A stretch of DNA of 64,000 nucleotides, taken from Oleiharenicola sp. GTDB taxonomy: Bacteria; Verrucomicrobiota; Verrucomicrobiia; Opitutales; Opitutaceae. The position numbers were made by a program, and so were the translations under genes. Shown in pieces: positions 1 to 64,000 of the stretch (position 1 is the stretch's first letter; each line of letters begins with the position of its first letter). The stretch lies in the NCBI GenBank assembly GCA_025363455.1, contig JANYDW010000016.1, forward strand, positions 62,001 through 126,000. Reading direction: 5' to 3'. The notes under the pieces were generated by a model, which was not told the origin of the DNA, did no database searches, and saw nothing but the letters and a program-made list of their open reading frames with translations.

Positions 1-190
1 GCACGCAGGCGGCATCGGATGGCACTTCACCCAAGACTCGCCCCCAAGCATCGGTAATCTCCCAGTAGTGCAGCACAAATCCCGGTCCGAAATGTTCCTT
101 CAGTATATTCCGGATACTGACGCCCGCAGTCTTGGGAATATGTATGCTGAGATATTGGCTACGAGTTGTTGAAGGGCCGGAGTTCATCAT
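1..190 (-). CDS. Sulfotransferase family protein, N-terminal fragment (runs off left edge)
   Basis: Reading the minus strand from an ATG at 190 (a second ATG follows at 187) gives an open frame to base 1. Residues about 14-28 read YLSIHIPKTAGVSIR, which matches the 5'-phosphosulfate-binding P-loop (HIPKTAG-S/T) of Sulfotransfer_1/2-type enzymes that move sulfate from PAPS to carbohydrate. Only about 63 residues are in the window, so the 3'-phosphate-binding motif and the acceptor region are not visible. It lies 115 bp downstream of the APS kinase gene on the same strand, and that kinase would supply PAPS. Family assignment rests on one motif, but the motif is specific and the context agrees. 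Confidence 0.72.
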   Translation of the reverse strand, partial: MMNSGPSTTRSQYLSIHIPKTAGVSIRNILKEHFGPGFVLHYWEITDAWGRVLGEVPSDAACV

Positions 191-305
191 TAGTTAGAAT
201 GACAATTGTTGATCACAAAACTGCTATTCGGTGGCCCAACCGAATAACAGCAGACGCCAGGCCAAAGCCTAGGTTACGACTTTGACCACTTGGTCTAACA
301 ATTGT

Positions 306-848
306 TCAATCCAACCGGTCGCGACAATACCCTTCCAACTCAATGAGTAGATCGTTAGCCAAACGCAGGTCGGTCGGCACTCGCAAATCATGTGCCGTTG
401 GCGCCTCGAAAACTGAATCCATTCCTGTAAGCAGAGGCAATGTTCCCGCCGCCGACCGCTGGTAGAGACCCTTGGGATCCCGCTGCTGGCAAACCGCGAG
501 CGAGGCATCCACCCAGACGAGATCGAGATGGTCTTGCCCCACGATTTCCCGCACGAGACTCCGCAAGGTCTCCCGGGGCGTGATGAAAGCAGCGACCACC
601 ACCTGACCCTGCGCTGTCGCAAGTGCGGCTAGTTCCGCAGCCCGCCGGATATTTTCCCAACGGGCCTCGTCGGTAAATCCCAGATCACGGCACAGTCCGG
701 CCCGCAAGGCATCCCCATCCAGCAGCAATACCGTCCGGCCCTGATTCCGCAATATTGCCGTCAAGCCCGTGGCAAGCGTGGTCTTACCCGCACCGCTCAG
801 GCCAAAAAACCAGAATACATGACCCGGTCGCATAGGCTCAATTGACAA
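306..848 (-). CDS. cysC: Adenylyl-sulfate (APS) kinase
   Basis: Cytoplasmic kinase that phosphorylates APS to PAPS, the donor for sulfotransferases. Length (180 aa) is that of stand-alone CysC. A Walker A P-loop GLSGAGKTT is near residue 17. DGDALRAGLCRDLGF, ENIRRAAELA and the FITPRETLRSLVR region follow in the order of APS kinases, and a lid-like DPKGLYQR is near residue 124. The frame opens with TTG at 848, overlapping the ATPase gene by 11 bp. An ATG at 833 (starting MRPGHVFWF) lies just after the ATPase stop and is an equally good start, giving 175 aa. It is the fifth gene of the minus-strand exporter operon. Being tied to an exporter and a sulfotransferase rather than to cysteine synthesis genes suggests sulfation rather than assimilation. 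Confidence 0.88.
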   Translation of the reverse strand: MSIEPMRPGHVFWFFGLSGAGKTTLATGLTAILRNQGRTVLLLDGDALRAGLCRDLGFTDEARWENIRRAAELAALATAQGQVVVAAFITPRETLRSLVREIVGQDHLDLVWVDASLAVCQQRDPKGLYQRSAAGTLPLLTGMDSVFEAPTAHDLRVPTDLRLANDLLIELEGYCRDRLD

Positions 849-1539
849 ATTCCCCGTCGCGCATCGGCTTGATCTCGTCGCAGCGGTTGGCGATGTCCGG
901 ATTGTGGGTCACCAAAACCACCGCTTGGCCATTTTCCTTGGCCAACCGGGTCAAGAGGTCGAAAACTATGCCCGAATTCTTCGCATCGAGGTTCCCGGTC
1001 GGCTCGTCGGCGAGGATAATGGCCGGCTGGTTGGCCAGGGCGCGGGCGATGGCGACGCGCTGTTGTTCACCGCCGGAAAGCTGGGTGGCGAGGCGGTGCG
1101 TCTTGTCGCCCAAGCCGACGTCATTCAGCAGCGAGGCGGCGCGCGCTGCCATCTCGTCCTCGGCCAGCTTGCCCAGTTTCCGCATGGGCATCATCACGTT
1201 GTCGAGGGCGGAGAATTCCTGCATCAGGAAGTGGAACTGAAAGACAAATCCGATGTGCTCGCCCCGGGCCGCCGTGCGGTCGGAGTCACTGCTATTCGAC
1301 ATCAGCTGGTCGCGGATCCAGATGGAGCCGTCATCCGGCCGGTCGAGCAAGCCGAGGAGGTAAAGGGTCGTGCTCTTGCCACAGCCGGAAGGACCGACGA
1401 TTGCCGTGACATTGCCGCGCCGGGCCTCGAAGGACACGCCACGAAGCACGTGCACCCTCCCCTCCCCCTGACCGAGATAGCGGTGCAGATTGGTGCAGCG
1501 CAGGGCGATATCCGCGGTGCTATTTACCTTGGCGCTCAT
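838..1539 (-). CDS. ABC transporter ATP-binding protein, MacB/LolD type
   Basis: Nucleotide-binding subunit (233 aa) of a MacB/LolD-type mechanotransmission ABC system at the inner membrane. Walker A is GPSGCGKST near residue 49, the signature is LSGGEQQRV near 153, Walker B is ILADEPTGNLD near 173, and the H-loop is LVTHN near 208. Spacing is that of the LolD family. Its ATG overlaps the stop of the permease gene by 4 bp (ATGA), which implies translational coupling. With the adjacent FtsX-like permease, HlyD-like adaptor and TolC-like channel it forms a complete tripartite efflux or export machine. The substrate is not visible in the sequence. Confidence 0.93.
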   Translation of the reverse strand: MSAKVNSTADIALRCTNLHRYLGQGEGRVHVLRGVSFEARRGNVTAIVGPSGCGKSTTLYLLGLLDRPDDGSIWIRDQLMSNSSDSDRTAARGEHIGFVFQFHFLMQEFSALDNVMMPMRKLGKLAEDEMAARAASLLNDVGLGDKTHRLATQLSGGEQQRVAIARALANQPAIILADEPTGNLDAKNSGIVFDLLTRLAKENGQAVVLVTHNPDIANRCDEIKPMRDGEFVN

Positions 1540-2795
1540 TGCGACGTCCCCCGGATGATGTCACCCGGCTCGAGGCGCGCGGCTCGGCGGGCGGGGATTA
1601 TCGCCGCCGTCATGACCACCACACCGGCGGTGATCGTGCCAACGACATAATGCCAGATGGACCAGTGGACTTGGAAATTGTCGGCCGAGAAAATGCCCCT
1701 GAGGTGGATCGGGTACTTCGACACGCCATAGGTAACGCCGGCACCCAGCAACCAACCGCCAACAGTGCCTATGACCAGAACGATCGCACCAAGCCAGATG
1801 AAGATCCGGGCAATATCCTGCCGGGTGTAGCCCATGGATCGCAAGATCGCGATCTCCTTGGTTTTCTCGATGACGATCATCGCGAGCGTGTTGAACATGC
1901 CGAGGCCCGAGATCAAGATGATGGTCGAGACGGTTAACGCCGCAGAAATCTGCAGGGCGTGGAAAGCTTCCAACCAGCTCACCTCCCGCTCCTGCCAGCT
2001 CTGCGCGCCATGCTTGAGCACTTGCTCCATCTGCGCTGCATCCTGGGGAGCGCGATCCCGGTCGAAGAGCGCCACCTGAATGGAAGAGGCCCCAGTGGCC
2101 TTCTTCAGCAGAGAACGGGCCTCGCCGAGATGCATGTAAATGCGTATCCGATCGATGTCCCGCACTCCGGTGGTGAAGATACCCGAAAGCCGGTAACGGC
2201 GCTGCTCGGTGCCGGCCCGCAAAATCACCGAATCGCCCACGACCAGCTGAAGGCGCTTCGCCAGTTCCAGACCCATCAGAAGCCCCTGGGGAGTGGTGCG
2301 GAAATCGTCCAGGCTGCCGCTTCCCCGACCGACCTGCGCCGCCAGGTCGGATACTGCCAGATGGTCATCCAACCGGATGCCGAGGACCTTGGCCGTGTCG
2401 TTCTTGAATGAGCTGTCGGCGATCACCGAGCCCTCGACGATGATGGAGACCCCCGATACGTTCCGGAATTCGCGCAACGCCTTCATCATGGCGTCGGGTT
2501 CCTCGACTCCCTCGATGTACTTGCGGGCCTCGCGCGGGGTCTTGAGTTGAAATTCACTCTCCTGGTAGGAGTTGGTCGCGGGCATGAAGAACATGGTGGC
2601 CTGAAGCTTGTCCTCGATCCGGATCGCCCCGTTGGTGCCAAGGATGGTCTTGACGAAAAATTCCTCGAAACCGCTGGTCTGCGCCTGGGTCACGATGAAA
2701 AAGCCCACGCCAAACACGATGCCACTGAGGCTCATGAGCATGGAGCGTTTCCGGGCCGTGAGAAAACGGAGGGCGATGCGGAGATTGTTCGACAC
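1536..2795 (-). CDS. ABC transporter permease, FtsX/MacB-like
   Basis: Inner-membrane subunit of 419 aa with the MacB/FtsX layout. One N-terminal membrane segment (about residues 18-38) is followed by a periplasmic domain of about 230 residues and then three C-terminal segments (about 280-305, 328-355, 378-402). The end PARRAARLEPGDIIRG is the typical FtsX-family cytoplasmic tail. It overlaps the ATPase gene by 4 bp and lies 24 bp after the adaptor gene. Such permeases do not form a channel but transmit ATP-driven motion to a periplasmic adaptor and TolC. The substrate is unknown; context with APS kinase and glycan genes makes a polysaccharide-related or lipid cargo possible. Confidence 0.9.
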   Translation of the reverse strand: MSNNLRIALRFLTARKRSMLMSLSGIVFGVGFFIVTQAQTSGFEEFFVKTILGTNGAIRIEDKLQATMFFMPATNSYQESEFQLKTPREARKYIEGVEEPDAMMKALREFRNVSGVSIIVEGSVIADSSFKNDTAKVLGIRLDDHLAVSDLAAQVGRGSGSLDDFRTTPQGLLMGLELAKRLQLVVGDSVILRAGTEQRRYRLSGIFTTGVRDIDRIRIYMHLGEARSLLKKATGASSIQVALFDRDRAPQDAAQMEQVLKHGAQSWQEREVSWLEAFHALQISAALTVSTIILISGLGMFNTLAMIVIEKTKEIAILRSMGYTRQDIARIFIWLGAIVLVIGTVGGWLLGAGVTYGVSKYPIHLRGIFSADNFQVHWSIWHYVVGTITAGVVVMTAAIIPARRAARLEPGDIIRGTSQ

Positions 2796-2819
2796 AGCGG
2801 GCCGGCGTCCGGGGCGCGG

Positions 2820-3959
2820 TTAGAACGCGGGCACCACCACTGTGCGCACGCGGTTACCCGCGCGGAAACGGTCCTGTTGCTCGACGATCACGCTCTCACC
2901 CGCCTCGATGCCCTTGAGAATTTCGATCAGGTTGAGGCTGTCATAACCCTTCACCACCTCGCGTAGCTCGATCTTGCCGGAAGTGACGACATAGACGTAG
3001 TCGCCCACCATTGCGCGCCGGGGAATAATCACCGCATTAGTCCGGTCGGCGATAATGATGCTCACCTCGCCGGTTAGCCCGGGCATGACGACCTTGCCCT
3101 CGGGCAGTGCAACATCCAGATAGACTGAATAGCGCTGGGTCGTGACATCGGCGGCAGGAAGTACTTTGGAGATAGTGGCGGGATATTGCTCCTCACCAAA
3201 GGTCAGGAACCGCACCGAAGCCTTCTGGCCGAGCTTGATGGCGGCGAAGTTATCCTCACTGAGCTTGGCCTCAATCGTGCGCTTGATGGAAATGAGGTTG
3301 GCGATGGGCGCATTGCGATCGATCAGGTCGCCCACCCGGGCGATGACCGCCGTGACGACGCCGTCCGTGGGAGCAACAATGGTCATCTTGGATTTCTCGC
3401 GCTGCCTCGCTTTTAGGCCGTTCTCCAAATTTTCCACGGCAAGCTTCAAGTTCACCTCATCGATTTCCATATTCTGGACCGTCTGTAGGTAGACGCGACG
3501 TTCCTTTTCGAAATCGGCGGCCGGGTAGGAGCCCGCCTTCGTCTGACGCTCGTGCTCGTCCAACGTGTCCTTCAGATTCAAGACCACCGAACGCAGAGTG
3601 GAACCCACTTCGCGCTTCTTCTTCGCGGCTCCGAGATCGTTCTGGATGCGTTCGATCTCCAATTCGACATCACCCGAATCGATGGTCACGAGCACGTCAT
3701 TTTTATACACCCGACGACCGATCTCCAGTTCGCTGGTCTTCACGCGACCGCCCACCTCGCTCTTCAGGATCACGTCAAATTCTGCCTTCACCTCGACCGT
3801 ACCGGGAACACTGCGCACCGCCTTGCCGCGGGATGCCAGCACGACCTGAACCGTGGGCCGAAGGACGTAACTGACCGCGTAAACCGCGATCCCCACAATC
3901 GCAGCCAGCAGCCCGAGGCGAACGACCCATTTTCCAACGGCGCGGGGTGACTGGCTCAT
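2820..3959 (-). CDS. Periplasmic adaptor (HlyD/MacA-like membrane fusion protein)
   Basis: Membrane fusion protein of 379 aa bridging the inner-membrane ABC complex to the TolC-like channel. A short cytoplasmic stretch is followed by a membrane anchor at about residues 13-33. A lipoyl/barrel-sandwich half (VEVKAEFDVILKSEVGGRV) precedes a long charged helical hairpin (about 105-200, rich in E, K, R and L), then the second lipoyl half (IVAPTDGVVTAVIARVGD), a beta-barrel (SVRFLTFGEEQYPATI) and a membrane-proximal domain. Order and length fit MacA-type adaptors. Its ATG overlaps the stop of the tolC-like gene by 4 bp. Confidence 0.9.
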   Translation of the reverse strand: MSQSPRAVGKWVVRLGLLAAIVGIAVYAVSYVLRPTVQVVLASRGKAVRSVPGTVEVKAEFDVILKSEVGGRVKTSELEIGRRVYKNDVLVTIDSGDVELEIERIQNDLGAAKKKREVGSTLRSVVLNLKDTLDEHERQTKAGSYPAADFEKERRVYLQTVQNMEIDEVNLKLAVENLENGLKARQREKSKMTIVAPTDGVVTAVIARVGDLIDRNAPIANLISIKRTIEAKLSEDNFAAIKLGQKASVRFLTFGEEQYPATISKVLPAADVTTQRYSVYLDVALPEGKVVMPGLTGEVSIIIADRTNAVIIPRRAMVGDYVYVVTSGKIELREVVKGYDSLNLIEILKGIEAGESVIVEQQDRFRAGNRVRTVVVPAF

Positions 3960-5308
3960 TTGATCGCCAGGTTGGCCAGCACCGGGTCTTCGCGCACGAT
4001 GCCGAGAAAGCTACTAACCTGATTGAGGCAATCCGCCCTCGAAGTGCAGGCATTGATCTGGGCATCGTAGAAGTTCAGCCGCGCTGCGTTGACATCCTCC
4101 TCCGCGATCACGCCGCGGGTAAACTGTTCGTTCCGATAGTTCAGGTTGCCTTCGCCCGATACAAGCAACCGATCGGTGATCGAGGCGTTCCGGAATGCGA
4201 AACCAATGACGCGGGACTGATTCTGAGCCTGCTGGCCAAGGTTCTCGGTCAACGCGCGATAATCGAGTTCCAACTGCCGGATCCGGGCGAGCGAGTTACG
4301 GACAGCAGCACCGGAGGCCAGGCCGTCGAAGATGGTCCAATAGATCGATACACCGCCGTAGTACGAGTTGACCTGATATTTTTGCGCCACATTCAGCGTG
4401 TAGCTCTGCTGATCCTGACTGGCGGCCACCAAAAGGTTGAATTTTGGCTTCAAGCGATTCTTCTGGGCCAGGAGGCCGAGACGTTCGATTTCCTGCTTTT
4501 TGCGCATTTCCTCGGCCTCGGGCGTGGCCGGGTCTTTTTGCGCGAGAAAGCCGGCGAGCAGCCGTTGGACGGATGGGTTCTGATCAGCAACCTCCGGGAT
4601 CGCATCCGGAATATCGTTGTCGTTCAGGACTGGGTCGCCCGTCAATCGGGCAAAGCTAGCCTTCATGCTTTCCGCTTCGAAATTGACCCGATCCCAATAA
4701 ATCTGCGCACGTTCGGCATCCAGGCGGATGCCGAAGATCTGGGCGTCCGAGATAACTTTCTTCAAGAGGCGTTCTTCGGCCTGGCGTTGGAGTTTTCGCG
4801 CCGCCTCGGCACTGAATTGCGCTTTCTTTTGGTAGAGCTTGTTCAAGATCAAGCGGAGATAGATACCGCGCAGCTCCTGCGCCAACAACCGGTAGGCCTC
4901 TCGCACCTGGCCTTGGGTGATCGCCTGTTGAATCTCACCAATTCGAGCTCCATTGCGTCGGTCACCCCAGTAAAAAAGGGGCTGATTGATGCTGAAGCTG
5001 TAATATACCTTGGTAACAGGGATCCGGCCATTCAGGTCAGCTCGGTCGTCCTGTCCCTTATAGTAGCTGTAGCTGCCACCAATGCTCGGCAGCATGCCTG
5101 CCCGGGCTGAAATCCGGTTGTTCTCCGCTATCTCCAGATCGATGGCCCGGCCGATCATCCGGGGGGACCGGGCAACGGCCCGCTTGAGAATGCCGTCCAA
5201 CTGCGGAAACAATTGCTCGGGGGTGGTGATATTGTCCGCTGCCGATGCCATCGCGCCGAGCCCGGCGAGCAGGAGCGGCAGGGCCGCGAAAAGTCTCGGT
5301 ATTTTCAT
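3956..5308 (-). CDS. TolC-family outer-membrane efflux protein
   Basis: Outer-membrane channel component, 450 aa from the ATG at 5308. That start begins MKIPRLFAALPLLLAGLGAM and gives a classic signal peptide with a cleavage site near ASA-AD (about residue 23). The frame stays open upstream to 5671, but that extension is low-complexity E/R/K/G text read from a repeat tract and should not be annotated. The body is helical, with YYSFSINQPLFYWGDRRNG in the first half and two OEP-like repeats. It is the first gene of the minus-strand operon, overlapping the adaptor gene by 4 bp. With the other three genes it completes a type I-like or MacAB-TolC-like exporter. Confidence 0.88.
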   Translation of the reverse strand: MKIPRLFAALPLLLAGLGAMASAADNITTPEQLFPQLDGILKRAVARSPRMIGRAIDLEIAENNRISARAGMLPSIGGSYSYYKGQDDRADLNGRIPVTKVYYSFSINQPLFYWGDRRNGARIGEIQQAITQGQVREAYRLLAQELRGIYLRLILNKLYQKKAQFSAEAARKLQRQAEERLLKKVISDAQIFGIRLDAERAQIYWDRVNFEAESMKASFARLTGDPVLNDNDIPDAIPEVADQNPSVQRLLAGFLAQKDPATPEAEEMRKKQEIERLGLLAQKNRLKPKFNLLVAASQDQQSYTLNVAQKYQVNSYYGGVSIYWTIFDGLASGAAVRNSLARIRQLELDYRALTENLGQQAQNQSRVIGFAFRNASITDRLLVSGEGNLNYRNEQFTRGVIAEEDVNAARLNFYDAQINACTSRADCLNQVSSFLGIVREDPVLANLAIK

Positions 5309-5479
5309 GGGATAGAGGAAGACAGGCCGCCGCAAAGCCCGTGCCTTGGCAATCAGGAAATTTTTGCTAATCACCATGGTTGAAGCGGGTTCCCTAGGTT
5401 GGATTGTCATGGGCAGGCCGCCTGCGCTGCGCCAGCAATAGCTGAAGGTTGAGAGCCGGAGGTTAAGTACCGAAACCTC

Positions 5480-5672
5480 CGCCGTCCGTTCCGCCTCCGT
5501 CCTCTCAATTCCCCTTTCTCTGTCCTCCGTCATCCGTCCTCTGTCTTTCGTCTTCTGTCCTGCTCCCTTCTCCTTTCTCCCTTCGCCTTCCGCCGCTTTC
5601 CGCCGCTTTCCGCCCTCTGACGTACGTCCTCTGTCCTCTGTCATCCGCCGTCCGCCCTCCGCCCACCCCACC
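5480..5672. repeat. Degenerate polypyrimidine tract (CCTCTGTC/CCGTCC-type short repeats)
   Basis: About 190 bp of almost pure C/T text on the plus strand, built from variants of tcctctgtc, tccgtcatccg, ccgccctccg and tcgccttccgccg. It explains the spurious N-terminal extension of the tolC-like frame. A sister tract lies at about 6405-6565 on the other side of the vapBC pair. No coding potential is evident. The rest of the tolC-vapB gap (5309-5480) holds nothing I recognise beyond the presumed minus-strand promoter region. Confidence 0.7.
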
Positions 5673-5675
5673 CAC

Positions 5676-5704
5676 TTGACATGATGTTCCTACATGATAG
5701 TTTT
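5676..5704 (+). promoter_or_regulatory. Possible vapBC promoter/operator
   Basis: A perfect -35-like TTGACA is at 5676-5681, directly after the polypyrimidine tract. A direct repeat ACATGAT (5680-5686 and 5692-5698) follows, overlapping the likely -10 region (weak GATAGT near 5696). AbrB-type antitoxins usually autoregulate by binding repeats at this position. The -10 match is poor, so the call is tentative. Confidence 0.35.
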
Positions 5705-5709
5705 CCGGG

Positions 5710-5958
5710 ATGGATAATTCCACCCTTACCGAGAGAGGCCAGGTCTCTGTGCCGGCCGCCCTCCGCAAATCCATGAAATTGCGTCCAGGTCAGAAGCTGG
5801 TTTGGCTACGTATTTCCGACCGGGAAATGCGGGTCTCGGTGGAAACACAAGCAGTGCCCGGTCCCTTGGGCGTGCTCGGTTATGCCCGGAAGTTGCGCGG
5901 CGGGGCTGCCCGCCGCACCGCCCGCTGGATGCAGGAATTGCGCGCGGGAGAGAAATGA
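5710..5958 (+). CDS. vapB: AbrB/MazE-type antitoxin (VapB family)
   Basis: DNA-binding antitoxin of 82 aa. Residues about 5-45 (LTERGQVSVPAALRKSMKLR then PGQKLVWLRI) form a SpoVT/AbrB swapped-hairpin domain. The C-terminal arginine-rich tail (LRGGAARRTARWMQEL) is where such proteins bind and block the toxin. Its stop overlaps the toxin ATG by 4 bp (ATGA at 5955-5958), the usual coupling of vapBC operons. It is probably autoregulated, as the repeats at its promoter suggest. Confidence 0.85.
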   Translation: MDNSTLTERGQVSVPAALRKSMKLRPGQKLVWLRISDREMRVSVETQAVPGPLGVLGYARKLRGGAARRTARWMQELRAGEK

Positions 5959-6389
5959 CCGTGTGGGTTGTCGACACCTGCGTCGTGCTGGACGTCCTGG
6001 AGCATGACCCCGCCTTTGGCCTGCCTTCCGCCCGGCTGCTCCACCAATTGCTGCCCCGAGGGCTGGTGATCAGTCCGATCACGATGGTCGAACTATCCGC
6101 CGCATTTGCCGGCGACTTGGCCGAACAAAAGCGCTTTCTGGATCAAGCGGGCATTGCCTATGGCGAACCGTGGACCGCAGCCGACACCGAGCAAGCCTGC
6201 ACCGCTTGGAACTCATATGTGGTCGCCAAGCGTCAGGCCAAGGCGGTTAAACGACCCGTCGCCGACCTGCTCATTGGCGGATTTGCGGCGAATCGAACCG
6301 GATTGGTCACACGCAATCCCCGAGATTTCAGCCGCTGGTTTCCGCATCTCAAGCTGCAGGTACCCCCAACGCCTACCGCGGTCCGGTAA
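5955..6389 (+). CDS. vapC: PIN-domain ribonuclease toxin (VapC family)
   Basis: Type II toxin of 144 aa from the coupled ATG at 5955; a longer frame opens at 5802 but only overlaps the antitoxin. PIN-domain features are Asp7 in VVDTCVVLDVLE, Glu in TMVELSAAF (about residue 46), Asp in PVADLLIGGFA (about residue 105) and the terminal TRNPRDF strand. These are the acidic metal-binding positions of Mg-dependent RNases that cut tRNA or rRNA. The antitoxin partner lies immediately upstream. Confidence 0.88.
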   Translation: MTVWVVDTCVVLDVLEHDPAFGLPSARLLHQLLPRGLVISPITMVELSAAFAGDLAEQKRFLDQAGIAYGEPWTAADTEQACTAWNSYVVAKRQAKAVKRPVADLLIGGFAANRTGLVTRNPRDFSRWFPHLKLQVPPTPTAVR

Positions 6390-6404
6390 TATCGTATGCC
6401 GAAG

Positions 6405-6565
6405 TCCCCGTTCCCCTCTCTGCCCTCCGCCCTCTGTCGTCCGTCCTCCGTCCTCCATTTTCAGGTTTCAAGTCTCAGCTTTCAGGTTTCTAGTCGTCTG
6501 TCCTCAGTCCTCCGCCCTCTGTCGTCTGTCTTCTGACCTGCTCCCTTTTCCTTTCTCCCTTTTCC
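6405..6565. repeat. Second polypyrimidine tract, downstream of vapC
   Basis: C/T-rich text resembling the tract at 5480-5672, with tgccctccgccctctgtcg, tccgtcctccgtcctcc and the shared ending gacctgctcccttttccttt (compare tcctgctcccttctcctttc upstream). It runs up to the wzm start codon. The pair flanks the vapBC module as imperfect direct repeats. Confidence 0.65.
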
Positions 6566-6566
6566 A

Positions 6567-7379
6567 ATGCTCCGCCGCCTCGCCCCCTTCGCCGCCGATC
6601 TCTGGCAGCATCGCGAACTTCTGTGGCAGTTCACCCTGCGCAATGTGGAATTACGCCACAAGGGTAGTCACCTCGGCCTGATCTGGTCATTGCTCAATCC
6701 ACTCCTGATGCTCGGGCTTTACGTGTTGGTGTTTGGCTACATTCTCGGTGGCACATTTGGCGTGTTGCCCAATGAAACGAAGGTGGAATATGCTCTTGGG
6801 ATATTCCTCGGGCTGACTATGTTTCATATCGTGGCCGAGACCCTCAATGTTTCGCCTACCCTGATTGTAGGAAACCCCAATTTTGTGAAGAAAGTGGTTT
6901 TCCCCTTGGAAATCTTGCCCGCCGCAAGTGTCGGTGCCGCTCTCTTTCATACATGCGTTAGCCTGACCTTGGTGCTGGTCAGTATATTAATGTTCGGTCC
7001 CGGGCTCTCTATAACAGCCCTATGGTTGCCGGTTATCCTTGCGCCATTGTTTCTACTTTGCCTGGGCGCGAGCTGGTTCCTTTCTGCCTTCGGTGTATTT
7101 TTTCGTGATGTCGGACAAGTCATGCAGTTCATAACAATGGCACTCATGTTCTCTAGTGCCGTGATGTATTCCGCAGCGAAAGCCCCGGCCAGTGTCTGGA
7201 TATATTTGCGCTTCAACCCAGTGTTGCTGTCAGTCGAAATGGCCAGAGACGCTGCACTCTGGCAACATCCACTCAAACTAAACCATCTGGCCTACTTGTA
7301 CGCCTTCAGTTTGGCCGTCTGTTACCTCGGACATGCCGCCTTCCTGAAAATGAAACCAGCCTTTGCTGATGTTCTTTAA
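6567..7379 (+). CDS. wzm: Polysaccharide ABC exporter permease (Wzm type)
   Basis: Inner-membrane permease of 270 aa (ABC-2 type) that moves undecaprenyl-linked polysaccharide to the periplasm. An amphipathic N-terminus (WQHRELLWQFTLRNVELRHK) is followed by six hydrophobic segments at about residues 35-60, 72-92, 115-140, 150-180, 185-210 and 235-257. The KGSHLGLIWSLLNPLLML stretch is characteristic of the Wzm/TagG family. The matching ATPase (wzt) is at 11094, two genes downstream rather than adjacent. It starts the plus-strand glycan operon. Confidence 0.93.
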   Translation: MLRRLAPFAADLWQHRELLWQFTLRNVELRHKGSHLGLIWSLLNPLLMLGLYVLVFGYILGGTFGVLPNETKVEYALGIFLGLTMFHIVAETLNVSPTLIVGNPNFVKKVVFPLEILPAASVGAALFHTCVSLTLVLVSILMFGPGLSITALWLPVILAPLFLLCLGASWFLSAFGVFFRDVGQVMQFITMALMFSSAVMYSAAKAPASVWIYLRFNPVLLSVEMARDAALWQHPLKLNHLAYLYAFSLAVCYLGHAAFLKMKPAFADVL

Positions 7380-7703
7380 CGAGTGAGAGTTGAGCGTTGT
7401 AGGTACAAAATTCAATCGTTCAGCATTAACAGCTGCCACCTCAGCCTAACGCGGGCCTTAAGTAGCCGAATGGATACAAGTATCGCTCGGTTCACCCTCA
7501 ATCATTAGTCCTGTACTCATGGCTTACCTAATGGCTTGTTTTTCTATCCATATATACTGTTTTTTCAGGGCTCTGGGACTAACCCATCTGCGTCTATTTC
7601 CCTCGAGGGCTACGGTCAGATTTCACCCATCCCCTCTTGCCGAACTGCAGCACGAAACGATCAACGAGACAGTTGCGCCGGAAGCATTGTAAAACGCAAA
7701 CTG
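7380..7703. other. Non-coding gap between wzm and the double glycosyltransferase
   Basis: About 320 bp with no convincing gene. A frame in phase with the downstream gene opens at 7536, but its product before 7704 has no family resemblance. The stretch is AT-richer than its neighbours (for example ttttctatccatatatactg near 7539) and could hold a promoter. No clear hairpin terminator was seen. Confidence 0.5.
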
Positions 7704-10163
7704 ATGCCGAGGATCCTCTACATAACAACAGAGTTGCCTTATTTCCCGGGTCAGGGGGGATTGATGTCACTTCACATGCGCCAGCTGGCGCAAGAAGAGA
7801 TTGTCGGGGTCTTGGGCCCTCGCTATCCTCATCAGCCCGAAGACTCATTACAAAAGCTGCGAGATACCGTGCAACGATCTTACTGGTGGCCGGAACATCC
7901 GGTTCCTGGGCCCTATCCTGCTTTGAGTGCGAAGCCTCCTCGCTGGCCAGTAATGATTAAACGGCTGCCGAATGGGATCAAACGCTGGTTGATCCGGAGA
8001 TTAACCGGAATGTACCGTTATTCCGATGATGCGGTGGCTTGGCGACAAGTGCTGGTCAACTTAGCACCCAAGATTCTTGAGGCTCTCGACCAAGAGTATT
8101 GGAATGTCGTTCTGCTCTCGCAATCAACTTCGGCCGGTTGGCTGCCCTTTCTGCCCGCCAGCCTGGCCCGATGCATCGTCTTGCATGATATCCGATCAGA
8201 TTATCTTCAGCGCTCAGCGAATCGGCTTTCAAGCCGCAACCTGGAGGGGGTGCGGCTCGAAGAGTCGATTGTGGTCCAAGAAACGGATGCCATTGTCGTG
8301 CTCTCGGCGCTGGACCATGAAAGAGCAAACACTCAGCTCCAGCCGGTGGCACCCATCGCTATCGCTCCCATCTGCCTTGATCTCGACTATTTCGAATTTC
8401 AGCCCTCTTCAAATGCGGGGTCTCCAGTCGTATTGTTCACCGGGCACCTCTCGCATCCACCCAATGTGGATGCCGTGCTATATTTCTTAGATTCGATCTG
8501 GCCACGAATTTTGGCGGCCCAACCGGAAGCAACGTTCAAAATCGTCGGCCTGCACCCATCGCCAGTGATCGCAGAAACGGTCACCCGCGCGCTTAGGGTC
8601 GAGCTTATTCCCAATGTGCCGGATATCCGGCCCTACTACCAAAGCTCTAGGGTATACGTCGTCCCGATGCGTTATGGCGGTGGTGTCCGGCAGAAAATCC
8701 TAGAAGCTTGGGCTGTCGGGCGACCGGTGGTGACCACCACCATGGGAGCGGAAGGCATAGCTGCCCATGACGGGGAAAATTGCTGGATCCGCGACGAACC
8801 CGCTTCGATCGCTGCTCAGGTCGTTGAGCTGTTGCGCGAACCCTGCCCCGCCACTGTGTTGCGAACCGCTCGGTCCTTAGTGGAAGCCCAGCATTCCCCT
8901 CAGGTGGCTTGTCCACCTTTGGCAACCCAGCTCAAGGTCGCGGCGAGCCGGAGGCGGCAATCCCCGCCGCGGGTTCTCTATGATCTGCGCTGGCTTGTAC
9001 CGGGCAAAGTAGGCGGCGTGGAGCAAATGACTCGTGAGTTGGTGGATGAGATTGCGAGCTTTGATCGCACCTTCGAATATCGCTTCCAAGGTCACCAACG
9101 GGTTTTTCGCGACTGGCGCTTTCCCTCTGGCTTTAAGCACAAGGTCGTCTGCTCGGATGGCCCGGCAGCCCGGCGGATGGCCTGGCGTGATGGCTTGGTC
9201 AATCAACTGACAGCCGAACTTGCCTGGCCCCCGCTCATGTCGCCCGAATTGAGGGCGCTCGAATGGTATACCCGGCTGGATTTCACTGTGGTTCATGGCC
9301 TCCCCTGTTTGGTTCATCCGGATTTACGCCGTTTCCCATCGGTCGTGACCATGCATGACTTGCAACATCTGCATCGGCCGGAGTTTTTCAGCCCTGCTGA
9401 CATTACCACTCGCGAAAGGGAGTACCGGGAATCCTGCCACCGCGCTAGCCATGTCATCTGCACATCGGAATTCACCCGGCAGGATGTCCACCGCCGCTAT
9501 GGCATACCGCTGGATAAAATGACCACGATCTGGAATTTGCCGCCCCGCCAGACCGGTACAAATCTGGGGCCGACCACTCTGCGGCGTTTGCTACAAGGCA
9601 TGGGCATCAAGCCGCCCTTCTTTTTTTATCCCGCCGCGCCCTGGCTGCACAAAAATCATCGCGGACTGCTTGATGCCATGCTGCTCTCCGACAGAGCTTT
9701 GCCTGCTGACTATAAACTTGTCATGACCGGTCAGCCCTTCTCCGCTGATCACCCAGCGACCAGCTTGCTACTGGACCCCCGGTTGCGCAACCGTGTAGTG
9801 CACTTGGGCTACCGCTCAACTTTAGAAATTACTGCCCTTTATCGTGCGGCCGAAGCCCTGATTTTCCCCTCCCTGTTCGAGGGGTTTGGCATGCCGATAA
9901 TCGAAGCGATGCAACAAGGCTGCCCGGTTGTCTGCGGGCAGCATACCTGCCTGTCTGAAATCGCTGGCGATGCCGTGCTCTACACCGATGTGGCGTCGCC
10001 GGATGCCATCTCCGCTGCGATCCTCCGTATCATTGGCGATGACCCGCTGAAGGCAAAGCTCCGACAGAGCGGCTCAGTCAATCTTCGACGATTCGACCGG
10101 CGAAGCCTGGCTGAAAAAACCCGTGCGATCTACGCGTCAGTCCATGCCGAGCATTTTGACTGA
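7704..10163 (+). CDS. Double glycosyltransferase (two GT4 / GT-B domains)
   Basis: Cytoplasmic enzyme of 819 aa from the ATG at 7704 (MPRILYITTELPYFPGQGG), chosen because homology-like text begins there. The first GT-B domain covers about residues 1-395, with a GT4 C-terminal motif around residue 317 (VPMRYGGGVRQKILEAWAVG). The second covers about 424-815, opening RVLYDLRWLVPGKVGGVEQM, with the sugar-nucleotide motif FPSLFEGFGMPIIEAMQQG near 716. Two full GT-B units in one chain imply a bifunctional transferase adding two sugars, or a polymerase-like alternation as in WbdA. It sits between wzm and wzt, where chain-elongating mannosyltransferases usually lie. Donor and acceptor are unknown. 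Confidence 0.88.
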   Translation: MPRILYITTELPYFPGQGGLMSLHMRQLAQEEIVGVLGPRYPHQPEDSLQKLRDTVQRSYWWPEHPVPGPYPALSAKPPRWPVMIKRLPNGIKRWLIRRLTGMYRYSDDAVAWRQVLVNLAPKILEALDQEYWNVVLLSQSTSAGWLPFLPASLARCIVLHDIRSDYLQRSANRLSSRNLEGVRLEESIVVQETDAIVVLSALDHERANTQLQPVAPIAIAPICLDLDYFEFQPSSNAGSPVVLFTGHLSHPPNVDAVLYFLDSIWPRILAAQPEATFKIVGLHPSPVIAETVTRALRVELIPNVPDIRPYYQSSRVYVVPMRYGGGVRQKILEAWAVGRPVVTTTMGAEGIAAHDGENCWIRDEPASIAAQVVELLREPCPATVLRTARSLVEAQHSPQVACPPLATQLKVAASRRRQSPPRVLYDLRWLVPGKVGGVEQMTRELVDEIASFDRTFEYRFQGHQRVFRDWRFPSGFKHKVVCSDGPAARRMAWRDGLVNQLTAELAWPPLMSPELRALEWYTRLDFTVVHGLPCLVHPDLRRFPSVVTMHDLQHLHRPEFFSPADITTREREYRESCHRASHVICTSEFTRQDVHRRYGIPLDKMTTIWNLPPRQTGTNLGPTTLRRLLQGMGIKPPFFFYPAAPWLHKNHRGLLDAMLLSDRALPADYKLVMTGQPFSADHPATSLLLDPRLRNRVVHLGYRSTLEITALYRAAEALIFPSLFEGFGMPIIEAMQQGCPVVCGQHTCLSEIAGDAVLYTDVASPDAISAAILRIIGDDPLKAKLRQSGSVNLRRFDRRSLAEKTRAIYASVHAEHFD

Positions 10164-10218
10164 TTGCTGAAAACCGAAAGATTGCGGGATCCAGGCTAAC
10201 CAACCTTTCACCACTACC

Positions 10219-11091
10219 ATGAAAATCCTTTGCCTCTTTGTCCGGCATGGCACTGAGAAATACCCTGACGCCTTGGCGGAGCTAGACCAGTGGTATGCCC
10301 GCCACGGGTTGATGGGCCAGCGAACACTTTGGATCATCGATAACGCCCTGGATGCCGGATTCCGGCCACAAGTTCTGGCCCTAGACACGCTTTTGCGTGC
10401 CGGGGATAATCAGGCGTGGGAATTCTCCGCCTGGGCGCACGCCCTGCGTGATGCAGAGGTTGAGCAGATTGAATACGACGTCGTTCACTTTGTTACTTCA
10501 GCGTTCAATACGTTGTATACTACCTATCTTGGCCATTTCTGCGCCGAAATGCTGCCATACGTGAAGACACATAATGTGTGTCTGGGGCATATCGACGGCT
10601 ACGACCAGCCAGTTGAGCTGGCCGGCAGTATTTCCAGATTCTGGATCAGGACCTGCTTCTTTTTTCTCCCCGCCGGAGTTATCTCCCGGATTGCCACATG
10701 GGCAGCCTTCACCGATCCGAAGGCCATATTCTCCTCCCATGAGTCGACCGAATTTCGGCCTGATGCGCCGCTGTCGCCCGATTATCAACGGCGGATCAGA
10801 ATCTGGCTAGAAGGTCAGGATGTCGGTGGTCATACTTGGCATTCCCCTATCGGTTCCGATCCGGGTGAAGTCGGGCGGTTCCAAAAGAAAACTCTAGCCA
10901 TTCTTAACGAGCACAATTTCTCTGTCACTCTTCGCCGATTGCCTACTCCGTTGGTTGACTACTGCTGGCTCTGGAGTCAGCGCCATGAAACCAGCTTACA
11001 GCAGCTCGCTGTCCCGGCTGAGACAGCTCAGCTTGCAATTCGTCGTCGCATTCTTGGTATCTCTCCCGAGTCTTTGCCCGTTTCCCAGTAA
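10219..11091 (+). CDS. Uncharacterised protein of the polysaccharide export cluster
   Basis: I do not recognise a family. The 290 aa start MKILCLFVRHGTEKYPDALA, with a Rossmann-like opening strand and then YDVVHFVTSAFNTLYTTY and a hydrophobic, aromatic stretch near residues 140-165 (FWIRTCFFFLPAGVISRIA). The C-terminal third is soluble. A length under 300 aa and the position between a GT and wzt (2 bp before the wzt ATG) suggest a small sugar transferase or modifying enzyme, but no DxD or nucleotide-binding motif is clear. The gene is surely real given the tight spacing and continuous frame. Confidence 0.75.
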   Translation: MKILCLFVRHGTEKYPDALAELDQWYARHGLMGQRTLWIIDNALDAGFRPQVLALDTLLRAGDNQAWEFSAWAHALRDAEVEQIEYDVVHFVTSAFNTLYTTYLGHFCAEMLPYVKTHNVCLGHIDGYDQPVELAGSISRFWIRTCFFFLPAGVISRIATWAAFTDPKAIFSSHESTEFRPDAPLSPDYQRRIRIWLEGQDVGGHTWHSPIGSDPGEVGRFQKKTLAILNEHNFSVTLRRLPTPLVDYCWLWSQRHETSLQQLAVPAETAQLAIRRRILGISPESLPVSQ

Positions 11092-11093
11092 AC

Positions 11094-12491
11094 ATGCCAG
11101 CCCCACCCCCAGAACAAGCCAACGCCATCGAGGTCCATGGCGTCTCAAAGTGCTACCGACTCTGGCACGACTCGAGCGGGCCTGTGCAGTATGGGCTTGC
11201 GTCGGTTCTCAACACCCTGATCGGCCGCCGCGTCAATCCCGTGAAATATTTTAGGGATTTTCACGCCCTAAATAATGTTTCGTTTACGACGAAACGCGGC
11301 CAGTCTTTCGCCATAATCGGACGCAACGGCTCGGGTAAGTCAACCCTGCTGCAAATCATTGCTGGTACATTGCAGGCGACCGCGGGGACCGTGCGGGTGA
11401 ATGGCAGAGTGGCCGCGTTGCTTGAGCTGGGCTCGGGTTTCAATCCCGAGTTTACGGGCCGGGAAAACGTTTTTCTTTACGCGTCGATCCTGGGACTTAC
11501 CCGATCTGAAATGGAACAGCGGTTTGAGTCCGTGGCGCAATTTGCTGACATCGGAGAGTTCATGGAGCAGCCAATCAAAATCTACTCCAGTGGTATGGCC
11601 CTCCGGCTGGCCTTTGCCGTCATTGTGCATATTGACGCCACCGTGCTGATCATAGACGAGGCCCTGGCGGTTGGTGACGTCTACTTCATGCAGAAATGCA
11701 TGCGCTTCCTGCGCGATTTCCGGGAGCGCGGCACCCTTCTATTCGTCAGCCATGACATGGGTTCGGTTCGTTCCCTTTGCGACTCGGCCTTGTGGCTGGA
11801 ACAGGGTGCCACCCGCATGCACGGAAATGCACAGGATGTCGCCGCCGCCTACCTGGCCGAATCAAATCTTAGCCAGAAGAACAGCGAGGTTGTTCAGATC
11901 AAATCCTTCCGGACCGAGCCGGTGGTGCCCACTCCGCCCGCTCCACCAACCGGACAGTCCTTTCGCCTGCCCGTGGTTGCCGTGGAAAATATCCTCACTT
12001 TGTCGGGATTTAATTCCCTCTCTTCCGGGTTTGGTGACGGCCGAATCAAGATCATTGATGTCCAGTTCATTGATGCACAGGGGGCTCGTCTTCACACCAT
12101 CAGAGGAGGAGATGTCGTCTGCCTGATGATCACGGCCCAATGTGTCGAACCAACCGGCAATGTGCTTTTTGGGTTCAACTTAAAAGATCGCCTTGGCCAG
12201 CACCTGTTCGGCGAAAATACGCATCAGTGTGTCCCTGCCACAGAGATCGCCATGCACCTTGGTGAATGCTACCGGGCTCGATTCACTTTCCAAATGCCGG
12301 TGCTGCATCAAGGGCAATACACCATTGCGGCAGCAGTCGCCTCCGGCACACCCGGAAATCATCGCCAGCAGCAGTGGCTCCATGAAGCATTGGTACTTTC
12401 TTCGGCGACAGATTGGGCACATGCCGGACTGGTTGGGTTGCCCATGCTCGGTATTACGGTAGAGAGGCATGAACCAGCTGCTGGGATATAG
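11094..12491 (+). CDS. wzt: Polysaccharide ABC exporter ATPase with C-terminal carbohydrate-binding domain (Wzt type)
   Basis: ATPase partner of Wzm, 465 aa. Walker A GRNGSGKST is near residue 76, the signature YSSGMALRLAFA near 164, Walker B LIIDEALAVGD near 185, and the switch His in FVSHD near 218. A proline-rich linker (about 270-295) leads into a beta-sandwich of about 165 residues. This extra domain marks the O9a/O8-type Wzt, which binds the modified non-reducing end of a finished chain before export. Its presence predicts that this glycan carries a terminal mark. The next gene overlaps its end by 23 bp and encodes candidate marking enzymes. Confidence 0.94.
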   Translation: MPAPPPEQANAIEVHGVSKCYRLWHDSSGPVQYGLASVLNTLIGRRVNPVKYFRDFHALNNVSFTTKRGQSFAIIGRNGSGKSTLLQIIAGTLQATAGTVRVNGRVAALLELGSGFNPEFTGRENVFLYASILGLTRSEMEQRFESVAQFADIGEFMEQPIKIYSSGMALRLAFAVIVHIDATVLIIDEALAVGDVYFMQKCMRFLRDFRERGTLLFVSHDMGSVRSLCDSALWLEQGATRMHGNAQDVAAAYLAESNLSQKNSEVVQIKSFRTEPVVPTPPAPPTGQSFRLPVVAVENILTLSGFNSLSSGFGDGRIKIIDVQFIDAQGARLHTIRGGDVVCLMITAQCVEPTGNVLFGFNLKDRLGQHLFGENTHQCVPATEIAMHLGECYRARFTFQMPVLHQGQYTIAAAVASGTPGNHRQQQWLHEALVLSSATDWAHAGLVGLPMLGITVERHEPAAGI

Positions 12492-15147
12492 AGCAATGCA
12501 ACAAAAGAAACGAAGGGACCAAAATCAGCAGCACAGGAAGTCCGGGCCGACCGTGCCACCACCTGCTGCCGGTGCGCCCTCCCGGACCATTCTGCTGCAC
12601 TATCATATTTTCAAGAACGGCGGCAGCACGTTGGATGCCGCGCTGAGAAAAAACCTTGGAACCGCCTGGCGGGAAATCGAAGGCGATGACCCCAACGGTC
12701 CCATGAATTGGTCGCTGGCAATTGCCTTGTTGAAGAATTATCCGGAAATCAAGGCTCTGAGTTCACACACTGCCCGGATTCCGCCACCTGCAAGTCCAGG
12801 GTATAACTTCATCCCTCTGTTTTTGATCCGCCATCCCTTGGATCGAATTCTTTCAGTTTACCACCATGAAAAGCGAAACCTGAACCGCCACGTCCACCCG
12901 GCACTCGAAATTGCCCGCACCGCCTCCTTGCTAGATTTTATCCAACTTGCGATGGGAAAAATTCCCGCTGTCGTTTGCAACGCACAGACTTCCTCGCTTG
13001 CCCGGGGTGGAGTATATTTCTTCCCACCAGTCGCGGCTGATCTGGTCAAGGCCAAGGCGGCGGTCGCTCAGTCCATAGTCCCAGGAGTTCTTGAGCGGAT
13101 GGACGAGTATTTAACTCTTTTGGAGAGAGAGCTCACTGGTCTGGTGCCGAATCTCGACCTGGCTTGTCACGATGAGAACCGGAATCCGACGCGCCGGCCC
13201 ACGCTGCTCGCTCGCCTGCGGGAGATTCGCACCTCGTTGCCGCCCACACTTTGGCGGGAGCTGCGCGAGCGCAATCGACTCGACCTTGAACTTTGGCGAT
13301 TTACCTATCGTCTCGCACGCACCAAGTTTTCCCAAATGCCCGATGCCACCAAACGCCTAGCCAGCTTCCGCCAGCGCAAACTTCGTGGCAGCCCTCCGGC
13401 GGATCTGCCTTGGACAGGTGAAAGATTGGTCGCCTCGGCTACCGGAGATTTTGTGGCGGAGCATCTTCATCGCTACGCCCTCGCCTTGGAGTTTGCCAAA
13501 AACTGTGATGTCTTGGATGTGGCCTGCGGCGAGGGCTACGGCAGCGCGTTACTCACCAAGGTTGCCCGCAGCGTAATCGGCGTGGACTGCGATGCACCGA
13601 CCATCGCCCACGCCTGGGCCAAATACCGGGCAAAAAACCTTCAATTTGCCGAAGGTCGGGTGGAAAAATTACCTCTGCCTGCAAGCTCGGTCGATCTCGT
13701 GGTAAGTTATGAAACACTGGAACATCTGGAAGATCACGACGCCATGATGAAGGAGATCAAGCGTGTCCTGAGGCCGGGCGGCCGGCTGCTCATCTCCACC
13801 CCCAACAGCAAGCCATACCGCAAGGTCTCCGGTAAGCTGAATCCATTTCACCTGCGCGAACTGGACCTGCCGGGCTTCACAAAACTTCTGTCGAAACATT
13901 TCAAACATGTAAATGTGAGCTGCCAGCGATCCGTAACCGGATCTTGGATCTCCCCTTTGGATGCCCGGGCTGTTCCCACGACCGAGTATTCAGGCAATTT
14001 TGAACAACTGAACGAATTAAAATCGGACACTGACACGCCCTACTTGATTGCTATCGCCTCCGATTTAGCGGTGCCAGCCCTACCCACCAGTCTCTTCAAT
14101 TCCAAGGCGGAGTTACTCACCCAGATACAAGGCTTGATGGAAGAGCGCGAGCGCGAGCGTAAATCATTCGCGAGTTTAACGACAGATTTCGGAGAACGCA
14201 CGACATGGGCCAAGTCCTTGGAAAATGATCTGCGCACTGCCCAAGAACGCTTTGATAAACTGACAAAGGAATACGCCGAACGCACCACTTGGGCCCTCTC
14301 GCTGGAAGACGAATTGAGGAGGTCGCACGCTACTGTCGATAAACTGACAAAAGAATACGCCGAACGCACCTCCTGGGCCCTCTCGCTGGAAGACGAACTA
14401 AAGAAGTCCCGCGCCGCCGCCGCGACTCAAGCCCAGTTGCTCAAAGAACGCACGACATGGGCCAAGTCCCTGGAACATGAACTGCTCACAGCCCAAGGTA
14501 ATTACGCCAAGCTCGCCAAGGAGCATGACGAACGCACCTCCTGGGCCCTATCCTTGGGATCTGAATTGCAAAGGGCTCGCGACGCTTGTCAAGAACAGGC
14601 ACAAGCTGCCACTGAGCTTTCACAAGAAAGAGATCGACTAAACACGGAAATCGCTGATCTGAGTTGTCTCAGTGCCAAATTGAATCTGGAACTCACCGGC
14701 CTCCGTGCCGCCTGCGCGGAATTGGTGCCCTTGATACCCGCAGACCCCGGGAAAGGAGAACACGCCCTCTTGGAGCAATGTATGATTGCTCTGGCTAACT
14801 TGCGCCGTGACCTCGCCTCCAAAAATGCAGAGCTCCATGCGGCAATGGCTAACGGCGTTGAGACCCAGCTCCGTGCTGACGTCACTGAATCGGAAGTTGT
14901 CCGTCTGAACATCGCCCTTAAAGACGCACAACTGCATCTGGATGGTTTGCTGAAGCACACAGCCGACTTGCAGCAGTGGACAAACACCCTCGCGGCGGCC
15001 AAGCAAGACATCGAACACCAGTTTACTTCGACCATCGCGGAACTCCAGGCCGCGCGGCTTGAGCTTTCTCGTTATGAAAGCCGGTTGATTTGTCGTCTGG
15101 CGGCGCGTGCGCCGGCAGCGAAATCGGTGGCCTCACCCCGCTCATGA
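12469..15147 (+). CDS. Sulfotransferase-methyltransferase-coiled-coil fusion (candidate chain terminator)
   Basis: An 892 aa three-part protein. Residues about 38-290 resemble Sulfotransfer_2: IFKNGGST (about 47-54) fits the 5'-phosphosulfate loop and [16 protein letters not shown] (about 120-135) the 3'-phosphate site. Residues about 314-530 are a class I SAM methyltransferase ([15 protein letters not shown] near 346, [13 protein letters not shown] near 412). Residues about 545-845 are charged helix with five repeats of ER-T-[TS]-WA-[KL]-SL-x-x-EL near 577, 604, 631, 660 and 688, spaced 27-29 residues. A short basic tail follows. An alternative ATG is at 12496. By analogy with WbdD of E. coli O9a it may cap the growing chain with sulfate and/or methyl and measure length with the coiled coil. 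Confidence 0.85.
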
Positions 15148-17792
15148 TCATGCCGACTGCCCCAAGACGCGCGTTTACCTACGCTATCGATTCTTCGGGA
15201 GCCTTGCAGGCGCCCGAAGGATTCCTCCAGCTCAGCGGATGGATTGCCGGTGTGTTAACCGCGGGCGCGCAGGTCAGGTTGCGGCTCGGCCAGAGCAGTC
15301 TGTTTGACTGTCGCACCGGGGAAGACCGGCCCGATGTAGTGGCCGCGCATCCCGATCTGCTAGGTGCAGCAGAAAGTGGCTTCCGACTGGAAACACATGT
15401 GCCGCCAGGTTTTCATATTGGCACCCTCGAGTATCGCCTTAGCGGGCAGGGCGACTGGATTCCCTTCCACACCCTGAGCCTCATTGCGGGACTAAGTCCG
15501 CTTTCGGTTCAGCTGGAAAGTGCGCCTTTAGTCGAGGACCCCAAGGAGTGGTATGTGCAAGGGTGGTGTTTCCACCCGCAATGCGACATTGAAAGTGTGA
15601 CCATCCAATTCGCCCACCAGCAGGCTTTGCTCCAGCATGGCGGGCAGCGTCCGGATGTCGCCAGCCTTCACCCGCAATTTCGCTCGGCCGCAAACTCAGG
15701 TTTCACCGGTCGTTTCCCGATGGAACCTGGGCATGGGACCGTAAACCTGAAAGTGAAGCTGAGCAATGGCTCGGTACTGCAGCAGGTTTTGCTGCCCGCG
15801 CTGACAGTTCCGAATCGGGATTTGGAGCGGGCTCAGCAGCTGGCTGGCAAGATCCGGGCCGCCCGGATCAAACTCCCCGCCCCGGAGCAGCCCGATGTTT
15901 CCATTATCATCCCCATCTACAACCAGCTGGATTTCACCTTGGGCTGCCTTGAATCCCTGGTGCGCCACGCCGGCCAGACCAGCTCAGAGGTGATTATCAT
16001 CGACGACAAATCCGATAAGTACGTTCCAGAAACCTTATCCTTGGTCAGTGGCTTGAAGGTGTTCTCAAATGAGCACAATCGCGGCTTTGTGCTCAATTGT
16101 AACCGCGGTGCCGGCATGGCTCGCGGTAAATACGTGCTTTTTTTGAACAATGATACTGAAGTTCAACCCGGGTGGTTGGAAGCCTTGCACGATACCTTCA
16201 CTCGCTACCCCGATGCGGGCTTGGTGGGGGCGAAATTGGTCTACCCCGACGGTCGTTTGCAGGAAGCCGGCGGCATTCTGTGGAATGACGGCTCGGCTTG
16301 GAACTATGGCCGCAACGATGACCCGAGCAAGCCTGAGTATAATTATGTCCGTTGGACTGATTATTGTTCGGGGGCCTGTATCATGCTGCCCCGGGAGCTC
16401 TTCGCCCGACTGGGAGGATTCGACGAACGGTTTGTCCCGGCCTACTGCGAGGATTCCGACCTCGCCTTTCAAGTACGCGCCGCCGGCTATCAAGTTTACT
16501 ACCAACCTCGAGCGGTGATCATCCATCACGAAGGCCAAAGCAATGGGACGGATACGTTTGGCGGCATCAAACGCCATCAGGTGGACAACAGTGTGAAACT
16601 CTTCGCGAAATGGCGCGGAGTGCTCAGCAGTCAACATCGCCCCGGCGGAGTGGATGTCTTCAGAGCCCGCGAACGAAGTCTGGATCGCAAGGTGATTCTC
16701 TTCGTCGATCACTATCTGCCCCACTACGACCGCGACGCCGGCTCGCGGACGATCTGGTCTTACCTGGAATTCTTTCTCGAGACCGGATTCTCGGTGAAAT
16801 TCATAGGACACAACTACTTTCCGCATGAACCCTACTTCACCGAAATGCAGCAAAGGGGCATTGAGGTATTGTGCGGCACTTGGTACGCGAATCACTGGGA
16901 ACAGTGGCTCGAGCAGGTCGGTTCATTGATCGAATATGTCTTTTTCAGTCGGGCGCATATTGCGATTAACTACCTGCCTGCTTTCCGACGCAAAACCACG
17001 GCCAAAATTATGTTCTATGGGCACGATTTGCTATCCCGTACCTTCGAACATGAGTATCAAGTAACGGGCGATTCCAAGGCCCGGGAAGCCGCGGCAAAAT
17101 GGATGGCCCTCGAGAATGACGTGTTCAGCCTAGTGGACGTGGCCTACTATCCCTCGGGCGAAGAAATCAACCACCTGGTGCAACACCGGCCGGGCCTGCT
17201 CGCGCGGCAGCTCCCGCCCTATGTTTTTAAACGGATCACCCGGGATGATTATGCCACCACTTATCCCCAGCGAGCCGGTCTGCTTTTTGTGGGCGGATTC
17301 GGTCATCCGCCCAACGTTGATGCCATGCTTTGGTTCACGCGGGAAATCTTGCCCACCATCCTGCAGCATTATCCGGCCATCCGCCTAACGATCGTGGGTT
17401 CCAATCCCACACCCGAGATCACGAGCCTCGCCAGCTCGACGATCAGCGTCACTGGTTATGTTTCGGATCAACGGCTGGCAGAATTATATGCCGCGCACCT
17501 GCTGGTGGTGGTGCCACTAAGAGTCGGAGGAGGCATCAAGGGCAAGGTGGTGGAGGCATTGTGGCATGGGTTGCCTGTCCTGACCACCCCGGTGGGGGCC
17601 GAGGGTATTCCCTCGGCCGCCTCCTGCATGCAGATTGCCGCACTCGATCAATTTGGCGGGGCGCTTCTGTCTCTGCTCGGCAATACAGAGCAATTGGCCC
17701 GCCTCGCCCAGGCTGGCAGTGCTGTCCTTGCCGAACACTACTCAAGCGCAGCATTGCGCCGGGTCTTCAGCCAGGATATAGATTTCTTCTAA
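15144..17792 (+). CDS. Two-domain glycosyltransferase (GT2 + GT4) with paired N-terminal GW-RPD modules
   Basis: An 882 aa protein starting at an ATG that overlaps the previous stop (ATGA at 15144-15147). Residues about 10-110 and 115-220 are two beta-rich modules, each with a GW, a central RPDV (nt about 15328 and 15650) and a later SGF. Residues about 250-500 are a GT2 domain: [19 protein letters not shown], metal-binding LNNDTE, GGFDERF and [13 protein letters not shown]. Residues about 514-880 are a GT4 domain ending with [20 protein letters not shown]. It probably adds two sugars at the cytoplasmic face of the membrane. The same module reappears in four other proteins of this window. Confidence 0.88.
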
Positions 17793-17793
17793 T

Positions 17794-18828
17794 ATGCCCG
17801 TCCTTTACCGTTCCCGCGCCCCCCTGCGTCTTGGCTTGGCTGGTGGGGGGACCGATGTTTCCCCCTACAGCGACGAGTTTGGTGGCTGTGTGTTAAACGC
17901 CACCGTCAACCTCTATTCTTACTGCACCATTACGCCGGCGGATGATGGGCAGGTGGAATTTCATGCGCCTGATCGCAGGGAAAAGTTCAACACTCTGGCG
18001 CCCGCCGCATTACCCTTGGAAGGATCCCTGCCACTCCACAAGGCGATTTATAACCGCATTGTGCGCGAATTCAATGCCGGCCGGCCACTACCCTGTCAGA
18101 TTACGACCTACTCAGACGCCCCGGCAGGATCGGGGTTGGGCACTTCGTCCACCATGGCCGTGGCCATCTTGGGCGCGTTCACGGAATGGCTCAAACTGCC
18201 ACTGGGTGAATACGAGCTAGCCCACCTAGCCTTCGAAATCGAGCGCCTGGAACTTGGATTAGTTGGGGGCAAGCAGGATCAATACGCGGCAGCCTTCGGC
18301 GGTTTTAATTTCATGGAATTTAATGCGGATGACCGCGTGATCGTGAATCCCTTGCGCATCCGCGCCTCGACGCTCAACGAACTTCAATCCAGTTTGATCC
18401 TCTACTATACCGGTGTCTCGCGCGACTCCTCCAAGATTATCGCCGAACAGATCCGAAATGTAACCAATAAGGCGGCTGATTCCGTCAATGCCATGCACAG
18501 AATGAAGACCGATGCCGTCCAAATGAAGGAGCACCTGCTGCGGGGCGAATTGCGGTCCTTTGCCCAGGTCCTCGGTCGGTCCTGGGAGGCGAAAAAGCGG
18601 ATGGCTACGGTTATTAGCAATCCACAGATCGAAGAGGTCTTCGCGGCCGCCCGGCAGGCTGGGGCACTTTCCGGCAAGGTGTCAGGCGCCGGCGGCGGCG
18701 GTTACATCATGTTTATGATCGACCCCTGCAAACGTGAAGAAGTCACCCAGGCGCTGAGTGTATTTCCAGGAAATGTTCACCGCTTTCAATTCACGCCGCA
18801 TGGCGTGGAGACGTGGAGCATCCGCTGA
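17794..18828 (+). CDS. hddA: D-glycero-D-manno-heptose 7-phosphate kinase (GHMP family), first copy
   Basis: GHMP-superfamily sugar kinase of 344 aa. It opens YRSRAPLRLGLAGGGTDVSP, the N-terminal motif of HddA-type heptose kinases. The ATP-binding PAGSGLGTSSTMAVA is near residue 110, and GKVSGAGGGGYIMF near 290 is GHMP motif 3. HddA phosphorylates heptose 7-phosphate at C1 on the GDP-heptose route. The neighbours gmhA, hddC and gmhB, all within 3 kb, make the assignment firm. It starts 1 bp after the preceding GT gene. Confidence 0.9.
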   Translation: MPVLYRSRAPLRLGLAGGGTDVSPYSDEFGGCVLNATVNLYSYCTITPADDGQVEFHAPDRREKFNTLAPAALPLEGSLPLHKAIYNRIVREFNAGRPLPCQITTYSDAPAGSGLGTSSTMAVAILGAFTEWLKLPLGEYELAHLAFEIERLELGLVGGKQDQYAAAFGGFNFMEFNADDRVIVNPLRIRASTLNELQSSLILYYTGVSRDSSKIIAEQIRNVTNKAADSVNAMHRMKTDAVQMKEHLLRGELRSFAQVLGRSWEAKKRMATVISNPQIEEVFAAARQAGALSGKVSGAGGGGYIMFMIDPCKREEVTQALSVFPGNVHRFQFTPHGVETWSIR

Positions 18829-18837
18829 ATTCGCCCT

Positions 18838-19428
18838 ATGCAAGCCCACGATCTTATCCTTGAGGAACTCCGTTTGAGTCACGAAACGGTGGGGCGTCTG
18901 CTCCTGGAAAGCGAACTGATTAGGCAGATCGAGCTGACCGCATCCGCGATGGTGACCGCCTATCAGAGCGGCGGTAAAATCCTGCTCGCGGGCAACGGAG
19001 GCAGCGCTGCCGATGCCCAACATATCGCGGCCGAATTCGTCAGCCGCCTGAAATTCGATCGCGCTCCGCTCCCCGCCCTCGCCCTCACGGCGGACACCTC
19101 GATTGTTACCGCCATCGGCAATGACTACGGATACGCTCAACTCTTTGCCCGTCAGGTTCGCGCCTACGCACGGAAGGAAGATGTTTTCGTTGGTATCACC
19201 ACTTCTGGTCGCTCGGAAAACGTGCTTCATGCTTTAGCCGTGGCACGAGAGCTGGGGTTGACCACCGTTGCCCTTTGCGGCCAGCCGGGTTTGGCCAACG
19301 GGACGACCTGCGATCATTTGCTGGCTTGTCCTTCTGCCATCACAGCGAAGATCCAGGAGTGCCATATTATCGTCGCCCATACCCTGTGCGGCTTGGTTGA
19401 ACGCGCCCTGTTTCGTCCCCTCGCCTGA
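18838..19428 (+). CDS. gmhA: Sedoheptulose 7-phosphate isomerase, first copy
   Basis: SIS-domain isomerase (196 aa) converting sedoheptulose 7-phosphate to D-glycero-D-manno-heptose 7-phosphate. The phosphate-binding [16 protein letters not shown] is near residue 52, with His and Glu spaced as the metal ligands (HxxxE). SGRSENVL follows near 125 and the C-terminal Q-x7-H ligand pair is in [14 protein letters not shown] near 176. All four ligand positions of characterised GmhA are therefore kept. It lies 9 bp after hddA. Confidence 0.93.
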
Positions 19429-19436
19429 CAATTTCT

Positions 19437-20180
19437 ATGCCGATTATCCAGCACCCCTCCCTCGCGCAACCGCTCGACATTCCGCCCGACCAGGGCGGGA
19501 CGAATCGCGATGAGCTGATCACCAACTACTGGCAGCATCATCCCCGGTTTCGCTTCCTGAAGATGTGCCCGCTCAATTCCCGTTTCTTTGATATTGGCGC
19601 GGGCTCCGGCGGCATGTCCTTCTGGAAGGACTGGCAGACTCCGGTGCGCCTGGATATCGAAATGCACGGTTGTGACCTTTCCCCGGGGCAGTTCGCAGAC
19701 CGTTATGCCGCGTTTCATGTCATGGACTTCGACGGCACGGCTTTCCCGTATCCCGACAATCACTTTTCCGCCGCGCTTTCCTCGCACGTGATCGAGCATC
19801 TGCGCAAGCAGGAAGGTCTGGCCACCGAACTGATGCGCGTCCTGCGGCCGGGTGGCATGGTTTACATTGAAACGCCAACCGACGAATCCTGCCAGTTTCC
19901 GGGCCGGGAGTTTTTCATCGCGAACGGCTGTCCCACCACCACCATCAATTTCTTCGACGATCACACCCACACGACCGCGGTAAGCCGCCAGAAATTGAAG
20001 GATTTGTTCATTCAGCAGGGATTCACTCTGCACGAGGCCGGCACCATTCGAATGCCCTACATGGAAGACCGGATGCTGGCGAAGGCCGTTGCTCAAAACG
20101 ACCAGGAGCTGGGCAGCTATGGTCTCTGGTCCAAGCTAGGCTTCGCCCACTATGCCGTCTTCCAAAAACCTGTTTCCTGA
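19437..20180 (+). CDS. SAM-dependent methyltransferase (class I)
   Basis: 247 aa with motif I FFDIGAGSGGMSFW near residue 49, LSSHVIEHLRKQEG near 117 and VLRPGGMVYIETP near 135, all typical of Methyltransf_11/25-type small-molecule methyltransferases. It sits inside the heptose gene set between gmhA and hddC and overlaps hddC by 29 bp. It probably O-methylates a sugar or the nascent glycan; the acceptor is not visible. Confidence 0.85.
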   Translation: MPIIQHPSLAQPLDIPPDQGGTNRDELITNYWQHHPRFRFLKMCPLNSRFFDIGAGSGGMSFWKDWQTPVRLDIEMHGCDLSPGQFADRYAAFHVMDFDGTAFPYPDNHFSAALSSHVIEHLRKQEGLATELMRVLRPGGMVYIETPTDESCQFPGREFFIANGCPTTTINFFDDHTHTTAVSRQKLKDLFIQQGFTLHEAGTIRMPYMEDRMLAKAVAQNDQELGSYGLWSKLGFAHYAVFQKPVS

Positions 20181-20868
20181 CACCGCGATCATCCTGGTAG
20201 GCGGACGGGGAACCCGCTTGGGTGCATTGACCCAACAGACGCCCAAACCCCTGTTGAACGTGGCGGGTCGCCCTTTCCTGCTTCACGTGCTCGACTACCT
20301 GGTCCGGCAGCGGATCAAAAAAATTCTTCTGGCAACGGGCTACTTGGCCGGGGAATTCGATTATGTGCTGGGCGCGGATTATCGCGGCGTTTCTCTGACG
20401 TATTCTCACGAAGACACGCCGCTTGGCACCGGAGGCGCCATCGCGCTCTCGATGACACTGATCGAGGAGCAGGACGTATTCGTGCTGAATGGAGACACCT
20501 ACTTTCCGGTCGACCTGTCGGAGCTGGCGCAGGTCCAGGTCGCCCGGCAGGCCGACCTTGCCATGGTGCTGCGGCAGATTCCTGATGTTTCTCGCTACGG
20601 GCATATTACCGCGGCGCAGGGGCTCGTTACTGCTATGCACGAAAAGGGCGCGACTGGACCGGGTTTGATCAATGGCGGAATCTATCTTATCAATCGCGCG
20701 TCGTTTCTGGCCGACGCGCCCGCCGGGGCCTTCTCGCTGGAGCGCGACCTCCTGCCTCGCTGGATCCAGCGGCGGGCCGTTGCCAGCACAGTGGCAGACT
20801 GCTACTTCATCGACATTGGGGTGCCGTCCGATCTGGCGCGAGCTCATCAGGATCTGGTCCAAGCATGA
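20152..20868 (+). CDS. hddC: Heptose 1-phosphate guanylyltransferase-like nucleotidyltransferase, first copy
   Basis: 238 aa sugar-phosphate nucleotidyltransferase. The signature VGGRGTRLGALTQQTPKPLL is near residue 15, followed by YSHEDTPLGTGGAIALS near 84 and the metal-binding LNGDTYFPVDL near 112. Together with hddA, gmhA and gmhB it completes a GDP-D-glycero-D-manno-heptose route, so a guanylyltransferase is most likely; the base cannot be read from sequence. The start overlaps the preceding methyltransferase by 29 bp, and the next gene overlaps by 4 bp. Confidence 0.87.
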   Translation: MPSSKNLFPDTAIILVGGRGTRLGALTQQTPKPLLNVAGRPFLLHVLDYLVRQRIKKILLATGYLAGEFDYVLGADYRGVSLTYSHEDTPLGTGGAIALSMTLIEEQDVFVLNGDTYFPVDLSELAQVQVARQADLAMVLRQIPDVSRYGHITAAQGLVTAMHEKGATGPGLINGGIYLINRASFLADAPAGAFSLERDLLPRWIQRRAVASTVADCYFIDIGVPSDLARAHQDLVQA

Positions 20869-21464
20869 ACAAGGCCCTCTTTCTCGATAGGGACGGCACG
20901 CTCATCGCCCACAAACCGTATTTGCACAAACCTGAGGAGGTCGCTCTCCTGCCGGGCACCACGGCCGCCCTCGGCCTGGCCAGAGAGAGAGGTTATCTTC
21001 TTTTCCTCTTCACCAACCAATCAGGGGTGGGCCGCGGCTACTTTAGCCTCGATGACGTCCATCGGGTGCATACTCGGCTCATCGAATTGCTCGGGTTGGG
21101 TCGGGATATTTTCACTGAGATATGCGTCGCACCCGAACATCCCAAAGCGCCTTCCCTTTATCGCAAGCCTTCACCACGCTTCATTCAAGAGATGATCACC
21201 AAGTACGACCTCACTCCGGCTCAATGTTGGATGGTGGGCGATTCAGACTCTGACTGGCGAGCGGGGCTGTCAGCTGGAATCCGAGCCGCGGCCGTGCGAT
21301 CAGATCTAACTTCCGCGACAAACCTCGCGATAGCGAACCAATACTCCATTCTGCTTCACGATGATCTGGGGGCCTTTCTGGCCTCTCAACTACTACCGCC
21401 TGCCGATTCTGCACACCCTGACCCTTCGCGCCCGATTCTCACCCCCAATCCCAACTGCCCATGA
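20865..21464 (+). CDS. gmhB: Heptose bisphosphate phosphatase (HAD, GmhB type), first copy
   Basis: HAD phosphatase of 199 aa removing the C7 phosphate from heptose 1,7-bisphosphate. The nucleophile motif FLDRDGTLI is near residue 6, TNQSGVGRGYF near 51 and MVGDSDSDWRAG near 125. The zinc-loop cysteines of classic GmhB (CxH...CxCRKP) are mostly absent here: CVAPEHPKAPSLYRKP keeps only the first. Overlaps of 4 bp at both ends show tight coupling with hddC and the following methyltransferase. Confidence 0.85.
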   Translation: MNKALFLDRDGTLIAHKPYLHKPEEVALLPGTTAALGLARERGYLLFLFTNQSGVGRGYFSLDDVHRVHTRLIELLGLGRDIFTEICVAPEHPKAPSLYRKPSPRFIQEMITKYDLTPAQCWMVGDSDSDWRAGLSAGIRAAAVRSDLTSATNLAIANQYSILLHDDLGAFLASQLLPPADSAHPDPSRPILTPNPNCP

Positions 21465-22306
21465 TCTGCAGCTTCTCCCACCAAATCCGCAGCCTTGAGG
21501 AATATGTTTCCTACAGAGCGACCAATAAACCCGAGCTTGAAGCTCAGCGCGCGTATGAAAACGCGCTTTCAGCCGGCCGGGGCGAATTCAACGTTTCCGG
21601 CTTCTGTGTGGCTTGTGGCAAGGTTGTTCCCCTGAAGGTCGATTTGCAATGGGGCGACGGAGTCCGCCCAAACTGGCGAGAGCGACTCCAGTGCGCCTGT
21701 GGTCTGAACAACCGGATACGGGCAGCCTTGGATTTCCTCGGCGAACTCGTCGGCAAAACTCAAAATCCCGCCCTTTATGCGACTGAGCAGGTCACCCCTC
21801 TCTTCGCCCAACTTCACTCCCGGCATCTCGCCATAACCGGCTCCGAATACCTGCGGGATGGAACCCAGCGCGGCGTGGCTAATGCCAATGGCATCCGGCA
21901 CGAGGATATCACCGATTTGACTTTCGCAACCGGCAGCTTCGATGCCGTACTTTCTTTTGATGTCCTGGAACACGTACCCGACTACCGGGCCGCCTTCCGG
22001 GAAATCGCCCGCGTCCTGAAACCGCGAGGCCATCTTCTCAGCAGTTTTCCTTTTGATGCCAGCCTGGCAAAGACCCTCGTCCGGGCTTCGATCGGCGCTG
22101 ACGGTTCCGTTGTGCACCACCTGCCTCCGGAATATCACGGCGATCCGGTCGACAATTCAGGATGCCTGTGCTTCCAGGTTTTCGGATGGGATGTGTTGGA
22201 TGAAATGCAGCGCGCGGGATTCAGTGAGGCACATACGGTTTTCTACTGGTCCCTCGACCGCGGTTACCTGGGCCCCAATCAATTGTTGATTATTGGACAA
22301 CGGTAA
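21461..22306 (+). CDS. SAM-dependent methyltransferase with N-terminal Cys-rich segment
   Basis: 281 aa. Residues about 46-82 hold CVACG and CACG, a possible zinc ribbon often found before this type of methyltransferase. The C-terminal domain has VLSFDVLEHVPDYRAAFREI near 165 and VLKPRGHLLSSFPFD near 186. The classic glycine-rich motif I is degenerate (LAITGSEYLRDG), so the SAM fold is inferred from the later motifs. The gene overlaps gmhB by 4 bp. Confidence 0.78.
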   Translation: MICSFSHQIRSLEEYVSYRATNKPELEAQRAYENALSAGRGEFNVSGFCVACGKVVPLKVDLQWGDGVRPNWRERLQCACGLNNRIRAALDFLGELVGKTQNPALYATEQVTPLFAQLHSRHLAITGSEYLRDGTQRGVANANGIRHEDITDLTFATGSFDAVLSFDVLEHVPDYRAAFREIARVLKPRGHLLSSFPFDASLAKTLVRASIGADGSVVHHLPPEYHGDPVDNSGCLCFQVFGWDVLDEMQRAGFSEAHTVFYWSLDRGYLGPNQLLIIGQR

Positions 22307-22359
22307 GCGCGCCTACCCTCCCCGAGTCGACCGGCACGGTTGCGCCACCTTTCCAGCAG

Positions 22360-24186
22360 ATGATGACCCCAGTCAGAAGCCATCCACTTGTCCAGGGAGC
22401 CATCCTGTCGGCCCAGATCGGGACAGTCTATTTCCTGCTGCTGTCATTTGTTTTTCCTGGTTTCTTTTCGCCTTACTGGCCAGTTCACGCGGACGCCTAC
22501 ATGTTCATTCCTTCCGCGAAGCATTGGTTGGCAGAAAATTCCCCCCTATTAATTCCACGCCCGCTTGGCTTCGTTCTTGAACAATACCTCCATGCTTACG
22601 GTTTAAGAACCGGCCTGTTTTTAAACGCCCTCATCCCTTTGGTCAGCATTGCACTTACGGTGCAGGTTGCCCGCCGCTGGCTTTCGATCGAGCGACCGCA
22701 CCTCGTCAGTCTGCTCTCCTACCTGAGCTGCCTGATCGCGCATCCCGGTTTCTACGTAGCTCACACCTATGACCAGTTCTCCAACCTCGAGTATTTCTTC
22801 GCAATTCTCGGGCTTTTTCTGTGGCTCGTCCGCCCCGTCGGGCCAGTCACCCACGCCCGACTTTGGCTCGTCTGCAGCCTGATATTTGCCAGTGCCTTTT
22901 GCAAGGAGGCCTACTGCTTGAGTCTGGCCGCACTCTGGGGGTACCTTTGGTTCGTGGAACGCCGGGACACGCCGGTACTGGCGCCCCTGCTCGCCGCCTT
23001 GGTCGGGTCAGCCGGCTCCTTTGTCTATATGCGATTGAGCGGGGCGGTTTTCACTTCGGGCCAGCAAGCCTACGAAGTCGTCGCGACACCCCAAAGTGTG
23101 CTGGATACGCTCGGAGCCTACCTAAGACCAAATCTAGTTTGGCCCATCTTCTTGTTACTGACCGGTACATATCTCCTGGCTTGGCGGGAAGGAAAATTCA
23201 TCCGGACCCTGTTATTGAGCGTGGCCGGCGTTCTAGCTTTGATCCCGTATGCTATGCTGCCTCGTCATTTCGCCAGCTTCTATTCCTGGTCCGCCATGCC
23301 GCTCTTCGCCGCGCCAATGCTGCTGATTGGAAACGCCGCGACGGCGCAGTTTTTTCCGGCTAATGGAAAGTGCCGGGCCGGCTTCAATCGGGCCTTCGCA
23401 TTTTCGGCCGCCGGGCTCGTGGGCTTGAGCTTGATTGCGTGGCAGAAATATTACTCCCAGCAGCGATGGACCCTGGACCGCCAGCAGGAACAGCGTTTGC
23501 TACTCACGGGCCTGAAGGCAAGCAATCGAACGCTCCTCCCTGGCTCACGTGTCCTGATCTCGGGCATGAATTTGATCTTTCACCCTTTTCAGTGGCCCGC
23601 GTTCGCCAGCACCTTGTTCCCAAATGCCAGCGAGATTGATTTCGTCACCTATTCGACTGGGGAGCAGAAGCTAGGCCGGGGCGATCCATCCCGCACTGAC
23701 GGCACCAAGGTGCGATTCATCGCCCCGGTCCAGGTGACCGGAGAACTTATCGCCCGAACGAATCGCGTCATTCTTTTCAACGAAACCGGCCAGATTGTGG
23801 GAGAGTTCTCCCCTCCCTACTCAGCTTCTTTGACGGCGGGTGCCCTCGGGCCGTTCCCCGGCAATCCGCTTGATTGTATCCGTTATCCAAAGCTGTGGGA
23901 GAGCAAGTCAGCGCTTGAGACCGGTGCGGACATAACTCCGGTTTTGCTGGCCCTTGGGGCCACCCGCTATGATCCCGAATACGACCCCATCGCAGAAGCA
24001 GCGTTACAAGGCGCCATCGCGATTATTCCTGACAATCCGTATCCTTATTTTTATCTCGGGACACTCAAGGAACGGCGCAAGGAACTTCCCCAAGCTCAGC
24101 ACTGGTTTGTTTTGGCCCGGGATGTAGCCGCCAGAACCGGTGCGTCCAACCCCGTTTTTGACGAAGGTGTGAAGCGGACCCGCTGA
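22360..24186 (+). CDS. Multispanning membrane protein (GT-C-like) with C-terminal TPR-like segment
   Basis: 608 aa with about 10-11 hydrophobic segments between residues 10 and 370 (for example LSAQIGTVYFLLLSFVFPGF and LFLNALIPLVSIALTVQVA). A soluble C-terminal part of about 230 residues follows and ends in a TPR-like helix pair (GAIAIIPDNPYPYFYLGTLK then PQAQHWFVLARDVA). The layout suggests a GT-C polyprenyl-phosphate-sugar transferase or a related polymer-modifying protein, but no diagnostic DD/DE loop was verified. It probably acts on the periplasmic side. Confidence 0.65.
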   Translation: MMTPVRSHPLVQGAILSAQIGTVYFLLLSFVFPGFFSPYWPVHADAYMFIPSAKHWLAENSPLLIPRPLGFVLEQYLHAYGLRTGLFLNALIPLVSIALTVQVARRWLSIERPHLVSLLSYLSCLIAHPGFYVAHTYDQFSNLEYFFAILGLFLWLVRPVGPVTHARLWLVCSLIFASAFCKEAYCLSLAALWGYLWFVERRDTPVLAPLLAALVGSAGSFVYMRLSGAVFTSGQQAYEVVATPQSVLDTLGAYLRPNLVWPIFLLLTGTYLLAWREGKFIRTLLLSVAGVLALIPYAMLPRHFASFYSWSAMPLFAAPMLLIGNAATAQFFPANGKCRAGFNRAFAFSAAGLVGLSLIAWQKYYSQQRWTLDRQQEQRLLLTGLKASNRTLLPGSRVLISGMNLIFHPFQWPAFASTLFPNASEIDFVTYSTGEQKLGRGDPSRTDGTKVRFIAPVQVTGELIARTNRVILFNETGQIVGEFSPPYSASLTAGALGPFPGNPLDCIRYPKLWESKSALETGADITPVLLALGATRYDPEYDPIAEAALQGAIAIIPDNPYPYFYLGTLKERRKELPQAQHWFVLARDVAARTGASNPVFDEGVKRTR

Positions 24187-24225
24187 ACGCATCCTTAATT
24201 TTCCTTCGAGCCGCCACCTCTAAAA

Positions 24226-26130
24226 ATGGAATCGCCTAACTTCCCTTCAAAACCGATCCACCTGGCCTTACTTGCCCTCGTGCTGCTTCCGGTCCTCTTT
24301 GGCCTGCAGCTCTGGTGGCTCGATTGCGCACAATTCCAGGTTTTGGCAGGTGACGATGTCCGCTGTTTCCCGACCGCCCTTCAGGGGCTTGGATCATACA
24401 ATAGTCTGCTAAGCTCATTTTTCCGATTCCGGCCTGTAACGTCTCTGCTCATCTGGTTGAGTGCTATTTGCTCTCAGGGACATTATCCCACGCTGCTGAT
24501 GATAGGGACCGGGCTTCACACGCTTAACGCTTTTATCTTTCTCGCATTACTGAGAAAAGTTACGGGGGTATCGCTCGGACTTGCCCTGGGTTTAACCCTA
24601 ATCGCGACATTCAATCGCTTTACCGCCTATCTGATCACGCCTGAATTGGCAATCATGGAGGGCGCAGCCATCACTTGCTATCTGTTGTTCCTGTGGGCGC
24701 TTCTGCGACTGATTGATACTTGTCAAGCAAGGTGGGCGCTTCTGGTGGGCTTATCCTTCTTCATAGTATTGCATATCCATGAACGCTACATGGTGCTAGC
24801 CGGTGCCTGCTTTATCGTAGCTGCGTTGATTTACCGAAGTAATCGCCTGGCAAGCTTCATTACCTGCAGCTGCTCCCTAGCCTCGCTCGCTTTCAATTTC
24901 GCAGCCAAAAAACTACTCATGCATGCTCCCATACTCATGGGGACAACTACGCAGGCGATTGAGTTCAATCCCAAAACCATTCTTTGCTTTTTTGCTGACG
25001 GTATGAGCAATCTGGGCGGCGTGAATCGAGGGCCCTCTTATCTTTCGGTGCTAGACTACGCGGAGGCTCCTCCTTGGCTAAAACTATTTTCGGTAGGATC
25101 CGCCACTCTGAGTTTGTTGATTCTCAGTTGCGCGATTTTTTACTCCTGCTGCTCCATCAAGGCTTCTCCCCGCGAGGCCAGACCGGGTTGGACAGTGGTT
25201 GTGCTGCTCTGCCTCGTTTTTGCTTTGGTGCTGTCCGCCAGCATCACTTTCAGACAGGAATACCGTTGGCTTTATCCGGCTTACCTCACGTTTCTTATTT
25301 TGCTTGGCTTCGGTACCGATGATTTCGAACAAACCATTAAGCACCCAATTGCCCGAATTCCTTTGGTGGGTTTCATTATTTTGGCTATTATCTCAGAATT
25401 TGGCATTCGAGAACACAGGGCGAACTACTATGCCAGAAGCGCGTACCACCTGGCGGAAAATCTATACGCGTTGATCCAAAAAACGCCCGCATTGAAGACT
25501 AGTAGGGAAATAGTGATTGGGGGCGACGAGCTCTCAATTTCAAATTGGGTTTTCATGGGAGGTGCCTTTGCAAGCTTTTATAAACTTCCGCCTTTAGCAT
25601 TCTCCCCTTCCGCGCCCGGCAAGGCCACCGAGCCGGTGAGGTTGCCATCAGTCGTGTATCATCAAAGTAACGGGACTTTCTCCTTATCCGAACCCGCAGA
25701 CAAAAACCAGGTCAGCAGTCTGGGCACAGCAATGACTGTCAATTTCCCGACCTACCAACTGTCTACGCCAAACGGCAAACCCTCCTTCGCCTTCAGGCAG
25801 TTTGAAACCCAGGGCTGGATGCTTACTTCACCCGTTGGATTAGTGGTTCACGCGCCAGGTTCGGTCAAGAATCTGGCAATCACTTTCACGCACAGCTCAG
25901 CGAATGGAGATGGATTGGATTTGGCTATCACTGCCCAATTCCTAAATCAACAATCGTTCGAACTTCTCTCAGTAAGAGTGCCGGCGCTGAAGAATGAGGG
26001 ACGGCCTGAATGGCAATCCTATCAGATCAAGTTGCCTGAAGATTGTAACAGTATAAGACTTTCCCTGGAATCTAGGTCCGGCGATCAAACCTCTGATTGG
26101 CTTTTTATTAGAGATTTTTCCTTCAACTAA
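24226..26130 (+). CDS. Multispanning membrane protein (GT-C-like) with C-terminal beta domain
   Basis: 634 aa. Hydrophobic segments fill about residues 10-410. An early acidic loop after the first segment (FQVLAGDDVRCFPTALQGLG) holds a DD pair at the place where GT-C enzymes keep catalytic acids. The last 200 residues (about 430-634) look like a beta-sandwich (SVKNLAITFTHSSANGDG, SIRLSLESRSGDQTSDWLF), as on other surface-sugar membrane proteins. It lies 39 bp after the preceding membrane protein, so the two are likely partners or paralogues in layout. Confidence 0.62.
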   Translation: MESPNFPSKPIHLALLALVLLPVLFGLQLWWLDCAQFQVLAGDDVRCFPTALQGLGSYNSLLSSFFRFRPVTSLLIWLSAICSQGHYPTLLMIGTGLHTLNAFIFLALLRKVTGVSLGLALGLTLIATFNRFTAYLITPELAIMEGAAITCYLLFLWALLRLIDTCQARWALLVGLSFFIVLHIHERYMVLAGACFIVAALIYRSNRLASFITCSCSLASLAFNFAAKKLLMHAPILMGTTTQAIEFNPKTILCFFADGMSNLGGVNRGPSYLSVLDYAEAPPWLKLFSVGSATLSLLILSCAIFYSCCSIKASPREARPGWTVVVLLCLVFALVLSASITFRQEYRWLYPAYLTFLILLGFGTDDFEQTIKHPIARIPLVGFIILAIISEFGIREHRANYYARSAYHLAENLYALIQKTPALKTSREIVIGGDELSISNWVFMGGAFASFYKLPPLAFSPSAPGKATEPVRLPSVVYHQSNGTFSLSEPADKNQVSSLGTAMTVNFPTYQLSTPNGKPSFAFRQFETQGWMLTSPVGLVVHAPGSVKNLAITFTHSSANGDGLDLAITAQFLNQQSFELLSVRVPALKNEGRPEWQSYQIKLPEDCNSIRLSLESRSGDQTSDWLFIRDFSFN

Positions 26131-26153
26131 CCCCCAACGATTGTGCTAAATAA

Positions 26154-26179
26154 ATTGCCAAACTTGGGGTATGGCAAAT
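26154..26179 (+). terminator. Small inverted repeat before the transketolase genes
   Basis: TTGCCA (26155-26160) and TGGCAA (26172-26177) form a 6-bp stem around an 11-base loop, followed by a T-rich stretch (ttttatttag from 26186). It could be a weak attenuator or terminator between the membrane-protein gene and transketolase. The stem is short and AT-rich, so the call is speculative. Confidence 0.25.
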
Positions 26180-26211
26180 GATCCGTTTTATTTAGTACTG
26201 AATATCGCCCC

Positions 26212-27015
26212 ATGACGGACTTAAACTCCTGCCTCATAGCTAAGCGAAATGAATGCGCCACCCGTTTGCTGGCTCTCTACAAGCAAGCTAACGCCGGGCA
26301 CATCGGCTCCTCACTTAGCTGCCTGGAAATCCTCGTCGACCTTTGCTTTCAACGCCTAGGCAAAGATGACATGCTAATTTTATCCAAGGGGCACGCCGCC
26401 GGAGCACTTTACACCACTCTCGATCTATCCGGTCGCCTGCTCGATGCGAAGCTCGATACATTCTATAAGGACGGCACGCTGCTAGCCGCTCATCCACCCT
26501 GCTCGGGCGAGATCAAGGCCATTCCATTCGGCACGGGCAGCCTTGGCCATGGCTTGAGCTTGGCTTGCGGCCTCGCCTTCTCGCAGCGCTTCACTGGCAG
26601 AAACTTCCATGTCTATGCGATTCTCTCGGACGGAGATTGCAATGAGGGCTCCACTTGGGAGGCCGTACTTTTCGCCGCCCACCAAAAGCTCATGAACCTG
26701 ACCGTCATTGTTGACCTCAATGGCATCCAGGGCATCGGTTACACCAAGGATGTGCTCCAGCTTGAACCAATTACAGATAAGTGGCGCGCCTTCGGCTTCG
26801 CCGTGGCCGTGGCCGAGAACGGCAACGATTTCGCCAGCCTGGCATTGGCCCACGACCAACTTCGCGACAGCGCGGGACCCCGTTGCATCATCGCGCGTAC
26901 CGTAAAGGGAAATGGCGTTTCTTTCATGCAGGACAAAGTTGCGTGGCATTATCTTCCTATGAAGGATGAGCAATACACCCAGGCCTTGCATGAAAACAGC
27001 GCTAGCTGCTCGTAG
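26212..27015 (+). CDS. Transketolase, N-terminal (TPP-binding) subunit
   Basis: 267 aa equal to the first half of transketolase. LSKGHAAGALYTTL is near residue 61 and GTGSLGHGLSLACGLA near 104. The thiamine-diphosphate motif DGDCNEGSTWEAVLFAAHQK, ending with IVDLNGIQGIG, is at about 139-177. The partner half follows 6 bp later. Split transketolases are common in archaea and in sugar-biosynthesis clusters. In this locus it probably makes sedoheptulose 7-phosphate for the heptose pathways, or a branched or deoxy sugar precursor. Confidence 0.9.
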   Translation: MTDLNSCLIAKRNECATRLLALYKQANAGHIGSSLSCLEILVDLCFQRLGKDDMLILSKGHAAGALYTTLDLSGRLLDAKLDTFYKDGTLLAAHPPCSGEIKAIPFGTGSLGHGLSLACGLAFSQRFTGRNFHVYAILSDGDCNEGSTWEAVLFAAHQKLMNLTVIVDLNGIQGIGYTKDVLQLEPITDKWRAFGFAVAVAENGNDFASLALAHDQLRDSAGPRCIIARTVKGNGVSFMQDKVAWHYLPMKDEQYTQALHENSASCS

Positions 27016-27021
27016 GCTGCC

Positions 27022-27936
27022 ATGCGTAAGGAATTCTCTCAATGGACCGAACAGTTTGGCCGGCGCGAGCCACGATTAATATTTCTGACTGGTGATCTTG
27101 GCTTTGGCGCTTTGGAAAATGTACAGGCCGCGCTTGGTCCTCGCTTCGTAAACATGGGCGTTTGCGAGCAAAATATGGTTTCCGTCGGTGCAGGTCTAGC
27201 CCAGCAGGGCTTACTCCCAGTTTGCTATAGTATTGCGCCCTTTGCGGTGTTTCGCCCTTACGAGCAGATTCGCCTGGATATTGCCATCCACAAGTTGCCA
27301 GTGAAGATCATCGGCAATGGCGGCGGCTACGGCTACGGTATCATGGGGGCGACGCATCACGCTTTGGAGGACCTTGCCGTGCTTTCATGTCTACCAAATT
27401 TCAACTGTGTAGTACCATTATGTAATTCCGACGTGACCGGTGCCTGCGAATTCCTTTTCCAGCACATGGGGCCCGGCTATTTACGTCTTGGCTACGGTCT
27501 CTGGCCGGAGACTGTAGGATTACTTCCTCCTTTCGATCCAGTGCGCCAGCTTGTGGCCTGTCGGCTGGGTCCACCGAGGGTAACCGTGGCCGGTATCGGT
27601 CCCGTATTGCTTAGTACCTTGCCATGGACGGCGGAGAACGGACAAGTTGACGTATTTGCCATTTCACAGCTTCCTTTGCCGGCACTCACTCCCGCCTTAA
27701 TCGAAAGTGTGGTCGCATCGAAGCAGTTGATCGTAGTCGAAGAACATGCGGCCCGCGGAGGTCTCGGAGAATTTCTGGCCGCAGCTTTAGCTCGGGAAGG
27801 AGTTTCCTTTCGCCTTCACCACAAGCATGCTGCCGGTTATCCCAATGGCCGCTATGGCAGCCAAGCCTATCATCAGCAGCAATCAGGCCTAGACGCCATG
27901 TCGCTCCAAGCCAATGTGTCACGGCTTGTTTCTTGA
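27022..27936 (+). CDS. Transketolase, C-terminal (pyrimidine-binding) subunit
   Basis: 304 aa equal to the second half of transketolase. NMGVCEQNMVSVGAGLAQQG near residue 43 holds the glutamate that activates the TPP aminopyrimidine. YGIMGATHHALEDLAVLSCL near 108 and a C-terminal Rossmann-like domain (VIVVEEHAARGGLGEFLAAA-like text near 235) complete the fold. With the preceding gene it makes an intact heteromeric enzyme, presumably alpha2beta2. Confidence 0.9.
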   Translation: MRKEFSQWTEQFGRREPRLIFLTGDLGFGALENVQAALGPRFVNMGVCEQNMVSVGAGLAQQGLLPVCYSIAPFAVFRPYEQIRLDIAIHKLPVKIIGNGGGYGYGIMGATHHALEDLAVLSCLPNFNCVVPLCNSDVTGACEFLFQHMGPGYLRLGYGLWPETVGLLPPFDPVRQLVACRLGPPRVTVAGIGPVLLSTLPWTAENGQVDVFAISQLPLPALTPALIESVVASKQLIVVEEHAARGGLGEFLAAALAREGVSFRLHHKHAAGYPNGRYGSQAYHQQQSGLDAMSLQANVSRLVS

Positions 27937-27950
27937 TTTGCCCTAATAAT

Positions 27951-30008
27951 ATGCTCGATGCGCCTCAAACCCCGACAATAGACTTATGGACTGACAATTG
28001 GTCGGATGCTGAACGGGAAGATGCACGGCGACTGCAGGGTCCAATCTGGGTTGTAGGTGCTTCGGGTTTCATCGGGGCCAAGGTGTTTTTTTCTCTTTCC
28101 CGGCTGCGTCCGGATGTGTTTGCCGTCTCTCGGCAGGTGGAAGCTAGCTGGCGCCTATTGCATTGCCCTTACCCCAATCGGATTGCCTTGGATATCACTG
28201 AGCCCCGCGAAGTGATCGCGACCGTCAAAAAGCATCGGCCACGAACTGTTTTTAACCTCTCGGCATATGGCGCGTACGAGCGACAAAATGCCCCCGAACG
28301 TATTCATGAGGTTAATTATACCGGAACGCTGAACCTGATCCAGTCGCTCCTTGAGACTGGTTGTGATGCTTTCGTACAAGCAGGTACCTCTTCAGAATAT
28401 GGACTCAACTGCGCCGGACCGACCGAGTCCGCTGTGCTCGAACCGAACAGTGATTATGCCGTATCAAAAGTGGCTTCGGCCTACTTACTGGGCTACTATG
28501 GCAGGCTGAAGGGATTCCCCTGTACTCACCTCAGGATTTACTCCGTTTATGGTCCGTGGGAAGAGCGCGATCGTCTTGTTCCGACTCTGATCCGACTTGG
28601 ACTCCAAGGTCAATACCCACCACTGGTCAACCCAGCTATCTCGCGGGACTTTTTATATGTAGATGATTGCACCCGGGCATTCGTCAGGGCAGCTCTGACG
28701 ACCTGCCGTTCGCACCCGGGCCAAGCCTACAACATCGCCACCGGAATCAAAACCTCTCTGGCCGAGATTGCCCAGTTGGCTAAAAAAACCTTCCAGATTC
28801 CGGTCGAGCCGGTTTTCGGCTCCATGCCCAATCGCAAGTGGGATCTCTCCAACTGGTACGGTGATCCGGCGTTGGCCAAAACCCAACTTGGCTGGGCTTC
28901 GCGTACTCCATTGGAGGCAGGCTTGGTGCTTTCCTCGACATGGGAAAAATCGGCTGCCCCTCATGTCAGGTTTGGAATGGTCGCTAGCAAGGTGGAAAAA
29001 CTGTCGGCCGTCATCGCCTGTTACCGTGACCACCAAGCTATCCCGGTCATGCATGAGCGCCTGACCAAAGTGTTTAGCACCCTCGGGGTGAACTATGAAA
29101 TCATCTTCGTCAATGATCGCAGCCCGACTCAAGACGAGACGATCATCCAGCGCCTCTGTGAGCAGGATCCTCATGTGGTCGGCATTTCCCATTCACGAAA
29201 CTTTGGCTCCCAAAGCGCTTTTTTGAGTGGCATGGAAATAGCCACTGGCGATGCCGTCGTACTACTGGATGGCGACCTGCAGGACACTCCTGAAACGATC
29301 GAAGGTTTCTATCGAGAATGGAAGAAAGGCTACGATGTAGTCTTTGGAATCCGGGTAAAGCGCCAGGCCACCTGGCATATGCAGATTCTTTATAAAACAT
29401 TCTACCGGGTACTACGCCATCTATCGGATGTGGAAATGCCGGTGGACGCCGGTGATTTCTCGCTGATTGATCGCAAAGCCGTTGACCACTTACTCAAATT
29501 TCCGGAGCGGGATGTTTTTGTCCGTGGTTTACGAGCTTGGATCGGCTTCAAACAAACCGGCGTACCATATGTTCGACCCGAGCGGATGTTTGGACGAACC
29601 ACCAACAATTTCCTCAAGAATATCTGGTGGGCAAAGAAGGCGATATTCTCCTTCAGCCTCAAACCACTGTACTATATCCAAGGATTGGGATTCGTAATAT
29701 TTGCGGCCAGCATGGCGCTGTCCCTCTTCTATCTCGGCAATTACCTATTGCATCCTCCAACGGGAGCCAGGGGAATCACCACCATCATTCTTCTTGTACT
29801 GGCCCTGGGAGGTATTCAGCTCTTCTCCCTCAGTATTCTCGGCGACTATCTGGGCAAGGTACTTGAGGAGACCAAGGGCCGCCCGCGATATATCCGCGCC
29901 CGAATATTCAAGGGTGGTGATACTTTTGCCAACGAACAAGACATTCAACATCTCCTAAAAAGTCGCCGAGACACGGTGGTAAGTCGCTGCCATGGCCAGC
30001 ATAATTGA
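27951..30008 (+). CDS. Fusion of NAD-dependent epimerase/dehydratase and membrane GT2
   Basis: 685 aa from the ATG at 27951; the frame also offers a TTG at 27933 overlapping the previous gene. Residues about 25-335 are an extended SDR: WVVGASGFIGAKVFF, the catalytic QAGTSSEYG with SDYAVSKVASAYLLG, and the substrate region SRDFLYVDDCTRAF. Residues about 345-685 are a GtrB/DPM1-like GT2: NYEIIFVNDRSPTQDET, LLDGDLQDTPETIEGFYREW, then two C-terminal membrane segments (about 580-605 and 615-640). Epimerase and polyprenyl-phosphate sugar transferase in one chain suggest that the modified NDP-sugar is passed directly to the lipid carrier. Confidence 0.88.
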   Translation: MLDAPQTPTIDLWTDNWSDAEREDARRLQGPIWVVGASGFIGAKVFFSLSRLRPDVFAVSRQVEASWRLLHCPYPNRIALDITEPREVIATVKKHRPRTVFNLSAYGAYERQNAPERIHEVNYTGTLNLIQSLLETGCDAFVQAGTSSEYGLNCAGPTESAVLEPNSDYAVSKVASAYLLGYYGRLKGFPCTHLRIYSVYGPWEERDRLVPTLIRLGLQGQYPPLVNPAISRDFLYVDDCTRAFVRAALTTCRSHPGQAYNIATGIKTSLAEIAQLAKKTFQIPVEPVFGSMPNRKWDLSNWYGDPALAKTQLGWASRTPLEAGLVLSSTWEKSAAPHVRFGMVASKVEKLSAVIACYRDHQAIPVMHERLTKVFSTLGVNYEIIFVNDRSPTQDETIIQRLCEQDPHVVGISHSRNFGSQSAFLSGMEIATGDAVVLLDGDLQDTPETIEGFYREWKKGYDVVFGIRVKRQATWHMQILYKTFYRVLRHLSDVEMPVDAGDFSLIDRKAVDHLLKFPERDVFVRGLRAWIGFKQTGVPYVRPERMFGRTTNNFLKNIWWAKKAIFSFSLKPLYYIQGLGFVIFAASMALSLFYLGNYLLHPPTGARGITTIILLVLALGGIQLFSLSILGDYLGKVLEETKGRPRYIRARIFKGGDTFANEQDIQHLLKSRRDTVVSRCHGQHN

Positions 30009-30720
30009 CGAACGTGGTTTCAATCAAGGCTTCAAGCTGACGCAGGCCCAGCTTGTCCGTCTTCGCCGCCGAGCAGAGTCTATCGTGGCCGAAATGAACC
30101 TTCCCGCTGACGGAGAAGCGCGGCGTCAAATCCATATTCTTGAACTGGGCTGTGGTACCGGAGAGCTTGCCTATGAGCTAGCGAAACTCACCGGCGCACG
30201 CGTCACTGGCGTCGATCTCTCGCCCCAATTTATTGATCAGGCTGCCGCCAAACACTCTTTCCCTGGCCTTCGCTTTATTGTCTCTGACCTGAGCAAGGAA
30301 GCCCCAGCTTCCGCTCAAGAGAAATACGATTATATCGTAGGCAATGGCATTCTCCATCACCTTTACCATCATTTGGATGGTTTTCTGCCGGCCTTGGCGC
30401 GCTGGCTTGTGCCGGGTGGCCGTCTTATTTTTTGGGAGCCAAACCTGCATAATCCCTATATCTTCCTGATATTCTCATTCCCATTATTCCGCCGACTGGC
30501 ACGCCTAGAACCAGATGAAATGGCTTTCTCCCGCACATTTATCTGCCAGAAATTAGTTACTGCGGGGTTTTACGATATAGAAGTGGATACCCGAGATTTT
30601 CTTCTGCCCAACACCCCTGATTTTCTAATCGAAACCACTATTGCGTCAGGCCGGGTGGCAGAGAAAATTCCCTTTCTTCGAAGCTGGGCTCAATCTGTCT
30701 TCTTACGAGCAAAGCATTAA
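29992..30720 (+). CDS. SAM-dependent methyltransferase
   Basis: 242 aa with motif I HILELGCGTGELAYEL near residue 46, VTGVDLSPQFIDQA near 72, a YIVGNGILHHLYHHLDG post-II region near 115 and WLVPGGRLIFWEP near 140. It fits the UbiE/Methyltransf_12/25 group. It overlaps the preceding fusion gene by 17 bp and is the last gene of the first glycan block before the insertion elements. The acceptor is probably a sugar or the lipid-linked chain. Confidence 0.85.
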   Translation: MASIIDERGFNQGFKLTQAQLVRLRRRAESIVAEMNLPADGEARRQIHILELGCGTGELAYELAKLTGARVTGVDLSPQFIDQAAAKHSFPGLRFIVSDLSKEAPASAQEKYDYIVGNGILHHLYHHLDGFLPALARWLVPGGRLIFWEPNLHNPYIFLIFSFPLFRRLARLEPDEMAFSRTFICQKLVTAGFYDIEVDTRDFLLPNTPDFLIETTIASGRVAEKIPFLRSWAQSVFLRAKH

Positions 30721-30889
30721 GTCTTGTTTTCAGATTTTTCAAATCTCAGTCGCAATGAACTCATATGCACTCATTGATATTCCCGGGGACCACGAAAGCC
30801 GTAAGCGTCGTCCCGGGTGCCTCCAGTCGGTGGCACGGGATTTGAACGGCTCGTAACTACGAGAGCTACGACCGGGCTGGTTGTCGTAG

Positions 30890-32380
30890 TTACGAGAGCT
30901 GCGAAACACTGGCCGCTTTCCAGTGGGCCGGCAGCAGGGGGGTGAGGTCGTCCTTGGTGGTCATCGCCGGCAGGCGGGTGAGCACGTCCTTGAGGTAGGC
31001 GTGGGGGTCATGTCCGCAGCGCTGCGCCGAGACGATGAGCGAGTAGATCACGGCGGGGCGGTCGCCGGCGTCGGGATGGCCGACGAAGAGCCAGTTCTTG
31101 GCGCCGAGCTTGCTCGGGCGGATGGCGTTCTCCACGGCGTTGGTGTCGAGCCGGGTCTGGCTGTGGCGCAGATGCGCGGTGAGCGGGGCCCAGTGGCCAA
31201 GCAGATACGCGCAGGCCTGACCGAGCCCGGTTCTGGGGAGGACGCGCTTTTGCAACGCGGTCACCAGCCAGCGCAAGCGGGCCAGCGGCCGGGCAAAATG
31301 TTCCTGGCGGAGCGCGGCGCGTTGTTCGCCGACCTCCGCCTGGTCCCATTCCCGCTCGAGCTGGTAAAGCCGGCCGACCAGGCGCAGCACCCGCTCCGCG
31401 GTTTTCGGCCGCTCCGTGGCCGCCTCGAAGAAGCGGCGGCGGGCATGGGCCCAGCAGCCGGCCCACTCGACTAGCGGATGCGCGCGGGCATAGGCGGCAT
31501 ACGCCTCGTAACCGTCCGACTGGAGCACGCCGGCAAAATCGCCGAGCAACCGTTCGGCCTCGTCGTGCCGGCGGGACAATCGCCACTCGAAGACGACTCC
31601 GCCTCCGGGTCGCGAGAGCGCCCACAGCCAGCCGGTCGTGGTCCGGCCGTCTTTCAGGTCGGGGTCGTTGCAGCGGATCGGGGTCTCATCTACCTGCACG
31701 TAGCCGCCTTGGAGCAGGTCTTGTTTCATCCGCTTGACCAGCGGTTCGAGCAGCGCCGTGGCGGCCCCTACCCAGTCGCAGAGGTTCTGGCGGGAGATCG
31801 GCGCGCCCCAGCGCCCCAGCATCTTTTCCTGGCGGTAAAGGGGCAGATGATCGGCATACTTGGCCGTGAGCGCCCAGGCGATCAGGCCGGCCGAGGCGAA
31901 GCCGCCGGGCACCACGCGGGCCGGGGCCGGCGCGAGCAGCGGCGCCCGGTTGCGATCCAGCCGGTGCCGGTACTTGGGCCGCACGATCTCGCGCTTGAAG
32001 AGTTTCGGCGGCACCACATCCACTTCGAAGGTGCGCTCCTCGCCGATCTTTTCATAGAGCGTGGGATCGGCCTGCACGGCCGGCGGCTCAATCACGACAG
32101 TCTCCTGCACCGGCAGGTGCGCGAAGCTCTCGGCCGGCAGCGTGCGCTTCGGCGCCGGGCCGGTGGCACGCTCGTAGCTGACCGTCGCGACCGGTCGCTC
32201 GGCGGCGGTGGCGAACTGCTCGAGGGCGCCGAGTTGCAGCAGCAGTTGCGCGCGGTCGAGTTTCTCGCTCTGACCCGGCCCAAAGAGCTTTTGCTTGAGC
32301 CACTGAATCTGCCGGCGCAGCACCAGGTTCTCCTCCCGCAGGAGTTGCACTTCATCGGGACTGATCGCGCTCGTGCTCAT
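30890..32380 (-). CDS. tnpC: IS66 transposase (TnpC)
   Basis: DDE transposase of 496 aa from the ATG at 32380 (MSTSAISPDEVQLLREENLV). The frame stays open upstream to 33025, but that part overlaps tnpB and is a shadow. A leucine-zipper-like N-terminus and a linker are followed by the IS66 zinc-finger/helix region. The catalytic acids are in YVQVDETPIRCND (about residue 229), LQSDGYEAYAAYA (about 287) and DTNAVENAIRPSKLGAKNW (about 417). The stop TAA (30890-30892) lies inside the terminal repeat. Length and motifs fit an intact family member. Confidence 0.92.
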   Translation of the reverse strand: MSTSAISPDEVQLLREENLVLRRQIQWLKQKLFGPGQSEKLDRAQLLLQLGALEQFATAAERPVATVSYERATGPAPKRTLPAESFAHLPVQETVVIEPPAVQADPTLYEKIGEERTFEVDVVPPKLFKREIVRPKYRHRLDRNRAPLLAPAPARVVPGGFASAGLIAWALTAKYADHLPLYRQEKMLGRWGAPISRQNLCDWVGAATALLEPLVKRMKQDLLQGGYVQVDETPIRCNDPDLKDGRTTTGWLWALSRPGGGVVFEWRLSRRHDEAERLLGDFAGVLQSDGYEAYAAYARAHPLVEWAGCWAHARRRFFEAATERPKTAERVLRLVGRLYQLEREWDQAEVGEQRAALRQEHFARPLARLRWLVTALQKRVLPRTGLGQACAYLLGHWAPLTAHLRHSQTRLDTNAVENAIRPSKLGAKNWLFVGHPDAGDRPAVIYSLIVSAQRCGHDPHAYLKDVLTRLPAMTTKDDLTPLLPAHWKAASVSQLS

Positions 32381-32439
32381 CGCGCGCACTCTGTCAGGGC
32401 GCAGCGCAGAGAGTTCCGTCGGAAGAAAACTATTTTTCT

Positions 32440-32787
32440 TCAGCGCTCGTACCAAGCCTTGAGCGAACCGTGCTTGAGCTCGATGCCGCCGACGAGCAGG
32501 GCGAAGGCTTCGGGCACGAGCGCCAGCTTGGTTGTTTTCTCGCTCGGCTGCGGCCACGAGAAGCGGCCCTTTTCCAGCCGCTTGGCCAGCACCCACACCC
32601 CCGTGGTGTCCCAATACAGGAGCTTCAAGCGCGTGCGGTCCTTGTTGATGAAGCAGAACACCGCGCCTGACTTTGGATCCTCGCCAAGTTGGTCCTGCAC
32701 GGCGGTCCACAGCCCGTTGAACTGCTTGCGCATGTCCACCGGCTGCACGGCCACGTAGATCTTGATCGCTGCGGGGAAGGCCAGCAT
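32440..32787 (-). CDS. tnpB: IS66 accessory protein TnpB
   Basis: 115 aa. KIYVAVQPVDMRKQFNGLW near residue 8, the DPKSGAVFCFINKDRTRLKL strand and LYWDTTGVWVLAKRLEKGRF are hallmark text of IS66 Orf2/TnpB. The function is not established, but IS66 needs it for transposition. It lies 60 bp before tnpC and 3 bp after tnpA on the same strand. Confidence 0.93.
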   Translation of the reverse strand: MLAFPAAIKIYVAVQPVDMRKQFNGLWTAVQDQLGEDPKSGAVFCFINKDRTRLKLLYWDTTGVWVLAKRLEKGRFSWPQPSEKTTKLALVPEAFALLVGGIELKHGSLKAWYER

Positions 32788-32790
32788 TGG

Positions 32791-33195
32791 CTATGCCCTC
32801 AAGGCCCGCAGCAGCGCGGCCAGTTCCACCGCACTCCCACCCCGCAGCACCGTGCCGTCGGGCAGGCGCACCTCCAGACCGGGGACAGCCAGCGCCGGCC
32901 GCGGTCCGGGCAGGCACGCCTCCACGAAACGCACGGCGGGAGCCTCCGCGCCCCGCCGCCGCTTCCGGCCCGCTGGCACTACCGGCAGCTTGCCCCGCTG
33001 CCGCTCGGCCTGCGCCCAGGTGCAAAACGTCGAGTACCGGAGCCCCTCCCGCTTCGCGAACGCCGTCTGCGTCAGCCCGCTTTGCCGATACTCGGCCAGC
33101 AACTCCGCTCGCCTCACCAATGATGTGTGCCGCCGCCCCAGCGTATCACGCTTCTCGCCCGTATCGATCAACTCCGTCGTCGTAATGGTGGCCAT
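32791..33195 (-). CDS. tnpA: IS66 accessory protein TnpA
   Basis: 134 aa with an N-terminal helix-turn-helix-like region (RRAELLAEYRQSGLTQTAFA then KREGLRYSTFCTWAQ), a basic middle (GRKRRRGAEAP) and a C-terminal LEVRLPDGTVLRGGSAVELA. This is the usual layout of IS66 Orf1, thought to bind DNA. The gene begins just inside the right terminal repeat. Confidence 0.9.
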   Translation of the reverse strand: MATITTTELIDTGEKRDTLGRRHTSLVRRAELLAEYRQSGLTQTAFAKREGLRYSTFCTWAQAERQRGKLPVVPAGRKRRRGAEAPAVRFVEACLPGPRPALAVPGLEVRLPDGTVLRGGSAVELAALLRALRA

Positions 33196-33259
33196 TACGA
33201 CACCCTATCAGGTCGTAGCTCTCGTAACTACGAGGCACCCGAGGCTACGCTTACCGAAA

Positions 33260-33403
33260 GCCAAGGCCGATCCAGCCTTGGGCTCCTATCTGGTCAGGAT
33301 TGCCCAGCTCGACGGTTACTTGGCTCGCGCCGTCGACCCAGTGCCAGGCAACACCGTCATGTGGCGCGGCCTCTCTCTCCCTCGGCTATGCTCTTGGCCG
33401 TAA
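33260..33403 (+). pseudogene. C-terminal remnant of an IS4-type (Tn5-like) transposase
   Basis: A 47-residue open stretch ends at the TAA at 33401. It reads YLVRIAQLDGYLARAVDP then PGNTVMWRGLS, matching the conserved end of IS4/Tn5-like transposases (IAQLGGYLAR...PPGNTVMWRGLSRL). After WRGLS the text loses the family pattern, probably through a frameshift. No upstream part survives: the IS66 right end lies 25 bp to the left. The fragment is evidence of an older insertion at this spot. Confidence 0.65.
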
Positions 33404-33405
33404 AC

Positions 33406-33756
33406 TTATGGGTAATTGAAGCCCGAAGCTACGCTTACCGGGAGTGAAGGAGGAGAGGCTTTGGACCACGGCGAGCTGAAGTTCGGGCAGTGTGCGGGCC
33501 GCCGCTTGCGTAGTTGCGACTGAAGTTTGGCGAAGGCCATCTCGATGGGATTGAGATCGGGGCTGTAGGCGGGAAGGTATTGTACGGTGGCGCCACAAGC
33601 GCCGATGAGCTCACTCACCTTTGGCATTTTGTGAGTCGAAAGATTGTCGAGGATGACCAGGTCGTCCTTTTTGAGTTCGGGACAGAACACCTCGCGCAAA
33701 TAGGCGGTGAAGACTTCCCCGTTGACGGCCCCTTCGATCAGGAAGGGAGCGGCCAA
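33406..33756 (-). CDS. IS630 transposase, 3' frame
   Basis: 116 aa frame carrying the rest of the catalytic domain: LVILDNLSTHKMPKVSELI with the second aspartate and LPAYSPDLNPIEMAFAKLQS with the final glutamate. The frame is already open upstream through IAALRCDGLAAPFL, so it joins the 5' frame near 33778-33787 if one base is skipped at ACT-TTT-C. Either a recoding event joins the halves or the element is dead. The TTG at 33756 is unlikely to be a real start. Confidence 0.78.
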   Translation of the reverse strand: MAAPFLIEGAVNGEVFTAYLREVFCPELKKDDLVILDNLSTHKMPKVSELIGACGATVQYLPAYSPDLNPIEMAFAKLQSQLRKRRPAHCPNFSSPWSKASPPSLPVSVASGFNYP

Positions 33757-34333
33757 CCCGTCGCAGCGTAACGCGGCGATGAAAAGTCGAGGTTTGCCAA
33801 TGCCCGTGCGGTACGGCGGCCACGCAGCGCTGACTGCACAAGGCGCGCCCGTAGAGTCGTGCCATCTTCGTGTTCAGTCCGGTCTCGTCGATGAAGACCA
33901 GGCGCCCACTCGCCCAATGCGCTTGGGCGCGCCGCCAGCGCCGCCGCGCCACTCGAACATCAGGTCGCTCCTGCTCGGCGGCGTTCGTCGTTTTTTTATA
34001 ACTCAACCCGAGTCGATCGAGCCGATGCCACAGCGCCGTCAGGCCGATCTGCACGTTAAGCTCCTGGCGGCAACGCTGCTGCAGCTCCACCAAGGTCAGA
34101 TCCGCTTGGGCGGCAATGCATCGCCGCAATCGAGATTCATGCTTCTTCAGCCGGGAGACCCGATAGCCGCCGATCTGCTTCGGGCGGCAGTGCCCGCTAG
34201 CCTGGTGCTGCTTCCAGAATCGCACCACACTCTTGCGTCTCACCCCAAAGCGTTGGCAAACCTCACCGGTACCAGCCCCATCCGTCCGCGCCTTAACAAT
34301 ACGCTGACGCAGATCCTCGCTCAACGGTCTCAC
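33611..34333 (-). CDS. IS630 transposase, 5' frame
   Basis: 240 aa frame starting GTG at 34333 (MRPLSEDLRQRIVKARTDGA). It holds the helix-turn-helix (GTGEVCQRFGVRRKSVVRFW), a winged helix (LSYKKTTNAAEQERPDVR) and the first catalytic aspartate in LVFIDETGLNTKMARLYGRA. Family homology stops around HGHWQTSTF, about residue 184. After that this frame reads arginine-rich nonsense while the true continuation moves to the next frame. Confidence 0.82.
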   Translation of the reverse strand: MRPLSEDLRQRIVKARTDGAGTGEVCQRFGVRRKSVVRFWKQHQASGHCRPKQIGGYRVSRLKKHESRLRRCIAAQADLTLVELQQRCRQELNVQIGLTALWHRLDRLGLSYKKTTNAAEQERPDVRVARRRWRRAQAHWASGRLVFIDETGLNTKMARLYGRALCSQRCVAAVPHGHWQTSTFHRRVTLRRVGRSLPDRRGRQRGSLHRLFARGVLSRTQKGRPGHPRQSFDSQNAKGE

Positions 34334-34444
34334 AATTTGGTCCTCATGCGAAGGAGCATACCAAAAGGTGGCAGTACGTCTATCTAAGTAGAAAATGCTC
34401 TAGGGCGCCGGGCAGTTCCACCGTCTCGCAAACTTTCCCGCGCG

Positions 34445-36016
34445 CTACTCGAAAGCAATTACTTCAACGAGCGCTGCGACGACCCGCTGATCCGGATCCG
34501 TGGCTTTCAGCTTGTGGACCCCGTTGATGACTAAGGTGATTCTCGAGGATCTTGACCGATAGACCTTCGGAACCGCCACCTTTTCATCAATCAACCAACC
34601 GCCGCCATCCGCGTTGCCATCCGCCTCATGAACCACCTTTTCGTCAATCAAGATCGTCACATGGGTCACCTCGCGGAAATTTCCCGGAACATACATCTTG
34701 ATGTGCAGCGCAGTGGTCTCGAGGCCCTTGCGGAGCATGACCGAAGCGGTCCGCCCCATCCAGCGATGTCCTTCAGCAGGATTGTAAGGAAGCCACTGAT
34801 CGCCCAGCTGGCCGTCAAAAGCCCGGTTACCGTACAATCCGGCCGGTGGCAAAGGCGTGGGTCGACCGATGATCGCGAGGGGAATCCCCCCGAGAGCGAG
34901 GGCGGTCGCCACACGGAAGATCTGCGAGCCGGTGGTGATGGCTTCATTCCGGGAAAACCATTCTATCCATCGTAGGCGCACTAGAAGTCCTCCCTTCAGC
35001 CGCAGGGCCCTCGATTCAATGAATCGCCACGAACAAGCGGCGTAGGCGCTTCCAACGACAGCCGCCACAAGGAAATTGATGAGAGGCAGCCGTCCGCCGG
35101 GAACGAACTGAACCAAAATCTGCTGCGTCGGACATCCACTCAGGTAGAGCCCGTAAGACAAGTCGCCAAAACGGGTGACCCCTTTGCGTAGGCTCTCCGG
35201 CATCCGCATGTGCGCCGCCGCAAACACCAGATAGGAGAAAAAAAACAGGAAGCATTCCTTGAGGAACCCATACCGGCTGGAAACAGCCATGCAGACCAGC
35301 GCAAGCGCCGACAGTGGCAAGGAAACGGGAATACGAGACTGGTACTGAGAAAAAAATGCACCGGCCCAGAAAAAACCCGAAAAACATAACAGATCAGGAA
35401 CAGCCAGGCCCAGAAAATGTGACGGCAGATCATCACTGTGACCCGACTGGATGATTCCCAAATAGACAAACGCCGTAATTAACCATAGCGCAAGCGCACT
35501 GTACCTCCCTTTTAGGATGCCGATGGCGGACAACAGAACAAAAACCAGGTAGCAGAGCACCTCGTAAGGAATGGTCCAGAGCGAGCCGTTGACAGCATTG
35601 GGATAGGGATTGTGGGTAAAACAACCGGGCAGGTCGTGCTGCAGCGGGAAAAGTTTGATGTTGAGCAAGTAGGTGTAGGTGGACGCAAACGAAAAGTACT
35701 CCGCCGGTGCGTGGGACGAGATTGCCGGGCCGATCACAAAAACCGTCAACAGCACTATTGCGGCCAAGGCCGGAATGATTCGCAGTATTCGGTTCAAAAC
35801 GAAACGCACCGGGTTGGGATCGCGACCCCAGCTCATGAACAACAAGAAACCGCTGGACAGGAAAAAAGCCGCCACTCCGACGTCCCCGAAATGCAACTGT
35901 CCACCGGACAGCCGGACCAGAATTTCTTTGTCAGCTCGCCCCGTCAAAACGTGCGCGTGCCAGAAAAGCACCGCCAACGCCGCCATAATCCGGATCAAAT
36001 CAAAGTTATTAGCCAT
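34445..36016 (-). CDS. Acyltransferase 3 family protein (OafA-like) with C-terminal beta domain
   Basis: 523 aa. The N-terminal 350 residues are a ten-helix acyltransferase-3 domain: FDLIRIMAALAVLFWHAHVL holds the conserved His in the first segment, FFLSSGFLLFMSW and RILRIIPALAAIVLL follow, and NGSLWTIPYEVLCYLVFVLL carries the family WTIxxE motif. Such enzymes O-acetylate surface polysaccharides at the inner membrane. Instead of an SGNH domain the tail (about 385-523) is a short beta-sandwich-like segment (THVTILIDEKVVHEADGNAD and SRITLVINGVHKLKATDPDQ). It is transcribed against the glycan genes and lies just beyond the IS630 element. Confidence 0.88.
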   Translation of the reverse strand: MANNFDLIRIMAALAVLFWHAHVLTGRADKEILVRLSGGQLHFGDVGVAAFFLSSGFLLFMSWGRDPNPVRFVLNRILRIIPALAAIVLLTVFVIGPAISSHAPAEYFSFASTYTYLLNIKLFPLQHDLPGCFTHNPYPNAVNGSLWTIPYEVLCYLVFVLLSAIGILKGRYSALALWLITAFVYLGIIQSGHSDDLPSHFLGLAVPDLLCFSGFFWAGAFFSQYQSRIPVSLPLSALALVCMAVSSRYGFLKECFLFFFSYLVFAAAHMRMPESLRKGVTRFGDLSYGLYLSGCPTQQILVQFVPGGRLPLINFLVAAVVGSAYAACSWRFIESRALRLKGGLLVRLRWIEWFSRNEAITTGSQIFRVATALALGGIPLAIIGRPTPLPPAGLYGNRAFDGQLGDQWLPYNPAEGHRWMGRTASVMLRKGLETTALHIKMYVPGNFREVTHVTILIDEKVVHEADGNADGGGWLIDEKVAVPKVYRSRSSRITLVINGVHKLKATDPDQRVVAALVEVIAFE

Positions 36017-36245
36017 GCCCCGGGGAATATTGCTTCAAGTGGAACCATTCTGACGACCGAACTTCTGATCGTCGATTTTTTGTAGTTTCCTGAAGACGAG
36101 GGCGCTGCTGCGGATCATCCCGGCACAGGATCAACTCAAACGCAAAGATGGCCAGCACGTAATTATTCGCATGCTGGCCAATCGTGGGAACACTCGGCGG
36201 CCCGTGGCGGTTTCCGGGCTTCCGGCCTAACTCTTACTGGATTTC

Positions 36246-37769
36246 CTAGTAATTCACAATTTGCCATTCCAAGGGCACGTTCGTCGCGATCATCTCCCCG
36301 CTCAAGGCTGTTGTGCCGTTCATCAGCCACACGCCCCGGTCACCCGTGGTGGTATTCTGCCAGATCAGATCGGGATGACCGTCCCCATTGAAATCGTCCG
36401 TCCCGGCGATCTGCCATTCCAAGGGCACGTTCGTCGCGATCATCACCCCGCTCAAGGCTGTTGTGCCGTTCATCAGCCACACGCCCCGGTCACCCGTGGT
36501 GGTATTTTGCCAGATCAGATCGGGATGTCCGTCTTCGTTGAAATCAGCCGCCCCCGCAATTTTCCACTCCAGGGGCACGTTCGTCGCGATCATCACCCCG
36601 CTCAGGACCGTGGTGCCATTCATCAGCCACACGCCCACGTCACCCGTGGTGGTATTCTGCCAGATCAGATCGGGATGACCGTCCCCATTGAAATCAGCCG
36701 CCCCCGCAATTTTCCACTCCAGGGGCACGTTCGTCGCGATCATCACCCCGCTCAGGACCGTGGTGCCATTCATGAGCCACACGCCCCGGTCTCCCGTGGT
36801 GGTATTTTGCCAGATCAAATCGGGATGACCGTCTCCATTGAAATCGGCTTGTAAAAGCGCTGGCGTACTAAGACTGATCTTCGTGACCTTGCGATACGTC
36901 GACACACCCTGCCATTCGACGCCATTCAAGTTAACTTCATCGGGTCGGCCCCCGATAACGGAATATTGGAGCTCAAGAGTGTAGGTTTGTCCGGGAATCA
37001 ACCAAGAGCCGTTTACGGTGAGCTGGGTGACCGGCGGTTGATATATCGGAGTAGGCGTGGCCGGACTGTCGCCCAGCGGGAGAAAGCCTGATTCCACCGA
37101 AGCAGGCCCGATCACTCCATGGTCATTATAGATGCCGGCACCGATCAGCGACCCGTAGGTGGTTGTGCCATATTCGGGAAAGGAGTTGAGAGTCAGCGTA
37201 GTGGTTCCCGTGGATTTCAGGAGCAAGTGATTCGAGGACCAGACCGCTCCGTTGTCCGCGCTGGTAATTTGGGGCGTGACGCTCGGGTAAGTGGTTCCAG
37301 CCGCAAAGACCAAACCAGCGGTGAAAAAGTCAGGGGTGGGTTTGTCGCCGCCAAGAAATTTGATGCCATAAGCTCCGCCGTCAGTGGGTGCAACGGGATA
37401 AAACGATGTCATGGCGGCGTCCGTGGTAAAATCATGCCCGAACATGAAATCAGTGCCATTATTCGGGCTCGTCGAGAAATTGAGAGTGCCCGTGTTGGTG
37501 TCGCTACTTGCGCCACTTTGCGGCGTGCCAGCGGAACCCGGCTTATAAAAAGCGGGGCCCCAGTGGCTCATATCGACACTGCCTCCTCGTATTTGGATAT
37601 TTAATGAGAATGGCACGCCGTGCGGAGTGATAATCGACGCATCCGTTTGGGAAAAATAGTCTATACGATCGATGGAGATGGTCGGCGATTGCGCGCGCAT
37701 CGTCGGCAGCGCTAATAATGTGACAAGAAAAAGGCAGAATGCTGCCGCATGATTTTTAGATGTATTCAT
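36246..37769 (-). CDS. Secreted FG-GAP/VCBS repeat protein
   Basis: 507 aa from the ATG at 37769 (MNTSKNHAAAFCLFLVTLLA), which gives a clear signal peptide ending at MRAQ. The longer frame to 37916 lacks one. Residues about 28-300 form a beta-rich ectodomain with no family I can name (DRIDYFSQTDASIITPHGVP). Residues about 305-505 are four FG-GAP-type blades of 50 residues, each opening with a calcium-binding DFNGDGHPDLIWQNTTTGD and then GVWLMNGTT-LSG-MIATNVPLEW. The blades are nearly identical in DNA. Likely an exported surface or adhesion protein; no LPxTG or PEP-CTERM tail was seen. Confidence 0.85.
   Translation of the reverse strand: MNTSKNHAAAFCLFLVTLLALPTMRAQSPTISIDRIDYFSQTDASIITPHGVPFSLNIQIRGGSVDMSHWGPAFYKPGSAGTPQSGASSDTNTGTLNFSTSPNNGTDFMFGHDFTTDAAMTSFYPVAPTDGGAYGIKFLGGDKPTPDFFTAGLVFAAGTTYPSVTPQITSADNGAVWSSNHLLLKSTGTTTLTLNSFPEYGTTTYGSLIGAGIYNDHGVIGPASVESGFLPLGDSPATPTPIYQPPVTQLTVNGSWLIPGQTYTLELQYSVIGGRPDEVNLNGVEWQGVSTYRKVTKISLSTPALLQADFNGDGHPDLIWQNTTTGDRGVWLMNGTTVLSGVMIATNVPLEWKIAGAADFNGDGHPDLIWQNTTTGDVGVWLMNGTTVLSGVMIATNVPLEWKIAGAADFNEDGHPDLIWQNTTTGDRGVWLMNGTTALSGVMIATNVPLEWQIAGTDDFNGDGHPDLIWQNTTTGDRGVWLMNGTTALSGEMIATNVPLEWQIVNY
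36250..36850. repeat. Four tandem 150-bp repeats inside the FG-GAP gene
   Basis: The landmark gatcagatcgggatgaccgt recurs with exact 150-bp spacing (cgggatg at 36371, 36521, 36671 and 36821). Units differ by only a few bases, such as gaccgtcc against gtccgtct and gacaccgtg-type changes at V/A codons. The repeats are in frame, one blade each. Near identity points to recent duplication or gene conversion. Confidence 0.92.
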
Positions 37770-38264
37770 AGAGGGTGTGAAATTGCTCTCTAAGGTACCC
37801 GAGAATCCCCGGGAAACGCATGGGGCCATGACCTGAAAAAAACTTGTCACACACACCAGAGCTCGCGGATTTCCGGGGCCTTTCCACTTCCCGAAGCGGG
37901 GCATATACCTGATCACCTGCGCCGTTCCACGAAATCGTCCTGCCGCGGTTAAGGCTCTGATAAGTTATAAGCTATTGCTCCGTATAATTGTTCCCAAAAA
38001 ATAAGAACGCGAATGGTCCTCGTTTCGCCTTCCTTCATTGCATGGGCCTGTCTGCTAACTGGCGGCTAATTCCCGCGGAACCATCCAAGGGGTGCTTTGT
38101 CGCGACTCGCAGCACAATTTCTCGGACCGAATGCCTTCGAGATGGCCGCCGCCGCCCGTTTCCTTGTAAAAACTCGGCTTCCGACGCGATTGTGGGACAA
38201 TGGACCGCTCGCTCCGATATAATTTGTAGTCAGTCGCGCGCAACCATTTCAATAAATCAACCTA
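37770..38264. other. Non-coding divergent gap between the FG-GAP protein and a glycosyltransferase
   Basis: About 495 bp between divergent genes, so it should hold both promoters. The middle (about 37955-38010) is AT-rich, with ataagttataagctattgct and ttgttcccaaaaaataagaa. A frame at 37988-38491 crosses it but has no family features and runs into the GT gene in another phase. I see no RNA gene or repeat. Confidence 0.45.
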
Positions 38265-39581
38265 GTGAAGCCCGGCTCTCCCATCCAGTTTTACATCGAT
38301 CAACCTTCCAATTGGTCGGTATTGGGTCAGTGCATCCTGGTCCGCGGCTGGTCCTTTTCCAATGCAGGCCAGCCGGTGCGGGCCGTGAGACTCCGCACCA
38401 TGGACCTGACCCTAAATGGCGTGACTGGGCTTCCCCGGCCGGATGTCAATGTGGCGCTGCCCGCTGCACCAGACGAGTTCACGGGATTTGAAATCCGGGG
38501 AACCTTGCCGGGCGGCAGACAGGAGGTCCAACTCGAGGCACAACTGGCTGATGGCAATTGGTGTCTCTTGCTGGCACGCACCGTCCAGGTTCAGCGTCAG
38601 ATCCTGCCGCTTTGGCTGGGTGGCGGAGACTGGCAGGAACTGATGTTCTTCCAGATGCCAGCGCACATGGCCTACCCGGCGAGGCCGCTGCGCGGGGAGC
38701 AGTTTCCGCCTCCGACCCATTCCCCACGGCGAAAAATCAGTATCGTCACGCCTTCCTATAACCAGGCGCGTTTCCTGCCCGAAACGATGCGCAGCGTGCT
38801 GGATCAGGCGAAGGTAACCTGTGACTATATCGTGCAGGATGGTGGTTCGACTGACGGAAGCGAAGCGCTCATTGCGCGCCTTGCTAAGGAGACTGGAAAC
38901 CGGAGATCGGAGACCGGATCCGAAGTAAACCCGCCTCCCGACGCGCCCCGCCTCATCGCGTGGGAAAGCGCGACAGACCAAGGGCAGGCAGACGCCATCA
39001 AGCGCGCTTTCGCTAAAACCAAGGGCGGGGGAGACGATATTATGGCCTGGATCAATTCCGATGATTTCTACCTTCCCGGCACCCTGGCCTATGTAGCCGG
39101 CTACTTTGCGGAGCATCCCGACGTTGATGTGCTCTATGGCCACCGCATCGTCGTGAACGAGGAATCACAGGAAATCGCCCGTTGGTTCCTACCCCGGCAC
39201 GACCCGGAGGTGCTACGCCTGAACGATTTTGTGCCGCAGGAGACCCTTTTCTGGCGGCGGCGCATCTGGGACCGGGTCGGGGGCATCGACCCTGCATTCA
39301 AATTCGCCATGGATTGGGACCTGCTGCTACGGTTCCAGGCCGCCGGGGCCCGAATCGTTCGAGTACCCCGGTTCCTGGCCTGTTTCCGGGTCCACGCCGC
39401 GCAGAAGACCGCGGCCCGGATGCACGACATCGGCCAGCAGGAAATCACGCTCCTGCGCGAACGCACCCATGGCCGGCCGTTCCCACCGCAGGAACTCGAG
39501 CGGAATCCCCGCTTGCTCAGTTACCTGCGTCAGAGCGCGCGGATTGAGATGCTGTGGAAACTGGGCATCCGCAGCCCGTAA
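38265..39581 (+). CDS. GT2 glycosyltransferase with N-terminal GW-RPD module
   Basis: 438 aa with a GTG start at 38265. Residues about 8-110 are one GW-RPD module (ILVRGWSFSNAGQP, LPRPDVNVALPAAPDEFTGF, AQLADGNWCLLLA). Residues about 155-400 are a GT2 domain: ISIVTPSYNQARFLPETMRS, VQDGGSTDGSEALI, metal-binding INSDDFYLPGTL, and the acceptor-side AMDWDLLLRFQAAGARI. Between strand and helix lies an odd 12-residue stretch (ETGNRRSETGSEV) encoded by repeat-like DNA. The gene is alone between the FG-GAP gene and a repeat-rich gap. Confidence 0.87.
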   Translation: MKPGSPIQFYIDQPSNWSVLGQCILVRGWSFSNAGQPVRAVRLRTMDLTLNGVTGLPRPDVNVALPAAPDEFTGFEIRGTLPGGRQEVQLEAQLADGNWCLLLARTVQVQRQILPLWLGGGDWQELMFFQMPAHMAYPARPLRGEQFPPPTHSPRRKISIVTPSYNQARFLPETMRSVLDQAKVTCDYIVQDGGSTDGSEALIARLAKETGNRRSETGSEVNPPPDAPRLIAWESATDQGQADAIKRAFAKTKGGGDDIMAWINSDDFYLPGTLAYVAGYFAEHPDVDVLYGHRIVVNEESQEIARWFLPRHDPEVLRLNDFVPQETLFWRRRIWDRVGGIDPAFKFAMDWDLLLRFQAAGARIVRVPRFLACFRVHAAQKTAARMHDIGQQEITLLRERTHGRPFPPQELERNPRLLSYLRQSARIEMLWKLGIRSP

Positions 39582-39650
39582 TTGAAAATTATTCGCGGGA
39601 TTGTCTTTCGAACCCAGAGGCGGTAGTTTCCATCTTTCCGCGCTTCCCGG

Positions 39651-39681
39651 CCGAACGCTGGCCGAACGCTGGCCGAACGCT
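39651..39681 (+). repeat. Tandem ccgaacgctgg repeat
   Basis: Two and two-thirds copies of an 11-bp unit (ccgaacgctgg) followed by tttaggaccc. The final ccgaacgct / cggacgct also appears at 39829-39845 and 41233-41241, each time next to the palindromic element, so it marks the outer edge of that repeat family. Confidence 0.75.
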
Positions 39682-39705
39682 TTAGGACCCAGCCGGAGAC
39701 GGAAT

Positions 39706-39800
39706 GGCCACAATAAACACCAAGAACACAAAAATAAGCCACCGGCTGATGCGTCGGATGTGATCACAGCTTTTTGCGTTTTTTGTGTTTCTCGTGGCCA
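39706..39800. repeat. 95-bp palindromic element (ends tggccac...gtggcca)
   Basis: Left arm tggccacaataaacaccaag then aacacaaaaa. Right arm ttttttgtgtttctcgtggcca is its imperfect reverse complement. The core is ccaccggctgatgcgtcgga then tgtgatcacagc. A second copy, interrupted by other DNA, is at 41329-41610 and a half copy at 40387-40425. Size, palindromy and copy number suggest a MITE- or REP-like non-autonomous repeat. Confidence 0.72.
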
Positions 39801-40050
39801 ATAGCCTGGTGCCGTCGGACTTCCCGGCCGAACGCTGCCGGACGCTTCAGGGCCAACCCGTGCCGGAATGGCACATCCTGTTGTTTGCTTCTGCAAACCC
39901 GGGACCTCCTGTTGAATCCCGCTGGATTCACGGGATCCGTCGCCCAACCTTGCGTTGTGGCTGAAGTCGCCCGGCCTGCGCCGTGGCTGGAAAACACCAA
40001 GAGCACGAAAGGAGACCAGTTAGCACTACTCGGCTACGTCGCTTGAGCCC

Positions 40051-40338
40051 GACACACCCCGCCCTATCGGGCACCATCCTTCGCCAAGACTACGGACGGC
40101 AGGCCCCTCTCCAGCCGGACTCATGCAATTGACGCGGGTGGAACGCGGCCTCTGGACGCGTTGGTAGGGCGCGGATTCCACTCCGCGCCGCTTCGGCGGT
40201 GAAGGGACTCACCGCCCTACCTAAAGAACCCGTCCGGAGGCCGGGTTCCACCATTCAGTCCGGACACCCGCGAAGATAACACGCCTTAACTGAATGCTTC
40301 CGGATGAAGAGGGGTGGCGCGCAGTGCCGGGGTGTGTG
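40051..40338. repeat. Hairpin repeat (acaccccgccct...agaggggtggcgcgcag), split by another repeat
   Basis: The left arm is gacacaccccgccctatcgg at 40051 and the right arm gaggggtggcgcgcagtgcc then ggggtgtgtgga near 40310-40338. A compact intact copy is at 48191-48293. Here the arms are about 200 bp apart because a second hairpin (40136-40252) sits between them. Confidence 0.68.
40136..40252. repeat. Hairpin repeat (ggtggaacccggcctccgga family)
   Basis: Left arm gggtggaacgcggcctctgg and right arm aacccgtccggaggccgggttccacc are imperfect inverses, with an inner pair ggtagggcg / cgccctacc. The right arm (40227-40252) is identical over 26 bases to the reverse complement of 53118-53143 in the gap after the transaldolase gene. 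Confidence 0.75.
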
Positions 40339-40518
40339 GATGAACTTAACGGAGTGGGCTAGGTAATGTGTCTGGATGGGACCGCACTTTTTTGTGTTTT
40401 TCGTGTTTCTTGTGGCCAATGGTCTCGCGGCAGGACGAGGTGGTCGCGAAAGGGGCAAAGCAGTCAACCCCAAAGCTATCATCTTGACGCCACCTTTTGG
40501 AAGCATCTTGATGCTTGG

Positions 40519-40797
40519 ATGAGAACAACCTTAACCGTGGATCCCGATGTGGAGCAGCTGCTCAAACAGGCCATGCACGGAGAGAAACAGGGCTTGAAAG
40601 CGACCCTGAACGCCGCGCTGCGTCGTGGACTGGCGCATCAGGCACCGCTCGTTCCGGCCAAGCCCTTTGTGGTCGAGGCCAAATCCATGGGCCTGCGCGC
40701 CGGTCTCGACCCAGCCCGGTTGCACGAACTCGCGGATGAAGCTGAACTGGAGGCGTTCGCCGCCACTACGCGCCGTCTGCGCCGCGCCGCTCGATGA
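40519..40797 (+). CDS. vapB: VapB-type antitoxin (ribbon-helix-helix-like)
   Basis: 92 aa from the ATG at 40519 (MRTTLTVDPDVEQLLKQAMH). The opening is typical of ribbon-helix-helix antitoxins: a short beta strand TTLTVD, then helices DVEQLLKQAMHGEK and LKATLNAALRRGL. The C-terminal half (FVVEAKSMGLRAGLDPARLH) should wrap the toxin. The frame reaches upstream to 40366 but only through repeat DNA. Its stop overlaps the toxin ATG by 4 bp. Confidence 0.82.
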   Translation: MRTTLTVDPDVEQLLKQAMHGEKQGLKATLNAALRRGLAHQAPLVPAKPFVVEAKSMGLRAGLDPARLHELADEAELEAFAATTRRLRRAAR

Positions 40798-41225
40798 TCA
40801 TACCGGACGCCAATCTCCTGCTCTACGCCTACGACAGCGACAGTCCGTTCCACAAGGCCTCGGCCCGCTGGTGGGCAAAATTACTTTCGAGCAGCGAACC
40901 GGTCGGGATGTGCTCGGTAGTGGTTTTCAGCTTCCTTCGTCTGGCGACCCATCCGAAAGTTTTTACCCGACCAATGACCGCCGGGGAAGCCACGAAGCGA
41001 ATCCAGTCCTGGATCGACCGGCCCAACGTCCGGGTTCTCTACCCCGGCCCCAAGCACTTTGCGGCGGTGTGCGCTTTACTGGAGGCTGCAGGCACGGCCG
41101 GTAATCTGGTCAGTGATGCCCAGATCGCCGCCCTCGCCCTGGAATATGGCGCAGAGATTCACACGGCCGATACGGATTTCGCACGGTTTAAGGGGCTCAA
41201 TTGGAAGAATCCCCTGACTGCCTGA
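40794..41225 (+). CDS. vapC: PIN-domain ribonuclease toxin (VapC family), second copy
   Basis: 143 aa. Asp5 is in MIIPDANLLLYAYDSDSPFH and further acids lie in LVSDAQIAALALEYGAEI and HTADTDFARF. FLRLATHPKVF near residue 46 is typical of a VapC subfamily. The usual glutamate before FLRL is Ser here (VFSFLRL), which also occurs in that subfamily, so activity is still plausible. It is coupled to the antitoxin by ATGA and unrelated in detail to the pair at 5710-6389. Confidence 0.87.
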   Translation: MIIPDANLLLYAYDSDSPFHKASARWWAKLLSSSEPVGMCSVVVFSFLRLATHPKVFTRPMTAGEATKRIQSWIDRPNVRVLYPGPKHFAAVCALLEAAGTAGNLVSDAQIAALALEYGAEIHTADTDFARFKGLNWKNPLTA

Positions 41226-41717
41226 ACGGCGGCCGGACGCTTTAGGACCCAACCCGAGCCGAAATGGACACGTCCTGTTGTTTGCTTCTGCAAGCCCGGG
41301 ACCAGTCGCCCGGCCTGCGCCGTGGCTGGAAAACACTAAGAACACAAAAATAAGGATCCTCGGGGCAAGCCCCGGGGCATTCCGCCAAGTCCCCTGGTTT
41401 GGTTTTGTGGGAGCGACCTTGGTCGCGATTCGTGGACCAAACATCGCCTGCAAGCAGGCTCCTACATCCCGACCAAGCCGAAGCATCTGTCGGCCATAGG
41501 CCTGGCGACGGCCGAAGCCTCGGGGCATTGGCCCCAGAGCGAATAAACTCACCGGCTGATGTGTTTGATGTGACCACAGCTTTTTGCGTTTTTCGTGTTT
41601 CTTGTGGCCAATGGTCTGGTGCCTTCGGTCTTCCCGCACTTCGGCCCTTTGTCCTGACTCCCGCTCCTCGCTACATTATTCTTCACATGCCTCGCCTGCC
41701 GGGCACTCTGGGAGCGG
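41226..41717. other. Repeat-rich intergenic region downstream of the second vapBC
   Basis: About 490 bp without a convincing gene. It starts with text shared with 39830-39910 (acgctttaggacccaacccg, tgttgtttgcttctgcaa). It continues as a palindromic element (41329-41610) broken by about 195 bp that carries two REP-like sequences (41407-41430 and 41443-41465). The last 100 bp lead to the GT2 gene. Confidence 0.7.
41329..41610. repeat. Interrupted copy of the palindromic element, with REP pair inside
   Basis: The left arm ggaaaacactaagaacacaa then aaataag (to about 41354) and the right part accggctgatgtgtttgatg ... ttcgtgtttcttgtggcca (41551-41610) match the intact element at 39706-39800. The 195 bp between them begin at the equivalent of ataag|ccaccgg. 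They contain gtgggagcgaccttggtcgc then gatt (41407-41430) and atcgcctgcaagcaggctcctac (41443-41465). Confidence 0.68.
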
Positions 41718-42662
41718 ATGCCTCACCAACTCTCCATCATTGTCCCGGTGTACCGGGAAGAGAAGAATATCCCGGAATATCTGGGCCACATCCGGCCGAT
41801 CCTGGAAGCGGTGACCGGGGATTATGAGATCATCTTTGCCCTCGACCCCTCCCCCGACCGGACCGAGGAGATCATCCTGGAAGCCCGGGCACTGGACCAG
41901 CGGATCAAACTGCTGAAATTCTCCCGCCGCTTCGGCCAGCCCATGGCCACCCTAGCCGGCATGCAGTATTCGACGGGGGCCGCGGTGATTGTCATGGACG
42001 TCGACCTCCAGGACCCGCCCGAGCTCGTGGGTACGATGGTGGCGAAGTGGCGCGAAGGGTACGATGTCGTGCTGCCCCAGCGCCGCCACCGCACCGGCGA
42101 GCCTTGGGTAAAAAAGCTCGTCTCGGCCGTCGGCTACAAGGTCATCAACAAGATCGCCGACGTCCAGATCCCGCCCAACACCGGGGATTTCCGGCTGATG
42201 TCGCGCCGGGTGGTTGATGAACTGGTGAAGCTCAAGGAATCCCACGGTTTCCTCCGCGGCATGGTGGCGGTCGTCGGTTTCAAGCAGATCATCATTCCGT
42301 TCGACCGCCCGGCGCGCTTCGCGGGCGAGACCAACTATAACCGTTTCCTCGGCTCCCTGCGCATCGGCTTCAACGGCATTTTCTGTTTCTCCACCTACGC
42401 GCTCCAGCTCAGCACGCTAATGGGATTCGTCATCGCCGGCTGTTCCTTTCTGCTCATGGGCGTGTACCTGTTCTACAAGCTGATGGGATGGACCATCCTC
42501 TGGGGCAATCCCACCCTGGTCATCCTCGTCTCGTTCCTGGGCGGCATCCAGTTGATCAGTGTCGGCATCCTTGGAGAATATATCGGGCGGATCTACGAGG
42601 AGGTTCGCGCGCGGCCAAAATTCATCGTCGAGCGCTCCGCCGGATTCGACAAGCCGGCCTGA
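41718..42662 (+). CDS. Membrane GT2 (DPM1/GtrB-like polyprenyl-phosphate sugar transferase)
   Basis: 314 aa. The GT2 domain opens LSIIVPVYREEKNIPEYLGH, with metal-binding VMDVDLQDPPELVGTMVAKW near residue 93 and TGDFRLMSRRVVDELVKLKE near 155. Two C-terminal membrane segments (about 233-258 and 268-292) end in LGEYIGRIYEEVRARPKFIV. This is the layout of enzymes that load a sugar on undecaprenyl phosphate for later GT-C transfer. The GT-C-like proteins at 22360, 24226 and 56725 are possible users. Confidence 0.9.
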   Translation: MPHQLSIIVPVYREEKNIPEYLGHIRPILEAVTGDYEIIFALDPSPDRTEEIILEARALDQRIKLLKFSRRFGQPMATLAGMQYSTGAAVIVMDVDLQDPPELVGTMVAKWREGYDVVLPQRRHRTGEPWVKKLVSAVGYKVINKIADVQIPPNTGDFRLMSRRVVDELVKLKESHGFLRGMVAVVGFKQIIIPFDRPARFAGETNYNRFLGSLRIGFNGIFCFSTYALQLSTLMGFVIAGCSFLLMGVYLFYKLMGWTILWGNPTLVILVSFLGGIQLISVGILGEYIGRIYEEVRARPKFIVERSAGFDKPA

Positions 42663-42671
42663 CCTTCCGCC

Positions 42672-43418
42672 ATGGTTACCGCCAAATGGCCCAAGATCCT
42701 GCCACCGCTCACGCCCGAGCAACAGAACATCAATGACCGCTTCATGCAGCAATGGCATGAGGAGCTGGGCGCCCGGAAACGCTATGGCCTGATCGAGCGC
42801 TTCAACCACCAGTTCCCCGTCCGCCACACCCGCCCCGGCTTCAAGACCACGATCGAGATCGGCGCCGGCCTCGGCGGGCATCTGCCCTACGAGAAACTGA
42901 CGCCCGAGCAGGAGGCCAACTACTACTGCAACGAATACCGCGAGAACATGGCGTCCGAGATCAAGCGCCTGCATCCCCGGGTCCAGACGATTGTCGGCGA
43001 CTGCCAGCAACGCATGGATTTCCCCGACGGCTTCTTCGACCGCTACCTCGCGGTCCATGTCCTTGAGCACCTGCCCAATCTACCCGCCGCGATCCGCGAA
43101 GCCTGGCGCCTGCTGGACAAGAAACACGGCCAGCTCCTCGTCGTCATTCCCTGCGAGGGTAGCGCCGCCTACACCCTGGCGCGCCGGATCTCCGCCCAGC
43201 GCATCTTCGAGAACACCTACGGCATGCCCTACGACGTCTTCATCAAGCGGGAGCACATCAACCTGGCCCACGAGGTCATGGAGGAACTGCACCCTTGGTT
43301 CACCACCGAGGCCCGCAGCTATTTTCCGCTGCCCTTCCTGCCCTTCCTCTTCAACAATCTCGTCATTGGCCTGAGCCTCCGCCCCCGCCCGACTCCTTTC
43401 CCCCCAAGCCCAGCATGA
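42672..43418 (+). CDS. SAM-dependent methyltransferase
   Basis: 248 aa with motif I TTIEIGAGLGGHLPYEKL near residue 58, FFDRYLAVHVLEHLPNLPAA near 119 and LLDKKHGQLLVVIPCEG near 145. The DMQIAAP-like acceptor region cannot be assigned. It follows the GT2 gene by 9 bp and overlaps the next fusion gene by 4 bp. Likely a sugar or glycan O-methyltransferase. Confidence 0.85.
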   Translation: MVTAKWPKILPPLTPEQQNINDRFMQQWHEELGARKRYGLIERFNHQFPVRHTRPGFKTTIEIGAGLGGHLPYEKLTPEQEANYYCNEYRENMASEIKRLHPRVQTIVGDCQQRMDFPDGFFDRYLAVHVLEHLPNLPAAIREAWRLLDKKHGQLLVVIPCEGSAAYTLARRISAQRIFENTYGMPYDVFIKREHINLAHEVMEELHPWFTTEARSYFPLPFLPFLFNNLVIGLSLRPRPTPFPPSPA

Positions 43419-44833
43419 CCGCCGTTTCCGAAATCATCAGCGCCCACCTGGAGAAAATCCGCGCCTTCTATGATGCCGCGCCGGTGACTCCGCAGTGGGG
43501 GGCTCGCTGCTACCGCCGGCTGCTCGCGCATTATTACAACCTGCTCATTCCGCCGGAGGCCTCGGTGCTGGAAATCGGCTGCGGTTCCGGGGGACTCCTC
43601 GGTTTGCTGCGCACCACCCGGAAAACCGGCGTCGACCTGTCCGCCACGCAGATTGCCGCCGCCCGCCAGCATGTGCCGGACGCGAATTTCCATGTCCAGG
43701 CGGGCGAATCGCTGGAACTGGCCGCCACCTTCGATTACATCATAATTTCCGACACCTTGAATCTCGCCGCCGACGTGCAGCGCCTCCTTGAGCGCATGCA
43801 TACCGTCGCGCACCCCGGCACGCGACTCATCGTCAATTTCCAGAACTCTCTCTGGCGGCCGTGGCTCTCCCTGGCTCGGATGCTCGGACTTAAGTCCGCC
43901 CAGCCGCAGAACAGCTGGCTCGCCTCCTCCGATGTGCTCAACCTGCTCCGGCTCGCCGGTTGGGATCCGATCTGCCGTCAAAATCGCGTGTTGCTGCCCT
44001 TTCCCTGCCTGGGTGTGGATTGGCTGCTCAACCGTTGGTTGGCCCCACTCATGGGCTGGTTCTGCCTGACGGTTTTCTGCACCGCCCGCTCGCTGCGCGC
44101 GGCCCCCACCGCCCCCCGGACAGTTTCCATCGTCATTCCCGCCCGCAACGAGGCGGGCAACATCGTCGCCGCCGTGCTGCGCACCCCCGAGATGGGCGCC
44201 GGCACCGAGCTGATCTTCGTCGAGGGTCACTCGCGTGACGACACTTGGGCCCAGATCCAACGCGTGCAGCAAGAGTACCCGCTGCGCAAGATCAAGATCA
44301 TGCAGCAGACGGGCAAGGGCAAGGGAGACGCGGTGCGGATGGGTTTCGCCGCCGCCACAGGCGATATCCTGATGATCCTCGACGCCGACCTGACCATGCC
44401 GCCCGAGGAGCTGCCGAAATTCTACGAGGTCCTCGCGGCCAATCGGGCGGAATTCGCCAATGGGGTGCGCCTCGTCTACCCCATGGAAAAGGAGGCCATG
44501 CAGTTTTTGAACCTGTGCGCCAACAAGACCTTTGGCCTCATCTTCACCTGGTTGCTCGGCCAGGGGGTGAAGGATACCCTCTGTGGCACCAAGGTGCTCA
44601 CCCGCGCCCACTACGAGCAGATCGCCGCCAATCGCGCCTACTTCGGCGACTTCGATCCGTTCGGTGACTTCGACCTGCTGTTTGGCGCCGCCCGGCTGAA
44701 CCTGAAGATCGCTGACGTGCCCATCCGCTACCGCGAGCGCACCTACGGCACCACCAACATCCAGCGCTGGAGCCACGGCTGGCTGCTGTTGCGCATGGTG
44801 TTGTTCGCCGCCCGCAAGGTGAAGTTCATCTGA
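43415..44833 (+). CDS. Methyltransferase-GT2 fusion
   Basis: 472 aa from the coupled ATG at 43415 (MTAVSEIISAHLEKIRAFYD); a longer frame from 43295 only overlaps the previous gene. Residues about 1-210 are a class I methyltransferase with VLEIGCGSGGLLGLL near 50. Residues about 230-472 are a DPM-like GT2 without C-terminal membrane segments: TVSIVIPARNEAGNIVAAVL near 235, MILDADLTMPPEELPKF near 321 and DTLCGTKVLTRAHYEQI near 387. The hydrophobic stretch WLAPLMGWFCLTVFC near 207-222 may anchor the linker. Such fusions are seen in polysaccharide loci; substrates are unknown. Confidence 0.87.
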   Translation: MTAVSEIISAHLEKIRAFYDAAPVTPQWGARCYRRLLAHYYNLLIPPEASVLEIGCGSGGLLGLLRTTRKTGVDLSATQIAAARQHVPDANFHVQAGESLELAATFDYIIISDTLNLAADVQRLLERMHTVAHPGTRLIVNFQNSLWRPWLSLARMLGLKSAQPQNSWLASSDVLNLLRLAGWDPICRQNRVLLPFPCLGVDWLLNRWLAPLMGWFCLTVFCTARSLRAAPTAPRTVSIVIPARNEAGNIVAAVLRTPEMGAGTELIFVEGHSRDDTWAQIQRVQQEYPLRKIKIMQQTGKGKGDAVRMGFAAATGDILMILDADLTMPPEELPKFYEVLAANRAEFANGVRLVYPMEKEAMQFLNLCANKTFGLIFTWLLGQGVKDTLCGTKVLTRAHYEQIAANRAYFGDFDPFGDFDLLFGAARLNLKIADVPIRYRERTYGTTNIQRWSHGWLLLRMVLFAARKVKFI

Positions 44834-44901
44834 TCCCCACCCGCGTTCATCTTCAGGATGGACGCCACCCCGCATCAGGCTAATCCCTCCGAAAGTCTCT
44901 C

Positions 44902-45879
44902 ATGCAAAAAGTCTTCGTCACCGGCGCTGCGGGTTTCATCGGTTCCACCCTGATCGACCGCCTGCTGGCGGACGGTGCCGCCGTCACGGGGTGGGATAAT
45001 TTCTCCACCGGCCAGGAGCGTTTCCTCGCCGGCGCTCTGCAGCATCCGTCATTCCGACTCGTGCGCGGCGACAACCTCGATCTCTCTGCCCTGACCGTCG
45101 CGATGCAGGGCGCCGACTTTGTCTTTCACCTCGCCGCCAATGCCGACATCAAGGACGGTTGGTCACGCCCACGAAAAGATTTCGAGCAAAACACCACCGC
45201 CACGTTCAATGTTCTAGAGGCCATGCGGGCGAACGGTGTGAAGCGCATCGCCTTCTCCTCGACCGGCTCCACCTACGGCGAAGCCACCGTGATCCCCACG
45301 CCCGAGGACGCGCCCTTCCCGGTGCAGACTTCCCTCTACGCCGCCAGCAAGGTCGCCGGAGAGACCCTGCTCTCCGCCTACGCCGAGGGCGGTCAGATCG
45401 ACGAGGCCTACATCTTCCGCTTCGTTTCCATCCTCGGCGAACGCTACACCCACGGTCACGTGTTCGATTTCTACCAGCAACTCGTCGAGCACCCCGACCG
45501 GCTCCGCATTCTCGGCGATGGCAAGCAGCGCAAGAGCTACCTCTATGTGCAGGACTGCGTGGATGCCGTGCTGCATGTCACCCGCGCCCATACCGCCCGC
45601 GAAGCCCCGCACCATACGCAAATCTACAACCTCGGCACGGCGGAATACGTGCGGGTCGACGACAGTGTGGGTTACATCTGCGCCGCCCTGGGGCTGAAGC
45701 CCAAGCGAGAATACACTGGCGGCGACCGTGGTTGGATCGGAGACAACCCCTTCATCTTCCTTGATACGAAAAAAATTCTGGCCACCGGCTGGAAGCCGAA
45801 GCTCTCCATCGAACAGGGCATCGTGAAGACGTTGCACTGGCTCCAAGCCAACCGCTGGGTGTTCGAAGCCCGTCACTGA
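44902..45879 (+). CDS. NAD-dependent epimerase/dehydratase (extended SDR)
   Basis: 325 aa. The Rossmann motif VFVTGAAGFIGSTLIDRLLA opens the protein. The catalytic AFSSTGSTYGEATVIP with SLYAASKVAGETLLSAY gives the S/T-Y-K set near residues 119-150, and GKQRKSYLYVQDCVDAVLH is typical of UDP-glucose 4-epimerase relatives. The next gene, 3 bp away, is a nucleotide-sugar dehydrogenase homologue, so both probably act on the same NDP-sugar. It could also be a heptose-modifying SDR. Confidence 0.88.
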   Translation: MQKVFVTGAAGFIGSTLIDRLLADGAAVTGWDNFSTGQERFLAGALQHPSFRLVRGDNLDLSALTVAMQGADFVFHLAANADIKDGWSRPRKDFEQNTTATFNVLEAMRANGVKRIAFSSTGSTYGEATVIPTPEDAPFPVQTSLYAASKVAGETLLSAYAEGGQIDEAYIFRFVSILGERYTHGHVFDFYQQLVEHPDRLRILGDGKQRKSYLYVQDCVDAVLHVTRAHTAREAPHHTQIYNLGTAEYVRVDDSVGYICAALGLKPKREYTGGDRGWIGDNPFIFLDTKKILATGWKPKLSIEQGIVKTLHWLQANRWVFEARH

Positions 45880-45882
45880 GCC

Positions 45883-47148
45883 ATGCATGTTGTCGTCCTT
45901 GGTCTCTGGCATCTCGGCTCCGTGACCGCCGCGTGCCTGGCGCGTCATCACCGCGTGACGGGTCTCGACTTCGATGAAGCAGTGCTGGCGAAGCTCCGGG
46001 CCGGCCACGCCCCCCTACACGAGCCGGGGCTTGATGACTTGCTCGCCGCTGGCCTCGCCAGTGGCAACCTGCGCTTTTCCGCCGATGCCGGCGCGGCCGT
46101 GACTGCCGATGTCCTCTGGGTCTGCTACGACACTCCGGTCGATGCTGATGATCGCTCCGACCTTGACTGGGTGCATCAGCGCCTTGCTCGCGTCCTCCCA
46201 AGTCTTCGCCCCGGCACCGTCGTGCTCATCTCCTCCCAGCTGCCCGTCGGCACTTGTGCGCAACTGGCCCGGCAGCAGCCCGCGCTCCATTTTGCCTGTT
46301 CACCCGAGAATCTCAGGCTCGGCAAGGCCATCGAAGCCTTCGAGAAACCCGCGCGCATCATCGTGGGCGTCTCCCCGGGGCCGGTGCGGGCGGTGTTGGA
46401 AAAAATGCTGACCCCGATTGGCGCGCCGATCGTGTGGATGCGGCCCGAGTCCGCAGAGATGGTGAAACATGCGCTGAACTCCTTCCTCGCCCTTTCCGTA
46501 GCCTACATCAACGAGATCGCCGCCATTTCCGAGACGGTCGGCGCCGATGCCCAGGAAGTTGCGGTCGGGCTGAAGAGCGACCCGCGCATCGGCCCGCGCG
46601 CCTACCTCGGGCCCGGCGGACCCTTCGCCGGCGGTACGCTCGCCCGCGATGTCGTTACCCTGACCAAACTCGGTGCCGCGCAAAATCTGCCGTTGGCCCT
46701 CATCCCCGCCATCAAGGAAAGCAACGACCGCCACCGCGGCTGGGCCTTCCGGAAAATTCAGTCTGTCCTGGCCGGCGTCCAGCAACCGGTGGTTGCCGTG
46801 CTCGGCCTCACCTACACACCTAACACCAGCACGCTCCGCCGCAGCGCTGCCGTCGAACTCTGCCGCCAGCTGCTCGCAGCGGGCGCAAAGGTGAAGGCCT
46901 ATGACCCGCTCATCCGCACGCCGGACGCCGAGCATCGCGACCTTCCCGTTGCGGCTTCCGCGGCCGACGCCTTGCACGGGGCTCACGCCGTCGTCATCTG
47001 CACCGAGTGGCCCGAGTTCCGTGACTATCCCTGGCCAGCGCTGCTCGGCAGCATGGCGCGGCCCGTGGTCATCGACGCCAACCGTCTCGTCGAAAAAGCG
47101 GTCGCCCCCGTCACAGGCAGCGTCTATCTTACCGTCGGACGCCCATGA
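45883..47148 (+). CDS. Nucleotide-sugar dehydrogenase homologue lacking the catalytic cysteine
   Basis: 421 aa of the UDP-glucose/GDP-mannose dehydrogenase family. All three domains are present: VVVLGLWHLGSVTAACLAR, the central ESAEMVKHALNSFLALSVAY (Lys about 194 kept) and the C-terminal VAVLGLTYTPNTSTLRRSAA. Two key motifs deviate. The dinucleotide motif GxGxxG reads GLWHLG. The thioester motif GGxCxPKD reads GPFAGGTLARD (about 246-256), with Thr where the catalytic Cys should be. A normal four-electron oxidation to the uronic acid therefore looks unlikely; a two-electron step or another role is inferred. Confidence 0.85.
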   Translation: MHVVVLGLWHLGSVTAACLARHHRVTGLDFDEAVLAKLRAGHAPLHEPGLDDLLAAGLASGNLRFSADAGAAVTADVLWVCYDTPVDADDRSDLDWVHQRLARVLPSLRPGTVVLISSQLPVGTCAQLARQQPALHFACSPENLRLGKAIEAFEKPARIIVGVSPGPVRAVLEKMLTPIGAPIVWMRPESAEMVKHALNSFLALSVAYINEIAAISETVGADAQEVAVGLKSDPRIGPRAYLGPGGPFAGGTLARDVVTLTKLGAAQNLPLALIPAIKESNDRHRGWAFRKIQSVLAGVQQPVVAVLGLTYTPNTSTLRRSAAVELCRQLLAAGAKVKAYDPLIRTPDAEHRDLPVAASAADALHGAHAVVICTEWPEFRDYPWPALLGSMARPVVIDANRLVEKAVAPVTGSVYLTVGRP

Positions 47149-47175
47149 AAATAGCTCTACCTTCTTCGCCTATTT

Positions 47176-47252
47176 GTAGGAGCCTGCTTGCAGGCGATTT
47201 CTCACGGTCGGTGCCGGACACTATCTCGAATCGCCTGCAAGCAGGCTCCTAC
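47176..47252. repeat. REP-like pair, perfect 24-bp inverted repeat
   Basis: gtaggagcctgcttgcaggc then gatt at 47176-47199 is the exact reverse complement of 47229-47252 (24 of 24). Each arm is itself a small hairpin (gcctgc / gcaggc). The same arm, shorter by one base, is at 41443-41465 next to a variant gtgggagcgacc...gcgatt. The layout resembles REP/BIME pairs mobilised by RAYT transposases; no RAYT gene is in the window. It lies between the dehydrogenase and SDR genes. Confidence 0.85.
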
Positions 47253-47284
47253 ACTTTGAAACGGATCGAGCTGGCCGATCGCCC

Positions 47285-48145
47285 ATGAAACTTTCCGGAC
47301 GCAATACCCTGATCACTGGCGGCAGCCAGGGCTTAGGCCGTGTCATCGTCGAGGCCTTCCTCGCCGAAGGCGCCCACGTGGTCTTCTGCGCCCGCACGGC
47401 GGCCGACGTCGCCCGGACCCTGGACGAGATCACCCCGGGGCTGAAACCCGGCCAGCAATTGGTCGGTCTGGCCTGTGACATCGCCGATCCCGCCAGCGTC
47501 ACCACTCTTTTTGCCCGAACCGCCCAACTCGGGCCGTTGCACGCCGTCGTCAACAACGCCGGCATCTACGGACCCATCGGTCCGACTGAAGAAGTCTCGC
47601 TCGACGACTGGACCCAGGCCTGGCAGATCAACGTCACCGGCACCCTGTTGGTTTGCCAGCACGCCGTGCGCGCCATGAAACCGTGGGGGGCCGGCAAGAT
47701 CATCACAATCTCCGGCGGGGGCGCGACCAACCCGATGCCACGCTTCGCCGCCTACGCCGCAACCAAAGCAGCGGTCGTGCGGCTGACCGAGACGCTCGCC
47801 GAGGAATATCGCTCCGACCACATTGACGTGAATGCCGTCGCCCCCGGCGCCCTCCGCACCCGACTGACCGCCCAGGTCCTTGCCGCCGGCCCGGAAAAAG
47901 CCGGCGCCGATTTCTTCGCGAAGAACAAGAAATGGTCCGACGACGGCGCCGTGGACCCCAAGCTTGGTGCCGCGCTATGCGTCTGGCTCGCCAGCACCGA
48001 AAGCGACGGCATCACTGGCAAGCTCATCAGCGCCCAGTGGGACCCGTGGAAGGATCCGGCGAAATTCCGGGCGCTGGCCGCCGGCGACGTCTACACCTTG
48101 CGCCGCATCGTCCCCGAGGACCGAGTGAAGAAGCCCACGCCCTGA
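47285..48145 (+). CDS. Short-chain dehydrogenase/reductase
   Basis: Classical SDR, 286 aa. TLITGGSQGLGRVIVEAFLA near residue 8 binds the cofactor and VNNAGIYGPIG near 94 is the NNAG motif. KIITISGGGATNP supplies the serine and FAAYAATKAAVVRLTETLAE the Tyr-x3-Lys pair near 158. It starts the second heptose set (SDR, Gfo/Idh, kinase, nucleotidyltransferase, SIS, HAD, transaldolase). It probably oxidises or reduces a sugar or heptose intermediate. Confidence 0.88.
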   Translation: MKLSGRNTLITGGSQGLGRVIVEAFLAEGAHVVFCARTAADVARTLDEITPGLKPGQQLVGLACDIADPASVTTLFARTAQLGPLHAVVNNAGIYGPIGPTEEVSLDDWTQAWQINVTGTLLVCQHAVRAMKPWGAGKIITISGGGATNPMPRFAAYAATKAAVVRLTETLAEEYRSDHIDVNAVAPGALRTRLTAQVLAAGPEKAGADFFAKNKKWSDDGAVDPKLGAALCVWLASTESDGITGKLISAQWDPWKDPAKFRALAAGDVYTLRRIVPEDRVKKPTP

Positions 48146-48190
48146 AGCGTGCCTTGCTCGCAAGATGCTCTGAAAAGATGCCCCTATTCC

Positions 48191-48293
48191 ACACTCCCCG
48201 CCCTGACGGGCACCCCTCTCCAGAGGGGATATCCGTGAACGCAAGTTTGGATCCCCTCTATCAAGAGGGGTGGCGCGCAGCGCCGGGGTGTGT
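48191..48293. repeat. Hairpin repeat, compact copy
   Basis: Left arm acactccccgccctgacggg then cacccctct, right arm agaggggtggcgcgcagcgc then cggggtgtgt, with an inner pair cagaggggat / atcccctcta. It matches the split copy at 40051-40338. It fills most of the gap between the SDR and Gfo/Idh genes and could fold into a strong stem in mRNA. Confidence 0.8.
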
Positions 48294-48314
48294 CGATGGG
48301 CGGTCTGACGTCCG

Positions 48315-49328
48315 ATGAGCTCGGCCCCGCTCCAGTTCGCCATTGTCGGTTGTGGCGTGATCGGTCGCAAGCGCGCCGCCAGTCTCCCGGCCGGCCAGTT
48401 GCGCTACGCTTGCGACCTCGACCCCACCCGTGCCGCCGACCTGGCCAAAACCTATCCGGGCGCGATCGCCTTGACCAATTACCAACAGGCGCTGGCCGAC
48501 CCGGCCATCAATGCGGTCGTCGTCGCCACCCTCAATGGCGCGCTCGCGTCCATCGCCCTCGCGGCCGTACGCGCCGACAAGCACGTGCTCGTGGAAAAAC
48601 CTGGCGCACTCAACGCCGCACAGTTGCGCACGGTGCAGGCGGCCGCGGAGCAGACCGGCGTCCGCGTGCGCATCGGTTACAACCACCGTTTTCACCCAGC
48701 GCTCCAAAAGGCCCGCGAACTCTTCGAGTCGGGTGTGCTCGGCCCACTGATGTTCCTGCGCGCACGCTACGGCCACGGTGGTCGGAAGGGCTACGACCGC
48801 GAGTGGCGCGCTGACCCCAAGCTCTCTGGAGGCGGAGAACTCATCGACCAAGGCGTGCACCTGATCGATCTCGCCGGCTGGTTTCTCGGCGATTTTCCCA
48901 CCATCACGGGGCACGCGACGACCTCCTTTTGGAACATGCCGGTGGACGATAATGCCTTCCTCTCGCTGCGCACGGCCACCGGGCAGACCGCGTGGCTCCA
49001 CGTCAGTTGCACGGAGTGGAAGAACCTCTTCTCCGTCGAGCTCTATGGGCGCGACGGCAAGGTCGCCATCGACGGCCTCGGGGGAAGTTACGGTCCCGAA
49101 CGCTGCACTTACTACAAGATGCTTCCGCAGATGGGCCCGCCCGAAACCACGGTTTGGGACTACCCGGCCGGGGATAATTCCTGGGCACTTGAGCTCGCCG
49201 CCTTTGCCGAGGATATCCGCACCGGTCGCACCTCCAGTCCCGGCTTGCCCGAAGGCATCCGCACGCTCGAAATCGTGGAGTCGATCTACCGCAGCAGCGG
49301 CTACCCCGTTTCCACCGCAGGGCTTTGA
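48315..49328 (+). CDS. Gfo/Idh/MocA-family oxidoreductase
   Basis: 337 aa. The N-terminal Rossmann domain reads FAIVGCGVIGRKRAASLPAG, and HVLVEKPGALNAAQL near residue 90 is the family EKP motif. The C-terminal domain carries YNHRFHPALQKARELF and GGGELIDQGVHLIDLAGWFL, where Asp and His serve catalysis. It is an NAD(P)-dependent sugar oxidoreductase, here beside an SDR and a heptose kinase. The substrate is likely an NDP-sugar or a free sugar phosphate. Confidence 0.9.
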   Translation: MSSAPLQFAIVGCGVIGRKRAASLPAGQLRYACDLDPTRAADLAKTYPGAIALTNYQQALADPAINAVVVATLNGALASIALAAVRADKHVLVEKPGALNAAQLRTVQAAAEQTGVRVRIGYNHRFHPALQKARELFESGVLGPLMFLRARYGHGGRKGYDREWRADPKLSGGGELIDQGVHLIDLAGWFLGDFPTITGHATTSFWNMPVDDNAFLSLRTATGQTAWLHVSCTEWKNLFSVELYGRDGKVAIDGLGGSYGPERCTYYKMLPQMGPPETTVWDYPAGDNSWALELAAFAEDIRTGRTSSPGLPEGIRTLEIVESIYRSSGYPVSTAGL

Positions 49329-49371
49329 CCGGTTCACACCTTAATTCATAATTCTACCTTCTTCCTTTTCG

Positions 49372-50355
49372 ATGATCATCACCCGTTCCCCCCTGCGCGT
49401 TTCCCTTGGCGGCGGTGGCACTGACCTGCCTTCCTACTACCGCGAGCACGGCGGCTTCCTTGTCGCCGGGGCGCTCGACAAGTACGTTTACCTCACTCTG
49501 CACCGCACCTTTGTGTCCGACCTGATCGTGAAGTATTCCAAGCTGGAGCGCGTCGCCAGCGCCGCCCAGCTGGAACACCCGATCATCCGCGAGGCCTTTG
49601 CCCTGCTCAACATGACGGGCGCCTCGCTTGAGCTTACGTCAATGGCCGACATCCCCGGCGGCACCGGCCTCGGTTCCTCCGGCAGCTTTACGACCGCGCT
49701 GCTCAAACTGCTGCACGCTTCCAACAAGAACCTGATCTCGCCCGCGGAACTGGCCGAACAGGCCTGCCACATCGAGCTCGACCGGCTCGGCGAGCCCATC
49801 GGCAAGCAGGACCAGTATATCGCGGCCGTCGGCGGCATCACGGCCTTCACCTTTCATAAAGACGGGCGCGTCGAATACCGCCCCGCCAAAATCGCCGAGG
49901 AAACCCTCTTCAACCTCGAGGACAACCTGCTGATGTTTTTCACCGGCTACTCCCGCTCCGCCTCGGCGATCCTGAAAGACCAGAACGACAAATCGAAAAA
50001 GAACGACGCCGCAATGCTCGACAACTTGCATTTCACGAAGGAGCTCGGCTATAAGTCTCTGGCCGCCCTCGAAGGGGCGAAACTGGACGAATTCGCCCGG
50101 CTCATGGACGTCCACTGGCAGCGCAAGAAGGCCCGCAGCACCGGCATGAGCAACGACCGTATCAACGAGTGGTATGATCTTGCGATGGCGCACGGCGCCC
50201 TCGGCGGCAAACTCATCGGCGCCGGCGGCGGCGGATTCCTGATGTTCTACGCGGCGGACAAGACGCGGCTCCGCCACGCCATGCGCGAGAAGGGCCTGCA
50301 AGAGGTCCGCTTCCGCTTCGACTTTGAAGGCACCAAGGTCGTGGCGCAGAACTGA
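49372..50355 (+). CDS. hddA: Heptose 7-phosphate kinase (GHMP family), second copy
   Basis: 327 aa GHMP kinase. The opening IITRSPLRVSLGGGGTDLPS matches HddA-type kinases, the ATP loop IPGGTGLGSSGSFTTALL is near residue 94, and GKLIGAGGGGFLMFYAADK near 283 is motif 3. It is clearly diverged from the copy at 17794, so not a recent duplication. The neighbours nucleotidyltransferase, SIS isomerase and HAD phosphatase repeat the heptose theme. The sugar may differ from that of the first set. Confidence 0.86.
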   Translation: MIITRSPLRVSLGGGGTDLPSYYREHGGFLVAGALDKYVYLTLHRTFVSDLIVKYSKLERVASAAQLEHPIIREAFALLNMTGASLELTSMADIPGGTGLGSSGSFTTALLKLLHASNKNLISPAELAEQACHIELDRLGEPIGKQDQYIAAVGGITAFTFHKDGRVEYRPAKIAEETLFNLEDNLLMFFTGYSRSASAILKDQNDKSKKNDAAMLDNLHFTKELGYKSLAALEGAKLDEFARLMDVHWQRKKARSTGMSNDRINEWYDLAMAHGALGGKLIGAGGGGFLMFYAADKTRLRHAMREKGLQEVRFRFDFEGTKVVAQN

Positions 50356-50359
50356 AATC

Positions 50360-51085
50360 ATGACGATTACCGCCCCAGATTTTTCCGTCGCCCTTCTCGC
50401 CGGTGGTCTGGCCACCCGGTTGCGACCCGTCACCGAGAGAATTCCCAAGCTCCTCGTTGAAGTCGCGGGCGAACCCTTCTTCACCAACCAGCTCCGCTTG
50501 CTGAAAAAAAACGGCCTGACCCGCATCGTCCTCTGCGTGGGCCATCTCGGTGACTTGATCGTGGAAAAATACGGCGATGGGGCCAAGTGGGGCGTGCAGA
50601 TCGACTACTCCTTTGACGGTGAAAAACTCCTCGGCACCGGCGGGGCCCTCATCCGTGCCCTGCCTAAACTGGGCGACGCTTTCTACGTCCTTTACGGGGA
50701 CAGCTACCTGCCCATCGATTACCAGTCCGTCGGCCGCGCGTTTCTCGCCTCCGACAAACTCGGGCTCATGACCGTTTTCGAGAACCGCGAAGCCTACGAC
50801 GCCAGCAATGTCTGGTTCGAAGACGGCCGCATCCGGCTCTATTCTAAAACCGAAAAACCGCCCCAAATGCGCCACATCGACTATGGCCTAGGCGTGTTCC
50901 GCACCGCCGCCTTTGCCGGCTACGCTCGGGACGCCGTGGTGGACCTCACCGCCGTGCAAGCCGACCTCTGCCGCCGTGGCGAACTCGCGGGCTATGAGAT
51001 GAAAGAACGCTTCTACGAGATCGGCTCGCCCGCCGGCCTGAAGGAACTCGACCAACTCCTTCGTTCCGGCTCAACTCAGTCCTAA
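50360..51085 (+). CDS. Sugar 1-phosphate nucleotidyltransferase, second copy
   Basis: 241 aa from the ATG at 50360; the frame is open from 50324 within the kinase gene. FSVALLAGGLATRLRPVTER is near residue 8, FDGEKLLGTGGALIRALPKL near 88 and the metal-binding VLYGDSYLPIDYQ near 112. The family is that of HddC and RmlA-like enzymes. It lies 4 bp after the kinase stop and probably activates the same heptose 1-phosphate with GTP or another NTP. Confidence 0.86.
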   Translation: MTITAPDFSVALLAGGLATRLRPVTERIPKLLVEVAGEPFFTNQLRLLKKNGLTRIVLCVGHLGDLIVEKYGDGAKWGVQIDYSFDGEKLLGTGGALIRALPKLGDAFYVLYGDSYLPIDYQSVGRAFLASDKLGLMTVFENREAYDASNVWFEDGRIRLYSKTEKPPQMRHIDYGLGVFRTAAFAGYARDAVVDLTAVQADLCRRGELAGYEMKERFYEIGSPAGLKELDQLLRSGSTQS

Positions 51086-51091
51086 CGCCCC

Positions 51092-51697
51092 ATGTCCTAT
51101 TCCATCCAGCACCTTAAGGAAACGGCCGAGATCGTCGCCAAGCTCAATTCCGCCGATTGCGAAAAATGTGTCGCCGAACTCGTCGGCGTGCGCACCCGGG
51201 GCGGCCGGCTCTTCATCTTGGGCGTCGGCGGCAGCGCGGCCAACGCCTCGCATGCCGTGAATGATTTCCGCAAGATTGCCGGGCTCGAGTGCTACGCCCC
51301 GACCGACAACGTCTCCGAGCTTACCGCCCGGACCAACGACGAGGGGTGGGCTAGCGTGTTTGTTGAGTGGCTGCGCGGCTCGCGCCTCACCGCGAAAGAC
51401 TGCCTTCTTATCCTGTCGGTGGGTGGCGGCAATCTCGAGAAGAACGTCTCCCCCAACCTTGTGACCGCCCTCAAGCTCGCCAAGCAGGTCGGCTCCCGGG
51501 TCATCGGTATCGTCGGCAAGGACGGCGGCTACACCGCCAAGGTCGCTGACGCGTGCGTCATCGTGCCGACGGTGAACCCAAACAACATCACGCCGCACTC
51601 CGAAGCCTTCCAGGCAGTCGTCTGGCATCTCTTCGTCTCGCATCCCGACCTGAAGGTCAACCAGACGAAATGGGAATCCGTCACGCCGAAGGCGTGA
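51092..51697 (+). CDS. SIS-domain sugar phosphate isomerase (GmhA-like, altered ligands)
   Basis: 201 aa. Phosphate-binding LGVGGSAANASHAVNDFRK is near residue 45 and SVGGGNLEKNVSPNLVTAL near 110. Compared with the first gmhA, HxxxE has become HxxxD (SHAVND), and the position eight residues before the last His is Glu (SEAFQAVVWH) rather than Gln. A GmhA-like role is inferred from context. The changes suggest a different metal geometry or substrate. Confidence 0.82.
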   Translation: MSYSIQHLKETAEIVAKLNSADCEKCVAELVGVRTRGGRLFILGVGGSAANASHAVNDFRKIAGLECYAPTDNVSELTARTNDEGWASVFVEWLRGSRLTAKDCLLILSVGGGNLEKNVSPNLVTALKLAKQVGSRVIGIVGKDGGYTAKVADACVIVPTVNPNNITPHSEAFQAVVWHLFVSHPDLKVNQTKWESVTPKA

Positions 51698-51772
51698 CGC
51701 TGGAGACCGGAGACGGGCGGCAGGAGACAGAAATATCTCGAACGAAGACTTCCTCACGCCCCGAAGCCCCCA

Positions 51773-52381
51773 ATGCAGCAACCTCCCTTGCATGATTCTT
51801 CCCGAATCCCGACTCCAGCCTCCTGCCTCCCGAAAAACCGCCCAGCGGTTTTTCTCGACCGCGACGGGACGCTGAATGCACCGGTAGTGCGAGAAGGGAA
51901 ACCGTATCCTCCTGCCACAGTCGCTGAATTCCAGCTGCTGCCGGGCGTGGCGGAGAGTTGCCGAAAACTACATGGCGCCGGCTACGTACTCGTCTTGGCA
52001 ACCAACCAGCCTGACGTCGGCCGAGGCACGCAACCACAAGCTGTGGTCGAAGCCATGCACGCGCACCTCTGTGAGCTCGTGCCCGAGATTACCCGAATCG
52101 AGGTCTGCTACGATGACGGATATCGTATGGTCTCGAGCCGCCGCAAACCCGCGCCGGGTATGCTGCTCGATGCCGCGGCCGCCCTCGGACTCGACCTCGC
52201 CCGCAGCTGGATGATCGGCGACCGCTGGCGTGACATCGACTGCGGCCATGCCGCCGGCTGCCTCACGATTTTCATCGATCATGGGTATGATGAGTCAATT
52301 AGGCGTAAACCGGATTTCACCGTCACTAGCTTTGCCGACGCGGCCGGTATTATCCTTGCCCGATCCGGAACCACTCACTGA
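51773..52381 (+). CDS. HAD-family sugar bisphosphate phosphatase (GmhB-like), second copy
   Basis: 202 aa. AVFLDRDGTLNAPVVREG near residue 24 holds the nucleophile, TNQPDVGRGTQPQAVV near 79 follows, and SWMIGDRWRDIDCGHAAGC near 143 is the metal-binding end. The zinc loop of classic GmhB is replaced by CYDDGYRMVSSRRKPAPG. The start at 51773 is the first ATG in frame; a region of ggagaccggagacgg-like repeat text precedes it. Confidence 0.83.
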   Translation: MQQPPLHDSSRIPTPASCLPKNRPAVFLDRDGTLNAPVVREGKPYPPATVAEFQLLPGVAESCRKLHGAGYVLVLATNQPDVGRGTQPQAVVEAMHAHLCELVPEITRIEVCYDDGYRMVSSRRKPAPGMLLDAAAALGLDLARSWMIGDRWRDIDCGHAAGCLTIFIDHGYDESIRRKPDFTVTSFADAAGIILARSGTTH

Positions 52382-52389
52382 CTCAAGCC

Positions 52390-53109
52390 ATGGCGACGCT
52401 CGATACCCTCAAGATCCACATCTACGCCGACGGGGCGGACAAGGCCGGCATCCTCGAGCTTTACGCCAAGCCGTACATCAAGGGCCTGACCACCAACCCG
52501 ACCCTGATGAAGAAGGCAGGCATCAAGGACTATGAGGCCTTCGCCCGCGACATCCTGCAGACGGTCACCGCCAAACCCATTTCACTGGAGGTTTTCTCCG
52601 ACGACTTCCCCGAGATGAAACGCCAGGCCCTCAAGATCGCCGCCTGGGGCAAAAACGTCTACGTCAAGATCCCCATCACCAATTCCCGCCGCGAGACTTC
52701 CATTCCGCTCATCCGCGAACTCTCCGCCCAGGGCGTGCAGCTCAACATTACAGCCATCCTCACTCTTGAGCAGGTGCGCGACGTTGCCGCCGCCCTCAAC
52801 CCGAAGGTGCCGTCCGTGGTCTCCATTTTCGCCGGCCGGATCGCCGACACCGGGGTGGATCCCATGGCGATCATGCGCGAGAGTCGCCTGATCCTCGCCG
52901 GCCAGCCCAAGGCCGAACTGCTCTGGGCCAGCGTGCGCGAGGTGCTGAACATTGTGCAGGCCGAGCAAAGCGGCTGCCATATCGTTACCGTGCAACACGA
53001 CATCCTCGCCAAGGCGGCCAAACTCCTCGGCATGGACCTCGGTGAGCTTTCCCTCGACACAGTGAAGATGTTCGCCAACGACGCCGCCTCCGCCGGCTAC
53101 AAACTCTGA
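52390..53109 (+). CDS. Transaldolase / fructose-6-phosphate aldolase-like protein
   Basis: 239 aa TIM-barrel aldolase of the small TalC type. KGLTTNPTLMKKAGIKDYEA near residue 29 is the family signature, NVYVKIPITNS near 91 holds the Schiff-base lysine (about 94), and VVSIFAGRIADTGVDP follows near 141. It lies 8 bp after the HAD gene, so it is part of the second heptose set. It may produce or interconvert the seven-carbon ketose, or an unusual ketose. Confidence 0.88.
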   Translation: MATLDTLKIHIYADGADKAGILELYAKPYIKGLTTNPTLMKKAGIKDYEAFARDILQTVTAKPISLEVFSDDFPEMKRQALKIAAWGKNVYVKIPITNSRRETSIPLIRELSAQGVQLNITAILTLEQVRDVAAALNPKVPSVVSIFAGRIADTGVDPMAIMRESRLILAGQPKAELLWASVREVLNIVQAEQSGCHIVTVQHDILAKAAKLLGMDLGELSLDTVKMFANDAASAGYKL

Positions 53110-53117
53110 GCCTGAAA

Positions 53118-53230
53118 GGTGGAACCCGGCCTCCGGACGGGTTGTTTGGAGGGTTGAATGTGGGAGGGGCTTTACGCCCCGACTGCACGCTCTCCCTGCC
53201 AAAATCGTCGGGGCATAAAGCCCTTTCCCC
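53118..53230. repeat. Two repeats in the gap after transaldolase (hairpin arm and REP-like hairpin)
   Basis: 53118-53143 is identical to the reverse complement of 40227-40252 (26 bases). It is followed by gtgggaggggctttacgccccgac (53160-53183) and its imperfect inverse gtcggggcataaagcccttt (53207-53226). The second pair follows the same pattern as the REP pair at 47176, with a different stem. Confidence 0.75.
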
Positions 53231-53310
53231 ATTTCGGTCGGCAGACTCTGCCCCACACCGGACAATTGGCTTCACATCCGCCCGACGGCCCGGCTTGCTG
53301 GGACACCGCC

Positions 53311-53871
53311 ATGAAGTCCGACCCCGCCGTGCCGGCTGACCAGGTGAATCTTCTCCGCCAGCAGCTCATTCTGGCGCAAGTTCGAATCATGGAGTTGGAG
53401 GATGGCCGGGACGAACTGCAGCCCAGGCTGGCCGGACTGGAAAAGCTCCTCACCGCCGCCCAAGACCTCACCGACCTAAAACTCCAGGAAGCCGCCCATC
53501 TGGAAAAGGTCCGGGCCGATCTGCAGACGCAATATGAGCATCTGCGCCACATGCAGCATGTGACCAATGAGGCTTTGAATGCCAGCCGCGCCGAGGTCGC
53601 GGCGCACTCCTTGGGGAAGGTGGCCCTGCTCTCCGAGGTCGAAAACCTGCACACCCTCACCCGGCAACTGGCCGACACCACCCGGCAACAGCTCGAACGG
53701 ATTTCCTCCCTCGAGACCGCTCACCGCGCCGCCCTGGCCGAGTCCGCCACCCGCCAGGAACGCATCGCCCAACTCGACGCCGAGCAGCGCGCCATGAAAT
53801 CATCCCGTAGCTGGCGCTGGACGGCCTGGCTCCGTTCCCTTGAGCGCGTGCTCGGTGGCCGTAAGCCATGA
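53311..53871 (+). CDS. Coiled-coil protein of the glycan cluster
   Basis: 186 aa from the ATG at 53311; the frame opens at 53158 inside repeats. From residue about 10 to 170 it is almost one unbroken charged helix with heptad leucines (QVNLLRQQLILAQVRIMELE and LSEVENLHTLTRQLADTTRQ). It ends SSRSWRWTAWLRSLERVLGG, a basic and tryptophan-rich tail that could touch the membrane. No enzyme domain is present. Its stop overlaps the next GT gene by 4 bp, so it is probably a scaffold or length-measuring partner for that GT. Confidence 0.78.
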   Translation: MKSDPAVPADQVNLLRQQLILAQVRIMELEDGRDELQPRLAGLEKLLTAAQDLTDLKLQEAAHLEKVRADLQTQYEHLRHMQHVTNEALNASRAEVAAHSLGKVALLSEVENLHTLTRQLADTTRQQLERISSLETAHRAALAESATRQERIAQLDAEQRAMKSSRSWRWTAWLRSLERVLGGRKP

Positions 53872-55784
53872 ACGGAACCAGCGCATACCGACTGCGCGGC
53901 GAAATTGAAGGGCCCCGGCCGCTCCGGGCCCGCGATGGACTGGTCGTAGTGACGGGATGGTGTTTGGTCGAGGGCGACGCCGTCTCCCCACCGGTGCGCC
54001 TGGCCACCACGGCCGGCAACCTGGCTCTGTACCGTCGGATCAAGCGACCTGACGTGCCCGGCCAACCGGCCCTCACTGAATGCGGCTTTGTCATCGAGGG
54101 CCGTCTGCCCCCGGGCGTCTACGTCGCCTGCTTCCAAGCGCAGTTGCCCGACGGTCGCTGGGAACCCTTCAACACGCTAAGCCTCGTCGTCGACGCCCGG
54201 CCTTTCGCCGCCGGGATCGAATCCCCTTCCACGACGGGCAAGGTGAGCCGACGGGTTCATGTCGAGGGTTGGGCGATCGCTCCGGCCCAGCCGACCCGGG
54301 AGCTGACCCTCCGCTACGGTCATCAGGAAATTCCGTGCGATCTGGACCGCCCCCGCGCTGACATGCCGGCTGCCTACCCCGAAGCACCGCACGCCGGCCG
54401 GTCCGGCTTCAAAAGCAGGGTTATCCTCTCGGCCGGTCGCGGTCCCTTGCGCCTCAAGGCGAAATTGGCCGACGGCTCCGTCGCCCTGGCCCGCACCTCC
54501 CTGGAGATTGACGTACCCACCGACGAACACCACGACGCGCGCATTGATTTCGGAGCAACCCGGATCCCGTTGGCCGCCACCCGGAATGCGGCGCTGCCCG
54601 CACCAACGGTGAAGACCGACCGGCCACTCAATGTGCTCTTCATCCTGCCAGGCAGCTTCGCCTCGAACAGTGCGCTGCATGTCGCCGCACTCGCCAACGA
54701 ACTGAGTCGTGCCGGCCACGACTGTGCGGTCGCCGTGGCGCACGACCCGGAAACCCTGGGTCACCACGTGGCGCCGCTTTTCCGTGGCTTGCTCCATCGT
54801 GAAGCCGCGAGCGGCGTCACCTTCGCCAACGGTCGCGGGCCGCAGGTTGTCCATGCCTGGACGACCCGGGAGAACGTCCGGGTCCTCGCCGAAAAACTCC
54901 GCGCCGACCATGGCGCGCAGGTCGTGGTGCACCTGGAGGACAACGAACAGGAAATTCTTGCTCTGTCGCTGGGGCGCCCGGCCGGCGAACTGGAGAAGAT
55001 GTCCGCCGCCGAGCTGGACCGGCTCGTGCCGCCCGACCTGTCTCATCCGCGCCATGGTCGCGACTTTCTCGCCCGTGCCGACGCGGTTACAGTGATCACA
55101 GACAAGCTCCGCGAGCTGGTCCCGGCCGGCCGGCCTTGCCACACGGTGTGGCCCGCGGCCGATGCCCGCTATTTTTTCGCCCGGACCCGGCCGGATGATT
55201 TTCGCCAGACCCTCGATCCCGGGCCGGATGCCTCCGTGCTGTTCTACCATGGCAACGTGCATGCGGCCAATGCGGCGGAAGTGCGCGAACTCTACGCGGC
55301 CGTGCTCCAGCTCAACCGGAACGGCCTGCCGGTGACACTGATCCGCACCGGCCTCGACCAAGTGGATTTTCTGGGCGCGCTGGCGGAGGAGGTCGCTCCG
55401 CACGTCCTTTCATTGGGACAGATCCTGCACCATCACCACCTGCCTCCGCTCATGGCGCTGGCGGACATCTTTGTGCAACCCGGGGCCTCGGATGCCTTCA
55501 ATGACTACCGTTTCCCCTCGAAGCTGCCGGAATTTTTTACCCTCGGCCGGCCTGTCGTGCTACCCCGCACCAACCTCGGCTCGCAGCTCCGTCACGGCAT
55601 CGACGCCTATGTGCTCGAACGCGCCGATAACGCCGGCATAGCGGCTGCCGTTACCGAACTGCGGCGCGACCGCGCCCTCCACGCCCGCCTCAGCCAGGGA
55701 GCGCTGGCCTTTGCGGAAAAACACTTCAGCTGGCCCCGCAGCGCGGAGGCGCTTGCCAAGTTCTACGCGGCCCTGCCAGCCTGA
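53868..55784 (+). CDS. GT4 glycosyltransferase with paired N-terminal GW-RPD modules
   Basis: 638 aa. Residues about 1-105 hold the first module (VVVTGWCLVEGDAVSPP, RIKRPDVPGQ, TECGFVIEG, QLPDGRWEPF). Residues about 118-215 hold a second, weaker one (VHVEGWAIAP, RADMPAAYP, RSGFKSR, KLADGSVAL). Residues about 253-638 are a GT-B transferase: LNVLFILPGSFASNSALHVA at the start, VVVHLEDNEQEIL, and late DIFVQPGASDAFNDYRFPSK with LPEFFTLGRPVV. It is coupled to the coiled-coil gene upstream and lies 6 bp before an epimerase gene. Confidence 0.86.
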   Translation: MNGTSAYRLRGEIEGPRPLRARDGLVVVTGWCLVEGDAVSPPVRLATTAGNLALYRRIKRPDVPGQPALTECGFVIEGRLPPGVYVACFQAQLPDGRWEPFNTLSLVVDARPFAAGIESPSTTGKVSRRVHVEGWAIAPAQPTRELTLRYGHQEIPCDLDRPRADMPAAYPEAPHAGRSGFKSRVILSAGRGPLRLKAKLADGSVALARTSLEIDVPTDEHHDARIDFGATRIPLAATRNAALPAPTVKTDRPLNVLFILPGSFASNSALHVAALANELSRAGHDCAVAVAHDPETLGHHVAPLFRGLLHREAASGVTFANGRGPQVVHAWTTRENVRVLAEKLRADHGAQVVVHLEDNEQEILALSLGRPAGELEKMSAAELDRLVPPDLSHPRHGRDFLARADAVTVITDKLRELVPAGRPCHTVWPAADARYFFARTRPDDFRQTLDPGPDASVLFYHGNVHAANAAEVRELYAAVLQLNRNGLPVTLIRTGLDQVDFLGALAEEVAPHVLSLGQILHHHHLPPLMALADIFVQPGASDAFNDYRFPSKLPEFFTLGRPVVLPRTNLGSQLRHGIDAYVLERADNAGIAAAVTELRRDRALHARLSQGALAFAEKHFSWPRSAEALAKFYAALPA

Positions 55785-55790
55785 TGCCGC

Positions 55791-56702
55791 ATGTCTTTCC
55801 CCGTTTCCCGACCGAAACGCCTCCATGTCACCGGTGGTCGTGGCCGGCTCGCCTCGCTTATTGCGGATCATTTCCGGGCTCCAGCCCATGAAGTCGTGCT
55901 CCATTCCCGAGGTGAGGAAGATGGTTTCCGGCCGCTCGGGGAGTTGATCCAGCCCGCGGTCTTGGCCCGCACCGACGTGGTCCTGCATCTTGCCTGGAGC
56001 ACCCTGCCCGCCACCTCCGAGCAAAACCCCGGCTCGGAGCAGCAGCAGGACCTGCCGCTGCTGGAAAAACTCCTGGACGCCTGCGCTGCGGTGGAGCCGG
56101 AGCAACGGCCTCATTTTGTCTTTTTTTCGTCCGGCGGCGCCGTCTATGGCAACGCACCCGGGCGGCCCAATGTCGAATCGGATCTCTGCCGGCCCATTGG
56201 TTCCTACGCCCGGGCCAAGCTCGCCGCGGAACAGTTGATCGAAGCGGCCGCCGCCCGTCATGCCCTGCCCTGCACCATCCTGCGCATTTCCAATCCCTAC
56301 GGCTACCCTGTGCCCACGGGCCGCGTACAGGGCATTATTCCCCACGCCGTCCGGAGCGCTGTCGAGGCCCGTCCACTTCCGCTATGGGGCGATGGTCACG
56401 CCCAGAAGGATTTCATTTACTATACTGACTTTCTCTCCGCGCTCGACGAGGTCGTGGCCCGCCGACTCACCGGTACCTTTAACCTTTGCGCCGGGGAATC
56501 GCACAGTGTGCATGAGATCATCACGCTGGTGGAAAAACATACCGGCAAAAAAGTCCTCACCACCACGACCGAAGCCCGGGCCTGGGATGTGCAGGACAGT
56601 CGGCTCGATCACCGCCGGCTGACCGAGGCCACCGGCTGGCGCCCGCAAGTCGCCCTCGATGAAGGCATCCGCCGCTCCGCCGCGGGCTACCTCGATCGCT
56701 AG
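55791..56702 (+). CDS. NAD-dependent epimerase/dehydratase (extended SDR)
   Basis: 303 aa. The cofactor motif is LHVTGGRGRLASLIADHF near residue 11, a slightly unusual TGGxGxLxS. VFFSSGGAVYGNAPGRPNVE near 110 and IGSYARAKLAAEQLIEAAAA near 138 carry the S-Y-K catalytic set, and DGHAQKDFIYYTDFLSALDE near 199 is the family C-terminal motif. It is probably a nucleotide-sugar 4-epimerase or reductase acting for the neighbouring GT. Confidence 0.87.
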   Translation: MSFPVSRPKRLHVTGGRGRLASLIADHFRAPAHEVVLHSRGEEDGFRPLGELIQPAVLARTDVVLHLAWSTLPATSEQNPGSEQQQDLPLLEKLLDACAAVEPEQRPHFVFFSSGGAVYGNAPGRPNVESDLCRPIGSYARAKLAAEQLIEAAAARHALPCTILRISNPYGYPVPTGRVQGIIPHAVRSAVEARPLPLWGDGHAQKDFIYYTDFLSALDEVVARRLTGTFNLCAGESHSVHEIITLVEKHTGKKVLTTTTEARAWDVQDSRLDHRRLTEATGWRPQVALDEGIRRSAAGYLDR

Positions 56703-56724
56703 CCAGCATTGTTAACCGGGGTGG

Positions 56725-58821
56725 TCACTCAATCTTCAGCGGCCCCAGTTGGATCCAGTCGCGCGTGTCCTTGCCCGCCGGGCCCGGGCCGAAGAACAAT
56801 TCCACCTCACCGGCCGCCGGCAGCGTGAAAGCAAATTCCAGCGATCGTAACACGCCTCGGTCCTCGCGATTATGGCGCGGGTCAAAAAGCCGCGTGGCGA
56901 GCAACCGCCTTTCCCCGTTCACCTCCAGGGAAAACAGACTCACCTCCACTCCATCCGTTGTCCCGGAATCCGGGAGGTCCAGCCGGTAGGCCTCGGTCGG
57001 CATCTGCAGGCTGCTGCGCAAGGTGTGCGCGCCGGCCGGCAGCGCGAAAACCAACCGGGTTACCGGATGCGCCCCGTACATGGGTTGGCCGCTGGAGCCG
57101 TCCAGCGTCGGGCCGAAGCTGGAGTAGAAACGGACCGGGACCGGCTGCAGCGCGATAAACGGCTCGCGCTGCCAGTGGTGCATCTTGGCCACTTCAATCC
57201 ACCGTCCCGCCAAATTTTCCCGGGGAATCTGGACCCCGGGCGCGAGACTCACTTCGTGAAAATGAGTCTCGAGCAACGCGTACAGCAGCTCCGTCCGCCG
57301 AGCCTCCGGCACGTAAACCTGTGCGTCGTGCCAGATGTAGAGCGGCTCGCGGCCGATCCCACGCAGCCCGGCACGGTCGACCAGCCATTGGCGGCCGTCG
57401 ACCTTCCCAACGATCACCACCGCGCCAATCTTGTCACCTTTGAGTGCGGCCAGCGCCTGTTCAACCCGGTTCGGGTCCGACGCGACATCGTCGCGGAACA
57501 TGACGGCTCTTCGTTGAGAGTAATAGGCGGTCATCGAATTCCAGTCCTGCCCGGTGACAATGATGACATCGCGCGGATTGGTCAGCGCCTGCAAGGACCG
57601 GGTCAGCCCGTCACCTCCCGGGCTGATCGCGTGCTGTCCCGGATAAAAATAATCCACATAACGCCACGCCTGACCGCCTAGGACCGACGCGACGGCCAGG
57701 ACGACGACCCACCGGGACACGCCGCTCTCCGCCAAGGCCACCAAGGCCAGACCCAAGGCCAGCAGCAACAACAGGGAACTCGCTACAAAATAATAGGGGT
57801 GCAACGCATAGAGTACGGGAAAGATCACCAACACCGACACGAAGCCGGCCAGGCAGCCCAGCCACTCGCGCCAGCGCGCCCGACCTCCGATGACCGCCAT
57901 CAGCCCCCCGCCCGCCAACACCGGCAGCCAGCTCAGTTCCTCTCTGATCGTGCGCCACTTCATGCTCCACATCTGGGCCGACCAGCGCGTTTCCTCGGTG
58001 CCGAGGTTGAAACCCTGCAAGTTTGACGAGGTCAGGAAAACCGCCAGCGGGTTCAGCACCTTGGTGCCATCAGAAAAATGCAACCATCCTAGTGTGGCGG
58101 CGAACGGCACCGCCACCGCAGCGGCCATCCAAGCCAGCTCGCTCTTCCAAGTGGTTTGGCGCACCCGCCACAGACGGGCGACAGCCCACACCCCGGCCGG
58201 CAGCAGGTAGAGGATGAACGTGGTCACCTTGACCAGGCCCGCCCCGGTTCCGGCCAGCACGGCGAGAGCGAGCCAGGCCCGGCTGCGTTCGGCCACCGCC
58301 CGCTCAAACGCCACCCAGAACCACACGCTGAACATCAGCGCCATGGTCTCGATCAGGAAGGCTCGCGCATAGAAAATGTAGAACGGACACGTTAGCACCA
58401 CGGCCAGCACCAGCCAGCGGTGCGCTGTCGCCACCCGCCAACGGCCCAGCAGGAGGAAAATCGCTGGCAGGGTCAGGTAAAAGCACGCGATGCTCACCGC
58501 GCGCCCGGCCTTGGTCAGGCTCCAATGAGTGATTTCGCTGACGCCGACCACAGTCCACTGGTAAAGCGGAAACTCCATCGGGATCGACCAGGGCTTGCCC
58601 AATACCGGCGTCGGGTAGGCGAGTGAGAAATTGTGCTCCGCCTTGATCCAGTAGGCTGCCAGCGCGGTCTGCGCCTGTCGGAATTCACCCCCGGGCAGGT
58701 TTTTGCTCTCCCAACCCACGTGCACGCCCCAAAAATTGAAGAGAAGACAGAGCAGAAACGCGCCTAGTGCCAGCCGGCCTTCCATGCAGGACGGCGGCTG
58801 AATGGCGACGGGGGGTTCCAT
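56725..58821 (-). CDS. Membrane glycosyltransferase (GT-C, ArnT/PMT-like) with C-terminal beta domain
   Basis: 698 aa from the ATG at 58821 (MEPPVAIQPPSCMEGRLALG). The frame runs open to 62052, but that part is the shadow of the long plus-strand GT gene. The first loop, GWESKNLPGGEFRQAQTALA, has the acidic/His-poor form of PMT-2/ArnT relatives. About 11 hydrophobic segments follow (for example FLLCLLFNFWGVHVGW, VVLTCPFYIFYARAFLIETM and LLLLLALGLALVALAE). The last 250 residues are soluble and beta-rich. It likely transfers a sugar from polyprenyl phosphate on the periplasmic side. It is the only minus-strand gene in this block. Confidence 0.82.
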   Translation of the reverse strand: MEPPVAIQPPSCMEGRLALGAFLLCLLFNFWGVHVGWESKNLPGGEFRQAQTALAAYWIKAEHNFSLAYPTPVLGKPWSIPMEFPLYQWTVVGVSEITHWSLTKAGRAVSIACFYLTLPAIFLLLGRWRVATAHRWLVLAVVLTCPFYIFYARAFLIETMALMFSVWFWVAFERAVAERSRAWLALAVLAGTGAGLVKVTTFILYLLPAGVWAVARLWRVRQTTWKSELAWMAAAVAVPFAATLGWLHFSDGTKVLNPLAVFLTSSNLQGFNLGTEETRWSAQMWSMKWRTIREELSWLPVLAGGGLMAVIGGRARWREWLGCLAGFVSVLVIFPVLYALHPYYFVASSLLLLLALGLALVALAESGVSRWVVVLAVASVLGGQAWRYVDYFYPGQHAISPGGDGLTRSLQALTNPRDVIIVTGQDWNSMTAYYSQRRAVMFRDDVASDPNRVEQALAALKGDKIGAVVIVGKVDGRQWLVDRAGLRGIGREPLYIWHDAQVYVPEARRTELLYALLETHFHEVSLAPGVQIPRENLAGRWIEVAKMHHWQREPFIALQPVPVRFYSSFGPTLDGSSGQPMYGAHPVTRLVFALPAGAHTLRSSLQMPTEAYRLDLPDSGTTDGVEVSLFSLEVNGERRLLATRLFDPRHNREDRGVLRSLEFAFTLPAAGEVELFFGPGPAGKDTRDWIQLGPLKIE

Positions 58822-58935
58822 CGCCTGAGGCAAATTCAACCCCCACCCCTTGCCAACCCGATTATTGCCCGGGATCCTTCCGGCCGGAACAGGCTTTACT
58901 CCCCCGCCCCGGGCCACGCTTAATTTCCCGCTCTC

Positions 58936-61900
58936 ATGTCCGACCCGGCCTCGCCCCATTTCCACATCGACCGCCCCACGGACTGGCGGCCTGCGGACGC
59001 GGCGCTCGAAATCACCGGCTGGCTTTACCCTGGCAAGTCGGCCCGGTGTGTCGACCTGCGCGCGCGGGTCGACGGGCGCGTCTGTCTCGGGCTCTACGGT
59101 CTGGAACGGCCGGATATCGCTCAGGCCTTCGGCGGCGCGCCGGCCGCCCTGCGCACCGGTTTTATCCAGCGCGTCCAGCTCTGGCGCGGCGCGCGGGAAC
59201 TCGCCCTCGACTGGCATGACGGCACCCAGTGGCGCGAATTCTTCCGCCCCAAGCTCGACAGTCTTGGCCTGCCCGTCGACGCCGCCCAACCGCCGCTGGT
59301 CCTCCGCGCCGCCGTCGTCCTTCCCACCCTCCACTACCTCTACCGCCATTTCCATCGCGCTCCGTGGCGCGAACTCTGCCGCGAAACAGACGCCGCCCTG
59401 GCCGAAATTCTCACGCCGAACAGCGATGTCCCCATCGGCGATGGATTCTTCGGCCACATCGAGAACCCCGGCTACTGGGTCAATGTTACCTACGCCAAGT
59501 TTCGGGTCACCGGTTGGATTTTCGCGGTCAACCGCAGCATCACGCAGCTGAACGCCTTCACCGGCGACCTCGCGGAGAACCGCCTTGTCTACCCAAAGGA
59601 CCGCCCCGATGTCGCCAGTCACCGGACCGACCATGCCAGCGCGCTCAAGTCCGGCTACTACGGTCTCGTCGACATCCGCCCCGACACCCCCAGCCCGGCC
59701 AACCTGCTTATCCTGGCCGAGACGAGCGACGGCGGTCGTTCCGTGGCTTTTGCCCGCCGCCTGTTTCTCGACCGGCGCGACGAACACTCGGGTCCGGTCC
59801 CCGTCTTCAAACCGTTTCTGTTCTACAAGGTGGCGGCCGCTTTCCTGCGCGGCGCCCTCCTCGGCCGCTACCAGTTCGACAGCTGGCCGGAAGCCCGTGC
59901 CGCCATCACCCGCCTCAAAGCCCAGCTTGCCTCGACCCTCAGCAGCGGTGAGGAAAGGAAAATCCCCGAGGTGATCGTCCGCCGCAAGGATCAGGATCCC
60001 TACACTCGCTGGTGCTGGCACAATCGTCTCACGCCGCGCCTGCGCGCTGTGCTCCAGCTGGATGCCGACGCCCTCGTCAAGGCCGGCGGTCCGCTCATCA
60101 GCGTGGTCGTGCCAGCCTACAACACGCCGGAGAAATACCTGCGCGAGCTGCTCGACTGCCTGCAGCGGCAGATCTACCCGCGCTGGGAACTGTGCATTGC
60201 CGACGACGCCTCGCCCCAGCCACATGTCCGTCAAGTCCTCGAGGCCGCGGCCAAAGCCGATGCGCGCATCAAGCCGGTCTTCCGCGTCGAAAACGGCCAC
60301 ATTTCCCTCGCGACTAATTCCGCCCTCGACGTCGCGACGGGCGAATTCGTCGCTTTGCTCGATCATGACGACTTGCTGCCGCACGATGCGCTGCTGCACG
60401 TCGCCCAGGCCATCGCCCGCCAGCCGACTGCCCACTACCTTTACACCGATGAGGACAAGGTCGACGACACCGGCCGGCGCTTCGACCCGCAGTTCAAGGG
60501 CGGCTGGAGCCCGGAGATGGCGATCACCCACAACTACACGCATCACCTTACCGTCATCCGCCGCAGCCTCGTCGAACAGGCCGGCCGTCTTCGCCCCGCG
60601 TTCAATGGCGCGCAGGACATCGACCTGTTTCTGCGCTGCTGGGAATTGACCGGCACGCAGGACGTCGTGCACGTGCCATTCATCGGCTACCACTGGCGTG
60701 CGCACGCCGAAAGCACCGCCACCCGCGGCGATCAGAAGGGCTACCTCTTCGCGGCCGCGCGCAACGGGATCGCCGAGGCCGTGCAACGGCGTCACCTGCG
60801 GGCCGAACCGATGCTGCCGGATTTCGCGAAAAATTATGCGCTCTGCCTCCACCAGCTGAAATGGGATCCCGCCATCCTGCGCGAGAATCCCGTCACGATC
60901 GTCATTCCGACCAAGAACCGCGCCGACCTGCTCCGCACGTGCCTCGACTCGATCGCCCGCACTACGCCTCGCGAGTCCGTCAAAGTCGTGGTCGTGGACG
61001 ACAACTCGGACGATCCTGCCACCCTCGCCTACCTTGCCGAACAGCTTGGCCGCGCTGACTTGCGCGTGGAAGTCGTCCGTGCCGGAGGGTCTTCGACTTC
61101 CCCATCGGCGACGGGCGACGCGGGCCTCACCGCCCCGAAGGTCAAGGAACCCGCCGCGCTGACCGCCACCGCGGGCTCCCACGCGGGCTTTAACTATTCC
61201 CGCCTCGTTAACCTCGGCACCGCGCGCGCCGATACCCCGCTGGTGCTTCATCTCAACAATGACGTGGAAGCGCTGCAACCCGGCTGGCTGGAGGAACTGG
61301 CTGGCTGGCTCAGCGTGCCCGGCGTCGGCGTCGCAGGCGCCAAGCTCCTCTATCCCGACGGCACGGTCAACCACGCCGGCATCTCGCTCAGCCCCGAGGA
61401 CGGCCTCCCGCACGTGCTCTTCGAGCGCGAGCCGGCCGAGGAGCTCGGCTATCTTTTCCTGCCGCAGGCCGCACGTAATGTCACCGCCGTCACCGGTGCC
61501 TGCCTGCTCACGCGCACCGACCTCTACCGCCGGCTCGGCGGTTTCGACGAGGCTAAGCTCCAGGTCGCCTACAACGACGTAGACTATTGCCTGCGCGCCG
61601 GTGCCGCTGGTTTCCGCACGGTCGTGTCGCCGCAGGCCGTGCTCCGCCACGTCGGCAGCGCGTCGCGCGGCCAGGTGTACGCGGAGCGCGAGCATCTGGA
61701 GTACATCGCGCGGCACGGCCAGCGGCGCGATCCCTACCACAGCGAGGCACTCGACTTCCCACCGCGCAACCTGCCGCTCAACCCTTACCACCAGCGCTAC
61801 GCGCAAACCGCCCGGCCTTTCAAAGCCCTCGTGATCACCCCGAACCTTAAGTTCGAGGGCGCGCCGATCTTCATCTTCGAGCTGGCCCGCTACCTGGCCA

Positions 61901-62985
61901 CCCAACCGGGCGTGTCGCTCACCGTCGCCGCATCCGAGGACGGCCCCCTGCGCGCGCGGTTCGAGCAGCTCGGGCTCAAGGTGGAAATCTGGGACACCGC
62001 CCCGCTGTCTTGCGCCCCGACCCCGGCGGCGTTCGCCACCGCCCTGCAGCAATTCGCCGGCGGGCGGAACTGGGACGATGCCGAGCTTTTAATCTGCAAC
62101 ACCCTGCTCTCTTTCTGGGCGGTGCATCTCGCCGCCCGTCTCGGCAAATCTTCCGCGCTCTACATCCACGAGAGCAGCCCGGTGAAACGCTTCTTCCAGC
62201 CGACCCTGCCACCGCTGATGCACCCCGTGGCCGAGGAGGCGCTCCGCCTCGCCACCCGCGTCGTGTTCACCGCCCGGTCCACCCGGGACATCCACGAAGA
62301 ACTCAACGTCAACGACAACTTCCGCCTGCTGGCCAGCTGGGTGGATTTTGCCCGCATCGACGAATTCGCCACCGCGCACGACAAGGCGGCGTTGCGGCGC
62401 AAGCACGGCCTCGATCCCGAAGCCGTCATCGTGGTCAACGTCGGCTCCGTGTGCGAACGCAAGGGCCAGCACATCTACATTCGCGGCATCGACCTGCTCG
62501 CCCAGGAACTGCCCGCCCTGTTCCCGGGCAAAACCATCCAGTGGACCATGGTCGGCGCCCGCGACGGCCTCTACATGGAGACCATCCGGGAGGACATCGC
62601 GCTCATGGGCCTGCATGACGTGAAGATCTTTGCCGAGACGCCCGACATCTACGACTTCTACCGGCTGGCCGACATCCTCGTGTGCACCAGCTTCGAGGAA
62701 TCTTTCCCGCGGGTCATCCTTGAGGCAATGGTCTTCGGCAACCGCATCGTAAGCACTGACGTCAACGGCATCGCCGAGATGCTGACCAACACCGACGAAG
62801 CCTGGCTCGTGCCCGCGGGTGACCAACACAAACTCGCCGCCGCGCTAAAGCAGGCGCTCGCCGACCACTTCACCGGCAACGACAAAATGATCTCGATGGC
62901 CCGCGCCCGCGCCGCCCGCCATTATCACCACACCCGCGCCCTGCCCCGACATCTTCAGGTGATCCGTGAGGCCTGGCTCGGCTGA
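58936..62985 (+). CDS. Giant glycosyltransferase: two GW-RPD modules, two GT2 and one GT4 domain
   Basis: 1349 aa. Modules are at about residues 8-100 (ALEITGWLYPGKSARCVDL, GLERPDIAQAF, RTGFIQRVQL) and 175-285 (FRVTGWIFAVNRSITQL, PKDRPDVASHRT). The first GT2 domain is at about 386-620 (ISVVVPAYNTPEKYLRELLD, LDHDDLLPHDALLHVA). The second is at about 653-925 (VTIVIPTKNRADLLRTCLDS, LNNDVEALQPGWLEEL). A GT4 domain is at about 962-1349 (VITPNLKFEGAPIFIFELAR, SFEESFPRVILEAMVFGNRI). The second GT2 carries a low-complexity insert near 715-745. It may add three sugars in turn or act as a polymerising enzyme. Confidence 0.88.
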   Translation: MSDPASPHFHIDRPTDWRPADAALEITGWLYPGKSARCVDLRARVDGRVCLGLYGLERPDIAQAFGGAPAALRTGFIQRVQLWRGARELALDWHDGTQWREFFRPKLDSLGLPVDAAQPPLVLRAAVVLPTLHYLYRHFHRAPWRELCRETDAALAEILTPNSDVPIGDGFFGHIENPGYWVNVTYAKFRVTGWIFAVNRSITQLNAFTGDLAENRLVYPKDRPDVASHRTDHASALKSGYYGLVDIRPDTPSPANLLILAETSDGGRSVAFARRLFLDRRDEHSGPVPVFKPFLFYKVAAAFLRGALLGRYQFDSWPEARAAITRLKAQLASTLSSGEERKIPEVIVRRKDQDPYTRWCWHNRLTPRLRAVLQLDADALVKAGGPLISVVVPAYNTPEKYLRELLDCLQRQIYPRWELCIADDASPQPHVRQVLEAAAKADARIKPVFRVENGHISLATNSALDVATGEFVALLDHDDLLPHDALLHVAQAIARQPTAHYLYTDEDKVDDTGRRFDPQFKGGWSPEMAITHNYTHHLTVIRRSLVEQAGRLRPAFNGAQDIDLFLRCWELTGTQDVVHVPFIGYHWRAHAESTATRGDQKGYLFAAARNGIAEAVQRRHLRAEPMLPDFAKNYALCLHQLKWDPAILRENPVTIVIPTKNRADLLRTCLDSIARTTPRESVKVVVVDDNSDDPATLAYLAEQLGRADLRVEVVRAGGSSTSPSATGDAGLTAPKVKEPAALTATAGSHAGFNYSRLVNLGTARADTPLVLHLNNDVEALQPGWLEELAGWLSVPGVGVAGAKLLYPDGTVNHAGISLSPEDGLPHVLFEREPAEELGYLFLPQAARNVTAVTGACLLTRTDLYRRLGGFDEAKLQVAYNDVDYCLRAGAAGFRTVVSPQAVLRHVGSASRGQVYAEREHLEYIARHGQRRDPYHSEALDFPPRNLPLNPYHQRYAQTARPFKALVITPNLKFEGAPIFIFELARYLATQPGVSLTVAASEDGPLRARFEQLGLKVEIWDTAPLSCAPTPAAFATALQQFAGGRNWDDAELLICNTLLSFWAVHLAARLGKSSALYIHESSPVKRFFQPTLPPLMHPVAEEALRLATRVVFTARSTRDIHEELNVNDNFRLLASWVDFARIDEFATAHDKAALRRKHGLDPEAVIVVNVGSVCERKGQHIYIRGIDLLAQELPALFPGKTIQWTMVGARDGLYMETIREDIALMGLHDVKIFAETPDIYDFYRLADILVCTSFEESFPRVILEAMVFGNRIVSTDVNGIAEMLTNTDEAWLVPAGDQHKLAAALKQALADHFTGNDKMISMARARAARHYHHTRALPRHLQVIREAWLG

Positions 62986-62992
62986 GCTCCCC

Positions 62993-64000
62993 ATGTCGCC
63001 GCCCGACTGGAAGTCCGCGATCGAAATTCATCCACCAGCATGGATCTGTCCTGCGGGGCGTTTCTGGATCGCGGGCTGGGTCACGTCCGCCAGCCTGGTG
63101 CCAGTGGACGTGCGCGCGTGGCTCAGCTCGCAACCGTTCCTCGGCCTGTGTGGCCTGCCTCGGCCGGACAAGGAAACCGCCTCCCGCGGCCGCGCCGGCC
63201 CGCCCCAGGCCGGGTTCTCCTTCCTGCTCGATCCCGTGCCCGGGGCGGACGAGCTCCGCCTCGAGGTCTGTGACCAGCACGGCCGCTGGACGGAGATTTT
63301 CCGCCGGGCCATCACTTGCGCCGGCGCCGCGGTCGCACCGCCCCCCCAGTTACCGAACGCGCAACCTCTCCTCCGACTGCTGCGCGCCCGCCACGCCCGG
63401 CCAAATGAAAGCTGGAGCAGCCTCGCCCGGGAAATCCTCGCCGCCGAATCTGCGAGCACCTTCGATGTGATGCCGAGCGAGCCATTCAAGGGCGCCCTCG
63501 AGCAACTGGACGCCCGGGCGGCGGTGCAATACGACCACCTGTTGGTCACCGGCTGGGTGGCGCACCGCGAGCAGCAGATCGTCCGGCTCACCGCATTTCT
63601 CGATACCACCACGCCGCTGCCGCTCGTGTACGGACTTGAGCGGCCGGACGCCCGTTCGCTTTTTCCCGACCTGGTCGACGCCGAACACTCCCGCTTTGCC
63701 GGCTACCTCCCCGTCCCTGCCCACCTCCCGCGCCCGCTGGCGTTGCGCATTTTTGCCGAGCTCGCCGACGGACGACAGGAACTGGTTTTCCTGAAACGCT
63801 TCCATCCGGTGCTCACCAGTGGCCGCGGCACCGACCTGCCGGCTTTCTCCCGCTGGAAATTCGTCTGCGCCGCATGGGCACTCCGGTCCGCCGACTGGGA
63901 TAAAGGCTGGAAGCCGGGTGTCCTCGCCACGATCCGCCAAGCCGCGCGCGAAGAATACCGCGTCGCGGCCCCGGCGCTCCATCCGCTCCCCGTTCGGTTC
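62993..64000 (+). CDS. Partial protein with two GW-RPD modules, probably another glycosyltransferase (runs off right edge)
   Basis: From the ATG at 62993 (MSPPDWKSAIEIHPPAWICP), 8 bp after the giant GT gene, the frame is open for 336 codons to the last base. It holds one module at about residues 8-105 (FWIAGWVTSASLVPVDV, GLPRPDKETAS, QAGFSFLLDP) and another at about 178-275 (LLVTGWVAHREQQIVRL, YGLERPDARSLF, RFAGYLPV, ELADGRQELVF). The helical stretch after it (WKFVCAAWALRSADWDKGW) matches the linker before the first GT2 of the preceding gene. A GT domain beyond the edge is therefore expected, but it is not seen. Confidence 0.8.
   Translation, partial: MSPPDWKSAIEIHPPAWICPAGRFWIAGWVTSASLVPVDVRAWLSSQPFLGLCGLPRPDKETASRGRAGPPQAGFSFLLDPVPGADELRLEVCDQHGRWTEIFRRAITCAGAAVAPPPQLPNAQPLLRLLRARHARPNESWSSLAREILAAESASTFDVMPSEPFKGALEQLDARAAVQYDHLLVTGWVAHREQQIVRLTAFLDTTTPLPLVYGLERPDARSLFPDLVDAEHSRFAGYLPVPAHLPRPLALRIFAELADGRQELVFLKRFHPVLTSGRGTDLPAFSRWKFVCAAWALRSADWDKGWKPGVLATIRQAAREEYRVAAPALHPLPVRF

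Follow-up and report, generated by a model that had tools for sequence, protein, structure and literature searches.

The closest described systems are the WbdD-type chain terminators of O-antigens exported by Wzm/Wzt. WbdD of E. coli O8 combines a methyltransferase with a coiled coil and is encoded with wzm/wzt, its Wzt having a binding domain at the C-terminus; in the available part of PMC3482155 it is methyltransferase-only, and no sulfotransferase is described. WbdD of E. coli O9a has two group-transfer domains before the coil, with the kinase C-terminal to the methyltransferase. ORF6 of K. pneumoniae O7 follows the order methyltransferase-kinase-coil-GT2-GT2, and in described terminators the coil bears the catalytic modules at its far end, where they modify the non-reducing terminus (excerpts of PMC11231755). 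The caps named for ABC-exported O-antigens in the available parts of PMC9445017 and PMC11231755 are methyl, phosphate or methyl-phosphate, and Kdo. In Aeromonas salmonicida a standalone sulfotransferase-domain gene of the wbsalmo cluster (ORF19, 216 aa) directly follows wzt, yet no sulfate is reported as detected in the O-antigen in the accessible sections of PMC4483657. No paper combining WbdD, a sulfotransferase and O antigen was found in the literature searched. Titles and the starts of abstracts gave no sulfotransferase-containing terminator; two of the papers listed contain some of the words, PMC13171606 sulfotransferase and coiled-coil once each, and PMC4390846 sulfotransferase and Wzt.

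The window, that is, the whole stretch of 64,000 nucleotides analysed here, encodes an 892-aa candidate chain terminator (12469..15147, + strand). A sulfotransferase domain occupies residues 35-304 (12571..13380, +; Lys49 loop, His100, Arg121/Ser129) and is followed by a class I SAM methyltransferase assigned by Pfam (residues 314-535; 13408..14073, +). Residues 545-870 (14101..15078, +) are predicted from sequence as a coiled coil with prolines at 754-760, and five ERTxWAxSL units of 28 residues (84 bases) each lie within it (14194..14613, +). This confirms the initial annotation in that one protein joins a sulfotransferase, a SAM methyltransferase and a repeat-bearing coil, that its gene overlaps wzt (23 bases in common), and that the layout is WbdD-like, with catalytic domains, then a coil, adjoining a wzt with Wzt_C. 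The same annotation saw a sulfotransferase instead of a kinase. Indeed, no kinase domain of the O9a type was found in the protein among 12 Pfam families at E 0.01; the wording fits better as a sulfotransferase added to a methyltransferase-only terminator. Unlike in O9a WbdD, the extra domain is N-terminal to the methyltransferase, and unlike in K. pneumoniae O7 ORF6, the glycosyltransferase is encoded by a separate neighbour gene. The likeness to O8 WbdD is one of layout.

A PAPS-type sulfotransferase fold, whose absence from residues 1-300 had been named beforehand as grounds against the proposal, is present there. PF03567 scores 22.2 for the domain alone, against a cut-off of 22, and 18.1, under the cut-off, for the whole protein. 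The closest solved relatives are the heparan sulfate 2-O- and 6-O-sulfotransferases, which share the fold, the phosphosulfate loop and the invariant His column; unlike them, the window domain is bacterial, is 12-20% identical to them and is fused to a methyltransferase and a coil. In the alignment K49, H100, R121 and S129 fall in family-invariant columns. We take K49 to be the phosphosulfate loop Lys, H100 the catalytic His, and R121/S129 the 3'-phosphate Arg and Ser; for His-142 of HS2ST, a literature search gave no paper supporting a catalytic role. The loop reads HIFK, where five of seven aligned relatives have Pro (HIPK). The homologue in G699, the best BLAST match among the regions compared (33.6% identity), also has HIFK. 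Relatives of the domain occur in 38 of 252 genomes of the family, its own included (E 1e-5), and in 50 of 384 genomes of the class (E 1e-8), and most bacterial relatives listed are short frames of about 200-350 aa. Among the sulfotransferase frames opened, the window's alone is joined to a match of the window methyltransferase, fusion being checked solely by BLAST with that methyltransferase. One bacterial relative adjoins glycosyltransferase genes on a named plasmid.

The methyltransferase belongs to class I by its Pfam matches (Methyltransf_11, PF08241, 1.3e-24; Methyltransf_25, PF13649, 3.7e-20) and its glycine-rich motif. The name WbdD is absent among its 44 matches and among the 60 of 174 matches listed in a second search. 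A PADLOC match to mad2 spans the methyltransferase part only (residues 335-483), and an anti-phage role was rejected. Neither genome-contig scans nor viral contigs, searched by protein and by alignment, gave a confirmed relative.

The ERT(T/S)WAxSL units begin at residues 576, 604, 632, 660 and 688, a spacing of exactly four heptads, and none of 10,000 shuffled sequences holds one such repeat unit. The hydrophobic share is 55% and 90% at two heptad positions, 45% and 40% at two others and 0-15% at the remaining three. The order of the protein is that of terminators, domains of a chain-end-modifying type and then a coiled coil, with a modest heptad periodicity: for residues 545-870, 13 of 1000 shuffled sequences score as high, and when the whole tail is taken, 31 of 1000 do. 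At the DNA level the units are 48-74% identical to each other; hence the array is old and not a slippage tract, and a DNA tandem repeat was rejected for 14194..14613. Besides itself, the repeat region gave a single weak match in 288 genomes. The tails on homologous methyltransferases measure 121, 235, 337 and 357 residues, and the homologue in G024 carries one ERTxWAxSL-type unit after the methyltransferase. The earlier idea that the repeats are a tunable ruler is plausible: it is borne out as far as tail length varies, and not as far as recent change in copy number, which is absent. With natural tails of 121-357 residues, the ruler idea could readily be tested in bacteria other than enterobacteria.

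Genomes G019, G110 and G089 have the order wzt, methyltransferase with coil (577, 476 and 359 aa, respectively), GT2-GT4 homologue, and in G019 and G110 a Wzm homologue adjoins Wzt. Their coil proteins share an FSWKxTxPLRAxRR ending that is absent from the C-terminus of the window protein, the place where terminators of this class have a helix for docking to the membrane or a partner. In the window the third position is held by a GT2-GT4 fusion glycosyltransferase (15090..17792, +; the true start may be slightly downstream of the TTG), a candidate polymerase partner. In G024 the methyltransferase and GT2-GT4 form one 1150-aa chain with a short stretch between them, which connects the products of the two neighbouring window genes and resembles K. 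pneumoniae O7 ORF6 (excerpts of PMC11231755); no Wzt or Wzm was found in the 19 kb around this gene. GT2-GT4, a neighbour gene in the window and three relatives and fused in G024, may be the polymerase. Since the relatives keep the order of the three genes and G024 fuses the last two, layout and gene order support a WbdD-like terminator. Across nine regions around methyltransferase relatives (L044, L045, L047-L053), a Wzt homologue is found in four and is adjacent in three. The sulfotransferase domain is absent from the terminator-type proteins of G019, G110, G089 and G024. Relatives of it lie on other contigs in G019, G089 and G024, so a separate enzyme may add sulfate in G019 and G089; the G110 genome has no sulfotransferase match at E 1e-5.

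Wzt of the window (11094..12491, +) consists of an ABC ATPase (PF00005) and a C-terminal carbohydrate-binding domain (PF14524; about residues 303-460) and matches A. aeolicus Wzt. With the Wzm permease (6567..7379, +; PF01061; 71-75% identical in three same-genus genomes) it provides the wzm/wzt linkage of a terminator beside the fusion gene. The ATPase domains of all nine Wzts compared are 42-56% identical to that of the window, whereas the C-domain is 39%, 37% and 39% identical to those of G019, G110 and G089 and 17-23% to the six others. From this difference, the C-domain goes with the methyltransferase-coil module and not with the fused sulfotransferase. In the available part of PMC9445017, Aquifex Wzt holds a 3-O-methyl group in a pocket of Leu300, Thr346, Ala348 and Trp362. 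The window Wzt keeps two of the four, Ala348 and Trp362 (W428), while Asn replaces Leu300 and Ala replaces Thr346. The Asn, Ala348 and Trp are common to the window, G019, G110 and G089, and positions 299/300 read Phe and Asn in all four. Elsewhere, a Trp of G553 falls in the Trp362 column, behind a long insert, and Ala stands at 348 in G015. The relatives G019, G110 and G089 all come from a single genus (g20), another one of the same family, so gene order and C-domain pairing make one independent comparison, not three. The pairing gives a concrete prediction of the group that is read for export.

Hence, we suggest, with somewhat better than even confidence, that the protein is a methyl-type coiled-coil terminator of a Wzm/Wzt O-antigen pathway that gained an N-terminal PAPS-dependent sulfotransferase, and that chain ends are probably both methylated and sulfated. 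A methyltransferase-only terminator, as in E. coli O8, would have acquired a sulfotransferase of the heparan sulfate 2-O/6-O type. At the membrane, GT2-GT4 and other glycosyltransferases would extend the lipid-linked chain, and the coil would keep the two catalytic domains off the membrane, within reach only of chains above a minimum length. The methyltransferase would methylate the non-reducing end and stop growth, and the methyl end would be the mark read by the Wzt C-terminal domain for export. The sulfotransferase would sulfate the same end region with PAPS from an APS kinase coded about 12 kb away. Action at the chain end, the order of methylation and sulfation, the setting of length and the identity of the acceptor sugar are inferred parts of this scheme. 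The finding extends the polymerase-terminator model, which would gain a charged cap and a step that depends on PAPS; it is not a new kind of system.

The sulfotransferase could instead decorate sugars along the chain, being tethered to the terminator for nearness to the growing polymer. We consider this rather unlikely. The short frames of most bacterial relatives listed, the one relative beside glycosyltransferase genes and the kinship to heparan sulfate sulfotransferases, which act on internal sugars, speak for such a role; the position of the domain speaks against it, on the same side of the coil as the end-acting catalytic modules of described terminators.

That sulfate itself is the export mark, the Wzt C-domain recognising a terminal sugar that bears sulfate alone or together with methyl, was the view of the initial annotation, and it did not fare well; we hold it to be unlikely. 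The window C-domain resembles those of three Wzts with a sulfotransferase-free terminator, albeit of one genus, one of them in the genome without a sulfotransferase match (G110), and all four keep Ala348/Trp362 of the methyl pocket with the same Phe/Asn. However, sulfotransferases recur beside or near wzt in G015, G551, G035 and G435, G567 encodes a sulfotransferase-Wzt_C fusion, and G019 and G089, whose C-domains resemble that of the window, hold unlinked sulfotransferase genes. The single genus of the three relatives and these unlinked genes slightly lowered our confidence in the methyl-type terminator and slightly raised that in a sulfate mark. The simplest reading of the sequences would be that the export mark is of the methyl type and that sulfate comes in addition to it, sulfate being less likely than methyl as the export mark.

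It is improbable that the fused domain is inactive or has another acceptor (a lipid or core sugar) in what is a plain methyl terminator. The loop Phe and the A. salmonicida precedent of a wzt-linked sulfotransferase point that way, though the G699 homologue has the same Phe. Against it stand the family-invariant motif positions, which the domain retains, and the APS kinase gene of the locus. The fusion, found in one genome only, may be a junction artefact in the contig; its reading frame runs through without a break, with GC at the codon positions staying broadly even, and a frameshifted or non-coding fusion was ruled out.

Thirty sulfotransferase regions were opened, covering 21 of the 37 other genomes with matches and in several cases chosen for long frames; seven hold a Wzt homologue in the stretch. 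Three of these (L217, L219, L228) are of the same genus with the sulfotransferase as flank gene, which leaves four separate cases: G035 (standalone, two genes after wzt), G097, G015 (directly after wzt) and G435. In G015 (L237, 1-6781), a Sulfotransfer_2 gene comes after wzt, as does a GT25 protein that matches a sulfotransferase weakly; Sulfotransfer_3, also matched weakly, adjoins a long protein that by eye resembles a coiled coil. In G435 (L251, 5643-9601), each of two adjacent proteins (611 and 709 aa) has a sulfotransferase domain at its end, with a wzt homologue nearby. In G551 (L236:5210-6037), the gene directly after wzt is a Sulfotransfer_1 gene (E 3.1e-19). The 379-aa fusion of G567 (L215:5915-7054; PF14524 36.6 bits vs 30.4) stands after glycosyltransferase-like genes and is, as judged from its domains, an independent link between sulfation and Wzt-type sugar binding. 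Sulfate as a chain-end group is plausible. Only tentatively do we go further, to sulfate as a previously unrecognised chain-end mark of ABC-exported O-antigens, with a methyl and sulfate cap placed at a length that the coil sets; the sulfotransferases next to wzt and the one fused to Wzt_C in related genomes would then be independent members of a wider sulfate-based terminator class.

The APS kinase (CysC; 306..848, -; PF01583, E 3.9e-47) is the sole match found in its own genome (G000), which is 94.9% complete, so that a second one could be missing. A CysH-like protein (L059) is, by eye, presumably PAPS-type from its cysteine motif, and for this reason the kinase may serve assimilation as well as sulfation. 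A second sulfotransferase gene (223 aa) starts at 1..190 (-), runs out of the window and has the coordinates 1156-1827 in L058; in window 1-5671 (-) and L058, this gene and the APS kinase form a block with genes for a MacB-like transporter, an HlyD-like protein and outer-membrane efflux. Four genomes of the same genus that have a sulfotransferase match (G553, G130, G071 and G551) share the flank of sulfotransferase, macB-like gene and wzm, with much of the block conserved beside wzm and an APS kinase match within the same stretch. Wzt was found in three of the four; its C-domain is 17-18% identical to that of the window, and the genes after wzt differ. By this comparison, the locus is a variable O-antigen cassette next to a sulfation-linked flank.

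Within the cassette, a double GT4 glycosyltransferase assigned by Pfam (7536..10163, +) precedes wzt, and between them lies a 290-aa protein (10219-11091) without Pfam or NCBIfam match. Family matches downstream identify GHMP kinase, SIS isomerase, methyltransferase, nucleotidyltransferase and HAD phosphatase genes (17794..21464, +), which we take to be a GDP-heptose-type pathway. Further on, a 634-aa protein with no Pfam match at E 1 (24226-26130) shares 48.6% identity with a protein encoded in the same G024 locus as the methyltransferase-glycosyltransferase fusion.
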